From positions 9,419,338-9,483,337 of the forward strand of contig NC_088302.1 of assembly GCF_032854445.1 (NCBI RefSeq): 64,000 bases of DNA, given 5' to 3'. Positions within the stretch are counted from its first letter, which is position 1, and the number at the start of each line of letters is the position of its first letter. The notes under the pieces are model-generated. The model saw nothing but the letters and a program-made list of their open reading frames with translations, had not been told where the DNA came from and did not search any database. Below are positions 1 to 64,000 of the stretch, piece by piece. Origin of the DNA: Liolophura sinensis (taxonomy: Eukaryota; Mollusca; Polyplacophora; Chitonida; Chitonidae). Position numbers and translations under genes: made by a program.

Positions 1-699
1 AGAGCCTTGTCAAAGCAGCTGTTAATTATGCGGAATGCTTGGCACAAAACAACTCAGTCAAGACACAGCCTTATGTACATGCACAGTATTTTTTAACCTC
101 AACATTAATTGTAAATACTTCAATCAAAAATCAGGTTGTTGAAGTGTGAAAAAATGATTGTTCCTACACCCATGAGGTTAGGCATACTTTGCTTCCTCCC
201 CACCAAGGCACTGCCCTCATTGTCGCTCAAGTGGGTTTGTTATTTCTCACACCTGACCCGTCCTACATGCTACAACAAGAAATGGTACTGTAGAGGTCTG
301 AATTATCATGATTACATGCACATGTAGCTCAGGCTAAAATCAGTCTTCAGCATATGTCCATGCAGGTCATGATTTAATAAGGGTAATGGCATGTTTGAGT
401 AACCTGAATAATAATGCAAGAGCCATGAGATTTTGCAAGTTTTAGTTGTGGTATTAACAGACTGCAAGAAGACCTATCACTTAACTCTGAACTCACGAGT
501 TATGTTATTAAACAGATAGTGGAAGGTAAAGCTTTCTCCTTCTGTATGTGTCTACTAAGTATTTGAAAGATTTTTATGCTGGTATGCATAGGCGTCAAAA
601 AAAGAGAATAAGAAGGAAGTACAAGAGTCATCCAGTGCATATCCAGGGATAAGTGAAATACTTTCTCACAGTCTGCTACCGCTAATTTGTAAAATTCTC

Positions 700-815
700 T
701 ATTTTTCCCGGGCTCTGCCCGGTTTCCTCCACCATAATGCTGGCCGATATCATATAATTGAAATATTCTTGAGTACGGCATAAAACACCAATCAGAATCA
801 AAATAAATAAATAAA
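700..815 (+). repeat. SINE family A, 3' fragment
   Basis: It matches the 3' half of the common SINE of this window: the words GGCTCTGCCCGG, ACCATAATGCTGG and ATTCTTGAGTACGG, then a tail of AATAAATAAATAAA. The tRNA-like head is missing. Confidence 0.8.
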
Positions 816-904
816 ATTCTGTGATTGTTGCAAGATTTCTGTAAACTTCGAATAAGGTGCATTGTCCTGCTCACTTGTCTATATACATGTAGCCTACTAT
901 GTAG

Positions 905-1212
905 TACATATATAGGCCTTCCGTTCTAGAAAAGAAGGGATATTCTATAAAACAGCATACTGTGGAGCAGCACATGTATAGGGCTACCACTCAAAAAAGA
1001 ATGGGATATTTATATAAACAGCCTTCTATGGAGCAGCGCATATATAAATCTACTGTTCAAAAAAGAAGGGGATATTCTATATAAACGGCCTACTATGGAA
1101 TAGCACATGGATAGGCCAGCTATTAAACAAAAGAAAGGGATATTCTCTATGAATAAGCTACCATGCAGCAGCACATTCAAAAAGAAAAGGGATATTATAT
1201 GTAAACATGTCA
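905..1212 (+). repeat. Minisatellite, about five units of about 62 bp
   Basis: Each unit contains a variant of AAAAAAGAAGGGATATTCTAT, then TAAACAGCCTACTATGGAGC and AGCACAT. Units are diverged and differ by small indels. No coding content is evident. Confidence 0.75.
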
Positions 1213-1249
1213 CAGCTATTATTATTCAATATGATTAATTTTATTGCAA

Positions 1250-1385
1250 CCTGGGGATTTCTCATCCAGTCTGTGGGTTTCTCCTGGGCTCTGCTGGTTT
1301 CTTCCAATCATAATGCTGGCGGCTGTTGTTGAAGTGAAATATTCTTGAGTATGGCATAAAACGCCAATCAGGTAAATAAAAAGAT
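1250..1385 (+). repeat. SINE family A, 3' fragment
   Basis: It shows the GGGCTCTGCTGGTTTC, ATAATGCTGGC and AATATTCTTGAGTATGGC blocks and a GTAAATAAA tail. It is a 5'-truncated, diverged copy. Confidence 0.8.
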
Positions 1386-2119
1386 TAATTTGATGAAATA
1401 ACGCTGGGACATCTGATAAAAGAAACACACTTTTTTGTCGTAATTTAATCAGTCAGATATATGAAAACTGATAACTCTGACTGAAAGTTTTGAAATGCCA
1501 GATCCCCTCCCAGATCCATTTGGCTATCATCATGGTAAACAACCTAGCTGTATTCCTCATATGACTATTCAAATTTAACGGCAATCATGTTTTTGAATAA
1601 TGTTAAAATGAACTGGAATAACCCCCGACTTTTTTAATAGCAGACTGTATTACAATCTCGAAATTCTACATCTTGAAAACATGTGGTGGTCATGCATGAA
1701 TTTATTCATTAGTTATTATTTATACAACAATTACATGTACTGCATAGAAAAGAGATTTGAAGATTATACATGTGTTTGCATGTTACACGAAGTTAAAAAT
1801 GTGCTGATGTCGTTCAGGGGGGGATAACTCTTTTGGCGCATATTTGTGCATACAAAGCTATTGTCCTTGGAGGTAGGAAAGAACTTGCCGTGAGAGGGCG
1901 CTAGAAGGTGATTTCCTGTCAACGGCAAAATGGCGTTTTGTGTTCGCTCACTTTGCCGTAACTAGGTAATGATAAAGTTTCAAAAATTCACGTCCAAAGC
2001 TTTTCACACATTTAATCGATGTAAGAGAACAATGTAATTATTCGATCATCAGATTACACTTGTTTTGGGGCTTCCTAAGGTGAGAACAAATGAGAATTCA
2101 TATTTTGGGGGGCATTGTT

Positions 2120-2215
2120 TACAAGCTGTCAGTTTCATCGAGTTTGATTAGAGAAGTCGTCTGCTCGAAGTGTTGCGTGATCTAAGAGACGAGATATTTG
2201 CTCTGCCAAACCGAG
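2120..2215 (+). other. Probable non-coding first exon of the TTLL gene
   Basis: The strong 5' splice site CCGAG|GTAAGTG lies at 2215/2216. The next good acceptor on this strand in the right place is TTGTTGCAG at 4964, just before the coding start of the TTLL gene. The exon's 5' end is a guess because no TATA box or initiator is clear. Inference from splice signals only. Confidence 0.4.
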
Positions 2216-4964
2216 GTAAGTGTGATCTACTTGAATTAATTGTTTGTTTCTTTTTATATTTCTTAGTGTTGCCTGTACAGCCATTGATGACATGACATGT
2301 ACAAGACTGTAGGCAAATAAATGGTTGCAGTAACTCCCAACATGTGCAGACGAGAACGCGTGAAGCAAACATTGTCAAGATCAGATCGAATGAGTTATGA
2401 CTATAATATTGATAAACATACTTATGAAGCATGTTAACTCCAGATAACCAAACGCTCTAATTTTAGCTGTCACAACAATTATACATTATGTATCAATATC
2501 TTAATCTTATCCTGTACATTTTTTTTCAACTGTTTCTGAAAGGAGATCGTAGAGAATAGTGCTGTTATACTGTTGCACATTATAACCCATAGAATGCCTT
2601 TATTCTGTTTATTTATATATAAAAAAGAATATTTGAGTGGTGTATAACATTATACTCAAGAATTACATTATGTTTACATCATTACATATGTACCTGTATC
2701 AATTAGAGTTGTTAGACTTTTTTCTTGCATCTTTTTCTTCCTATTTATTCACTGCAATGCCATAGTCATGCAAACACCCCCAAAATGTTTTAAAATCTCA
2801 GTACATGAACATGTATTTCATCAAAAATTGGAACATTTTCCTCCTGTTATCTTCAGGCCTACCATGGTATGTATGTTTACAGATTCATATTTCGGTTAAT
2901 ATCTGCATACATTTATTTTGTTATTTATGAGTATAAATAACAAAATAATAACATACTGTCAAGTCTCAAGATTAATTAAATAAATTAAATTTACATGTAC
3001 TGCGAAATGGAAAATTGAAAACCTTCAATGTTAGCATGTCTTTGTGCAGAGAATTGCATGCTCAGGCCTGGGTCAGTAATAATTTATGACCCTAGCTTGC
3101 TCTTAACAGCATGGGCAACAGTTAAGCCTCATGTAGCTTATGTATTATTACTGAGCCAACTTGTTAATACACTTGTACAGGCTTGATGTATTGGAGTAGG
3201 TCCATATGTCTAGTGTTAATCAGAAAAGGTCACTGACAAGGTTTATAGCTGGTCGGTTAAACAATGGCATTTACAAGGTGAACTGGGACATGGAGGAAAA
3301 AGTGATAGTTAATACATGTTAACAGGGCCATAGGGTCAGGTGCATGTGGTGTGTGAAAGTTGTGAAGAGCCTTTCGTTTAAGTTGACTTGCCCTTTATTG
3401 TGTTACAGTACACAATGTACATAACATGTATGTTGCAAATGCCAAGGTCATTATTTAAGATCTGGCGTGTATATGTAGGTGGATCGCTCAGGCCCACTTT
3501 GTATCATGTGCCATTAACAAGTTTAGGTATGTAAATGGTAATGTTCCAATCATATATTCTCCCTGACTTTGCCAAGGTTAATAAATTCCTTATCTTTTTC
3601 TTCTCATGACTATCCATAGATACACGCACAATGGTCCTCCCCTACATTTAGACCATTGGTAAAGGCAGAAAGAAAGCCCTTAAAAGTAACTTGGTAAAGG
3701 TCAGCAGTTTACCCTAGGCACTTCCGTTTCTTCCACCAATAAAAACATATGCAATCCAAGAGAGTTTTGCGGTTGGAACGTGAAATTGCTTTCTCAAATG
3801 TTTGCACGTAATCATTTTTATCAGATGCTCTGCAACATGTTTTCTTTATGCCACGGATGTCAGTGTTATAATAAAACCTGACCAGTAGCAATCGATGGAT
3901 AAGTGAGGTACTGTAGCAATCACTATTAATTTGTTTAATTCTTGATCAGAGCCTGGTAACTACATCTGAAATGCATTTACAGTGTATATAATTAAGTGAA
4001 ACAGGTTTTCAGTAAGTTGTAGTTTTCCTGATGCTACTGTAGGATGTGCTATATACATGCACAATTGCTTGCTTGGTGCAAATATTTCTCTATCCAGAAT
4101 TTCCAGTTCTATGGTGAAAACAGTACACTGTAAGTAATTGTTTTGTTGTGTGAAGGTACACTCTTACATGTAAGTGGAATATTGGATTTCCTGGAGAATT
4201 CTGCAATGCTTTTGTGACACATTTATCCAGCCAGTTTTATCTCCTCTGGGAAACAGTGTTTATGGTGTAGAATCTTCAATCACTAAGAACTAGACGTGCA
4301 CAAACAGTTGTAGGTGTCATTTGTAGTCTCTTTGTCACAGTTGATGTCTGTGTTTCTTCTGTAGTCAAAGTTTCTCATGGGAAATTGGTTTCTTTCTACA
4401 TGTACATGTACATACAATGTAGACAAACATAGTGAAGAAAACTTGACCAAACAAAATACTACACTCACAGATTTCTCTGGCTGTATATATTGACTTCAGC
4501 AATTTTTTTATTATGACACATCGTTTTTCAGTTTTGGCATACATCTTTCTTGGCAGATATACAAGCCACATTGTCTGTGGAATTTGTGGCCTCATTTTGG
4601 AAGATTTGTATTTTAGTAGTGTCTTGTTACTCACAATTACATTTACATGTACATTGAATTAATAGGGAATGTTTTGTAATGAATCGTTTATAAATTTCTG
4701 ATGTGTCTTTCATGAATTAGACTGTTAGATCATGCATGACTAAAAATTTGTTGTAAACTTGTACTCTCATAGCACAAGGGCATTTGTGATAGAAATGTAC
4801 TATATACATATATATACAACAGTTTTCTCCATATGATTCTAAAGGATTATTACAGACTTTTATTCCCTTAACTTCATGCTTAGTACCAATACATGTATGT
4901 GCTTGTGCATCCTTATATAACAAAGGAGAAAATTAAATATTGGAATGTTTTTTGTTTGTTGCAG
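2216..4964 (+). other. Probable intron 1 of the TTLL gene
   Basis: AT-rich DNA between a GTAAGTG donor and a TTGTTGCAG acceptor. I see no conserved exon or SINE in it, and the short minus-strand frames show no family resemblance. Confidence 0.4.
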
Positions 4965-5018
4965 ATGCTGGTGCACTATCTGAAGTGACTACTTGCTTTG
5001 TAACTGAGATCAGCCAGC
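4965..5018 (+). promoter_or_regulatory. 5' untranslated end of TTLL exon 2 with a 7-codon upstream ORF
   Basis: The exon begins directly with ATG. That ATG opens a 7-codon frame that stops at TGA (4986-4988), 30 bases before the main ATG at 5019. Such an upstream ORF could lower translation of the main frame. The main ATG has G at +4 (AGCATGG) and opens the frame that continues through all later exons. Confidence 0.5.
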
Positions 5019-8000
5019 ATGGCGTCCCTGTCACGACCACGCAGTCACAGGCACATAGCAGAAGAGGTGAGTTCTGACAGCTCCAGTTCTGACAGCGAGG
5101 ACAGTGACTGGGAGCCAGACACGGGACACCATGCCCCTCTGGTAATTGACGAGGAGCTGACCAGTGCTAACCAGCTGACCCTTGTGGATGAGGAAGCTGG
5201 CTCTGTTCTGATCCACCCCACTATTGATGAGGGCGAAGGGGAAGAGGAGGGAGAGGCAGAGATTGCTGACACAGGTGTGTGATAAAGATAATGTATATAA
5301 AAAATTTGTGGTACTACATGTACAAAGCAGGCAAATAGCACTTTGCGACAATTGTATGGTATTGTTACTGCCACATGGTATTGTGTGACAGCTATAATGT
5401 GCATGTACTATACTGCTGCTCTGACATACTGCAAGATTCATTAGAGCATAGTACCTTCGGGGCCACTGACACTCATATCTATTTGAAATGTCCACACATT
5501 ACCGAGCAGTACTGCATGGTTCGTAACCATACAATAATGTGAGCATGGTGAGGTTACAGCTGTGCTACATGTTTTATGAAGTGATTTAGTTTAAATTTTA
5601 TTTGATCGAAAAGACCCAGAGACATATACAGTCACTAAGTATGTAGATACAGCTGTATCATTTTCCTACCTGTAAAGTTAGAACACTGTAAAGATACAAA
5701 GTAGATGTACATGTATATAAACTATGGTACTACATGTATTAAGGTATTACCCCCCATATGCTTTGTTTTTAAAATTTACTGTTGTCCAAATTATCCCATC
5801 CCAAACATGCATTAGGACTAAACTGTTGTTTTCCCTCTCCTTTTCTGCAGGACAAGAAGAAATTGAAGGTGAAGCTGACATAGATGACAGAGCCCAGAGA
5901 TTAGTTACGCCTGTTAGTAAGAAAGAGACACAGGACGATGCCGATAAAAGTAAAAAGAAAAAGAAGAAAAAACGAAAGTGAGTGTATGTATGTATACTCA
6001 CACACTCAATCGATGTCTTGTGGAACATGTATCAGCCTTTTAAATAGTCACGTAAGCACTCCCCTATAAAAAATTCTCAGTTCAGTTATTATTTTTCCAT
6101 AACGTTTCTAGTTTTGGTTCTGCAACTACTTTCACTAGCTCCATTGTTTATCCTGCACTGTCCTCAGTTATCGCTACATGTATACTCCACATAACAAAAA
6201 GTTTCCTGTGATCTACAGGTAATTCCTAATTCATATCACTTCATTATCCATGAATAATAAAGACCCTACCAATACATTTAGGCAAACAATTTGAAAAATA
6301 ATTTCATGTTTGTATGTGAATCCGTGTATACATTCACAGTGCTTTAAATGTCCAATGCCTGTGACATAATAACAGAATTTATCTACAAAAATCATGTGAC
6401 ATAATGTCACTTTTTAGCAACATGTGACAAAAAGCAAACTTAGTCTATCTGAACATCAAAATTTTAAATTGCCATTTTTTTTGTCACCTACCTGTAGTTA
6501 TAAATAATGTCACTGGTAACATGATGACATTGCTAAATTGGGTCTTGTCTGTGATGTGAGTAGATTCAACAAAGCTGTTATGCCAAAGGCAAAGTGGAAA
6601 ACATCATGTCACGAAATGTTACAGCTTCTGCCAGATGTTAATATCTGATTAGATCTACATTTAACGTATGCTTACTGTTATTTATTTCATGTATGTTTCA
6701 GAATCTATTACATCTGTCTGACGAACTGCAAGTATGATGTTGGTAAGTTTCCAGAGAGGTTATTTTCAAGGAACATGTACTTGTGCACTCCTCACTATTT
6801 GTAAAAGCTGTCTTTGGTTTGTTCTCCTGTATGGTGGCTGTTTTTGTAATCAAACAGAAGAGATTTAATAAAGTACAGGGGCCTCTGTGGCTCAGTTGGT
6901 TAGCGCGCTAGCGCAGCATAATGACCCAGGAGTTTCTCACCAATCCAGTCACTGTAAGTTCAAGTCCAGCTCATGCTGACTTCCTCTCTGGCTGTTAGTG
7001 GGAAGGTGTGCCAGCAACGTGCAGATGGTCGTGGGTTTCCCCCAGGCTCTGCCCGGTTTCCTGCCACCATAATGCTGGCCACTGTCCTATAAGCAAAATA
7101 TTCTTGAGTATGGCATAAAACACCAATCAAAAAAAAAAAAAATAAATAAATAAATTATTTATTTATTAATAAATAAAGTACAAACACCCTGTCTATAATG
7201 ACACACAGTGCACAACACATTATTAAAAAGAAAGCAAACATTCTTTCATCACTCTTTAATGATCACACCCAAATAATGATGGTACTTGCACATGTGTGAA
7301 GTACGTCTTATTTTTGCTTTTTTATACCTGGAAGCAGTCTAATTTCCATGACAACATATATCATGACCACTTGAAAAGTACACAACATAAAACGGCTTAT
7401 TTCATGAAAGCATCAGCAGCAGCATTAGTTGAGAACAAATTTTGTAATTTACATGAACTATGCCATCACAGGAGACATTGTGACATGTAGAGAAACTGTG
7501 TCTTGTTAGCTTAAATTACTGTACAGTACTAAAGTTTTCTGTGCATTTGTTGCTTCCCCCAGTGAGGAAAATGAGCCGCAGGTTTGGATTCCGTGAGGTT
7601 GGTGATGACGAGGACTGGACACTGTTCTGGACAGATTACTCTGTGGCGCTGGAGAGAGTGATGGAGATGAAGAGATATCAGGTCAGTACACATCATCTTC
7701 GCACAGACTGTGCTTTTAAAGGACAAGACAACAAATAATGTATTGTTATTCAGGAAGAATAGTGAACACAGACATATTTTTCTGACATGTTCGATATTAA
7801 ATTTTATAAATCAACTTCTAATAAGGAATTCTTACAAGGCCAAGGAATGCGCCATGATAGAGCAACCGGAAACATGGTGTTGCTCCACTTTTACCACTGG
7901 CAAAACAGGGTGAGGGGGACATGAGCAGGAACAGGGACCTTGTCGGGATATAGAAATAACTTATGTCTGATTGGATAAAACTGATAACATGACATCTAGT

Positions 8001-11000
8001 GTTATCAGTCATGTTGTCTCAGTCCATAAATGTGACTTGTTTTATGTTTTCATTCTGACCATACAACCCCTGATGAAACATGTTGTATTTGCCCAAAGCC
8101 TAACGGGATGACAATCGTTTTACTCAGAGAGTGGTTAATATCACATTTTGTGACCACAATAAAACTATTACATGTAATTGTAGCACAAAAAAGGTGGAAA
8201 GAATATATATGTGATGTATTAATTCAGCTAGTATTAATTTTCCTCTGATATTGTTCTAACAACTGTGTTATTGGCACTAAAATTTCCTCACATCAGATAA
8301 ATTATCATGGACTCAGATAGCACTAAAAAAAACATTAATTCTTGGAAATACAGGGTACTTCATGCAAAATGAAACCCTGTAATTTGGAGATGAGAGAATT
8401 AATAATGTTTGGCTCATTTGAATGGCTCATTCGGTTAGCTTGCTAGTGCAGCATAATGACCCAGGAGCCTCTCACCAATGTGGTCGCTGTGAGTTCAAGT
8501 CCACCTCATGCTGACTTCCTCTCCAACCGTAAGTGGGAAGGTCTGACAGCAGCCTGCGCATGGTCGTGCGTTTCCCCAGGGCTGTGCCCGGTTTCCTCCC
8601 ACCATAATGCTGGTTGCCGTCGTATAAGCAAAATATTCTTAAGTGCGGCGTAAAACACCAATCAAATAAATGAATAAATAAATCATTTGAATCGCTGGAA
8701 ATATGTGCACTGAATGGAAATAATATATATACATATCGAGTATCTATTTCAGAAATATGAAATATTTGAATTACATGGTTTAGTTGTACGCTGTTAATAA
8801 AATACAAAGTGTGCTTTCTGTTGGAGATGTAGACATACGATTCTTCAGATATTATTTAATCCAGAATTTATCATTTGTATTTACTATTATTATGTAACTT
8901 TGTAGAAAATCAATCACTTCCCTGGAATGAGTGAGATTTGCCGTAAGGATTTACTGGCACGGAACATGAACAGAATGCACAAACTCTTCCCAAAGGAATA
9001 CAATATCTTCCCCAAAACATGGTGCTTGCCAGCAGAGTAAGTTTGCATGCCTCCAACTGTTCATTTATATACCTTACCCTGTGACATAATCATGAAGAAA
9101 GAATATGGTGTAGGCGTGCAGCAGTTCCCATTTTAAAATTATGTTTAACTAAATCTAAATGTGACTGCATTATAAGCCAGTGTTTTTGAAGCTGACATAG
9201 TTTCACCTTTCTGGGCATTTTCAAGGCGTAAATGGCTACCCTAAGTCTTCAACCTTTTCACATGTGGAAGAGCAACATTCAGTGCAATTTATCCACATTT
9301 ATAGTTTGATTTTGGATTCACAAAAAGTATAATTTTATTGTTATACATAAAATAATGCCTTTGCAGTATGTCTAAATAAACACCTTGCAAACATGTGAAA
9401 ATGATGAAGAAGAATTGCATTGGCTTTTATGTCCATGTTTAAAGTGTAGTTTTCTGCTGTTATGAAGATAACATAAAGAAAATAATACCCTATACATAAA
9501 ACCTTAACTGTTGTTACAAAACTTAATCCTGTATACTCAAGGATAAGGAAAGCATGGGCTGTTAGCCCAGATAATTTTTTTCAACTCGGTCCATTGGTGT
9601 GGAGAAGTTTACGCTAGGGGCCATTAAATTTGCTCAAGTATATACAGTAACAGGTGTTTATATGTACATTTTCAGTCTTTTCAGTCTGTTTGTCATATAC
9701 CAAGACTGAACAAAACATTAAACAAGTTAATGATGCTTTACTGCACCTCTGTGTTGATACTGGGGATGTGTGTATGTTTTCCATGCTCTCTTCTTGTTTA
9801 CACGTATCCATGTTATTAAGTTGCTCGATTTCCCGAGCAACCACCCCAAGCCTCACTGGGCTGTAAGTGATTGTACTCAAATGACATTGCATGCCTATAA
9901 GACATGGCAGGACAATGAATGTTAATTGTTCTGGTGGTGAAAGCCCTTTTTGTTTGTCTAGGAGAAACTGATCTCTTGTGTTTTATTTGTTATTTTCTAC
10001 TCACATTACCTAGCTGATTCAACACTTGCTTAATTATAATGCCTTGGTTAAATGTAGCTACAGATTTATTTATCTGCTGAACTTGGACTGCCTCTGATAA
10101 ATAAACATAAACATGCTACTGAGGCTGGCTTGCCTGAGTGATATTACACAATCCCTTCTGAATGGGAATATCTAAATGCACATAGTCTAGCCATACCATT
10201 TGATCTTTTCCAGATTGTGCTGAAATAATTCCTTTTCATTGTTAATCTCCAGTAGCCTATGGACATGGCTCAGTTTTAGTTGGGAGGTTTGTGCATCACT
10301 GGTGAAGTGGTTTCCTTGGGCTCTGCCTGGTTTCTTCCACCCAGAAACCTGACCAGTGTCATGTATTTATTTATTTATTTGATTGGTGTTTTAAGCCGCA
10401 CTCAAGAATATTTCGCGGCGGCCACCATTATGGTGGGAGGAAACTGGGCAGAGCCCAGGGGAAACCTACGACCGTCCGCAGGTTACTGCAGACGTGTCCC
10501 TCCACCCTGTCATGGAAGCAAAAATTATAATGTACTGCAATGGACACTAACTAAATAAATAAATTAGTTTTGAGGTACACATAATCCATTTTAATTGCAA
10601 AAATAAATTCACTGGTATGATGACTTTGAATTCTCAGTTTGTGGGTAGATACATGTAGTGTTAAAGAGGGGACTTTGTTGCCGAGGTGGTTAGCCTGCAA
10701 GCATAGCACAGTCACCCAGGACCCTCTGACCAATGCATTCCCTTTGGTGTTCCTCTCCGGCCGTAGGTGAGAAGGTCTTTCAGCAACCTGTGGATGGTCA
10801 TGGGTTTCCCTCTTCCCACCATAATACTGTCGTATGAGTGAAATATTCTTGAGTTTTACAGTGATTTCAGCTCGGTTTATACCTCGGTTTGACTTTCTTA
10901 ATTAGTGGTCCATGCTAGTTCCTAGCGGGACACCTCTTGAAATCGTTCGGATTATTATTATTAGTCAACACGTAAAAATTGCATCTATAAAATCTCGAAA

Positions 11001-14000
11001 ACTATTGTATTGATAATGTAAAAAAATCTTCTCCAGAACAGCTAAACCTATCGAGATGAACTTTTCGCGTACTGTTTTTACCCAGATTGTAAAAAGCTTT
11101 TAGTTTGGTATGCAAATAAGACCAAAACTGACCAATGAAATTGGCTCAAAAGTAGGTTAATTTTTAAAACTGCTTAAAATCATAAAACAAACACGTTATC
11201 TGGTGCCCCTTAACATCACGATTATAAATCTGCAAGAATTATATTTGTACTTTGTGTTGTTTTCATGTTGAGACCAAAAAACACCCAAAATTTGACAAAA
11301 CTGTCCTGTAAATAACACGGGAGCTTTGTGCTAAACTGCATGAAACCATAGACTGCATTTTACAGTGGGAACTGGCCTCAGCTCTGCAACAGTGTATTCT
11401 TTCTGTATTTTGTCCTGGGGTATCAGCCAAAGATCAAAGCTGCCTAGTCTTGAGTACTTTGCCAATTATACATGATGCCTGGCTGTCTAGGGTTCAAGTC
11501 CAGTACATGCATTTCCATTTTTTTTCTTGCTTTTTCCCATTGTCATGAACTGTATAGACACCAGGCTACCAGAAGTGGTAAAAGACTAGTAAAGTGGACC
11601 CCGGCAATGCTGTTGGATAACAGCTTTAATTTTTAGTTCTGTTGCCTTTCTGCTTTTTTTACAGTTATGGGGACTTTTTGGCTTACACACGTCAGAAGAA
11701 GAACAAAACCTACATTCTGAAGCCCGAGTCTGGTTGTCAGGGGAAAGGAATCTGGGTGACAAGAAATCCTAAAGATATCAGGCCTAATGAGCACATGATA
11801 TGTCAGCAGTATCTTTCAAAGGTATGATAGTATACATGTAAGCGAGGGATTTCCCATGCTCTAGATTTTTGTTAGTCCTGTATGTAATAGTTACAGCATG
11901 ATAACAGGATCATTCCAGAATATAGTCTTGGATTGGTGGAACCCTGAGAAGACTGTAAATCATGGTGGTCATAGTATGGCTTATTTATCTCTCAACATGC
12001 TGTTAACATTTACTTGATCTTTTAGAATATGTATATGTCCTGCAGAGCAGAAAAAAATCCATGTCTCTAGACCTTTCCAAACTGCTAATCTGTTATATGA
12101 TGTCACAGTGTCTCAATTGCTTTCACTAAAAATGATATGAAAACTTACTTCTCATTGTACTTTTTATTTTTTTTTTTATTTTGACAGCCATTCTTAATTG
12201 ATGGTTTCAAGTTTGACCTTCGGATCTATGTGTTAGTGACATCATGTGATCCATTACGAATATTCGTCTTCAAGGATGGTTTGGCCAGGTTTGCTACATG
12301 CAAATACACAGAGCCAACACATTCTAACCAAGTAAGTTACAACACTGGTTTGTCAAATATGTAGTGATGTGAGATTTTCTTTCAAGCTCTCTCTGGTTTC
12401 CTCCACCTACGAAGCTGATAGTCATATTTTCAACTACACTCTCAAATACTAAACAAATAAGCGAGTGAATTTGATGCATACTGCATGCTGTATAACTAAA
12501 TCCATAGTTACCATTCAGCTGAGTTTACATGCATATCCATCATTTATGTGAATCTGAACGTCACAAGACATAATAAAAGTAAGTTCCCATACAGCTGCAA
12601 TAGTTCAGTCTATATTTAGTTCACTTCAGAGTACCTGTGAGTTTTGTTTTTCAGGAAAATGTCTTCATGCATCTGACCAACTATGCCATCAATAAGCACA
12701 GTGAGGACTTCATCAGGGATGATGAAGCTGGGAGTAAAAGGTAGGTCACATACAGTAATGGTTAATAGACTACATGTACATGTCCTGAGAGGGGCTCACA
12801 TATGTACATGTACATGTAGTTAATAAACCAAATACAATTAGTTACACAGTTATTAGTGCTGGGATACGGACATTTTAGTTCTCTCATATTGGGCGAGTTG
12901 TCAGGGTACGAGAATGTAAGCTAGTCACACTCGTATATTTCCCATAATGCTGCAGGATGTGAGAATATACATGTCCCCCATATGACTGTTGCTATCCAAT
13001 GAAGACTTGTGACTGATGCAGGTCAAATGTACACCCATTTCCAGTTTGGCACTGACTGCGAGATTCTCTCAAGTCCACTGTACATGGGGCATTGGTCATG
13101 TTGGTGGCAGTAAGCAGTCCACAGGGCTGAAAATTACTTAGAGGCAAAGACCTCTAAAAATTGAACCTCTTAAAACTATGCGTAAATATACTTTCATTAA
13201 TGTTTTTTTGTGAATTTGTGAAGATTTTTGTGAAAAGAATTAAGGCATTTAGATATTTGAATTCTAAGGTGGGCTTTATGGACCATGCAATCAGAGCTTA
13301 GGATCTCTGACATTATGGGAAGTTTATCCAACTCTAATCAAGACATTGAGTGTTGGAATAACTCTCTTTGCTTATGAGTAAAATATTACTGAAATAATGT
13401 TCCCAAAACTTCATTCCTTCTGGTGAACATCAGGAAAATAAAGGTGATGTGACTTCAGAGTTCTTAGACACTGCCAGAATGGCTCATAAAGCCCACCATA
13501 GTCTTAAAATATTTCACTGCCTTTCAACACTTTAAAAAATCTGAAATAATGAATGAAAGTATATTTACGCATTGTTTTCAGTTGTCTGTATGGTGAACCT
13601 TACTTCATACTTTAGCTTTCTTTTACTTTAAATTGTCTTGCACAGGGTTGGAGATCACATGCCTTTCACTAGTACTGCATACATCACAAGGCCGTGTTGT
13701 GAATGAAAATGTATGCATCACAATGGGGAATGTTGGCCAAGTCACTTGCCATAGACATGTGGTTCACTCCGGGCACTTTACTTTCCCCCATGTGAAAGTG
13801 ACTGTGTGCTGCCGTGTAGGTGAAATACTCTCAAGTTTGGTACATGATGAAGACCAATCAGTGAAATAAATCTGAACCTGTTCCAGATTTAATTATGTGT
13901 ATTTTTATATGGTGAGATGGAGATTTTAACAGAAAACAATTATGGCATGGTGTACCTTGTGTTCTTTTTCCAGACGCATCACAACTATAAACAGCTACTT

Positions 14001-17000
14001 GAAGAAGAAAGGCTATGACTTGGACAAAATGTGGGGCGATATTGATGACGTCATCATCAAGACACTGATTTCAGCCCACTCTATTCTAAAGCACAACTAC
14101 AGGACGTGTTTCCCAAACCATATCAAGGGCAGTGCTTGTTTTGAGATCCTCGGGTTGGATATTATATTGGACAAGAAACTGAAACCCTATGTTTTAGAGG
14201 TGTGTTTGAGTGAGAGTATTCATGTATGAACTGGAAAAAAATTCTTGTGAGGCAATGTCCTTCTAAGACAAGCATTTACTAAGTGTGGCTTTTCCCCTCA
14301 CCAGTGTAGAATGTCCGCTTCGTGAGCGGTAGATCCAGGGTCAATCCTGGGTCAAGTCACACCTAAGACTTTAAAAGAGGAAGTTGTAGCTTCCTCTCTT
14401 GGCATTCAGCATTAAGGGGATAGTGCAACTACTGGTTGACCCATATCAGTATAATGGCTCTGGCGGGGCGGCTTACATGCTTTTGGTAAGGCATCTCATT
14501 GAAACAGCACTAGATAAAAGAGCGATGGAAATCCGTCCTGCAACAAGGAGGCACATTACATGCATTCTAAGGATTCCTTTGTCACTATATGACTGAGAAA
14601 TTGTTAAGTACGACGTTAAACCCCAAGCACTCACTCCTCTCACCAGTGTGATCACTAAGTTCATTCTGGCTTCCTCTCCAGATATATGTGGGAATGTCTG
14701 CTGTGGGTTCCCTCGGGCTCTGACCGGTTTCCTCCCACCATAATGCTGTGTGCTGTTGTATAAGTGAAATTTTCTTATGTCGAAGTGAATTAAATATGAT
14801 TTTAAGGTTTTAACTAAACACCATTGAACACAGCAATTTACTTTATGGGAGCTGATATTTATAGTATGACACGTTCAATCTACCTGTGAGTGGCATTCTG
14901 CATCAGGCATGGACAAAGCTGGTTCTGCATTTGGAAGTGAATTGTGGATTTAAAGTTGGATTGTGGGAAACAGCCAGTTTGACTGCTTGTGCAGCTGCCT
15001 AATGTTGATTTTCTTTTACTGCAAACATAGTAGGGATGTGAGCTCTGAGGTGATAGTAAGCAACATCTCCATGTAGTTTCAGGCTTCCAATACATTCATT
15101 CTAATTACACTCACTCAGTCATTGATAATGAAAATCTGTTACTCATTTATCTTCCACAACTAAATTCACTCAACCTGATCAGACCCCAGGCTTAACTCAT
15201 GTACCAGATTATCACACTCTTGCAGTTAAAATTTAAACTTGTTTTGTGTTCAGGTCAACCATTCTCCGAGCTTTACAACTGATGCAGAATTGGACCGCGA
15301 GATCAAGGGGACCCTGATTTTTGACACTCTGAACCTAGTCAACTTTGGTGCTTGTGAGAGGAGAAAATGTATCGAGGAAGACAAGAGGAGGATCAAGGAG
15401 AGGCTGTTCCAGAGACAGAACAAAAAAGAGTCAAAGTGAGAAAATAAGACAAAGTAGAAAACGCATATATTTGTAGCATATAACTTGAATATGTAGAAAT
15501 TATATTGTATGTTACATTGTATTTGCGGAAATGTATATATGTTTAGATGTAGTTGTATTTCACGCCCACTGCCCTATTTCTTGTAATTTTGAGGACAGAT
15601 ATAAGTAGTGCTGAAAGCAAAGAATAACATTTCTCTCTCAGTTTTTTGGGAAAGTAAAGATATGAATATGTAGGTGACTAGATGTACTAACCATTTGAAA
15701 AAAAGGAAACTAAATATTCCTGCTACAATTACATGTATATTGGTTAAAAAGAGCACACCAGATATCCCAAAAATTTGAAGAATTAGGGTAGCTACATGAA
15801 CATCTTACATAGGATGTTTAGGAAAGCCACATAGCAGTACATTAAATAAGTCAATGTTTGTGGTTAAGTAACTGTACTCCAGATGTCTCACAGCAGGAAC
15901 ATTGGCCTCCTAAAGCTCTTTTATTGTTTTCTGTAATATGTAATAAGTCTCTATATACTTGTAGCTGTGCTAATAAAGGAAAGAAGTGCTCTACAAACTC
16001 TGCAGCTTGTCAGCAGAGCAAGTTGAGTTTTTACAGAAGCTTGGAATTCACTCAAACTGTAGACAGAAAATGTGATGATGCCTGTTGAGTGTACCCCTGT
16101 GTAATTTTTGCTTGATACAGAGAGGAGCTTGAGCAGGCTCAGGCTCAGTTCTTACAGGTCCAGGAGAAGTACGAGAGCACCCACCTGGGCAACTTCAGAA
16201 GGATTTACCCTCTGGGGAATGTGGAAAAATACGAGAAGTTCTTCAACAGTAGTGGCTCCTTGTTCCAGGAGACGGTTGCCTTCAGGGCTAGATCAGAAAT
16301 GGCTAGGTATTAAACCATTTGGTAACAAATTGGTCATTCCAGCTGTCCTCTGATGTCCTCTCAGTTGTGGATGAACTTTTGTAATATATCCAAACACACC
16401 TTTGTGAATCATTTTTTGTTTTTGACCTATGTTATTGCCTTACTGAAGTCAGTGATAAGGACACTTATATATGCAGTTCTGCACAAACACCTTTGAGTAT
16501 AAGAGGAAGTTATCATCCATACAAAAAATTGAGTTCTAAACCTAAATTTTAAAATATGAAACTTACATACTAGAATTTTTAAGAATACCTAAAATAAGTT
16601 AATGTTGTTTTTCCTTAGTCTTTGTTTTGATAAGCTCATGTCTAATATCCTTCATGTATTCATCGTTGACCTTTTAATTTTACTTCATCAGACAACAGCG
16701 AGAGGAGATAACGAGGAAGAAGGAGAAGCTGGATGCTATACTAAAGGGAAAGAGGAGTGGTTTGGCTCGACCTGAGAGTCCTGGCACACGTCGACGGCGC
16801 ATAAAACGTCCCAGCATGCCAGGGCGACATCTTAGCGCTTCCAGATACTCCCATTCAGAGGTGAGTTTAAAAGGCACATCTGGGCACACTGTCATACAGT
16901 GTCAAATTTTCTCAACATTTCTTCCTTCATTATCTGCTTTTTAACCCAAACATTTCTTATTCAAAGAAAAGCACCAGAAATTGCATTTACAACTACAACC

Positions 17001-20000
17001 CTGGCTATGAAGCCAGGATTCGATTCTTTTTAGTTTTCATGTAAAATGTAGTATCTTTTGTGGTGAAATCAGAAGAAAGAGGCTGGAAGTTCAGAGAACA
17101 TTGTAACATTCATAATCTGATGAGCATGCAACATGCATAAATTTCCTGTTTTGTAGTCATTAAAAGCTGCAAAAGACGATACTATCATGCAATATAAAAG
17201 GCTAGACCATTGCCTAAACACAAATGTATAGTGCTGCTCAACACACCAGCTCTACAAACTTTACACTTGTCATTGCTTGGAGATTAATTCAGTGTGTCTT
17301 ATAAATGACTTTCCTGTTCCTTTAATTGCCATCAGGGCCTGATATAAAATAGAAGTTTGGGCACCTGTACTAGGTGTTCTGACGTTCAACTAGTGTGAGG
17401 GAAGAGAGTCTCATCCCTGCTAAAGATAATACTGCACAATATTTTCAAATACCTTCGTAGAGTATGTCAAGAAGAGTTACACACAAAACAGAAAACATTA
17501 ATCTTTTGGATAGATGATTATTAATAAGTTAATCAATTAATTAATCAATTATTAATCAGTGCTGGTTTTGGTGCCTAACCATGTATATTAGATGAAAAAT
17601 CTTAGTAGAACATGTGTTTGATTGAGCCATTAGGCAGATGTAAAGCTTGACAGGCTACATATCAGCAAGATGTGGTCAGTTATGTTGTTGAGGTTTGCTT
17701 GCAATGTTAAGTTTTGTTGTCTGTCAGTATGAGCGTCAGTCAGGTGAGAACATTGACACCCTGCGGCCAGTGGAGATAGTGGAGGAGGAGGAGTTAGAGA
17801 GGATAAGCGGGTTGTTACAGCGGGACAGTCTGGTGCGGGGGCTTGGCATCGTGGAGCACGTGTACCGTCTCCTCCATTCCACACCCGGCACAGTTGGCGT
17901 CACTAAAGCAGACACCAAGGGAATTCTACCACTGGTGAGTGAAACATGTTCACATGTAAGACACTGTGCTCTGAATACACTGCGGTGAGTTTAGAGGAAC
18001 TTGACTTGCTTAATCTGTGAAGTAACTTTAATACTTTTTAGTGATATTTGAGATTTGATGAACAAAATCTGAAACAATGTAAATTTGACAACAATGTCCC
18101 TGTAATCACTTGTTAGCAACTCCATGTTCATTCTATACATTAACCTGGTGGATGTGCATAAAACATATTTAATGTAGTTGTACCTTCTGACACTGTTGTA
18201 CATTTTCATGGCTTTGGCCAACAGTACATCAATCAGTATTTCAGCTTTATGTGGGTATGTCAGTGCTCATAGCAGTGAGCGTGTACATGGCCAGTAGCCT
18301 TGCCACACCCTGTTCAGTATCGTTGTCACCCAGTATACTCAACATCTCTCTGTATGTCATATATGTAAATATGTTGTGGTGGTAAAGCCTGTAGACTTTG
18401 CCTGAAGCATTGTTCATGTGGTGTGATTTGTCGTGTTAACTAGTTGAGTGGGACTAGTCTGATGAAAAGCACTTAGATCAGTAGTTTACACTGATGTTTC
18501 CTTCTGCAAGTTGCTGGGACAAATTGTGTCATGTGAAAACAGCTTATAATTTTCTTTTTAATGTGGATAAATCCTGTTAGTATCATGTATCGTTGGCTGT
18601 TTTCACTTTGGTACTGTATACCTTTTTCTATGTTCACATAATGATGCACCACCTTCCTGTGCTTTATTGTCACATTTACACATAATTTTTATCACTCCTG
18701 TGACATATAAGGAACCAAAAGCCTTGCTTTGCACTTTGGATGGCATGATGTGGTATGATCTGGCCAAGTGAACTAATGGGTTCTGTCAGAAGTTCACAAG
18801 CTTTTGACAAATGATGTTACAGGAATATTTAGATTCCATTGAAATTCCCTACCTTGCCTTTCTTACAGCTGAATCAAGGTATAATTTGATTTATAATATA
18901 ATATTAATTTTTAGCGTTTGCTTTAAAGACATGTTACCATTTTGTTTTTGTACATGTACTTTGAATTTTAGTATAAGTATCAGTGTCCTACAATATAAAC
19001 ATTTTCTCAGGAGCCTGTCACGAATGTGGTGCCTGTGAGTTCAAGCCCAACTCATGTTGGCTTCCTCTCTGGTCATATGTGGGAAGGTTTTCCAGCAACC
19101 TGCGGATAGGTCTTGCAGGTTTCCTCCCACCATAATGCCGGCCAACGTCATATAAGTGAAGTATTCTTGAGTAAGGCATGAAACACTATTCAAAACAATA
19201 AATAAGTAGAAACGTCTGAGTTTTAAGGAGAAATATAAATTACTGGACAATGACTGGATTTCAGCTAGTTTCTGAGTACATGTACTTTGTATTCCCCCAT
19301 GCACACTCCATTGTACTAACTGTCATTAAATGTCCTATCCCCTTCTCTCTCCTTCAATTTTTCACTGCTCTTGCGTCCTCGGCTCTTCTGCTGCACAGTC
19401 CGTAGACCAATGGTCAAACACAGCACACGAGTTCTACCCCTCCAGCCATCAGGTTGCACTGCGGCCCAAAGACAAACATTACTACCAAAAACTGCTTGAC
19501 AAATATTACGGACAGAATAGCATGGTGATCAGTGATCGGTACCTGCCTAACCATCAACACTCAAGTCGTATGAATAACTTTGTACCGGATAGTAGAGATG
19601 ATATTGTGAAGCGGTACCCTCTGCTTAAGCTTTCCCGCAGTGCGGCTGATTCCAGGGTAGTGTCTTTCACCTCTACGCAAGACGATAGTTCCAAGCGAAA
19701 TACTGCATTCATTGAGGAGAATGCAGAGGTGGAGGTTGGTATAGGGTTGACTGACGTGATACTGGAAATCACATGCTTTAGTTCAGACATGCATGTTTTG
19801 CTGCTTGTTTTTCAAGTTTTGTCGCTTAATCAGTTCGCTAATTGCCTGGTTTTACAGCTTGGTTGATGCCAACTTACCTATTTTCCTTTTTATTTTTTGC
19901 TTATGATTAAGTATCATTTCTTTACCCTGCATGCTTTGGGACCTCTAACACGTCTTACCACTGTCAGAAATTCATACCTTTTGACTGTATAACAAATCAG

Positions 20001-23000
20001 ATTCCACCCTATAAAAATTGGATGTTTAGTATGCTTAACCTTTTTGATAGGTGTGAAATTTCTATAAATGGATACATGTATGTCTATTTACTAATCTGTA
20101 TGCCGAGACATTTTCTCTTCCTGTGTGGCTATGTACTCCACACTATCACATGGTGTGTTTAAGTTTGCCGTTTGATTGTAATACAGACCTTTGCTTCTCT
20201 GGTGATAAAATCGCTGTAACATGTAGTGTTCAGAATTACAGTATTAAACAGTGACCGGCTGTCTGTTGTAGATTACAATAAAGTTTGTTGAAATAACATA
20301 GGCCAGCTGTTGATTTTGTTGACTTACAACCTTTGATGAATGTATTGACTGACTAACCAAAATTTTTTTACTCTTCCTTTTTCTCCACTTTTTTCTTTGT
20401 TAAACAATGAACTGCTAGAAATACTTTAAATTTGGCAGTCCATATACTGTGATACAGAACGTCTCATGAATATGGGAACATAAACAAGTATAGTAAGTCA
20501 ATTAGGGATCAGATGTGTGAAACAGGAGCAGACATATTAATTTACTGATGACTTCAGGTCAAATCTTCAAGCTGTCAGGGGAATCTGATCTATTGCTTTC
20601 ATAAAACTTATTTATTGATTGTAATTAAGTGTTGTTTACAGTGATGCAGCTGTTGTCATGTGTGTTTGTTTGCAGGCCACATTGCCTAATATTGTGATTA
20701 ACCCTTTTTCAGGCTGACGATCTTAACCACAGCAGCAACTATATCAGTTTTAACGAGAACAGTATATACCACCCCACGCACATCCCCCTGTACACTTCAC
20801 TGCCCCAGCACGCTTTCCCCAGCCAGATCTCCTACTCTACACTGCAGCCCATGCCAACCACGTCTAACCCGTCTTCCCACTCACGCCTCAGCTCCTACAC
20901 TCAAGCTCATGTATCTCTGTCTGCCCAGCCTAATCACCAGATGAACCAATGGCAGAAGTCCAAGCCCCACAACCTGACCACCACGTCTGACAGAACCTCC
21001 AGCATGTTCCAGGTCAGTATGCCCATTTATAATGGCATTTAGTCACGTAAAACCTCATACTATACGCCGCATTACCTGGTGTCCAGTAGACTGTTCTGTA
21101 ATGGAACCGCCAAAAAAGTTCTGAGTTGAACAACAAGTGTCCATTTTTTGCCAGTACTCTGATTGGCCTTCCACAACTTGAATTGTGCTAAGGCGTCTTC
21201 TTGCCTTCACATGGAACCAATTTCACATCCATATGATTGGTGTGGTACAAGAACATTTTGTTAGCCAGTCATACAGAGGAGAACCAGCTAAGATTCACAG
21301 GCATCATCTCACATGTATGTTGTTGTGTTCAGGACTTCTTAATGGCTCTCCTGGATGCCATACTGATAATGCTAAGCAAGTGAAGATTTTACAAGGCTAC
21401 ATTGCATTCCCCTCCAAATGGACATGAGACCTGGAGGACACTGATGTTTCATTCCAGTGGCAAGGCTTTCTTATAAATGGTTTGCGAGATATTAACCAAA
21501 TATTAACCACAAGTAACAGGTGTTAAAATCAACATTTCAGTTTTGTTGTCTTTTGACCTACTTTCATTAAGAATTTCATGCGGATGTCAAGAGCCAAATT
21601 ATCATTACAAGTTTTGATTTGTTATTTTAATAGTTCTTAAGTCAAAAACAGTACTTGTCACTGGCCTGGTATGGAGTTCAATGGAGATCACTTGCCAGTG
21701 ACCAATATATAAGCTTGCTGTATCATGTGTGTGGGTAAAAATCTATGTATCGCATGAAGACAAGTTTATCAGTTATGTACCAAAGGCACTAGAATTTCCT
21801 CCACCTTAAGAATAACTACCATCAGATTAATCAGATGACAACAGCATTAAACACCAATCAAAAAAAGTAAAAATAAATTTGATTGTCAGTAATATTTGTC
21901 CCATTAACATTCGCTCAGCAGAGGACAAGATACACACGAAAACCACTTGGCTCCACCAGAGGAATGTCAACTACAGCTGTGCCAGAAAGTGAATACCGTC
22001 ACCTGTCCCATCTGCTGGAGACAGAGGCAGAGCGCAGTCGGCTTGCAGCCCGTACAGAAGTTACTGACAGGTGGTCTGATGGAATCCTACCTCCACACAA
22101 AAGAGTGTTAAGTGCAAATGCCCAGAGTAAGCCCAATCCTGAACCAGGTAATTTATAGTACATTTGTTACAGGGTAACAGATTTTGAATTGGAGTTACCA
22201 GTGTCTCCTTTTTTAACACACATGCAAAAAAAAGTTTATTGTTAATATATATAATTTTGTGATGTTCATGTACATACAACATGGGTCGTTAACAATATCC
22301 TGTATTGTCTGCTGTTTTTGTTGCAAACCTTCGTACCTTGCAAACAGTAAGGTTTACAGAACCACAACTTGTGGTGCAGCATATAATAGGAAATAATTAT
22401 ACAACAGTTTAGTTTGCTTGTCCAAAAACATTTTTATTGGTATGGTGAGGACAGGTATGTCACTGGCTTTATAGGATACCCCGTTTGTTTCATGACTAAT
22501 GCACTGATTCTTCATTTATTTATTTGATTGGTGTTTTTATGTTGTACTCAAGAATATTTCACTTTATATGACGACTGCCAGCATTACGGTGGGAGGAAAC
22601 CAGGCAGAGCCCGGGGGAAACCCACGACCATCCGCAGGTTGCTGGCAGGATGCACTGATTAAGCTCCAAAGTTCAGTGCATTTCATGTCAAGCTAGCCTT
22701 GATCTTTAATTGTACCTACATAACATGTAGACAGGTTGGCATACAGCTTCATGTACACTTGACACATATTTGATTTCCATGCAAGATGTGAATGGTATAT
22801 CTGCCCTTATGTGATTCATCTTTATGAATAGTTAATATTTTTTACTTTTGAGACTGAAGAGTTATCTCGTCTCAGTCCATCAGTCTGTCTCCCTTGACGT
22901 GGGGGGGTTGAAATTCAGGTCTTGCTGCATTAAATCAGGAGGTGTGACATGAACTTGGTAAAGGGACCTATAGTGGTGTATTTTTTCTGGGCACTATTAC

Positions 23001-23297
23001 ACCTGACTGTAATCATACAAACATAAAAATTCTTCATTTTGGCATAAAAATGAACAATATTTGTTTCCAGGGATGCCTGGTCTCTCTGTGGTGTCTGGCC
23101 CAGCACCTGTGGTTCAGCGACCAGAGTTGTCTTCCCCTAACAGTGGCAGCAACCAGCTATCCAGTCGTGTGAATAATTACGAGAACAACAACAACCAGCA
23201 GCGTTCAACCAAATCTCAGCGGATAAGAGGTGCCTCAAATAACATTAGACTGAAACAACTGGAACTGCGAGAAAATCACGCACTGGTGTTGAGCTGA
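5019..23297 (+). CDS. TTLL6: Tubulin polyglutamylase, TTLL6/TTLL13 type
   Basis: Ligates glutamate chains onto tubulin tails of axonemes and stable microtubules (known for the family). Seventeen coding exons join in phase to 1039 aa: 5019-5274, 5851-5977, 6702-6742, 7563-7681, 8906-9036, 11665-11821, 12188-12331, 12655-12740, 13974-14199, 15254-15435, 16121-16306, 16692-16860, 17728-17934, 19399-19734, 20713-21012, 21922-22147, 23071-23297. Residues 1-127 are acidic, ending in a lysine run. The TTL domain starts near 129. Visible catalytic motifs are ILKPESG (about 241), DLRIYV (287), HLTNYAINKH (331) and EVNHSPS (429), supplying ATP- and Mg-binding residues. A basic helix after it (about 470-490) matches the microtubule-binding extension. 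The long tail beyond about 600 is Ser/Gln/Asn-rich and poorly conserved. Orthology to TTLL6 versus TTLL13 cannot be settled by eye. The exon 16 start may be 21919. Confidence 0.93.
6877..7155 (+). repeat. SINE family A, full-length copy
   Basis: This is the best copy in the window. The head GGGGCCTCTGTGGCTCAGTT carries a pol III A box (TGGCTCAGTTGG), and AGTTCAAGTCC about 60 bp on fits a B box, so the head is tRNA-derived. The body carries the GGTCGTGGGTTTCCCCCAGG block and the 3' block ending ATTCTTGAGTATGGC. It closes with a poly-A and AATA-repeat tail. It lies in TTLL intron 3. Confidence 0.9.
8415..8690 (+). repeat. SINE family A
   Basis: A near full-length diverged copy. The head is decayed (TGGCTCATTCGGTTAGCTTG), while the B-box region GAGTTCAAGTCC, the body and the 3' block are clear. 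The tail is AATAAATGAATAAATAAA. Confidence 0.88.
10365..10500 (-). repeat. SINE family A, 3' fragment, reverse
   Basis: Reads as the reverse complement of the family: TTTATTTATTTGATTGGTGT, CTCAAGAATATTTC, CACCATTATGGTGGGAGG and CAGAGCCCAGGGGAAACC. It accounts for the 92-codon plus-strand frame here. Confidence 0.85.
10670..10862 (+). repeat. SINE family A, diverged
   Basis: A decayed head (GCCGAGGTGGTTAGCC), the CACCCAGGACCCTCTGACCA block, then the body and a 3' block ending GAAATATTCTTGAG. Several internal deletions are present. Confidence 0.75.
10863..11664 (+). other. Intron 5 of TTLL, remaining part
   Basis: Unique-looking AT-rich intron sequence ending in a TTTTTTTACAG acceptor at 11664. 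I see no other feature in it. Confidence 0.5.
14290..14632 (+). repeat. Interspersed repeat family B
   Basis: Shares with 49775-50045 the words CACACCTAAGACTTTAAA, GATAGTGCAACTACTGGTTG, ATAATGGCTC, GGAGGCACATTACATGCATT and the 3' end GTTAAACCCCAAGCACTC. Weaker relatives are at 25580 and 54205. No coding capacity is seen. It is probably a SINE with an unrecognised head. Confidence 0.8.
14635..14790 (+). repeat. SINE family A, partial
   Basis: Directly follows the family B repeat. It contains CTCTCACCAGTGTGATCACT, CTCGGGCTCTGACCGG, CACCATAATGCTG and a 3' block ending GTGAAATTTTCTTATG. Confidence 0.75.
15590..15790 (+). repeat. Dispersed repeat family C
   Basis: Resembles 53870-54052 over most of its length. 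Both hold GGAAAAGTAAAGATATGA-like, GAAACTAAATATTCCTGCTA-like and ATATTGGTTAAAA-like blocks in the same order and spacing. The family is unknown to me. Confidence 0.6.
19008..19205 (+). repeat. SINE family A, lacking the head
   Basis: Begins at the AGGAGCCTGTCACGAATGTG block, keeps the GAGTTCAAGCCC B-box-like word and the CACCATAATGCCGGCC and ATTCTTGAGTAAGGC blocks, and ends in AATAAATAAG. It lies in TTLL intron 13. Confidence 0.8.
22512..22655 (-). repeat. SINE family A, 3' part, reverse
   Basis: Reverse complement of the 3' half: TTATTTATTTGATTGGTGTT, CTCAAGAATATTTCAC, CAGAGCCCGGGGGAAACC, then CATCCGCAGGTTGCTGGCAG. It lies in TTLL intron 16. Confidence 0.85.
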
Positions 23298-24660
23298 TTT
23301 CCGTCCAAGCCGTAGTCAGGTTGCATTTTTGTGATAATATTACTCAGCCAGTGGTTGTGAATTGTGAGAATTAATACCCAGTCTGCTTCAACACACTGAA
23401 GCACCTAGTTAGTGGCATTCCATGATTATACTGTGATATACTCAGGTCTTTGAAATATATCAACGTTGCCTGTGATGTTCCTGAAGTTGCTGTACCAAGT
23501 ATTATCTTATTGCTTGTGACAGTGAAAGGTGTGTGTTATATTGTATTGCTAGGTTATTTTACACCAAGGTTTCAATCCTTAGAAAGTTCTAAAACTATGA
23601 ATGTGATGGTTTATGAGCACCATTCGGGAATAGATTCAAATTGCTACGTTGTGGCTGCGAGGAAAGACCAGTACTAAGTTCAGGAGAACACTGGTACACA
23701 TTTGCTAGCAGTTTGCTGCTCAAACTGGATTCCCAGTGCCAGCAAACAAGTGATTCCCAGCACCATTGGACACTTGACTGCCAGCACCAATAGACACCTG
23801 TCTAGATACATTATTGTCAGCACCAGTGGACACTTGATTGTATGCACCAGTAAACTCCCAGTTGCCAGCACCCGTGGACATGTGATTTCCAGCTCCAGTC
23901 AATACCTGATGGCAGTCACTCTGACATAGATACCTGATTGCAAGCATAAGCAGACATTAGATTTTGTATGTAGAATCAATGTGGACACTTGACTGCAGAC
24001 ACCACAGAGCACATTTTGAGATTACAAATGGACACCAGTTTGCAAGCACTGACCCATCTCATGGTTTTAGGCATTTCAGACAACACAGTCATACCTCTCA
24101 TAGCATGAACTACAGTACTAAATTTGAATTGCAGTGGCTTAATCTGTGCTATAAAGGCTTTCCATATTATCAGTACCAATGGCAAATCCTGGATGAGTGT
24201 TGAAAGGCTGGTCAGAGTTCAGTTTAAAGGATGAACAAACATGCATAAAACCTGCATTTTAAGCGGCACTACCGATGGTGCTAATACTCCAGCATTTTTA
24301 CAGAATATAAAGAATTTCTCTCTATCATAAACTTACTCCTGGAAAGTCCCCTTTCTACAGTAGTGCTCCCTTACAATTTCTGTTATCAGAGCTCCCTACA
24401 TGTCAGAAAGAAACTTCTCTTAATTCTGTATGTTTGAATTAAAGAAACATGATGCCACCTTAAAATACTGAACATTACAGTAAACAAGTAGGTAATATTT
24501 CATGACAAAAAGGATTTTGTAATCTACATATGCTTATTTCACTTCACTGAGAATCATGCAATATCCCAATGCTCTTCAGTTAGCATCTTGATAGCAGCAT
24601 CTGTCAGTTTATACACACATGGTAAATTTTTACATTGAAAAAATGTAACTGGTAGAAGAA

Positions 24661-24666
24661 ATAAAT
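24661..24666 (+). terminator. Possible poly(A) signal
   Basis: An AATAAA hexamer about 1.36 kb after the TTLL stop codon. It is not unique in this AT-rich DNA, so the real 3' end of the transcript is uncertain. Confidence 0.25.
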
Positions 24667-25579
24667 GTCCATGTATATGTATGGTTGTATGTTTGTTATA
24701 ACATATATATTGATGCTCTTAGTTACATGTTGATACATGTATTGTTACATAAGTTATTGTGGAGATGTAAGTTGTGATATAGTTTTGTGAATTAAACATT
24801 ACCTGTACAGTTTGTTGGAGTTCACCTGTAAATTGGAATCTTTGTTGCTGTATTTGTGTTACCTGTGTATTTTATGATCAGGTTCATCACCATTACTTAG
24901 CAAACCTTTGTAATTTTGTGTCCTTGTCTTATTGTTCATTGCAAATTTTCAAATTCATTACTATTGTCTGTGATTCATTGATGGCCAAAATATTGATGTG
25001 ATATTTTTTTTTATTTTGTAAGTAGTGTTAATATTTTTATTTCAAGGCTTACCTTACGTCTACCTGCTTTGCCCATTCCAGCTAACAGTATTTTCTTCTA
25101 ATACCAGCATTACACATAGTGCTGTCAAGGAGTATTATACAACAAAGATTATTCTACATGTATAACTAAGAATGAAAATATTTGACTTTGGGAACTCTTT
25201 AAGAAAATCAATCATAGTGATTATATCCTGTTTGCATAAATATTAAATCAGAACTTATCTGACTTTTGGAATGAAACATCAGAGCTGTTCTTGTTTCATC
25301 ACATAAAGGTACATGTACTTATCAAACAGGAACATGTATCCAGTCATATTTTTCAGTATTGCCCCTAAAATGCTGCTTTTTATGATCTGTGATCCACACT
25401 TGACATTTTTAATTGTATTCTGTGATAAACACTGAGAGTTTACATATTAATGGTAAAAATACTGTACATCGTAGAACCAATAATTGGAACACAAATTGTC
25501 TATTTTTGTAACCATTGATAAATAAGACTTTATTTATGAAATATATCATTGTGTGTGTTTTGCATTTATTTATCATCAA

Positions 25580-25835
25580 ACCCAGGTCAGGTGATACCAA
25601 AGACTTTAAAAATGGTACTGGCTGCTGCCTCGCTTGATACTCAGCACTGATAGGTTAGAGCAAAGAAACATGACTGTTTGGCGCCTTGTCAGTATAATGT
25701 GACTGGGAAGGGTGTCATGTCTGGTGTCTTCGGCATGATACTTTGACGGTATAGACTGGCCCTGCCACAAGAACATAAATTATATGTACACACATCTAAA
25801 AGTACCATGTTAAACCCCAAGCATACATACATACA
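25580..25835 (+). repeat. Interspersed repeat family B, diverged
   Basis: Shows CCAAAGACTTTAAAAATGG, CAGTATAATGTGACTGG, GGTGTCATGTCTGGTGTCTT and the closing GTTAAACCCCAAGCATACAT. It is closer to 54205-54480 than to the copies at 14290 and 49775, so at least two subfamilies exist. Confidence 0.7.
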
Positions 25836-26121
25836 TACATTTATCTCTCCCATATAGCATGATTTGATAAAGAGGCATACTTCACGGTATAGCTTCAAGT
25901 TTTTATATGGTAGCGAAAGCAGCACAGGGACAGTTTTTATATGATGAAAGACCAATGAGGAAGTAAATTGCGTTCATACAAACCATGGTGTCACTTTTAT
26001 ATACCTCATGCTATATTTGTACAGATAGCTAATAAAGAGCAGATTGTGCAACTTCGCTTTGGATAGATTTGTCTAACAGTTTAACCATTTCTTGTTCAAG
26101 TAAGGTCTTCCACATCGAGTG

Positions 26122-27589
26122 CTAGGATCGCAGGTATTTCATTCGTGTCGCACTGACGAACTTTTCCAGATCAGTCGTTACCATTTGACAGTCCTCAAGA
26201 CCAAAATGTATGTTCCCATGCCAACGGCTTGCCTCTATTGTCAGCGTCTTGCGTTTACCTACGTCCTCCAGACAAAAAGTTTGAAACAGACTGAGGATAG
26301 ATTTGAACTGTTCAACTTCAAACCAGAAGTCTTTTCCCTCGTCGTTTATTTGTGTCCAGAACTGTTTGGACAGTCGGTCGTATATTACGTACTCTTCTGG
26401 CGCCAATTCCTGGTGTTGACGTAGCACTTCCGGCGAATGGAGGCCCTGGTGCTTGGTGTAACCAGCTTTGACGTGCAGCGAGATGTAGACAATGTCCTCT
26501 GTATTCCAGCACAGGCGCCTCTTCAGAAGAACTAACGATGCGTCGTAGTATTCGTTAAGCAGCACAACTTTAAAGTCTGGCAGAATGTCATCCAAGTGCC
26601 TCTGTACAAATTTCTTGTCGTGGGTGTGTTCCCAAGGGATACCAAATCTTAACGATGCAAAATTAAGGTACCAGTTTCCTCTGGCTCTTGGGTGCTCTCT
26701 TTTGAAGGCTTTATAATATATCTCCAAAAATGTGGTTACCCGAAGTCTTTTGTCAGAGGACCTTCGCAAATGCCACGGAAGTTTTACGCTGTATGAGTTA
26801 TTGAAAAATTCAAATGAGGATAAAAAACGGGCGAAGGGATGTCTTACCAATGTTATCGTCACTGTGTCGTTCGGGAAGCACAACTGTATGGTGCTTCTGT
26901 TGTAAACTGAGTGGCGGAACAAAATGTCATATTTGGTGTTTGGTCGACTTTTGATGGGAGCAATCATTTCTGGTAACAGAGGAGACCTCGGAAAGTGATT
27001 GTTGTTTCCTAAACTTTTAATAGGGATGGCAAAACTTAGGTTTCTTTTTAGCCCAAAGCGCACAAGAATGCCTTCCAAAGTACCGCCACCTGTTTTTTCT
27101 ATTTTGAGAAACATCACATGTCGCTTTTCCTTGCAGGTTGTTCCTTCATATGCCCCAAACTGGACCAGTTGCTGAGGTGGAAGTTCCTGTGTAGTTGCTG
27201 GACTTCCTGATAACAGCAATCCTGAATCGTTATCAGTCCACAACATGAGGAAAAAAGCAATTCCTGCGCAGATGTAGATCGCCCTGAGTACCAGCTGTCG
27301 TAATCTGCAGCGAGAATGGAATTATTTACTCTATACGCTGTATAAACGTTAAAAAAAACGTCTTGCTCAAGGCAATGGTACCAACAGAACCAAAAGTATA
27401 CCTGTCCCGGGGAGCATTCTCGAGATTTAAGAGATGCACTAATCATAACCACACAAATATTGACCAACATCTCATGAGGCAAGTAATATTATGGAACAAC
27501 TTCAAAGCACAGAGGTAAGATGTGCTAAATGTCTTATAAGGGTGTTTTTCTACATACCTGCAACGGTCACGGCAACAGCTAAAAGCCAT
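26122..27589 (-). CDS. Galactose-3-O-sulfotransferase family (GAL3ST) membrane enzyme
   Basis: Golgi type II sulfotransferases of this family move sulfate from PAPS to galactose of glycolipids or glycoproteins. Two exons, 27558-27589 (only 32 nt, ATG at 27589, donor CAG|GTATGT) and 26122-27304 (acceptor CTGCAG), join in phase to 404 aa. The join gives a short basic N-terminus followed by a signal-anchor helix (about residues 16-31), as expected. The start ATG inside exon 2 would lose that anchor, so I prefer the two-exon model. FLKIEKTGGGTLEG (76-89) fits the 5'-phosphosulfate-binding loop and LVRHPFARFLSSFEF (163-177) the 3'-phosphate-binding motif. The length matches the family. The substrate cannot be told from sequence. 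Nothing suggests it is broken. Confidence 0.88.
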
Positions 27590-28690
27590 ACTCAAACCAA
27601 AAGTAGTAGAAGCCTTTATACGTAACTTTGTGCGTATAGAACTACTGAGTTTGCCTTATATACAAGGAAAATTGAAGAAAACCCTGGCCTTAGTGAATTT
27701 CACACAGCTGGCCATACATTGATTGTAGGCGTATAAATTACACATTTATATATAGAGGGAGAGAGACAGAGGGAGATAAAATAAGTGACGGCGTTTATTT
27801 AGCAGATATCATATAGCCAATTAAATAATATTCGATTCAATAAAATATTGATCATGATATATACTGTCACGGGAACTGCTTGACAGTCGTGGGTTTCCAC
27901 ACGGAAGTACAATACTCGACCTGTAGGTACAACAACAATCAGAGACGTGTAGAGTTGAAGCTGTGTAGGAAGAGCCTATTCCAGACTGAGGGGGCATACC
28001 GATATCAGTCGTTATCTTCTTACACAGTCACCCTTTATCAAACATTTGTGTCCCTCTCAAACAGAACATTCGTAAACTTCAACTGTTAACAGGCTAATGT
28101 CAGTTAAAGAGCCGGACAAGTTTAAGACAAACAAAAACAATGTGACAATGTCCTTCCACTAAAACGATATATGAATGTGTACGACTTACCACACACGTAA
28201 CAGTAATTCTCGAAGAGGATAGTGCATTAACACTAAGAACATCAATACTGTTATGTGTTTGTTTACCTGTGTGTTAACTGGATGTTCAATTATGGCAGGT
28301 TTTTACGCTGGATTACACAACACCTAGATATCAGGTTCAACATCCATGTATTCTGTCTTGAGCATGCCAGACACCACTTATACGCATGTGTATCACTAGC
28401 ACATTGGTATTTATACTAAACCTGTTCATTATACACATTCATATGACAAACACCAAGATTGACATTTCGTCCAAATAATGCGTAATACTGTTTCAGCGCT
28501 ATAATAAAAGTTCCAAACAGTTCACAAAATCAGCACGCCTCGTGCCCTCACAACCCTTCCCGACTGTGTCTTCCGCTCCGACAGTTTGCTGTCGTATCAC
28601 TCATCGATGTCGCCAGAGAAGGTTTGTTCCTCGTCCATGGCGTCGATACTTGTTTCTCCATACTCTGTCGTTCAACTGGCTATTTCTTAT
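27590..28690. other. Intergenic DNA, possible 3' end of the Gypsy remnant
   Basis: No clear gene. On the minus strand this lies downstream of the Gypsy integrase C-terminus, where a 3' LTR would be expected, but no LTR boundary or second LTR could be recognised. An AGAGAGGGAG-type purine stretch is at 27758-27780. Confidence 0.35.
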
Positions 28691-29019
28691 CAGTGTCCGG
28701 GTTCTTTGTTGTGTCTCGTTCGTCTTCTGGACCATCTGTCACTGGCTGCACAGGTAAGACACTTCGGGCGTTTCCGGGAGGAAACCGTTCTTCTGTGCCT
28801 TCTTACCCATGGCGGCAGTGTTCGTCCAGTAAAGAGTTTCAGTCTGTCATGATGAATAATCAAGCTCCAGTAGCTGTTTTCCATCCTGTATATTACCGGA
28901 CTGATGCACTGTGTCACGACATATGGACCAAGCCACACACACTGCAGTTTTGGACACCTTCCTAGGCACGACTCCGACGATACATAGATCATGCTGTATA
29001 TTCGCTGTTTTACGCGTAG
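28690..29019 (-). pseudogene. Ty3/Gypsy integrase C-terminus remnant (left half)
   Basis: On the minus strand the frame resembles the tail of Gypsy polyproteins: a KLQCVWLGPYVVTQC block, a VIYRM block, then HHDRLK and LPPWVRR. It starts abruptly at the TSD of the large element. Its upstream continuation is found at 47039 and beyond, on the same strand and in the same frame. The intervening 18 kb therefore interrupted this retroelement. It is a decayed, non-functional relic. Confidence 0.8.
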
Positions 29020-29025
29020 GTCATG
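29020..29025 (+). repeat. Left 6-bp target site duplication GTCATG
   Basis: GTCATG directly precedes the left inverted-repeat end AGTAGTATAG. The same six bases directly follow the right end at 47033-47038. In the Gypsy integrase frame only one copy is needed. Confidence 0.85.
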
Positions 29026-29119
29026 AGTAGTATAGAATGTGGCTTTGGTTCCGTTTTGGGGATTCATTTTTTGTGGTTTTGGGGAGTCATTTTTTGTGGT
29101 GATGTGGTGGTGACGTCAC
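29026..29119 (+). repeat. Left terminal inverted repeat with CRE palindrome
   Basis: 94 bp matching the right end base for base by eye. It contains two TTTTTTGTGGT words and ends in GTGACGTCAC, which includes the perfect cAMP-response-type palindrome TGACGTCA. After it the arms share 13 more bases (GGGTGGGTTTTTT). In the right arm a 48-bp hairpin-forming insert lies between. Confidence 0.85.
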
Positions 29120-29159
29120 GGGTGGGTTTTTTAAACGCCGCGGGGCGTATGTGTATAGA

Positions 29160-29450
29160 CTAGTGTGATATAGTGTACAGTATAACAGTATAGGGGAAAA
29201 AGAGAGAAAAAAAAGAGGCAAAACGTCGGCTTGTAAAGTCGAGTGGGACAGCTCGAAAAGAGCTCCCGGGCGCCAAAACGGGCCAATGGGTGAGCCGGAT
29301 TTGCCCCAAAACTGCCCAATGGGGGGCCCGCAAAAACGGACCAATCAGCGTGCGAGAAGAGGTTACGTAAGAAAAAACGAACCAATCAGCGTGTGGTGAA
29401 TTTCCGCGTGGATAGGATAAAAAGCCGGTGAAGACAGCGACCGGCAGCCC
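29160..29450 (+). promoter_or_regulatory. CCAAT-rich element promoter module
   Basis: Several CCAAT boxes stand in series: CCAATGGGTGAGC, CCAATGGGG, then twice GACCAATCAGCGTG-like words, each preceded by an AAAACG-like word. About 40-50 bp beyond the last is a TATA-like GATAAAAAGCC, followed by GACCGGCAGCC. A related module drives the zinc-finger frame near 43000 on the minus strand, and fragments recur at 33180 and 41222. This looks like an RNA polymerase II promoter of the element. The call is inference. Confidence 0.6.
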
Positions 29451-29733
29451 ACTTAAAACGAAATTCCAAATTCCAAGGATCTACATCAGCCAGCTTCTTT
29501 ACCGTCAGGTAACTCGGCGAATTTCGGTCCACATTTATAATACAAAAATCCATGAAATTAACAAGAAGCTGACAAACAACCAGTTGGCCACCTTCTGGAG
29601 ACACCGGGGACTGATCCGACCACAAAAACAAATTCTAACCAACGACGGAGTGCACCTAAACACTCTAGGCCAGGAACTGTTCTACCGGTCTATGAAACGT
29701 GCTGTCTGCGCCGCCATGGGAGGCCAAAAATAA
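29428..29733 (+). pseudogene. SGNH-hydrolase-like C-terminal fragment
   Basis: The open frame has a RIYISQLLYR block, an IHEINKKL block and DGVHLNTLGQELFYRSMKRA. This order matches the end of SGNH/GDSL esterase domains carried by some retroelement ORFs, where the D-x-x-H pair is catalytic (here DGVH). The N-terminal part with the nucleophile serine is absent, and no ATG opens the frame upstream of this block. A donor-like CAGGTAACT at about 29507 could mark an exon edge. Probably a remnant. Confidence 0.45.
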
Positions 29734-30460
29734 AAATTGGAAATAGAGAAGGAAATCAATTAAAGAAGAAGACAGGGAAAACAATAAGAAGACCCATGGG
29801 ACCAAAGAAACTTAACAACCAGGAAACGAAGACCAGAAACATAAAAGACATCATGACAATAGGACTATCTCTTGCTTCAACTAAGTGGATGAGGCCTGAC
29901 ATCCTTGCTCCTCATTTATACTTGTCGCACCTGTTACAGGCACAGGTTTCCAGTACGCTGGTTTTTCCTGGACGGCGTCCGGTATAAGTGGCGGGAGCCC
30001 CTTAACTCCACGCCACAGAGGAGGAAGCAAGAGAGCAAAACTGTTAACCAATAAATAAAGGCACTACTGTTGTTTTCTCTCTGTGTAAATTTCTGTATAG
30101 GCAACTCATTGTAATTCTTTAATGCAGATCTATGTATTTCTAATGTAAAGATAACGTTAATCTCTGTAAATAGCTTACTATTTATCCCCTTTCTGTTAAA
30201 TGACCATGGCAGCATTTGAACCTATACAATAAGCTGTAACATGCTACCACAAAGAGGTTAATCCCACTAATTGACTCATGTACATATGTAAATAGTATAC
30301 CAACGCACTGCTGTTATGTAACCAAAATATTCATGTGTTAAAAAAAAAAAAAAAAAAACACTGATTTGATGGGCCACGATATCCGCCAGGAAAGTGGCCC
30401 TAAAACCAGTAAATAAACAAAAAAGACCGGCAGCCTCAGACGCACCTGACGCTCTACCGG
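29734..30460 (+). other. Untranslated or spacer DNA of the left arm with an A-run
   Basis: No coding frame. A run of about 18 A at about 30341-30358 looks like an old poly(A) tail, but AATAAA lies about 290 bp before it. After the run comes TAAATAAACAAAAAAGACCGGCAGCC-like sequence, which repeats the TATA-plus-GACCGGCAGCC layout of the promoter at 29430. Confidence 0.45.
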
Positions 30461-30469
30461 CCTGCCTGC

Positions 30470-30635
30470 CTGCTGACGACCCGACCTACTGACCTGCCGA
30501 GAGAAGAGAAGAGAAGAGACTGCTACACGACCTACCTACCTGTACCTACCTGCCTGCCAGCCTGCTGACGACCCGACCTACTGACCTGCCGAGAGAAGAG
30601 AAGAGAAGAGACTGCTACACGACCTACCTACCTGC
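30470..30635 (+). repeat. Tandem duplication in the leader of the PC4-like gene
   Basis: Two copies with a 92-bp period. Each begins CTGCTGACGACCCGACCTAC and includes GAGAGAAGAGAAGAGAAGAG, then GCTACACGACCTACCTACC. They lie just before the upstream ORF and start codon. Confidence 0.8.
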
Positions 30636-30643
30636 CTGGCGAG

Positions 30644-30691
30644 ATGAAACGCTCCACCACCGTGAACCCCTGCATGCTGCCATCAGGATGA
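30644..30691 (+). promoter_or_regulatory. 15-codon upstream ORF overlapping the PC4-like start
   Basis: ATG at 30644 opens a 15-codon frame. Its TGA (30689-30691) overlaps the main ATG at 30688 as ATGA, a layout that can allow stop-restart translation. Its first bases ATGAAACGCTC repeat those of the main frame, suggesting a small duplication of the start region. Confidence 0.55.
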
Positions 30692-32157
30692 AACGCTCAG
30701 CGTCTGTACCCGCCCGGCTATCCACCATAGCCGAACAACAACAGCCTCCCGAGAAGAAGAGGAAGGTGTGCCTGCCCTTACCCAGCGAGGTTCTTGCCAA
30801 ATTACAGCTCGCCTCCTGGCTGTGGGTGGGGGTGTGTAGAGACGAGACGATTGAGATTTGCCAAGCACCGACAGACCCGAACGCTCCACCCAAACGCGTC
30901 AGGCTTGACGGGGTGGGGTGGACTCGGCTCAAGACCCTGGCTGCTGATCTACCTGAGGCGGGTTTACCTGTGCGGGAGCCACTCTCCAACGGGTACTTTC
31001 TGTCCACGCTGAGGAACTCGGAGGGTGTCCTGTACGTTCATGTGAAGAAATGGCGAGCCTACCAGCCGAACGGTCGACTCTACCCGACGAGTGAGGGTAT
31101 CACGCTCAAGTACTGGACTTACTGGCAAAAACTAGTCCAGGCCATCCCCGACATCGACGCCTTGGTGCTGATGGTGATCGAGGCTGGTGATAACGACGAC
31201 ATCCAAGAGCCCCAAGACCCCCAAGAGCCGGGGATGGGGATGGAGATGATGATGGAGACGGAGGAGGATGAGGGGAAGACTGAAGAGACTGGAGAAACTG
31301 GAGGTGAGGTGAATGCTGCTATGAGTGCTGCTTTAACCGCTGCTGTGACGGCTGCTGATGATGCGACTGCCGATGATGCGACTACTGCTGCTACTGCAAC
31401 CCCCAGCATCCCCGACGTCCCAGTGGAAAAGGTGGAAAAGGTGGAAAAGGCGGAGCCGTTAAACCCTGAGCTTGAGACGGCGCTAACAGCCTTGCTGTGG
31501 CAAGCTTACGATGTAGCTCTCCAACCCCACCTCCTCAAGTTACAGCGCGATGTGTACGGTCAACAATCCACCAACACCGCGAGTGATCCATCTCCTCCCC
31601 GACCTCCCTTGCTGGAGAACCGAGAGCTGGCCCTGAGTATCGTGGACGAGGCCCGTATGCGTTACCTGAAAGAGGGAACTGTGTTGGTCAAGTTCATGCG
31701 CCAGGCCCGTAAGACAGCCTCCCTCCCGTGGGCTGTGGAGAAGAGTGTGAAAGACCAACTGCGGCAGTTTTTAAATGAGACGCCGATCAACAAATCGAAC
31801 CCGGCATTCGCCCAGATGTACGTGGAGTATTTGATGACAGCCAACAACCTCTCCGCACCTGACGAGCAGCCTACAATCCGGCCTAACAACCAAGCCAACC
31901 AGCCTAACCAGGCTACCCAGACCACCCAGGCTACGATGACCGAGTGAGTGTGTTTTTGTTTTAACTGCACCACCCTTACCCAGCTTTTTTTTTTTTTGTT
32001 TGTTTTGTTTTTCCCTTCATACATTCTCGTTTTGTTTTTACCTATGTGTGTTTTTTACAGGAAGAGGACTAGGGTGGTGCACGTTATAAACATTGACCAG
32101 TGTCAGGACTTTCATATTGGCGATACAATCGTCATCACGAGACATTTCTCACCGTGA
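30688..32157 (+). CDS. Element protein with two PC4/Sub1-like domains
   Basis: Exon 30688-31943 ends at a clear donor (GA|GTGAGTG). Exon 32061-32157 follows the acceptor TTTTTTACAG. Joined in phase they give 450 aa. Residues about 95-160 match the PC4 (p15, Sub1) single-strand DNA-binding fold: LYVHVKKW, then GRLYPTSEGITL, then YWQKL and IPDIDAL, in the order and spacing seen in PC4. Residues about 30-90 (DETIEICQA, then KRVRLDGVGWTRL) look like a second, N-terminal PC4-like half. The middle (about 175-250) is acidic and Ala/Thr-rich. The C-terminal 200 residues are unfamiliar. A PC-x-KKRKV-like basic patch near the start could be a nuclear signal. Transcription or replication function is inferred from the fold only. 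The 3' part is repeated in the right arm. Confidence 0.7.
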
Positions 32158-32399
32158 CACCAAAATAATGGACACTTACAGCATGTATTTATTCGGTCAT
32201 TCGTTTGTTCACTGTTCGAGTTCGAAAAAATAAATAAAAAAAGTTTTCAGGTTGACGACCCTGGTCTTTTGTGTTGGTTATTGTCTTTACCTGTTGGTGA
32301 AGGGATAGTCTATCTATCTATCGTTTTGATTGATGTGGCTAGGGTTCGGTCGGTGACGGCATTAGAATGACGACGGTGTCTTCTTTATGTCTTTTCTAG

Positions 32400-32657
32400 C
32401 TCCGTACAACGCCGCAATGGAAAGACTGGGTAGCTGTCGTCACCGACCTGCAAAGCTACACAAGTGTACTTCATAGTATGTTTGCGGATGGTAGGGTGAA
32501 CGGGGGACGACTGCAGGTGCTGCAAGCGTACACTGAAGACGTCTGTCAGCATGTCGAGGATTCCCGACCTATTCAAGCGTATTACGTAGAGATTGCTCGT
32601 CCCACATTAATAGAGGTCTATCAACGCTCCGTGTTACATACCTGTACATTGCTGTAA
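32400..32657 (+). CDS. 85-codon frame conserved in both arms, function unknown
   Basis: A TTTTCTAG acceptor at 32399 opens a frame of 85 codons to TAA. From its PQWKDWVAVV start onward, 81 residues are the same in the right arm at 46320-46568 (minus). There the frame begins with ATG, while here the matching codon is ACG. It may be a third exon of the PC4-like gene or a separate small protein. I do not recognise the family. Confidence 0.5.
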   Translation, partial: LRTTPQWKDWVAVVTDLQSYTSVLHSMFADGRVNGGRLQVLQAYTEDVCQHVEDSRPIQAYYVEIARPTLIEVYQRSVLHTCTLL

Positions 32658-33237
32658 ATAATAATACTAATACTGTTACCTTACTATGGAATCCATCCCC
32701 GGTTTTTGTGTTTTCTTTTTTATATGGACTGGGTCAGTGTGTCAGGCTAGGGCTGGTATCTATCCCGATAGCTCCTATGTATTATGTATGGATGCACCAG
32801 CTAGCTGGCTGGCAACAATGTATACAATGTATACAAGGCGCGGCCGAGCAAAAAAAAAAAACCACGTGTCCAAACAAAAACCACGTATCAAAACAAAGCA
32901 CAGCTGACAACATTGTTGGCCTGACTGCAGGCTGGCTGGTGGGTAGGATCGCTCAGCGTGTCTTTGCAACACTGTTCGCCCAGGAAGGCTCACTGCTGCA
33001 GGCAGAGGGTCGGTGTTATGAACCGTAGACCCTGTCGGTGGGATTTTTTTTTGGGTGATCTGCCTGTCTGTCTACCTGCTGGTTGTGGTAGGGATGGATG
33101 GATCGACACCACACCCAAACATGCACGTACACTGGAGACTATACTCTGCTATACTCTACTCTACTCTATACTATATATAGGCGGTGTAGTGGAATAGAGC
33201 ACAGTAGAGTATAGGGGGAAAAAAAAGAGAAAAAACT
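32658..33237 (+). other. End of the left arm
   Basis: The right arm shares the first about 70 bases and then diverges. The last part (about 33180-33237, GAGTATAGGGGGAAAAAAAA) repeats the start of the promoter module at 29190-29215 and stops where cargo DNA begins. No gene is seen between. Confidence 0.5.
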
Positions 33238-33496
33238 TGGATCAGAAAATCTCGAAGCTTATAAGAAACTTGGAGGAGATCAATGTGATGGTATTTCGCA
33301 CATATTTCCAGCATCTATATTTTCACCAACATCCACATATTTAAGCAAGATATGTAACAGCCATTTCTTAAACGGTTAAATTCAATTATTCTTTATCCAC
33401 TAATCTTAAAACACATATACACAAGACAACCAAATGACCATGAAGGAGAAAACGACAACTACCAGGTTATATTAAAAAAATTCTTTTTTTCAATGT

Positions 33497-33502
33497 TTTA
33501 TT
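33497..33502 (-). terminator. Probable poly(A) signal of the RNA-binding gene
   Basis: AATAAA on the minus strand about 265 bp past the stop codon at 33767. It lies inside the cargo close to the left arm. Two 36-bp direct repeats containing GAGAAAACGACAACTACCAG (about 33429-33465 and 33713-33747) flank this 3' UTR stretch. Confidence 0.45.
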
Positions 33503-33766
33503 CTTTTCTATCAAAAATCTGAAATACGAAAGGATATACCGAAACATAAACTTGCAGTACTTGCTATGGGGAACCTAACAGAGCCCATACGTGTAAATGA
33601 TAAAAATGATATTGAAAATAAATGATAAATGGGTGCACTGAACAGCTAATTCGACTTTGAAAAGACCGGTCAAAGCAGGTGTCAAAATGTCTGGCTCTAT
33701 TAGTAGAGATTGCCAAATGACCATCGAAGAGAAAACGACAACTACCAGTAGGTCATCCATGGCTTT

Positions 33767-36700
33767 TCACACGATCTGTTGGAAGCGTTCCACAGGTGGG
33801 TCGGGGTGGTTGGCATAGCTCGGCTGGGTGTAAGGACATGGTGGGCTAATGTACTCTAGGGCTGCAGCACAAAACAATAAACAATTCCAGTTATGCAAAT
33901 AGTTACTTTCCTGGCTAATATTCATTCAAAATATACTTGGGTAACCGCATGCATGTATGTATGTGAGCATTTAACCATTCATTCTTCAAACAAGCTGCTA
34001 AGACACAGAATACCTGATGCATGTCACAAGTGCTTACATAACGGCAAACAGCTCAGCTATGAATAGTAATTTTCAGCAATTAAGTTTTTTGCAGCATGTC
34101 TTATTGCATATTATCCAGTAAAGAAGTTTTTTTATACTTTTCATATACTGTTACAAACATGTAAAATGAGATAGCTCTTACTTTCTTAAATCAAGAAGCA
34201 AAGCTGGTTCAGGAAAGAAAGGAGAAATCAAAGCATACAATGACCACTTATTCAATGATGTATCATAAGTGAAAAAGGGTAGAGCTTGGGCGGTGAAGCA
34301 TTTGTTTGTCTTTCCTTTTTTATCTGGACACTAACTTTACCTTCAAGAGGCACACCTAACTGCATCAAAGTGTACTCCGCTGCAAAAACCTTTGCCCCCT
34401 CAACAGTAGAACACAGTTTATTTGGGGTAAATGGGTTACGATTTGGAAACTGAGTACCGAGAGCTGGTATGGTGATCTGAAAGACAAATGTACTTTACCA
34501 TAGATTAACAATGTAAATGCCTAACATCAACTTCTAAATGACACTTATACATGTATAAATCACAACCACGACATTCTTTTTTCGATTTACTTCAGATCAA
34601 TTATTTTTATAAGATAATTTACTTCTTATTCTTTCTGGTACACATGGACATGATTAATTGTATAAATAAATAATAAAAAAAAGTTACATTCCAGCAAAAG
34701 AACTTGATTCTTATCTCTTCAAACAAGTTTCTTATCAACATTTTGTTGAAACCTATGGTAGTACCTTGTACAAAAAGAGCTCTAAGAGCTGTTGGGCACC
34801 ACTTCCATCCCTTCCCATGAGAGAATGAAGCTGGTATACAGGACTTCCCTATCCATTCTTCTGGCAAAGGTCATCGAGCACCTATAGTGAACATCGTTAC
34901 ATGCATGACACTCTTGATTTACTGAAGCCTCACTAGGGCAATCGGACTATAAATTAAAGGTAATTAGTAAAACAAAAAATTCTTCCACAAAACAAAATCA
35001 TGGTCAAAGGTTAAACACAGAGCCTTGCATTATGACAACTTTCAATGATAACAAAACAGCCAATTTTTTTTTTAGCTATTAATACACCTGATTAACGAAA
35101 TTTAATTCAAAACTCATTACATGTATAGGAAATATTAGATAAGAATTAGTTTCTAAGTATGTTACCTGTTACTTCAAAGTTTAAACAAACACCCATCTTC
35201 AACGAAACTGAACTAACTCACCTTCTGGTTAATTGCACAATCGGTTCATGTCTTTTAGTATGGCGTAGGCAGATTATAGATTTTAAGACTGCGTAATCCT
35301 TTAAGCATGCTCCAGAATAAGTTGCAATGCGCAACTTTTTAATGGGATATGGGACCGGAAACCTTCTGCATTGACAACGATACACACCTCTGCTGGATGT
35401 TTCCTAAAGCCCCACCCCCTCATCATCCCTCGGCCTCGCACAAGGCTTCTGATGCCCATGGGACCTCGCTCTGCCAACGCCCTGCTAACAGTACAAAAAG
35501 CACAAATATTCAAGCTATTTCATGGTAAAAATTATGTGACTGAGCCTTCTTAAAGTTTCTTCTTCCTGCTTTTCCTCCTGAGATGTTCACATAAAATCAA
35601 ATATATTGAGCTATTCAGGTTTGGTTGATGAAACTTAATGCTTCTTTGTATACTTACATGTAAGAAGCTCATAAAACGTTTTTTTGAGGACATTGCATGG
35701 ATAACACATAAATGCAACTTCTTTCACGTCAAATGACTCTATCAACCACAATGGCAAAACCACTAAATATGGTAGTGTACCTTTCCAACATGTATGCTGT
35801 TGAATGGAAAGCTACAGAGTGACAATTAAAGAATATAGGTCACAGGTGGTACGAAGTTCACATTAATTCTTGGCAAAAAGCAAGCCCCTACCATTCAATA
35901 AAATCGCCTGTTTTCAATAAAGCTATGCCTTGCACAGTCTTGCAAATATTTCTGCTCCATGTGAAGCACCTTCCAACTGAAATCCGTCATTACCTCATTT
36001 TGGGTTTCAGTTGCCAAAGTAGACTTACCCATGTCATTTTTCTAGTTCTCACTCTGTACTCTGTATCCATTAGCATATCAGCAGGAGAGCTACAATACTG
36101 TACTTTGTAAAACCCACTTACATATGCTTATTTACAGTTACAGTTATTACAGACAAATCATAAGGTAAAATTTAATCTTAGGTTATCTAAGATTTCATCT
36201 TAGATGATCACAACTGAAATGATTTAAAACCAAAGACAAATATCCTGTTCCTGGTCTGAAACACACAAATGACAGAGCATCTGACACTTCTGAGAACCCT
36301 GATATTAAACAGACAAACTGGACACACACGGTGGAATATGACAACCTATGCTCTTAATTCCGCAAATATTGTTCTAAGCTAACCGATTTTTTATAAAAAT
36401 TCCAAGAATACAACTCTATTCTGACTGCAAGATCATCTGCTGTGCTGGATTCTCATCTGTATTCTTATATTGGGTGAACAGAGTTGTGGATTTCAGGCCA
36501 AAATAGTTCTTACCTTGCGGGTGGTGGAGACATCGGGTTGTAATACAATGGAGGCGAGTAACTAGGATCATTGCCATAGCCCTGAAAAATTTGTCACAGT
36601 ATCAAGTACACTTGTCATACAACCAAAGCATGCATAACCCCCTACCTTAACATACGAGGAACTCTTACCCTGACATAACAGAGCCCACTACCCTGACATA

Positions 36701-39700
36701 TGAGGAACTCTTACCCTGATACATGAGGACCTCCTACCCAGATATATGAGAACCCCCTACCTTAACATATGAGGAACTCTTACCCTGACATAACAGAGCC
36801 CACTACCCTAACATACGAGGAACTCTTACCCTGACATAACAGATCCCACTACCCTGACATATGAGGAACTCTTACCCTGACATATGAGAACCTCCTACCC
36901 AGATATATGAGAACTCCCTACAGATATATGAGAACCCCCTACCTTAACATACGAGGAACTCTAACCCTGACATAACAGAACCCCCTATCCTACCACATGA
37001 GGAACTCTTACCCTGACATATGATACTTCTTTCTGCTTCCAAGATTCCAACGCTTCCTGGCCTCTGTTGTATGCTCTATCAACCTCACCCAAGTGGAAGT
37101 CCTGATTAGCCTGCAATAAAGAATTTTCATCAGTAGTAAAATTCAATTATTTACCTGATATAAATATATATAAATAATTTGGTTTTTATATGCAAAGCTT
37201 ACTTCACACCTATCCTACCACATGAGGAACTCTTACCTTGACATATGATACTTCTTTCTGCTTCCAAGATTCCAACGCTTCCGGGCCTCTGTTGTATGCT
37301 CTATCAACCTCACCCAAGTGGCAGTCCTGATTAGCCTGCAATAAAGAATTTTCATCAGTAGTAAAATTCAATTATTTACCTGATATAAATATATATAAAT
37401 AATTTGGTTTTTATATGCAAAGCTTACTTCACACACACCTGACATATGAGAACCTCCTACCCAGATATATGAGAACCCCCTACCTTAACATATGAGGAAC
37501 TCTTACCCTGACGTAACAGAGCCCACTACCCTAACATACGAGGAACTCTTACCCTGACATAACAGAGCCCACTACCCTAACATACGAGGAACTCTTACCC
37601 TGACATAACAGAGCCCACTACCCTGACATATGAGGAACTCTTACCCTGACATATGAGAACCTCCTACCCAGATATATGAGAACCCCCTACAGATGTATGA
37701 GAACAACCTACCTTAACATACGAGGAACTTTTACCCTGACATAACAGAACCCCCTAGCCTACCACATGAGGAACTCTTACCTTAACATATGATACTTCTT
37801 TCTGCTTCCAAGATTCCAACGCTTCCTGGCCTCTGTTGTATGCTCTATCAACCTCACCCAAGTGCCAGTCCTGATTAACCCGCAATAAAGAATTTCCATC
37901 AGTAGTAAAATTCAATTATTTACCTGATATAAATATATATAAATAATTTGGTTTTTATATGCAAAGCTTACTTCACACATACACGACAGATGAGTTTACA
38001 ATGGTGAAAGAAAGCTGATGGGGGAAAAATGTGGACAGGTCCCGGTTTCCGACCAAATACCTTCCACAAACTCTCAATTTGAAAACATTTGAACTCTTCC
38101 AACTTAACACAGTTTACTCCACATACTATGTTGCAAACAAACTTAACCTATGGAAGAGGATGATCGTTGGGCTGTCCTGAATTACACATTTGAGACGATT
38201 TTCACGATGTGGCAGCAACATTGACCAAATGATTTCTTACCTGCTCTCTTCCTTTTGCCCATGCAACCTCAATGTAAGCACCTTCAACATTCATTCCTAG
38301 AGAGAAATATACATGACTTATTATATAATGCCTTCCCACCTTGATCTTCCTTTAATTTTATTTCTTGAAAGAATGAGGACGTAGTACAAATGCTACACAT
38401 CAGTTAAAAAAGTGTTCCAGATACAGTCTACCTAGAGTTTCTCCCAAAGAAAACTTCTTATTTTCTCAAAAAATTCCTGGCAAAATAGTCCTGGGAGCTT
38501 GGGTTCAATATTCAGCCTATTACATGTAACTGTTGAAACAACTTCCCTCTTTTAAACATTTGATCATTTAATGTTCAACAGCTTCTTTTCATGCTGAATG
38601 ATTTATTGATTGGCGCGTTTTTACGCTGTACTCAAGAATATTTCACTTATACGACGGTGATCCGCATTATAGCATGAGGAAACCAGGCAGAGCCTGGTGG
38701 AAACCCACAACCATTCACAGGTTGCTGGCAGACCTTCCCATCCATGTTGAATGAGGGGTGATATTAAGTTAATAATAAGCTAACATAAAATCCAATTTAT
38801 ACAGAAATTTATCCAAACAAATATTCTAGAGAATGCCCACACCTTATGTTTTGAAGTGTGAATTTATACTGTATGTGCTCTTCTGTAAATATATGTAAGT
38901 CTGTCCCATAAATGTGAGCCATTTCCTGTACATAGTTGGAGTATCAAACATCCTATAGGCAAGCGATGTGTCAGTTATTCACTGTTTCATCTTAATTACT
39001 TGAGTTAGCATGTTTTCCAAATACTCTCCCTTAGATGTTGGTGGATATTCTATCATGTAATTTTCTGTAAACATCAATCAAGTGAAAAACTAGTTAAAAC
39101 ATACTAATGTGCCACATGCGACTGACAAACGAAAATGAACTTTTACTTATCAGAAACAGAACTATCCGAATGGAAATATATCACACTCTATAAATGCACA
39201 CAAAAAACTACATTCACCTACCGATAGAAAAAATATACTTCCGTTAATGCATTTGTATTTATCCAAAACCAATCAACACAACTCCAAAATAAATAATTTT
39301 TCTCACCATTAAGTTTAGTCATGGTCATGATAGCAGCATCTCTGTCTCTAAAATGAATGAATGCATAATCTCTTATCTTCTTTACTCTTTCCACAGCGTT
39401 GTCTCTTCCCACAACTTGACTGCACAGCTTTCTAATTTTGTCTTCTGTAGTTGTCGACATAAGGTTCCCCACGTGCAAAACCACCCTCTGTAATACAAAT
39501 ATGCACAACATAAATATTATTCCAGTCATACAAATATGCACAATATTAATGTACAAGATGACGACGCATCAGTGCTTTTCAGCCATAAGTGACTATATTA
39601 ATTATCACCACAGCCTCCCATACAAAAGAAATCACTTGTTGCAAGAAATGTTGCGCGCGCGCGCGCACACCACCTTCTCGAGACGGAAAATGAAAGAGCA

Positions 39701-40387
39701 GACGATAAGAAATTTCAAGAAGTTACGCGACATTTTACACATATCCACCCACACAAAATCTGATACACTCTGATACAAAATTTTTTAGTTCAATTATAAC
39801 TTTTCAAATAACGGCTTACATAAAGGTCAAATTTGTTTGGACTGTGATACCTACTCGTGAATTTTACAACTAACCAACCGATATTTCCGACGTCTGGTGC
39901 CGTCTACATTGGCAATTAAATGTGTTTTAATTTGCAACGAAGAGACAACCAAAAAAGCTTCTATAGTGGAAATTACATGACTTACAGGAGAGTTGCGAAC
40001 ACCCAAGAGCTGGTCTTTACGAATTTCGTAGTTGTGAAGCTCCTTTACCGCTTGATTCGCGTGTTCTTTGTTAGTGTATTTAACGAATCCATATCCTCTA
40101 TGGAGTTCAGAGCGGGCTTCCATTACGAGTTTCAGTTCGTAAATCTTCCCTATCTTCTCAAATACTGGAACGAGCTCGTCTTCGTAACAGTCTTTTGGAA
40201 TACCTCCGACGAAAATTTCGCAACTCTTTAAAGGAGCCGGGCTTTCCCAGTCGGGAGGTGGACCGCCGTACTTTCTTTCCCATTTTTCTTGCCGTATGGT
40301 GTATCCTGTTCTTGCCATAAGTTTCAGCGAGGCTTCGTTTAGCTCCCAGGTCACACAACGCGGCAAAGCCGCCTCCGCGGACGCCAT
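33767..40387 (-). CDS. A1CF/RBM47-like RNA-binding protein lacking RRM2, carried in the element
   Basis: RNA-editing/splicing cofactors of this family have three RRMs and a C-terminal DSRM-like fold. Exons join in phase: 39986-40387, 39307-39487, 38241-38296, 37012-37110, 36514-36581, 35388-35481, 34341-34476, 33767-33861 (376 aa; 409 if the copy at 37237-37335 is also used). TGYTIRQ and KYGGPPPDW (residues 27-47) are the family's N-terminal signature. RRM1 has EIFVGG (57) and RGYGFVKY. The next exon goes straight to VLHVGNLM and RDYAFIHF, which match RRM3, so RRM2 is missing. A basic RGRGMMRGWGF stretch and the AAEYTLMQLGVPLE helix of the C-terminal domain follow. The ATG is at 40387 with G at -3 and +4. 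The frame is open throughout, so it may be functional. It lies wholly inside the mobile element. Confidence 0.85.
36640..37004 (-). repeat. Intronic minisatellite bearing 5' splice-site copies
   Basis: Units of about 44-46 bp. On the plus strand they read GAGGAACTCTTACCCTGACA plus ATAACAGAGCCC or ATATGAG variants. On the transcribed (minus) strand each full unit contains TGTCAGGGTAAGAGTTCCTC, the same bases as the real donor of the 99-bp exon at 37012. About six units are seen. Confidence 0.8.
37237..37335 (-). other. Second copy of the 99-bp exon, splice sites intact
   Basis: 33 codons in phase 0 on both ends, with acceptor TTATTGCAG and donor AAG|GTAAGAG intact. It differs from the copy at 37012 by few changes, including Phe to Cys at codon 5 and Arg to Lys at the last codon. 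It could be used as well as, or instead of, the downstream copy without a frame change. About 95 bp of flanking intron is duplicated too. Confidence 0.8.
37440..37772 (-). repeat. Second intronic minisatellite block bearing donor-like sites
   Basis: The same repeat family as 36640-37004, here with about five units, lying between exon copies two and three. The block and the exon copy seem to have been duplicated together. Confidence 0.8.
37781..37879 (-). pseudogene. Third copy of the 99-bp exon, acceptor destroyed
   Basis: First of the three copies in transcription order. The 33-codon frame and donor (AAG|GTAAGAG) remain, but the acceptor reads TTATTGCGG instead of TTATTGCAG. The invariant AG is GG. 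It is probably skipped, or spliced only at a cryptic site. Confidence 0.75.
38605..38745 (-). repeat. SINE family A, 3' part, reverse
   Basis: Reverse-complement blocks GTACTCAAGAATATTTCACT, GAGGAAACCAGGCAGAGCC and CAGGTTGCTGGCAGACC in an intron of the cargo gene. The cargo thus holds the same SINE as ordinary chromosomal DNA here. Confidence 0.85.
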
Positions 40388-40474
40388 ACCTACACCCTGC
40401 TGCACCCTGCTGGTCTCACTGCTGACGAACTAGAAGTAGGCAAACTGGACTTTACCACGCATGTGCGTGGACTT

Positions 40475-40956
40475 AGAAGAGCCCTACAGCGCCATCTATG
40501 ATGTCCAATAATTATTGTTTTATTCAAATTTACATAGAAATGTCACCAAATCCAGAGAATATGACCACAGAAACGTGTAAGGCAACATATAGGTAAAAAA
40601 ACAAGCTGATAACTTGGAGGGACACGGTTATGTAGCACTCGCTGTGCCACTGCGAAAGCAGTTCACCCGTGAGTCTCAAGTATCGAAAATTGAACCATTC
40701 ATAGTACGAAATGTGAGAAGAGCCCTACAGCGCCATCTATGATGTCCAATAATTATTGTTTTATTCCAATTTACATAGAAAAGACACCAAATCCAGAGAA
40801 TATGACCACAGAAACGTGTAAGGCAACATATAGGTGAAAAAATAAGCTGATAACTTGGAGGCATACGGTTATGTAGCACTCGCTGTGCCACTGCGAAAAG
40901 CAGTTCACCTGTGAGTCTCAAGTATCAAAAATTGAACCATTCATAGTACGAAATAT
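40475..40956 (+). repeat. 241-bp tandem duplication upstream of the RNA-binding gene
   Basis: Two adjacent copies with a 241-bp period (40475-40715, 40716-40956). Each starts AGAAGAGCCCTACAGCGCCA and ends near CATAGTACGAAAT, with very few differences. They lie about 90 bp upstream of the start codon, so promoter elements may be doubled. Confidence 0.85.
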
Positions 40957-41221
40957 GGCATGTGTTTATACTTCAGTGAGTGTTCGGCTATACCAACTAT
41001 CTGGGTGATTGAAAATGACCCAAATCCAATCTACTATCGCTGACATCGATTTGACAACAGGCATTGTCCTGTGTAATATTCAAAAATAGTAAAAACAAAT
41101 TTTGTTTTCGCGTGGTTCTAGCTTCTGCATTGTCTTCTAGAACAGCTTATCACGTTCCAGGCAAACTTTCGCACTGCGACGTCCAATGAGCGAGGGACAT
41201 GACAGACCTATGAGCGCGACA

Positions 41222-41263
41222 AGGAGCAAAACGTTGGCTTGTAAAGTCGAGTGGAGCAGCTCC
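41222..41263 (+). promoter_or_regulatory. Fragment of the element promoter module
   Basis: AGCAAAACGTTGGCTTGTAA and GTCGAGTGGAGCAGCTC match 29217-29262 with few changes, on the same strand. The matching module in the right arm is on the opposite strand near 43070-43115. It stops where the host exon copy begins. Confidence 0.7.
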
Positions 41264-41278
41264 AACAGCTCCATGCTA

Positions 41279-41355
41279 TGCCGGCTATGCCAACCACCCC
41301 GACCCACCTGTGGAACGCTTCCAACAGATCATGTGATCAGCCATGGATGACCTAC
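41279..41355 (+). pseudogene. Copy of the last exon of the RNA-binding gene
   Basis: Same sense as the exon at 33861-33743 (minus) but here on the plus strand: CTATGCCAACCACCCCGACC through TGTGGAACGCTTCCAACAGA to a TGA stop, then CCATGGATGACCTAC of the 3' UTR. It differs at few sites (GTG to ATG before the stop). No acceptor is left upstream because element promoter sequence joins it directly. Confidence 0.8.
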
Positions 41356-41656
41356 GGTACATGTATATTGATCCGGCACTTCAATCTTTCAGACATGGAT
41401 ATACATGTATAACTTAGATTAGGGCCTGTAAACTAAACACCTGCCTAAACATGGCCCGCATGAGAAAGGTTTGTATTATAATGTGTTATAATAAAGACCG
41501 TATATTTTGACAAATAGAGTTAATTTTTTTTTTTCTTTTTTCATTTTGAAATTTCAGTTTAATTTTCTATCATCTGTATCGATCAATTATACTGCTGGTT
41601 TAATATACAGAACCTGTTAAGTATACATGACACGTCTGAGTAAAAGTCAGACTTAC

Positions 41657-41709
41657 CTGGTGACGACACCCGCCTTGATTACTATAGGCTTGATTCTGGG
41701 ATCGACCAT
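41657..41709 (-). pseudogene. TBCA: Lone first exon of tubulin-folding cofactor A
   Basis: Minus-strand ATG at 41709 opens 17 codons plus two bases, to a strong donor AG|GTAAGTC. The peptide MVDPRIKPIVIKAGVV closely resembles the conserved TBCA N-terminus, and the donor phase suits a first exon ending in Arg. No later TBCA exon is visible in the window on this strand. CTTACAG stands two bases before the ATG and could serve as an acceptor. It is most likely a captured or duplicated exon; a real gene with very distant exons is less likely. Confidence 0.6.
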
Positions 41710-42265
41710 GGCTGTAAGGAATCAGTGACAAATCCGAACGTTATCTGAAGACGCCGCGTTTGGGCTTACTCTTCAGGAGATGCACTTACAATTTCTGCTT
41801 TTCTGACTGCTGTTGTTGTAGAGATGAAAGCGGCTTCTGCAAGATGGCAACAGTACCGAACAGCAGACGTTCATGATAAGACCGGAAGTACATCAACAAC
41901 AGACGGAGCAGTTACCTCCCGTATTCCATATTATACTGATAGAGTAAAGCGTCCGCAGAGGCCCACTGCATCCACACGTGAACAAATACATATACATGGG
42001 AAATGAAAACCATTACTGAAAACAGAGCTAAAGAAATACTGATTTCTGGACTTCTGATAACGTTTGTTTCACCCATAGAGTACATATAAAAGTGTACTTG
42101 TTTGGGTGTTTATTAAGTCTCGGATTAAGGCAGTCTATCTTAATCCCAGATTGAACTCACTTGAACTCTTTGATAATTCCTGGTACAAATTATCCAGTTT
42201 CTGAGTTAAGAAAACAAGTTTTTAGAACTATAATCTATATGTTAATCTACTACATGTATATGACA
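41710..42265. other. Stretch without a recognised gene
   Basis: Upstream of the TBCA-like exon. A 60-codon plus-strand frame at 41824-42006 starts in a GAGATGA context but shows no motif I know. Confidence 0.35.
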
Positions 42266-42267
42266 TG

Positions 42268-42490
42268 TGACCCAAGAACCTCTCCACACTGGGGTCGCTG
42301 TGAGTCCAGTTCATGCTGGCTTCCTTTCGTGCCGTACATGGGGAGGTCTGCCAGCAACCTGCCCATGGTTGTGGGTGTCCTCTGGGCTATGCACAAATTC
42401 CTCCCACCAAAATGTTGGTCGCCTTTGTATAAGTAAACATTTCTTGAGTATGACGTACACCACCATTGCCCAATCAAATCAATAAATGAA
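42268..42490 (+). repeat. SINE family A, lacking the head
   Basis: CCAAGAACCTCTCCACACTG, GTCTGCCAGCAACCTGCCCA, CTCCCACCAAAATGTTGG and a 3' block ending TTCTTGAGTATGACG, with an AATAAATGAAT tail. Confidence 0.85.
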
Positions 42491-42627
42491 TAGTAAGCAA
42501 GGCAGGGATGTCCATACCACGACCATGTTTCAACTTCCAAAGATAATTTGCTCATTCCTGTAATGTTGTGTTGGTGTTAAAAAAGTGTTCATAATAATAA
42601 AATAAAAAATAAAAAAAAGAACTTACC

Positions 42628-42959
42628 TGGCTGTGTTCCCCACGTTGATGGACACGCCAGTCCCACAATCGGTAAAAAGTTTTACCACAGGCAATCGCAC
42701 ACACGCTCGTTGTTTTTTTCCATGCTCCCGCTGGCAGCGCACCAAATGCTCCCGTCGGGAAAACGCCCGCCCGCAGGTTGGGCAGGTGAACCCTTTTTTC
42801 TGGGGTTGGTGGTGTGTATGGTGGTGAGGTGTGGTGGTGCGTCTGCTGGTGACGCAGCCAGTCATCCCACCGACTGAAGTCCCTGGCGCACATCATGCAG
42901 GTAAACGGCTTCTTCTTCTTCCCTTCACCTGCATGATTTCCATCTCCATCTCCAACCAT
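42628..42959 (-). pseudogene. C2H2 zinc-finger frame split by two poly-A frame changes
   Basis: ATG at 42959 is followed by a basic stretch and three finger-like units. Finger 1 (PFTCMMCARDFSRWDDWLRH) is in the first frame. Finger 2 (FTCPTCGRAFSRREH) is in another frame, and finger 3 (CAIACGKTFYRLWDWRVH) is back in the first. The shifts fall at an A6G run (42794-42799, complement) and an A7C run (42713-42719). The exon ends at a strong donor CAG|GTAAGTT (42628). Either homopolymer indels broke it, or it uses slippery sites, or the assembly is wrong there. The role is unknown. Fingers of this type often bind DNA. Confidence 0.6.
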
Positions 42960-43225
42960 TCTCGCGCGCGGATAGGTCCGTTTTGGGGGCCATCCATTGG
43001 TCCGTTTTGGGGGCAAATCCCGCTCACCCATTGGTTCGTTTTTGGCGACAAAGAGCTCTTTTCGAGCTGTCCCACTCAACTTAACAAGCCGACGTTTTGC
43101 CTCTTTTTTTCACTCCCACTACCACCACTGCCCCTATACTATACTCTATTATACTACACTCCACTCTAGTATACACACCCCGTCGTGGAAAAAAAAAAAC
43201 CCACCACCACCACTACCTGACACAC
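42960..43225 (-). promoter_or_regulatory. Promoter module of the zinc-finger frame
   Basis: On the minus strand this repeats the layout at 29120-29330: GGTGGGTTTTTTTTTTT, a TATA/ATAG-rich tract, AGAGGCAAAACGTCGGCTTG, AGCTCGAAAAGAGCTC, then CCAATGGGTGAGCGGG and CCAATGGATGG. The ATG of the zinc-finger frame follows. It ties the zinc-finger gene to the element. Confidence 0.6.
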
Positions 43226-45270
43226 ACCTGACACGTCACTCCATGCGCAAATAAGGCAAACACAACAGAGCAGATTAAAATGACTGCATCTTGGGAAGGG
43301 CAGCCCAAATTACCGAAAAGCTCCTGATTAACCTTTGAATGACGAAGGCAATTCAAGAATGAATAACCATTTATGCGAATGTCTCATAAATTCTTGAATA
43401 ATGTTGAGTCGTACATGTAGCGATTGGACCATATGTGATATAGGGGACAACAAAAATAAATCTGTACTTCCACTTCACTGCTAAATGTTAACAAGAATGT
43501 GGAATAACCCACCTTCCAGCTACAGGTTTTCAAATGACTTAATGCTTGAATTAAAAAGTATACATATGTAAAAATAAAACAAGCATCATTACGTTGTCTT
43601 TTTTTACCTGAGACACGCGTAGTGATACATGACCTAACCACTCCCATCACCATCCGCCCACGCTAAATAGTCCCCCTTACATAACTCGTTCTCGCGCGCT
43701 TATCTACATGGAGTAGAAAAAAAACACATCCAAATGTCACCTACATAATTACACGCAGTAGACCATATCACTTCAACGAGTCGTCTATAACCTAAAAATT
43801 TTTTATACATAATACATAGGAACCATCCAGATAGGTAGGTAGCCGTGGCTTGTCAGCTGTGGTTGATCATGCGTGGTTAATCACAGCCCGACTGGTTGGT
43901 AACACTGTATACAAGACCGTCTACGGTGAACAGCACGGTCGGTTGGATGCTATGCCTGCCTGGCTGACAACAATGTTTAGGCAGGGTGGCAGGCTGGTCG
44001 TCGCTCAACAACCGTGCGGCTCGCCGGACTGATTTCGTTGACGTCCGCGCTCCGCCACAGGCCAGGTGGCACGTTTGCCGGATTCTCTGGTCGGGGGAGA
44101 CCCCTAACAGATACACTACAACGTGTGACTCAGTGACTCAATATTACAATGTAAACAATGCTTTATATATAAAATGAGACGTACAGTGTTACAGACAGTT
44201 CAACAACAACAACATAAAAAAACATACACATCAGTATTACCGATCTTTACAAGTTTCCAGTTCACCTTTGCATCCCAAGGAATGTATTCCAGGAATTCCA
44301 ATGTAAAGACCATGGGATAAACACACAATTCACACAAGTCACAAATTGTCCTAGACAGGTACTTCGCCAGGTTAGCGAACACGAACACAGTACACAGGTT
44401 ACACAGAACTGGAACAGTCAAGCCTTTGAATGACGTCACACCCGCAGAGCACAACACAGGGTAAATACAGGCATGGAGGTATAATCCACTTCAGATCAGT
44501 TACAGCTCCCGCAGAAGCTCACAAACGAGCCGTTCAGAGACGTAGAGTAATGTCACCTTGTGGCAGAACGAACGTCCTTTGCAAAACTGAAAACTTCAGT
44601 TTAGAGTCCTTGACGACCTTGTCGGTCAGGTGAGGTCAGCGTGTTAAACAAACTACACAGTCAACACTGTATAATCATAATAAAGATCCGAACACCAATA
44701 AACGTGACTTCCGCAGAAATTCACATAAACCAGACATCAGTACTACTGTGGTACACAAACGGTGCCGGCATAAAAATCTGTCCTCCCAAATGAAACTGGC
44801 ATCACCAGCTCATATCAAAATAATGGACTCGATACGAGAGCGTCTCACACTCTCCTGGCTCCCAGTGGATGGAGCAAAAATACCTCCACTCTGCACAGAA
44901 AACACGGCTTATATACGTGCCAGGTGGATTCAACTATTCTTAGACACAGAATTAACAGCCAATGAACAGCCAGTTAAATAAACAGAGCATTGAACAATGT
45001 GCTTTCGGCCAGGTCCGCGCTGTACATATATAACAGGGCCTGTTATGCTTATAACATATAACACAAAGGTCCGCAGACTAACAGTACATGAAAACGTTAA
45101 ATAGTCATACATAACAATATGTACGATGCTGGGTCGGAAGTAAACCACCGGCGTTCGTTAAGTCACCCACAGGCTTTCCCGCACACGACCGGCAGATATT
45201 GGTAAAAGGCTAGTGATCCATACGGTCATACATCATTTGAAGAACACAAGTCATAAGTAGAAAACTATTG
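43226..45270. other. Right-arm spacer, no recognised gene
   Basis: Mixed sequence. The part near 43860-44010 weakly resembles 32790-32960 of the left arm (GGCTGACAACAATGT-like and GTATACAA-like words). A 77-codon frame at 44748-44981 is unrecognised. A TGACGTCA palindrome lies near 44432. Confidence 0.4.
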
Positions 45271-45271
45271 G

Positions 45272-45336
45272 TGAGAGGCTTCTGGGTCATTACGCTGCGC
45301 TATCGCGCTAACCGACTGAGCCACGGAGGCCCCTAC
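45272..45336 (-). repeat. SINE family A, head only, reverse
   Basis: The minus strand reads GGGGCCTCCGTGGCTCAGTC, then GGTTAGCGCG and TAATGACCCAGAAGCCTC: the tRNA-like head without body or tail. The A box is intact. Confidence 0.8.
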
Positions 45337-45732
45337 GTGTAAATATGTCCCTTCACCTGGTTGCAGTTAGCTATACAAGACATATCATTATAAAATAAGT
45401 TTCGAAATAATAAATTCACTTTAATAATATACTACTACAGTAAAATCTGCACACTCATAACCTGATATTAAAACAAATGGATTTCATATGAAGAATTTTA
45501 CTAATGCGACATATCTGCATGCATCATTCAAAAGCCAGTTTAAAGACTTAAGAGTCTAATAACCGTTAACATTCTTTGTGTGACTGAAAAGAGTGGAAAT
45601 GTGGGATAAACTGTGCCTTTTTGTCCTGTTGTTAAACATTTTCATGGTAGAAAATGACCCTGAACAAAAGGTATCTACTCTAATAAAACCGAATTGAGAT
45701 ACATGTGAAAAGTTGAATTACGCCCAAACTAA

Positions 45733-46256
45733 TCTTGTTGTCAGTCACTTCTTCATTGCCACGGCTATAACCCTTGTTGTCAGTCACTTCTTCATTGTCA
45801 CGGCTATAACCCCTGTTTCCAGTTACTTCCTTATTGTCACGGTCATAACCCTTCTGATCAGACAACTTTTCTTGACGGGAGTTATAACCCTTGTGGTCAG
45901 GCAATTCTTTCTGCCTGCTTTCATAACTCATGTGATTAGACAACTCTTCTTGGCGTGGGGTTATAACCCTTGTGGTCAGGCAATTCTTTCTGCCTGCTTT
46001 CATAACCCTTCTGATCAGACAACTCTTCTTGGCGGGGGTTATAAACCTTGTGGTCAGGCAATTCTTTTTACCTGCTATCATAACCATTCTTGGCGGCGAT
46101 CATAACCCTTGCGATCAGGCAGTTCGTTATACCCGCAGTTATAATCCTTGTCATCACATAAATCTTCCTGATCATGGTTATAAACCGCATGATGACGCAG
46201 ATCTTCTTGGCGGCGGTTACAATCCTTGTAATCAGGCAATTCCTTATAACCATGAT
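45733..46256 (-). repeat. 39-bp minisatellite with a 13-residue repeat frame
   Basis: About 13 units of about 39 bp. On the minus strand they encode variants of a hydrophilic 13-residue unit such as RQKELPDHKGYNS or RDNEEVTDNKGYS, over two frames separated by an indel near 46080. The charge pattern favours the minus strand as the sense strand. The opposite strand is also open because of the repeat. It directly follows the right-arm copy of the PC4 region. Whether it is expressed is unknown. Confidence 0.65.
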
Positions 46257-46319
46257 TAAAAGAAAACACAAAAACCGGGGATGGATTCCATAGTAAGGTA
46301 ACAGTATTAGTATTATTAT

Positions 46320-46870
46320 TTACAGCAATGTACAGGTATGTAACACGGAGCGTTGATAGACCTCTATTAATGTGGGACGAGCAATCTCTACGTAATACGC
46401 TTGAATAGGTCGGGAATCCTCGACATGCTGACAGACGTCTTCAGTGTACGCTTGCAGCACCTGCAGTCGTCCCCCGTTCACCCTACCATCCGCAAACATA
46501 CTATGAAGTACACTTGTGTAGCTTTGCAGGTCGGTGACGACAGCTACCCAGTCTTTCCATTGCGGCATTGTACGGAGCTTCGCCAGGCTAGAAAAGACTT
46601 TATAACGCGCACCACCCTAGTCATCTCCCTGTAAAAAACACACATAGGTAAAAAACAAAACGAGAATGTATGAAGGGAAAAACAAAAAAAAAAAACAAAA
46701 AAAAAAAAAAGCTGGGTGAACAAAAAACAAAACAAAAACACACTCACTCGGTCATCGTCTGGGTGGCCTGGGTAGCCTGGTTGGGCTGGTTGGCTTGGTT
46801 GTTAGGCCGGATTGTAGGCTGCTCGTCAGGTGCGGAGAGTTTGTAGGCTGTCATCAAATACTCCACGTAC
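46320..46870 (-). pseudogene. Truncated right-arm copy of the PC4-like gene 3' end
   Basis: From 46870 down it matches the left arm from about 31828: the end of exon 1 (46748-46870), the 119-bp intron with the same GTGAGTG and TTTTTTACAG sites, and the start of exon 2 (ends at 46628). Then a deletion relative to the left arm (about 300 bp) fuses exon 2 to the 81-residue frame (46320-46568). The PC4 domains are missing. The join to the TIR falls near 46871. Confidence 0.75.
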
Positions 46871-46890
46871 GGCGTGGAAAAAACCCACCC

Positions 46891-46948
46891 GTGACGTCAC
46901 ACCTGCCCCAGTGCCGCCAGCCCTTCGGGCTGGCAGGTGTGACGTCAC
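46891..46948. repeat. Perfect 17-bp inverted repeat next to the right TIR
   Basis: GTGACGTCACACCTGCC (46891-46907) and its exact reverse complement (46932-46948) flank a 24-nt loop. The loop region can itself pair as GCCAGCCC/GGGCTGGC. Both outer ends hold the TGACGTCA palindrome. The left arm has one GTGACGTCAC in place of this structure. Confidence 0.85.
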
Positions 46949-47032
46949 CACCACATCACCACAAAAAATGACTCCCCAAAACCACAAAAAATGAATCCCC
47001 AAAACGGAACCAAAGCCACATTCTATACTACT
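46939..47032 (-). repeat. Right terminal inverted repeat
   Basis: Reverse complement of 29026-29119 with no mismatch found by eye over 94 bp. It ends CTATACTACT next to the GTCATG duplication. Confidence 0.85.
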
Positions 47033-47038
47033 GTCATG
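47033..47038 (+). repeat. Right 6-bp target site duplication GTCATG
   Basis: Follows the right TIR end directly and matches 29020-29025. The Gypsy integrase frame begins again right at this point on the minus strand. Confidence 0.85.
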
Positions 47039-49520
47039 GTCTCTCTTCTGGAGTTCCTTGCAGGCTTTCAGGTGTTTACTTGCTAGCTCGAGAGTCAAGT
47101 GGCGGTCATCTCTGAGCTCCTCTACATACGAAAAGATGTTACCTGGATCGTCCGTTTAAAAGCACACACGAAAAAAAAAAAAAAAACATCGTATAGCTGA
47201 TACACTTCGCTCCCTAACTTAAGCTTGTTTGTTGTGTATCCTGTGTGGGCATGGACTGTACTTTTGTAAGCAGCGGTAAGTTGGGAAAGATGTACATCCC
47301 AGTATCATTTAAGACGTACGGCATAGAGAGTAAAACCAGAGCAGCGTGTGATAGCTAGCAGATGGTCACACGTAACCGGGCGAATTTACCTCAGTCAGGG
47401 TTTTATTATAAGTGTTCATGTAAATGCATAAATAGTAGCAATTTACACGCCCCCGAGCACCATGGCTTGAGCAGAATTAGGTAAAAAAAACTAAGTGATG
47501 ATAATTGCTATTTATTTGACGTCACAGGTGTAGAATTACTCAGAACACTGTGTTGTCATCAAATTTAGCATACAATAACATTAAAACAATGCAAAGGTTA
47601 GACTTCTGACCCTATCAGTGTGGCACCTCATCGTTTGGAGTATAAGGTCCAATTAAACCGCTCGACCTGGCCATTTAATACGGAATGGTACGCTGTGGCC
47701 CGAGTTTGGTGATTTGGAATAGCTGACATATATCCTGGAAGAGTGCCGCTTCAAAATTGCTCCCCTGGTTTGTAACGGAACACAAAACCTGGTAAAGAAC
47801 TCATTTACAACTTCGGAGTGTTGGCTAAAGAATGGGTAGATCCGCCCATTTCATGAACCGATTTACAGCAGCTAGCACGTACTTATTTCCAAAGTAAGTC
47901 TGGGGAAATGGACAAAAAATGTCGATATGAAGTCGGTCCAAAGAAGCACCACAATAAAGACTGGCTCTTGACGTCTTAGAACTGTTTTTTTGGTGAGCCA
48001 CACTCAACACACTGTCTAACAAAAAACCCCGTTTATTCCCTTTGTCTTCGACCCACTCATAAAACAATACACCTTTCTCAGTCAGGAACATGTCTCTGTT
48101 TAATTGATCGGGTCATTAAAGGAGGACTTTCTATTGCGATGTCGTCGTTGCCTGGAAATTCTCGACTCAACATTCTACAGAGCTCATGTCTGCATCACCC
48201 AACTGCACCTATTTAATTTCGTTCAGTGTGTAACCATGAATTCAGTTAGCTACAGGAACATCTTACATGTTTGCTTCTGTTCTGCGAACAGAAGGAGGCA
48301 CAACGTCGTCTTGAACTTGAATGTCAAGCTTGTCCCATTGAAAGTGAAGCTTCAAACAGTGGGGATATTCCCTGCAAGACAGTAAGGTGATGCCGCTGTT
48401 GGGTGGAGAGCACTCATTAATACTAAGAACACTGAATAGTGCATCGACATTACAGTATTCCTTTCCACTACGATGTTGGATGACAAGCTCCTCGAGCCAT
48501 CATACAAGTTGACTTTGGGGCGCGTTAAAAAGTTGGAAAAGCCAAAGAAGGCTGTTATGGGCGGTTCTAAGTAGGAACATGCTACCAAGTAGGACTTGTT
48601 TAAAATCATCCGAAAAGGCAAACACAGCCAACAAATTCCGACGCATGACACAATACCGTGTTTGCACAAGGCTTAATCGGCGGCCAGGTTAATCGACAAT
48701 TTTACCTGTCATTCCTGGTGCTGAGAAAGTACAACTCCGATCCCAGTATTTGAGGCGCCTGTGTCGAGCACGAACATACCTTCACTACAGGCGTAGGCGA
48801 GAATCGATGCCTTAGTCAGGCTTTTTGGATCTACAAAAATGTTTCTTGTTGAGCGGATTTCCTTTGGAATTCCTGTCCTTTTTGAGTAAGCTGGTGAAGG
48901 GGGCAGATGCGTATCCTTGGACGAAGCGCCGATTATAATTTGTGAACCCAAGAGAAGCCTTCAGATCTGTCAACATGCAGGAAGTTAGCTAGTTTTCGAT
49001 ATCTGCAATGAGTTGGGGATTATCTTTAAAACCCTCCCCACTTACAAGGAATTGCCCAAGCAATTCAACCTCCTTTTGAAACAGATGACATGTTGATGCT
49101 TTTCAGCTTTAATCCATAGTCACTCTAGGACCATCCGTAAGCCAGCAAGATGTTCGCTAAAATTCTTTCCGATGATAATCATATCTTCAAGGTTTATGAA
49201 GAGGATGTCCCACTGGAGGCCCTTGAAAACCAGCTCCTTTCCCCTTTGAAAGGTCTCAGGTCCACACACCTGTTGTATACACTCAAATAGGCCCATACAA
49301 GGCTGACCCACTAAGTGTATCGAAGCACTCATCTATCTTGGGCAAGGGATGCTCCTTTACCGTTGCATCTTGGATTTTTCTTCAATAATCCACGCACCAT
49401 CTCACACTTGCATCCTTGTAAACAAGAACCACGAGAGGCCTAGACGGCACAATGACGCCAGCATTTCCCAAGTGACCATACTCTTCCTTATGAAGCCCCA
49501 GTGATACCCGTCTGACGGGT
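47039..49520 (-). pseudogene. Ty3/Gypsy retrotransposon remnant, RT-RNase H-integrase (right half)
   Basis: Reading the minus strand from 49520 down: reverse transcriptase blocks (RWCVDY near 49390, then LEDMIIIGKNFSEHL near 49170); RNase H (FVLDTGASNTGIGVVLS near 48760); integrase core (LHIDIF, then NKYVLAAVNRFMKWADLP near 47830); a further integrase block near 47770; and an ELASKHLKACKELQKR helix next to the TSD. The order is that of Ty3/Gypsy pol. Several frameshifts and stops make it a relic. The missing C-terminus is at 28690-29019, so the large element split it. LTRs and gag were not recognised. Confidence 0.82.
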
Positions 49521-49774
49521 TGTCTACTGGCACGACCTTCTTGTGTGTTTATGCGATACTTTATCGCTTGGAAATATGTTCAACTAACAAACCCACCAGC
49601 TGCAGCATTTCAGAATGGTTTGGCAGGGTTTGCGTGGAATGGGCGTTCGGTAAAATTGTAAATAACTTTGCCTTTCTTGACTTTAAGACAAACGTGAAGA
49701 TCTTTCTCCAACCTGGTGTGAGGTAATATATGGTTGGCACGATTCTAACAAATTGCCATACCTGTATTTACAGC

Positions 49775-50045
49775 CGAGTCACACCTAAGACTTTAAAGGA
49801 GGAAGTTGTAACTCCCTCGCTTGGCGTTCAGCATGAACGGGATAGTGCAACTACTGGTTGACCCTTATGAGTATAATGGCTCGGGCGGAGCGGCTTACTT
49901 GCTTTCGGTAAGTCGTCTCAGTGAAGCAGCACTAGACAAAAGAACGGTGGAAATCCATCCTGCGACAAGGAGGCACATTACATGCATTCTAAGGATTCCT
50001 TCGTCGTCATAGGACTGAAAAATTGTTAAACCCCAAGCACTCTCT
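49775..50045 (+). repeat. Interspersed repeat family B
   Basis: Close relative of 14290-14632: GAGTCACACCTAAGACTTTA, GATAGTGCAACTACTGGTTG, GGAGGCACATTACATGCATT and the closing GTTAAACCCCAAGCACTC. Confidence 0.82.
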
Positions 50046-50344
50046 CACTCACTGCATTTACAGTAGTCAAACCAGTAGGTTTTTCGACCTTGATCCGCCA
50101 GGGGTGGAGGAATACAATGGAAGGGAGGCGATGTAATATAAATCTGGTACATGCATATATGTCCACTGAGAAACCCACGTATCAGGCCATGACTTATGTC
50201 ATTTACACTGAATGGTCTAACATCTTAAAAGTTTAACCTAGTTGAAAACTTTTTTACTCTCTCTGTAAATATTAAAAGTTGAGTTAATTGTATTTAAATG
50301 CTGACGACCACATTTAGGGCCAACTGTTAACTTACAAATAAAAA

Positions 50345-50402
50345 GATAAGTGAAATATTCTTGAGTATATACGGCGTAAAACTTCAATCAAATAAATAAG
50401 AA
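50345..50402 (+). repeat. SINE family A, 3' tail only
   Basis: GATAAGTGAAATATTCTTGA, then ACGGCGTAAAAC and CAATCAAATAAATAAG. It is strongly 5'-truncated. Confidence 0.75.
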
Positions 50403-51403
50403 TGTAATGTATACATTTCTTTATCGTATGTCGCTTGAATTACTCAACGTAATACACATTTGTGTACTACGGTTAGAAACACAATGTTTAGCCAATGTTA
50501 ATAAGGTAAAGCCAGTAAATAAACGGATAATTGTTTTCATGTAAGTTGTATTTATACTCTCTTTGCTTACAATATCACTCCCGAATCCAAAGTATTATCG
50601 AGCAAATACAATATACACTTCTGTTTAATTTTTGAGGTGTCAATTTGTACACGCATTTAATTAGGATGAAATCAATGTTTATGAAGCTTATAACAAAGTT
50701 GTAAGAAGAAAAAAACACTCGTATTAAAAAGAACATTCATATATTTAAACTGAAAAGGTAGCGAGTGAAATAGAGTAAATGGTATTTGCCCAGCAGTTAT
50801 AAACACCCTTATACACAAACGAAAATTCCTCGGGCTCAGCAATTCAGATCAAATTACAGTTCTGCAGAACAAGTCAATCGTCGCCTGTCCCCCGTCATTT
50901 TCTGTTCTCTCTCCCTTCCATTCAACTAAAACCTCCCCCTCTAGTGGTAGATCGAGCAATGCTCTTTGCGTACATGTATGTGTTCGTAATCCTGTATAAA
51001 ACTATACCTATAGATAATGTGTGACTGATTCTCGTGCAGCTTTTACCGGTATATAGTAGCCTAAACTGTGCAGAAATAATTCTGAATACTGCCACCGTTT
51101 ACCATTCTGATAACATGGTGTAAGAATAAGATGTTGGGCCTCAATGTACAGTAATGAATATGTGCGTTTAGTGTTTTTGCCTGGCTCTTCCCTCAGCCCA
51201 CTTTCCATGTACACACGCGCATGAGTCTCGTTAAGGTCTACTTAAGAAAGGTCTACGCAGTGGAATTTCCTGGTGTATTCTGAATTTTAATTTCCAACTG
51301 GACTAAACCGAACATTAATTTCCTAGATGGCCCAAGCCGTTCTGTCAGCATCAGGCACACATACATGCAAAGCACTTTTTTGAACTAAAGTACGTAATTC
51401 CGG

Positions 51404-51411
51404 TGACGTCA
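51404..51411 (+). promoter_or_regulatory. CRE palindrome TGACGTCA upstream of COPE
   Basis: A perfect TGACGTCA about 100 bp before the COPE start codon. CREB/ATF-type factors, including those of ER and Golgi stress, bind such sites, and COPI genes are known targets in other animals. That it acts here is inference. Confidence 0.5.
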
Positions 51412-51512
51412 TCAGTTTGTGTATATTTCGGGGAGCTAGGTCTAAATATTCACAGCAGAATCATTTGACGCACGTACACGTTGGCGAAAATTACTTGACA
51501 GCAACATCCAAA

Positions 51513-54500
51513 ATGTCTGGACAAGAACAAATGGATATTGAGCTATTCGAAATTCGAACTGCTTTGTATATTGGAAATTATCAGCATTGTATAAACGAGG
51601 CACAGAAGTTGAAGGTATGTAGGTGAAAAGCGATACTTATCAAGATCTGATTACAACAACAACATTTGCATTTAACACAGCCAGCTTAAGACTAACACTA
51701 AACAGTAACAACACGGTACAACGCAGGTCACATTGGAGAGGGCTCCCTGGAGACCTTGGGTTTGGTATTACCCTTAGAATGTTACACTTTAGACGACAGT
51801 TCAGGATTCCGCTATAGTTAGTCACTGAACCCCTTCTCAATAACCCTAAAAGACTCCTACTCTTTTCCTGGTAAGCCAACTCCGCATTTCAGGATTCTTG
51901 CCAGATCACTAAGGTTGAGGCTAGATAAGGTGGGAACTCTTGCATAGTAACTTAATTAAAAGATGTGAGTTTACGTTACCTGTTAATTGTAACGTTGAGC
52001 CAACAGACCTAGCTGTGGAAGATGTATATTCCATCTATCAACTACTGGTACCATAAAAATCTCGCCTTTTAACAGTATTAGTTTGCAAGAGCCTGTACCT
52101 TGTCTCATTCAAGCTGTGTGAACTGGCCAGAGCTTTTGGTTGCACAAAATGTTAAATATATGCTCAAGGAAGGCTTTATATGTGATTTGTTTTGAGTGTT
52201 GTGATACCAACTGAAAGACCGACTACCCGTGCCATTGTACGACCATGGGTGCTTTTCACAGGAGGTCTCATCTCCCAGTGCTCAATTAGCTCTCTCAACA
52301 CATATATTAAGTGTTGAAAGACCAGCTGACAGCTATGTACTTCCAGAAGTGGAAAGATAGCTTGAGTGATGGCAGAAGGTACATGTACTTGAAGGTCAAC
52401 ATGTCTTCATTGGATATCACATCTGTACTACAGTATTTTGTTACAGAGTGGTTGGGGTGGAAAGTATGTCTATGAGTTGGTAACTAACATAAAAGTAAAC
52501 ATTATAATAGAAATACACCATCCCAGTGAGGTTGAAATCTTTAAAATAGTAATGAAACAAATATAATATGTTTTGTTGTGTTTTCAGTCGAACAATCCAG
52601 ATGTGAGAGCCGAGAAGGATGTAATAATGTACAGAGCCTATGTGGCTCAAAAGAAATATGGAGTGGTTCTGGATGAAATCACATCTAACCATCCACCAGA
52701 ACTTCAGGCTGTGAAGATGTTAGCTGATTATCTGTCAAATGAGAGTAAAAGGTAAAGACATTTGTTGTTGTCGTTATACTTGAGCAAGTGATCTACATAG
52801 AGTGTTTTGGAACCAATTTGCATACTTTTCCAGTAAGTACTGTAAGGTAGATATGGTCAGACTGTTTCCATCTGTTTATTTGCTGTGTTCTTCACACTAG
52901 GTATTAAATTTGTAAGATGGTGTAATTGTTTTTGTAATGTACGTTTAAATATGTATATGTTTTATGTATTTGAAAATTACACTGGCTGGATATTTTTGTC
53001 TGTGATGACAGTATCGATTTCAAGGCTGTGTTTTGTTACAGACCCTCCCTAGTGAAGGAAGTGGACTCTAAGATGACAGGAAGTGTTGATATCAGTGATA
53101 AGACCTTATTACTTATGGCTGGGACCATCTATTATCATGAAAATGTTAGTAATAATTAATTTCTTTGCATGTTTCATGTAATTTATTGACTTTGATACGA
53201 ACACAGGAATAGATGCTAGAGAGAAGTTGCCAGGTATCTGACATGATGTAGTCTTCCTCAGAGCCCTGCCCAATTTTCCCCCAGAGCTCTGTCTTCTATT
53301 ATCTTCCTGGTTGCCTCCAGGCTCTGCTCAGTTTCAAATTGGGTGTGCTCAGTTTACCCTGTTGGGAAATTCCCAGTTTTATCTACTGATAACCGTCATG
53401 GTAATAATATTAAGAGAGACACTGTTAAGTATGGAGTAAAACATCAAATAATGAAATCAATACTTGTAGTTAGAAACAGTGTGCGATACATCTTGAAGTC
53501 ATAAATTTCCAAATAATTACATGGCAGTAAAAAATTTTAGAACTTTGATTTTGTGACATTATGTGACGTTATTTCCGGGTGTCCCTTTTTTGTAACAAAA
53601 ATGTCCAGCATTCAGAGCAGTAGATATACTCAAGAATACCTTGTACATGTTAAAAACACTTCAGCTGTCTTACTCAAGTATAAGCTTTTAAGTTGGTCTT
53701 GATATCAACTTCCATTACTTTCAGAACTTTGATGCTGCCTTGAGAGCTTTACACCAGTCTGAATCTTTAGAGTGGTGAGTAAACAACTTCAGCTTATTTC
53801 ATCTTAGAATTCAGGGAACTTGGATACCCTAGTTCTTCTAAAATTTGGGACAGACATTGAAAAGACAGATATTGAAATTAGAATATTATATTTCTTTACC
53901 AGCCCTGTGGAAAAGTAAAGATATGAGCATGTTGTTCATTAGATGGCATAACCATGTGAGAAAGAAGAAACTCCATATTCCTGCTAGAATTACATATATA
54001 TTGGCTAAAATGAGCAGACCAGTTTCTCAAATTTTAGAAGAAATAGGATAGGTGGTTTTGATCAGCATTATTTAGCACAAGAGCGATGGCCCTGTGGTTG
54101 TGAGGAGTTTCCTATGCAGTGTATTTTGACATGTTCTTGAGTATGACGACACCAAATGATCTGTGGCTTAACCTCTGTCATGTTCTGACACAGTATGTGG
54201 GAGACAAAAGATCTTCCAGGTCAAGTCATACCAAAGACTTTAAGAATGGTACATGTTGCTGCTTCGCTTGGTGCTCAGCACTGAGATGTTTAGAGCAAGG
54301 AAACAACTGGTTGACATGGTGTGTGTATAATGTGAGGTGTCATGTCTGGTGTCTTCTACTTCAGTGGCAGCACCAGTTTATGTAACAGAATGGGCTCATC
54401 AAGTAAACACACCTAATGATCCCTAGTCCTCATTTGGCGAAAAAATTGTTAAGTAGGACATAAAAACTTAAGCATACATAAATACATTGACCAAAGATTC

Positions 54501-57500
54501 TGGATATAGGATAAACACTTGGGATTTTATGTTGATTTTTAATGTTGATGTTCAATGTGAATGTTGTGTGAAACAGCTGATTCTGATTCTTCAAGTAATC
54601 GAATTGTATTTTCTATCTCCTGACAGTGCGGCCCTCATGGTTCAGATTTTGCTGAAAATGGATCGCGTTGATCTAGCAAAGTAAGCCTTGTGGGTGGTTT
54701 TTTTCCTTCGTAGAGGATTTTTATTTGTGGAAGAAACTGTTTATTAATATGATTAATGATACATTTCTCCTTTGTGGAGGTAAATTTTTCTAATCTACCT
54801 TTCTGGAGATGCATTTCTACACATTTAATTTGTCTCAAAAACCACTGAAATATTGGGAACTGGGCATGTTTGCCAAGTCGTCTTATTGGTTTGCCTCACT
54901 GACAACTGACCAATGTGATTGCATGTTTGACTGTGGCGTTTATATCAGGAGATGTGGTCAGGAAACTGAATTTATTTATTTGTAGATTAAATCTTTTTTT
55001 CCTTCTTCTTTGAATTTCATTAGAAAGGAGTTGAAGAGGATGCAGGACACTGATGATGACAGCATTCTCACCCAGCTGGCTCAGGCTTGGTTCAATCTGG
55101 CAGTGGTCAGTTACCTCCCTTGTCTATCATCTGTATTTATTATAAAAGTGGTTGTTTGCTTAGATTCCTTGGATATATCAAGGTCTTACTGCATGGAGGC
55201 TTGCATGGTTTGTTGGATGTCGTATTCAGGTTTGCCGCAGTCTCTGTTTGAGAGAGAACTTGAAGACCTGAGCTCCACAAGTCTTGGTTATTTTTATATT
55301 CATAACTGATAAATTCACAGAAATTGTATCCATAGCACATTTGAAAGAGGATTTATTTCCTGTTTTGTTGGTGGTTTTAGTGACATGATAATTATCAAGA
55401 TGCACGCCACATCTTTTAGGGATCCTTGTCAGGTTTGCTAATTGTGGGTGTTAATAGTGATGTTGCCGTGTAACTTGCATATTATTTTCCTCAAACATCT
55501 ATTCGTCATTGTTATTTTTTTTCATCCATTGTTTTACTACATGGACATGTATTTCTTCAAATTAATATATTGACCAAATCATTAGCGAGGTGAAATTCTC
55601 AACAAATTTGACCACAGACATAATGCTGTTTCGGCATATTACAGACATGTTATCTGATCTGGACAGGTGAATTATATAATTTCTGTGAAGTTCATATGTG
55701 CTGTAAAAATCTTCATGTGCCGCTACCTGAACAGTACATCTTCAAAATCTAATGAATTGTGTTTTCATATTGCATCAAAAGTTATACTTTTATTGGTCGA
55801 ATTTGTTGAGGATTTACGGTACCTCATTATGTAGGAAGTGTCTGTATACTGTGACTGGGGGGAAGAAGGTCTGATAATTTGGGTATGGTACCTCATTATG
55901 TAGCAACTGTCTGTATACTGTGACTGGGGGGAAGAAGGTCTGATAATTTGGGTATGGTACCTCATTATGTAGAAACTGTCTATATACTGTGACTGGGGGG
56001 AAGAAGGCCTGATAATTTGGGTATGGTACCTCATTATGTAGAAACTGTCTATATACTGTGACGCAGGTCTGATAATTTGGGTATGGTATCTCATTATGTA
56101 GAAACTCTATATACTGTGAAGCAGGTCTGATAATTTGGGTATGGTACCTCATTATGTAGAAACTGTCTATATACTGTGAAGCAGGTCTGATAATTTGGGT
56201 ATGGTACTTTCATTGGGTACATACAAGTACTATAAATATGTTGCCATATGTCCCATCTTGCAAGGAAGGTGATAAATCACAACATCATGTGAGAAAATAG
56301 CAATTTAGCAACCAAGAAATCAATTGTTCCAGTGAGGTTTGGTGTTCAAATCCAGCTCCTACCGGTTTTGCTGGAACACACTTGACAAAGGTCAGTGATT
56401 TGCTCTAGGCATTATGGCTTTCCTGTCACCACTGTCATCTGAGTCAAAAGTTTCTAGAGCAAGGCACTATACAACAATCAAGCAAATACATCTAAATAAA
56501 TAAGTAAGAAAGCGATTTGCAGGTTTTGTGTTGTTGTTGTAGGGAGGTGACAAGTACCAGGATGCGTACTACATCTTTCAGGAGCAAGCAGACAAACACT
56601 CATCAACCCCGCTGTTACTGAACGGTCAAGCAGCCTGCTACATGGCCCAGGGCAAGTTTGAGGATGCTGAGGGAGTACTACAGGAAGCCATGGACAAGGT
56701 GAGCGACTTGGTAGAAAGTTGTCTCCACTTGCCAACAGGTGGAGCCAGTTTTGATATTGATGGTTAGCTGAATCCACCCTTGCTCACCCCAGTGTCTCAT
56801 CCTGACACCTGTAACTTTATCTTTAGTACCACTTACATCTTACATCTGCCTCACATCTGCCTCTTGTTCACTTCTGCCTTTTGTTCTTCAATGCCACCCC
56901 AAACCAAGTCTGGAATTAAAATTTATATGCGGCCCTAAAAATTAATACCACACAAAAATAAAAAGTCATCATCGTGAAAAAATACACGTAAAATTAGGAT
57001 GTAACCACTTTGTCAGATATATTGCTTTCCAGACCTCCAGAAGCGTTAATAGAGGACTGTTTTCTGATGTCAGGGGCAGAAAATAAGATAATGAAACATC
57101 TGAAAAGGAAGGCTTTGGGATATTTTGCCTTCTTTTCTTTTGCCTCCTTCCTTTTTGCCTCAAAATGCCTTTTAAATTATTAAAGTTTAGTAAAGAAAAG
57201 AGATCATAGGTAGATCTCTTTGAATCTGGCAAAATATATTACTTAATGCTGATAAAAAAACTTTTGTACTACAGAAAGTAATAATTGGTCTGGTGTCTAT
57301 ACAGTGTGGCTGGGTTTGGTGTCAGGCTTGGTGTCCGATAAACACAGTAAATTAAACAAAGCTTACTTTACCTACTTCAATATATCAAGTACTAACATGT
57401 TATTTGATTTCAGTGACACCCCAGGTTTGTATGTAAAGTAACTTTATGTCTTTTTGCAGGACAGCAATAATGCAGAGACCCTGGTGAATATGGTGGTCCT

Positions 57501-59520
57501 GAGTCAACACCTAGGCAAGCCTCCAGAGGTGAGTTCTGACAAGGTTGCCTAGCGACACCTGCCTTGTGTCAGGGGTCAAATTCCTGATAGGGAAAATGTA
57601 TAACTCTCCAAGATAATCAGCAGTTTTAATATGTTTGATCAATAACGACATATCAATCGTTAAGTGATTCCAACTTTAAATCAGGGTATAAACATAACAC
57701 TTTAAGACTTCCAGATATGACTACAGTGAAAACTCTCTTTAGGAATTGGGCTCCTGAACTTATCTCTCTCAGATTAGGTGTTGAAAATGGAATCTTGAAC
57801 ACAGGAAAATTGGTAAAGGTAGCTAGTAGCTGCCTTCAAATGAACTCCCGGATGGTTGTGTTGGGAGAAGCATTCTGTTTAGTGGATGTAGTCTCAGGAT
57901 AATATAAAAAGATGGAGAACTGTGAGAACACATGCATTTACTGTAAATGCATGTGTTTAGAGGTTTTCTTCCTCTCCTGGCTCTCTCCTCCATCCACAAC
58001 CTGTTTCTTCTTGCTCTCTCCCCCTCCCCAACCTCTTTCCTTTTGCTCTCTCTCCCCTTCCCGATCTATTTCTTTTTCTCTCTTTTTTTTCACACGCAGT
58101 TTTTGTCTTGTCTAGTGGACACCGTCCGCCCTTTAACAAACATTGATATTTTAGGGCATTACATCAGTGTTATTGAAACTGGTCTAAAACCATCTGAATG
58201 GGTCACCTTCCTTTATCAATACCCAGTATTAATCACCATTTAATTAAGCATGGGATATTTTTTTTTCCACTGTCGGAATCTTACTTCAGATAAAAAGTTT
58301 AGCGAGATGAGAGGTCCAGGTGATGTATGTGTTACCATGGTGATCTACTGTAGATTCTGGAAAAATGATGTTTTGTGATGATGGCTTTATCGACATTTTA
58401 TACCTCCTGTCTGATTTTGTGGAAAGGTGACATTATATACATGCAGGAGCTATCACACTGAATCCCTCCACTTCAAATTGTCCATCAAGAAAACTTGTTG
58501 AATTTGATTGGTTATGGTGAAGGTGATTAAGAGAAGAAGTTATTTTTGCCCAGACATGTCCCATGATGTATTTATTTTTGCCCAGACATGTCCCATGATG
58601 TATTTATTTTTGCCCAGACATGTCCCATGATGTATTTATTTTTGCCCAGACATGTCCCATGATGTATTTATTTTTGCCCAGACAAGTCCCATGATGTATT
58701 TAGAGTGCATGGTCTGTTAGTCATACTTGTACAGTTTGAGTTGTATGATACAGGTGTAATTGTGTGTTCTGGCCAGTCTTTTAAGCTTAAAGTTACATGT
58801 TGGTGCTCTTATGTAATGCCAGTAAATACCAAATCAAATCAATAAATACAAATATTTGTTTTTGAACTACATACATCGTACTGCAGAACATAAGGGTAAC
58901 TAGGTCGACTTCAGTCTTTTCTGTTTTTTTCTTTTTTATTTCTTATGGAGTTGTCTTTGAGGAGTGCTTGTGGCTGTGCTATGCTAGATATTTTGAGATT
59001 AACCTTTACAAAATTATCGTTTTCTCTCCATGGTTCTACTGTGTCCTGGTTTGTTTTTCATGCAGGTCAGTAACCGTTACATCTCCCAACTGAAGGATTC
59101 GCACAGAGGTCACCCATTTGTGAAGGATTACTTGCAAAAGGTAACCATGCCTTCTCAAAACAGTTTTTCAGAGGATGTTTTAAAGTTACGAAGTTTCAAG
59201 GTCTCTCTTTGTAATATGAATGTGTAGTCATTATTTTTAACTGATCACTAGATGAAGTAATCATAGTTTCATCATATTGTAGACGTGAAAGTGACAGCTA
59301 ATGTAATTTATGCTGTTAAAATTGTTCTTTAACTAATTTATATTTCTGTGCACTGCCTTGTTTCTTGTTTTACAGATGTTAAAGGTGTTATCCTATTCAG
59401 CTCAGATTATCACTTTCCTGACATTTTGTGCTTTTGTCACAATCTCTTGTTTTCATACATTGACAGGAGACGGAGTTTGATCGAATTGCCAAGAATTATT
59501 CCCCATCAGTATCTGCCTAG
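51513..59520 (+). CDS. COPE: Coatomer subunit epsilon
   Basis: Epsilon-COP is the helical-repeat subunit that partners alpha-COP in the COPI coat, which carries vesicles from Golgi to ER. Ten exons join in phase to 302 aa: 51513-51614, 52588-52751, 53042-53144, 53725-53774, 54627-54680, 55024-55105, 56543-56698, 57460-57528, 59066-59140, 59467-59520. The length matches the family (about 300). Recognisable blocks are [18 protein letters not shown] at the start, [77 protein letters not shown] and NLVVLSQH-like [11 protein letters not shown]. These form TPR-like helix pairs. The ATG is preceded by CAAA. Donors are mostly GTAAG/GTGAG, with weaker GTTAGT and GTCAGT at exons 3 and 6. No defect is seen. 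Confidence 0.95.
53870..54052 (+). repeat. Dispersed repeat family C
   Basis: Second copy of the repeat at 15590-15790, in COPE intron 4. It contains GTGGAAAAGTAAAGATATGA and CATATTCCTGCTAGAATTAC. Confidence 0.6.
54205..54480 (+). repeat. Interspersed repeat family B, diverged
   Basis: CATACCAAAGACTTTAAGAA, GGTGTCATGTCTGGTGTCTT and a decayed 3' end (ACTTAAGCATACATAAATAC). It lies in COPE intron 4 and is closest to the copy at 25580. Confidence 0.7.
55815..56212 (+). repeat. Minisatellite in COPE intron 6
   Basis: About seven units of two lengths (about 69 and 57 bp). Each has TACCTCATTATGTAGAAACT, GTCTATATACTGTGA and GGTCTGATAATTTGGGTATG. Long units add CTGGGGGGAAGAAG. The minus-strand frames of about 110 codons here are repeat artefacts. 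Confidence 0.85.
58539..58700 (+). repeat. Five 32-bp tandem units in COPE intron 8
   Basis: The unit is ATTTTTGCCCAGACATGTCC followed by CATGATGTATTT, repeated five times. Only the last unit has a visible change (ACAAGTCCC). Confidence 0.9.
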
Positions 59521-60240
59521 AAGTTGACAAAACAAGGTTGGCGTTTTTATATTTCTTCAGTTTTTCTAATAAGGATAATCAGTTACATGAAGTACAAGCC
59601 TGTCCATTGGATATTGGGTAAAGCACCCAGAAGAACTAACGAAGGAAACTTTTAAGTTGTGAGTTCAAGTCTCACACAAGCTAGTATTTTTGCCATTCTC
59701 GAGATAGTTGTTTCAGTTTTGGAAATTTTGTCTTACATACGTGCTCCATGACAAGGGCATTTTTCTCCTACAAAAACACTAACAAAGATATAATATTTCT
59801 TGAAAAATTGCCCCCAATTACAACCCTATCGTTTTTTTTGTTTTTTTTGTTTGCTTTGATAAATGAGATTTAATATGGCAAATAAATAGCTATCTTTTGG
59901 CATGTCACAGTAGTTGCATGTTAAGCTGAGGGAGATAGAAATCCATCAGAACTTCGTGTAAAATATTTTTTTTAGGATGGTTAATATTGATTTTTGTATA
60001 AAATCTTTTCTTTTCTTTCCAGGGAAGTCTAATTGGCAACAGCAGAAAGATTTGACGTGGGGTGGTCCATTGTCATCATTGTCAGCGTTTTCCTTTCCAT
60101 TTCCATTTGTTTCTTTGGTGTAAATACAATAGAGACATTTCTGTATAATATTTAATCACGACCATGTACAGGTACATCGTTATGTATGTTGTCAAGAGTA
60201 AACATGATTATACTGTAAATAACATGTGTTTTGTTTTAAT
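59521..60240 (+). other. COPE 3' untranslated region, possibly spliced
   Basis: AACAAG|GTTGGC at about 59535 and TTTCTTTCCAG at 60022 could bound an intron in the 3' UTR. No canonical AATAAA was found nearby; AATACA near 60124 is a weak candidate. Confidence 0.35.
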
Positions 60241-60244
60241 TTAC

Positions 60245-60465
60245 ATGGCAGCCTCTCACCAATGCGGTCGCAGTGAGTTCAAGTCCAGCTCATACTGGTT
60301 TCCTCTCCGGTCGTACGTGGGAAGGGTAGTCAACAACCTGCGGATGGTCGTAGGTTTCCACCAGGGTTTGCCTGGTTCCCGCCCACCATAATGCTGGCTG
60401 CCGTCGTATAAGTGAAGTATTCTTGAGTACGGCGTACAGCATCAGTCAGATGAATAAATCATATT
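60245..60465 (+). repeat. SINE family A, lacking the head
   Basis: GCCTCTCACCAATGCGGTCG, GAGTTCAAGTCCAGCTC, AACCTGCGGATGGTCGTAGG, CACCATAATGCTGGCTGCCG and ATTCTTGAGTACGGCG, ending in AATAAATC. Confidence 0.88.
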
Positions 60466-60892
60466 AATTTACTTAAAAAAAAACACATCTTTACAATCTA
60501 TGCATGTACCTTAAATGAAAGAGCTATGCTTAAGCTTAAACAAAATATCTCGACTTTCTGCCAGCAGTGTTTGTTATTTGAGTGTTCAACAAACATCGAA
60601 GGCTTAGAAATCTCCTTTTGGCGGCCGTTTTAACAGATTGCATACGTCATCCATCTTAGCGTTGCCAGTAGCTATTGAGGGCATAGCATTCCAGACACAT
60701 TTTGGCAGCCTACAGGCGTGCATGTTGGCATGATTTGGCCTTCTAGTGCATCCCAAACTCTTCCTTACTAGAGTTGGCTTTCACAGACTTCAAAATCCAC
60801 GGTTATAACGATATACACATGTATTTGGCGGAGACTGCAAGTGCACGTCAATAATATGGTAGGAGTAAAACTTTAAGCACAGTGACGTCACG

Positions 60893-61003
60893 ATGAATAT
60901 CCAAGAGGACGAAAGGAGGCTTTTCACTGGAGAAGCCGAAAACATGGCGGGACTTACAGTGTTCCTCCAATCGGTGGATTTTGGAGAAAGTGACAATGTT
61001 TAA
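60893..61003 (+). other. Possible small first exon or 36-codon ORF
   Basis: ATG ten bases after a TGACGTCA palindrome (60883-60890) opens 36 codons to TAA. A second ATG in frame has a strong context (AACATGGCGG). Base composition is richer in CpG than the surroundings. A GTGACA near the end could be a weak donor. No family is recognised. Confidence 0.2.
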
Positions 61004-61119
61004 AACTTTCTTTCGCACGTAAACTTAAACAAAAAAAAAGAAAAGAATATCATACAGTTTGTATAGCTCTTTCATTATACATGTGTTCTTTTCTTCTAAG
61101 TACTTGGATGTTGCTTTCC

Positions 61120-61215
61120 CTGACTTGGCCCGGTTTCCTCCCACCATAGTGGTGGTCATAGGAGTGAAATATTCGTAAGTACCACGTGACGTAAAATACC
61201 AATGAAATCAGTAAT
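61120..61215 (+). repeat. SINE family A, 3' fragment
   Basis: TTGGCCCGGTTTCCTCCCAC, GGAGTGAAATATTCGTAAGT and CCAATGAAATC. It is a diverged fragment. Confidence 0.65.
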
Positions 61216-62050
61216 GGCTTACTGTTAGATGAAAGTTGTATGTCGCAAATGGGTTGAAGTAAAAATGTTCTATAACATTATATAGCCCAGGGTGTCCAGA
61301 ATACATCTTTTTTCAGCATAACAGAAAAATGAATGCAATAAACCAGACAGCAGTTGGTGCATCAGAACATGCGCACAATACGTCTTACATCAAACTATAG
61401 CAGACTGAAATTTTGTCTGTGTGGGGACATGGCGGCCCAATATTCAGTCCAGTTCTAATTATAGCGTGCCAGCTCGATCACTTTGCGTGTATATTTTTAA
61501 GCTTTCGACTTGAAACTAGGGTTGAGGCCAGACGAAGTTTCAGATGTCACAAAGATTAGCATCCACTGCGCGAAGTTTGCCCAATTGTGTGTGACGGCCG
61601 AGGATCACAATTCTACAACATAGTACACATACCGTTGTTTATCCGACCCGAAGACCGGGATCTGTACACTCAAAACTGCTATATGGCTTTTTGGGACAGG
61701 TCTAACCTCTAAACTAAACATTCATTTCCAATGGTGTGTAAGATGAAATATCTCAAATACCGTAAATCTGCAACCTTTTCGATCTCCAGTGAAATTTATG
61801 CACAAAAGTATGAAATGACACTAAAACGATTCTGTTGTAGTCACTAAAGATGCAAGCGTCATAAAATTGCAAATTATATCCTCTACACGCCATAGTTCTG
61901 TCAGAATATTTCGATATATTGGTTGCCGAAAAGTTGAAAAGGTTGAAGAATTATGAAAGAGGATGGGTATACATATGATTCTGCACTGTTACAGTTGCCC
62001 CAAGTAGGTTCAATACCAGTTGCTACTTTCTGCTTTCTATGTTCACGTTT
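61216..62050. other. Stretch without a recognised gene
   Basis: No splice-bounded frame or repeat recognised. Confidence 0.4.
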
Positions 62051-62054
62051 ATAT

Positions 62055-62278
62055 TTTGGACCGATTTCACAAAAATTCTGACTTAAGTCAAAATTTAAAA
62101 TACGATCTGAATGCTTGCTATCGGGCTTTGGAAATTAAAATTTCGACCCCCTCCTCCCCACTCATCAATGCTGTCTTCAGACAATGTGTCAAGTTTCAAA
62201 TCCAGTACCAAAAACTAAGCATCGCAGAGTTTTTAAATTTTGACTTAAGTCAGAAAGGGTTTTGTGGAATCGACCCCC
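62055..62278. mobile_element. MITE-like element with about 40-bp inverted ends
   Basis: The ends at 62061-62100 and 62231-62275 are inverted copies. Both read CGATTYCACAAAA, then CTGACTTAAGTCAAAATTTA inwards, and contain the CTTAAG palindrome. There is no coding capacity; the 89-codon frame across it is fortuitous. The right outer end continues as CGACCCCC. No clear TSD was found. Confidence 0.6.
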
Positions 62279-62799
62279 AGGTAATGTGATTTCAATATTA
62301 GGAGTTACAAGTTCAGTATTCAGCCTTGTCTTGCTTTCAGTGTAGTCCTGGGGTTTTAGCGTTTCAGTGATGAATGGCGATTTATCTGGTGTTTCACATT
62401 AATTATAAAGCATCAGAAGTTCATTATCAGGAGACAACCATAGCAATATATAATTATATGTGAAAGGATGCAGAATCAGCTCTGTTTTACTTGGCTAAAG
62501 CCTGCAGCATTCGTCACGTTTGAATAAATGTGCAGCACCAAAAACCAGCTTAGCCTAGTCTTACCAATCTCTCACATGTCACTGGTGAGGCCATGCCCCG
62601 GATCACTAAGGAATCCTAGACGTAAGTTAAATTTCAACTCACATTAAAATTGTTATTTCTTATGTTACAAGGTCAAAAATTTGCTTAACAACGTAACTTC
62701 TGGGTAAGTTATCGTACAACAATTTTCAGCTGAAATAACAGAAAGGAACATTCAAAATTTAATGATTGAAGTTTTGACTTCAGTTTAAGATCAATTGGT

Positions 62800-63150
62800 G
62801 GTCCAGGGGCCAGTGGTTTGTCTAATATGCTGGAAAAGTCAACATGGAACAGCCTGTGGTTTTGCTATAATGGTGGAAAAGTCAACATGAAACAACTAGT
62901 GGTATGACTGAAATGCAGGAGAAGTCAACATGAAATAGCCAATGGCTTGGCTGCAGCACTGGAGAAGTTAACATGAAATAGCCAGTGGTTTTGCTGTAAT
63001 GCTGGGGAAGTCAACATTGAACACCTATTGGTTTGGCTGTAATGCTGGGAATGTCAACATGGAAACAGCCAATGGGTTGACTGTAATGCTGGGGAAGTCA
63101 ACATGGAATAATTAGCCAGTGGTTTGGTTGTAATGCCGGAGACGTCCATA
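62800..63150 (+). repeat. Minisatellite of about 60-bp units
   Basis: Six or so units with CCAGTGGTTTGGCTGTAATG, CTGGGGAAGTCAACATGGAA and ACAGCC variants. Spacing varies by a few bases. Confidence 0.85.
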
Positions 63151-63888
63151 TTAATCAGTATAGAAATCTTGGGTCCGTTCACAAAGCGATTTCGGGCTTA
63201 AACCTAAAATTGTAATCCAAATTAAACGTTTAAATATATGCAAGAGATCGATACAATTTTGACTGCTGATTTTATCCTGCAGAAGTACAAGCACATGCTT
63301 CGGCACTCAGCTTAAAGGAGAAGAAAACTTGAACCAATTACACTATGGGCTGAAAAGAGCACATTTTTTTTCTATCTGGTGGTGCGTGCTGCATAATTTT
63401 GCGATTTTTCCTCGCCATACACGTAAAGCCTGAAAACGGCAAAGCTGGCATAAATCGCTGAGTCCATCGCGTCATCCATCCTTAACATCCCGTAATTTAT
63501 GCTGGGGGTGTGTTGCCTTTCAGCCAGTGAGAGTCATTAAAACTGCCAGCTTGTTTGTGTAAACTAAGAACCTATGTCCAACATTCCGGTTTCCTGATCG
63601 CCAAGCGGCAAACGAACTGTACTGTTCGCTACCTCCTGGAAAGAAGCGTTCTACGGGAAATGTACGAACTGCACTTTGGCTAGTGCTTAGGCAAAATTGA
63701 GTCGCCCACAGCAGATTTTGGCGCCAACTTTTATTTATAATTAATCAGCTTGAGGTCCATATCAGAGTTGTTTTATGGCATGCACCTGTGCACTCTTTTC
63801 AATGGTAGTTGTTTGATATTTAGATTTTCTCCTTCCGTTAAAATATTTTATTTTGTTAAGAAGATTTAAGTCTTGAACTTTAGCCAAA
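63151..63888. other. Stretch without a recognised gene
   Basis: No clear frame or known repeat. A TCCGTTCACAAAGCGATTTC word near 63176 may be another MITE end. Confidence 0.35.
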
Positions 63889-64000
63889 ATGGCTTTCCAA
63901 AAGAGACCCAGTGGCTCGTTCTAGCGCAACGGTTACGGTAACGTATACAGCGGCGTAGGAAGCAGTACGGCCGATACTACCATGGACGTACTACTAGTCA
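63889..64000 (+). other. Possible gene start with an in-frame TAG, cut by the window edge
   Basis: ATG in a good context (CAAAATGG) opens MAFQKRPSGSF, then TAG (63922-63924). The same frame then stays open (RNGYGNVYSGVGSS and on) to the window end. It could be a real coding exon with a TAG variant or error, or chance. No family is recognised. Confidence 0.25.

Follow-up and report, generated by a model that had tools for sequence, protein, structure and literature searches.

An interrupted Gypsy integrase gene and the ends of the insertion

The window analysed here, a 64,000-nt stretch of the Liolophura sinensis contig NC_088302.1, harbors a block of 18,007 bp (29026-47032) inserted into a Gypsy integrase gene. 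The block is a real, single unit. In a self-comparison of the window, its terminal inverted repeats (TIRs) at 29026-29119 (plus strand, starting with AGTAGTATAG) and 46939-47032 (minus strand) are 94 nt long each and 100% complementary. The sequence GTCATG, read directly, lies outside both ends (29020-29025 and 47033-47038) as the target-site duplication. Read separately, the two halves of the minus-strand Gypsy frame run into the insertion as ...KACKELQKRDHD (47155-47033) and out of it as HDLRVKQRIYSMIY... (29025-28693), and the duplicated GTCATG provides the same two codons (HD) on either side. The downstream half (28693-29025) was related to Integrase_p58_C in Pfam with an E of 1.3e-5 and 25.6 bits, which is below the cut-off of 27, and the upstream half (47033-47155), which had no Pfam match on its own, was assigned by its frame. 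Both the inverted ends flanked by GTCATG and the two integrase halves on one strand had been recognized in the first-pass annotation and are confirmed here. When the 232-bp left flank was compared with the own genome, the sole match was the flank itself (1 of 1 candidates); no empty site in other Gypsy copies was found in this way.

A family of elements with common ends and Polinton genes

Searching the own genome with the TIR gave 40 matches, the two of the window included. Thirty of these form 15 pairs, as paired by us, and ten are unpaired; 40 of 65 candidates were scored, and the copy number is a lower bound. All 15 pairs, including that of the window, start with AGTAGT and end with ACTACT. 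Each of them is flanked by a perfect 6-bp duplication, all of which are different, and the flanks of the paired sites differ over the 12-14 bases inspected. Since perfect duplications were present in 15 of 15 paired copies, the ends and the duplication in the window are not due to chance. Two other origins, chance TIRs and assembly of the block in situ, were discarded in view of the other copies of the family. A comparison of the TIR with phage records gave no match.

To further characterize the family, ten TIR relatives were fetched. Five of them carry the cargo found in the window (C8c, C4, C437, C7 and C13) and five do not. Stretches related to polB, MCP, a 277-aa ORF, ATPase and PX were detected in all five non-carriers and INT in four of them; some of these are self-matches, as the queries were drawn from some of these elements. 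Among the ORFs of the relatives, Pfam identified DNA_pol_B_2 (E 1.6e-9) and rve (E 9.7e-12) together with Chromo (E 4.3e-9). The polymerase family matched in two of the three ORF pieces scanned (L017 and L028, not the piece from L009), and the rve integrase in L021, L019 and L010. The packaging and capsid candidates were all below the Pfam cut-off (Adeno_IVa2 E 3.6e-4, Pox_A32 E 7.7e-4, Adeno_PX E 0.0032), and the MCP-size ORF had no informative Pfam match.

The block in the window is different. In six frames, no polymerase, integrase-core (rve) or capsid family was matched in Pfam, and DNA polymerase B was not found by comparison with the genes of the relatives either. Like C8c, C4, C437 and C7 it showed only short INT-ORF matches to the Polinton core queries; the carrier C13 retains 618 aa of polB. 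The earlier proposal that the element lacks its own polymerase and integrase thus holds. Because polB is absent from it while related stretches occur in 5/5 non-carriers, the window element is a non-autonomous derivative and not an autonomous member of the family.

Taken by itself, the lack of such matches would also fit another class of DNA transposons with 6-bp duplications. This is very unlikely, as relatives with the same ends and the same subterminal DNA encode polB and an rve integrase, and AGTAGT...ACTACT is the end motif published for vertebrate Mavericks. PMC8097293 gives for the latter the motif 5'-(AGT)2//(ACT)2-3', a length of 12.7-24.6 kb and TIRs of 46-1447 bp. With its 6-bp duplication, its (AGT)2//(ACT)2 ends and relatives bearing polymerase, integrase and candidate ATPase-like genes, the window element resembles the Polinton/Maverick group, and its 94-bp TIRs and 18,007 bp lie within these vertebrate ranges.

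The outer parts of the element are also found in its relatives. The subterminal region (29122-29416, plus strand) is common to both classes at about 93-96%, and both classes contain the ORF of 419 aa at 30688-31944 (plus strand), as seen by ORF clustering. The PC4 label of this ORF is weakly supported by BLASTP against human SUB1 (28% over 54 aa, E 1e-5, one comparison). It had no Pfam and no solved-structure match, and the structure model of its PC4-like part (pLDDT 44) was too poor for use. Queried as single proteins against viral contigs, which reaches close relatives only, neither the PC4-like protein nor the polymerase of a relative found a relative. A weak Bcl-2-like ORF follows at 32400-32654 (plus strand; Pfam E 0.0032, below cut-off). 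The stretch 31818-32719 (plus strand) is repeated inverted, in pieces, at 46258-46870, making up two arms of the element, and 46599-46870 (minus strand) in the right arm is a remnant of the 3' part of the PC4 module. A C2H2 zinc-finger ORF is located at 42555-43109 (minus strand; zf-C2H2 E 5.4e-8), and DNA related to it (about 75%) occurs near the ends of the relatives that bear Polinton genes. Of the PC4 and zinc-finger genes annotated before, the latter is confirmed and the former has weak support.

An intron-bearing RNA-binding gene and its probable donor

Between the arms lies a segment of host-type DNA (33749-40465, minus strand; outer limits of the match to a gene on C6, with 36638-38253 unmatched) that contains an RNA-binding gene with introns. 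In the present model, this gene has nine coding exons and has kept eight introns. Exon 1 (39986-40387) encodes one RRM and exon 2 (39307-39487) part of an RRM. They are followed by exon 3 (38241-38296), exon 4 (37012-37110), exon 5 (36514-36581), exon 6 (35388-35481), exon 7 (34765-34881), exon 8 (34341-34476) and exon 9 with the stop (33765-33861), all on the minus strand. Exon 4, of which the window has three tandem copies, is uncertain because it was not found in the C6 gene. Part of the DND1_DSRM domain is encoded by exon 7 and, judged by position, another part by exon 8. In Pfam, the protein matched RRM_1 in two stretches (E 3.9e-24) and DND1_DSRM (E 1.1e-9), and this combination of RRMs and a DND1-type dsRBD is that of the A1CF/RBM46/RBM47/DND1 class. 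The assignment of the gene (RBM in the following) is to this class as a whole.

The first-pass annotation had described a complete gene with eight exons. Apart from the exon number, completeness has to be given up as well: exon 1 contains one RRM_1 stretch in the cargo and two in the C6 gene, and in the window copy, exon 7 is interrupted by a premature stop, from which the other five fetched copies are free. The second RRM is missing alike in the window, C8c, C437, C7 and C13 (5/5 aligned).

The C6 gene matches the cargo in exons and introns at 86-91%. It has an open frame of 496 aa with two RRMs in exon 1, its exon borders being set by alignment to the window. With blastn, neither the ends nor the subterminal DNA of the block had a match in the 19.5 kb fetched around it. 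The C6 gene is the probable donor of the cargo and, on the basis of its open frame and this sequence context, probably the host's own gene. Copies retaining the second RRM and many derived ones occur in this genome together with the probable donor.

Upstream of the RBM gene, a Polinton subterminal fragment (41221-41268, plus strand; 85% to 29213-29260) is followed by an inverted copy of RBM exon 9 and its 3' flank (41284-41522, plus strand). Next to these is an exon 1 with a splice donor (41657-41709, minus strand, read by eye), which we take to be that of TBCA; 41645-42060 is 89.7% identical to C8:45369500-45369910. As RBM copies lie between TBCA-like exons, the TBCA exon was probably carried along.

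The cargo is not confined to the window. It was found, nearly collinear and with about 94-98% DNA identity, in five of the ten fetched relatives, and the TIR pair on C11 is by its coordinates a further carrier with an exon-1 match inside. Besides the window, at least six TIR-paired copies at different sites therefore carry the cargo (in one, exon 1 only was seen), and this count is a lower bound. Aligning the TIR to the genome, as proposed before, thus yielded both further copies and their cargo. In the five non-carriers no match to RBM exon 1 was found (52/52 candidates scored), and their ORFs fall outside the RBM cluster.

The window alone, with its rearranged arms, would also be compatible with a short Polinton remnant that entered the Gypsy gene first and received the host DNA later at that place, the cargo never having moved. 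That the same cargo lies within other TIR pairs with different 6-bp duplications makes this history highly improbable. The previous view that one Polinton/Maverick-type unit moved the RNA-binding gene and the TBCA exon is instead supported by these other pairs, the polB and rve of the relatives and the intron-matched probable donor. We are thus confident that 29026-47032 is a non-autonomous Polinton/Maverick, from a family that captured and amplified host DNA and was probably moved by intact relatives. Polymerase and integrase would then be supplied in trans, acting on the common ends. The carriers may have originated where an RBM copy lay within a TBCA copy: recombination, or a template switch, close to it would have placed this DNA between Polinton ends and removed the polymerase-capsid core. 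The loss of one RRM would have preceded the spread of the aligned carriers, and the window copy would afterwards have recombined its arms and acquired the stop in the cargo gene. The capture step itself is not visible because the capture junctions are rearranged.

Passenger or accessory gene

The RBM cargo is most likely a passenger. A possible alternative, though an unlikely one, is an accessory gene used by the Polintons and kept because a version without one RRM helps the element. GT and AG are retained at all exon borders seen in 6/6 copies, and the frame is open in C8c, C437, C7 and C4 (exon 1 of C4 was added from a separate exon-1 search), but two of the six fetched copies contain stops. 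As C437 and C7 do not differ in coding sequence, the number of independent copies is small. On C3 and C1, RBM is likewise found beside diverged Polinton-like ends, which would speak for such a use. For two of the C1/C3 loci a single Polinton-like end was seen, and the RBM loci on these contigs could be segmental duplications. One explanation for the C3:27.33M locus, a Polinton lying between TBCA and RBM and reduced to a scar at other sites, was dropped, as this looks like a separate nested element.

The substitution patterns bear on the same question. In the 13 of 15 pairs of RBM copies that have synonymous changes, dN/dS was 0.99-1.90. Within the same family, pooled pN/pS was 0.43 for polB, 0.48 for INT, 0.51 for MCP, 0.50 for the 277-aa ORF (0.19 to 2.55 in single pairs), 0.56 for the PC4-like ORF and 0.92 for ATPase. 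The carrier copies of RBM showed no sign of purifying selection, and their exons diverge more than their introns. Nonsynonymous exceeded noncoding divergence between the window and C8c (45/948 and 67/3971, Fisher p 3e-7), C437 (p 5e-5) and C13 (p 9e-6), all three comparisons sharing the window copy. As this excess over introns is significant whereas dN against dS alone is not (p 0.18), positive selection on the carrier copies is only suggested; base composition could also raise exon mutation. A more far-reaching and rather improbable interpretation is that, in this animal, Polintons of several end-sequence subfamilies have long carried this intron-bearing gene and evolve it under diversifying selection; its product, lacking one RRM, would be an element-borne antagonist of the host protein or a mimic of it. 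If true, a DNA virus-like element would be using a spliced, captured host regulator.

As passenger or not, the cargo sets these elements apart from those described. For intact vertebrate Mavericks, PMC8097293 reports genes without introns, whereas the window copy is devoid of core genes and contains a host-type gene with introns, in a subfamily that is mostly core-less and in which this gene is nearly whole. Nematode Mavericks carry wosp proteases and krma kinases and moved cargo between species (Widen et al., as summarized in the meeting report PMC10680173). The uptake of host-type genes as cargo is similar here; in the present case, the core is missing from most carriers, and the same genome contains a probable donor with matching introns. 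Pack-MULEs and gene-capturing Helitrons are likewise DNA elements that take host DNA to new places, and full-length gene acquisition by them is called exceptionally rare in a review (PMC6431247); in our case a nearly whole gene was taken up, and by a Polinton. The recurrence of the cargo at several other places in the genome suggests that such elements are able to acquire host genes with their introns and to disseminate them. As the probable donor, the copies with the second RRM and the derived copies all occur in one genome, it can be tested directly by which route Polintons capture genes and whether the gene is a passenger or is used by the element.

The interrupted Gypsy integrase and the repeat family

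The block at 29026-47032 of the window (18,007 bp) has perfectly complementary inverted ends of 94 bp, and GTCATG lies directly outside both of them. On the minus strand, the frame of a Gypsy integrase runs up to the right edge of the block (47155-47033, ...KELQKRDHD) and picks up again beyond its left edge (29025-28693, HDLRVKQRIYSM...). The first-pass annotation had claimed the inverted ends, the flanking GTCATG and the split integrase; all were seen, with the duplicated bases forming the same two codons on either side. The left Gypsy piece matched Integrase_p58_C in Pfam (E 1.3e-5, slightly under the cut-off), and the right piece alone had no Pfam match. Further reading frames, which we take to be Gypsy-like, apparently extend up to about 49.9 kb. 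Elsewhere the window holds a galactose-3-O-sulfotransferase gene (26125-27321, minus strand, Pfam E 1.7e-38), an ORF at about 51500 (plus strand) that is presumably coatomer epsilon exon 1, and a tandemly repeated reading frame (55814-56209, minus strand).

Alignment of the terminal inverted repeat (TIR) to the whole assembly (609 Mb, 632 contigs), in which the window occupies C8:9419338-9483337, as the annotation had proposed, gave at least 40 matches (65 candidates, 40 scored). Thirty of these form 15 facing pairs with a spacing of 13.5-22.8 kb, the window counted, and 10 are unpaired. All 15 pairs start with AGTAGT, end with ACTACT and have identical 6-bp flanks, every pair's being different from the others'. 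Both halves were fetched for 10 other pairs, with mid-element gaps of less than 0.9 kb in those on contigs C4 and C13; for the remaining four the ends alone were fetched. In the available part of a vertebrate Maverick survey, (AGT)2//(ACT)2 are the commonest ends, and the elements measure 12.7-24.6 kb, with TIRs of 46-1447 bp and duplications of 6 bp (PMC8097293); the 6-bp duplications and the AGTAGT//ACTACT ends are common to both.

The 10 fetched relatives, named by contig, were divided by blastn of the block, among the matches listed, and by tblastn of seven proteins from the fetched stretches L017, L018, L021 and L027 (E up to 1e-6). Five are non-carriers with Polinton-protein stretches, and five (C8c, C4, C437, C7, C13) hold the window's cargo at different sites. 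Stretches related to all seven proteins were found in C8b, C1, C10 and C80, and to six, without an integrase stretch, in the C6 relative. Pfam identified DNA_pol_B_2 in L017 (E 1.6e-9) and L028 (E 1.5e-10) but not in the scanned L009 polymerase piece, and rve with Chromo in L021, L019 and L010. For ATPase and Adeno_PX, the relatives' matches fell below the cut-off. By tblastn, the carrier C13 has kept a polymerase stretch of 618 aa, the other four 76-98 aa of the integrase ORF, and the window 243 aa of it, summed over possibly overlapping matches. The part common to the carriers probably lies near the ORF start, ahead of the rve domain. Carriers could be mobilised in trans. Genome-wide, PF03175 had at least 82 matches (144 candidates, 91 scored). 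Contig C3, one of the smaller large contigs (27.5 Mb), has many polB matches, among those scored, and nine exon-1 loci of the cargo gene.

The captured RNA-binding gene and its probable source

The cargo is an A1CF/RBM46/RBM47/DND1-class RNA-binding gene (RBM; 40387-33765, minus strand) with RRM_1 and DND1_DSRM matches in Pfam; among solved structures, exon 1 best matched Syncrip, hnRNP R and Dead end 1. The description as a complete eight-exon gene did not hold: nine coding exons were modelled, with AG and GT at all internal borders seen, the second RRM is absent, and exon 7 of the window copy has a stop codon. C13 has a stop codon in exon 3 and breaks off within exon 8, in the half fetched. 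The frame is open over all nine exons in C8c, C437 and C7 and over the eight exons fetched in C4, whose exon 1 was open in the genome search. The second RRM is missing at the same place in the window, C8c, C437, C7 and C13, the carriers with exon 1 aligned, and may have been lost once. It is kept in the copies L029 (C3) and L030 (C1), the latter frame-shifted. Exon 4 occurs in three tandem copies in the window, carried by the roughly 240-bp repeats of a minisatellite (36620-37994) with a step of 23 bp.

Searched against the genome, RBM exon 1 had 34 matches, with all 52 candidates scored. One gene on contig C6, distinct from the TIR-paired C6 relative, encodes 496 aa without internal stop over exons 1-9 minus exon 4, which is absent from its alignment to the window; the same alignment set its exon borders. 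Its exon 1 has two RRM stretches. Introns included, it matches the window at 33749-34050 (90.9%), 34073-35322 (90.4%), 35323-36637 (89.8%), 38254-39987 (86.6%) and 39990-40465 (85.8%), with no match outside the limits 33749-40465. In the 19.5 kb fetched around it (L035, L031, L033), the other block matches were short interspersed stretches only, none from block ends or subterminal DNA. To judge from these alignments, the C6 gene is the probable donor of the cargo, which may have been captured through recombination or template switching.

Next to the cargo, 41657-41709 reads MVDPRIKPIVIKAGVVT by eye, followed by a splice donor, and we take it to be a TBCA exon. With its upstream region it matches C8:45369500-45369910 (89.7%), which reads MADPRIKPIVIKTGVVT. 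Since the RBM copies in L036, L038 and L040 are followed downstream by an exon reading ENEKDLCEVEQYKK..., presumably TBCA-like (disrupted in L043), the captured DNA seems to derive from an RBM copy within a TBCA copy. The exon-9 region is also found inverted upstream in the window, L029/L034, L037 and L056.

Older associations may exist. At C3:27315554 lies an AGTAGT end that shares 75.7% identity with the window TIR across 74 bases, followed by Polinton subterminal DNA and the TBCA part, and at C1:50747169 an AGTAGT end-like start lies ahead of the L030 RBM copy. Because each is known from one end, without a second end or a duplication, these candidates are leads. For C13:9088284, a right end lies at C13:9097333. 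Three more stretches beside RBM copies (L053, L054, L055; 3-4 kb each) had no end motif; L053 matched none of the family's own parts, whereas subterminal-like pieces occur in L054, and TBCA-side and PC4-module pieces in L055. A separate element (C3:27316971-27329378; L056, L057) with AGTAGTATACAGAATAGG...ACTACT ends, CGTTC (5 bp) on both sides and a PF03175 match inside is nested upstream of an RBM copy.

Divergence of the captured copies

Exons are more diverged than noncoding DNA among the RBM copies. Outside exon 4, the repeat-rich stretch at 36.6-38 kb and the stretch at 39.6-39.7 kb, exon versus noncoding differences from the window copy were 46/1115 versus 67/3971 (C8c), 40/1115 versus 67/3951 (C437), 40/1115 versus 65/3951 (C7), 52/1014 versus 78/3471 (C13) and 21/714 versus 59/3600 (C4). 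Nonsynonymous differed from noncoding change for C8c (p 3e-7), C437 (p 5e-5) and C13 (p 9e-6), the window copy being common to all; for C8c, nonsynonymous versus synonymous gave p 0.18 and synonymous versus noncoding p 0.24. dN/dS was 0.99-1.90 in 13 of 15 pairwise comparisons of RBM copies, those with synonymous changes. The family's own genes had a pooled pN/pS of 0.43-0.56 (ATPase 0.92), and the C6 gene versus carriers gave 0.67-0.80 in the rate comparison. There is therefore no sign of constraint on the RBM gene within carriers, and a hint, though no proof, of its diversification there.

Intron-bearing cargo and the PC4 module

Nematode Mavericks with cargo genes are known, as far as the available text tells (PMC10680173). 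The cargo gene here bears introns, whereas in the available part of the vertebrate survey introns were not observed in intact Maverick genes (PMC8097293). Full-text literature search found no report of non-autonomous Polintons or Mavericks, and titles and abstract starts none in which a Polinton bears a host gene with introns; as most subscription journals lie outside these searches, this is no proof of novelty. The available part of PMC11071296 does not mention PC4, Bcl or RHIM.

The PC4 module (a PC4-like ORF with neighbouring reading frames) stands at the left in the window copy, which at its right end keeps a shorter remnant of the module in inverted orientation. In C8c, C4 and C437 it is at the right, likewise in C7 when read in cargo orientation. 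Recombination between the inverted ends would account for this arrangement. Within the module, an ORF at 32400-32654 (plus strand) has weak Bcl-2 similarity (Pfam E 0.0032, below the cut-off) and might give the element an anti-apoptotic function. The stretch at 32061-32150 (plus strand), perhaps a 3' exon spliced to the PC4-like gene, reads ...NIDQCQDFHIGDTIVIT..., which may resemble a RHIM core.
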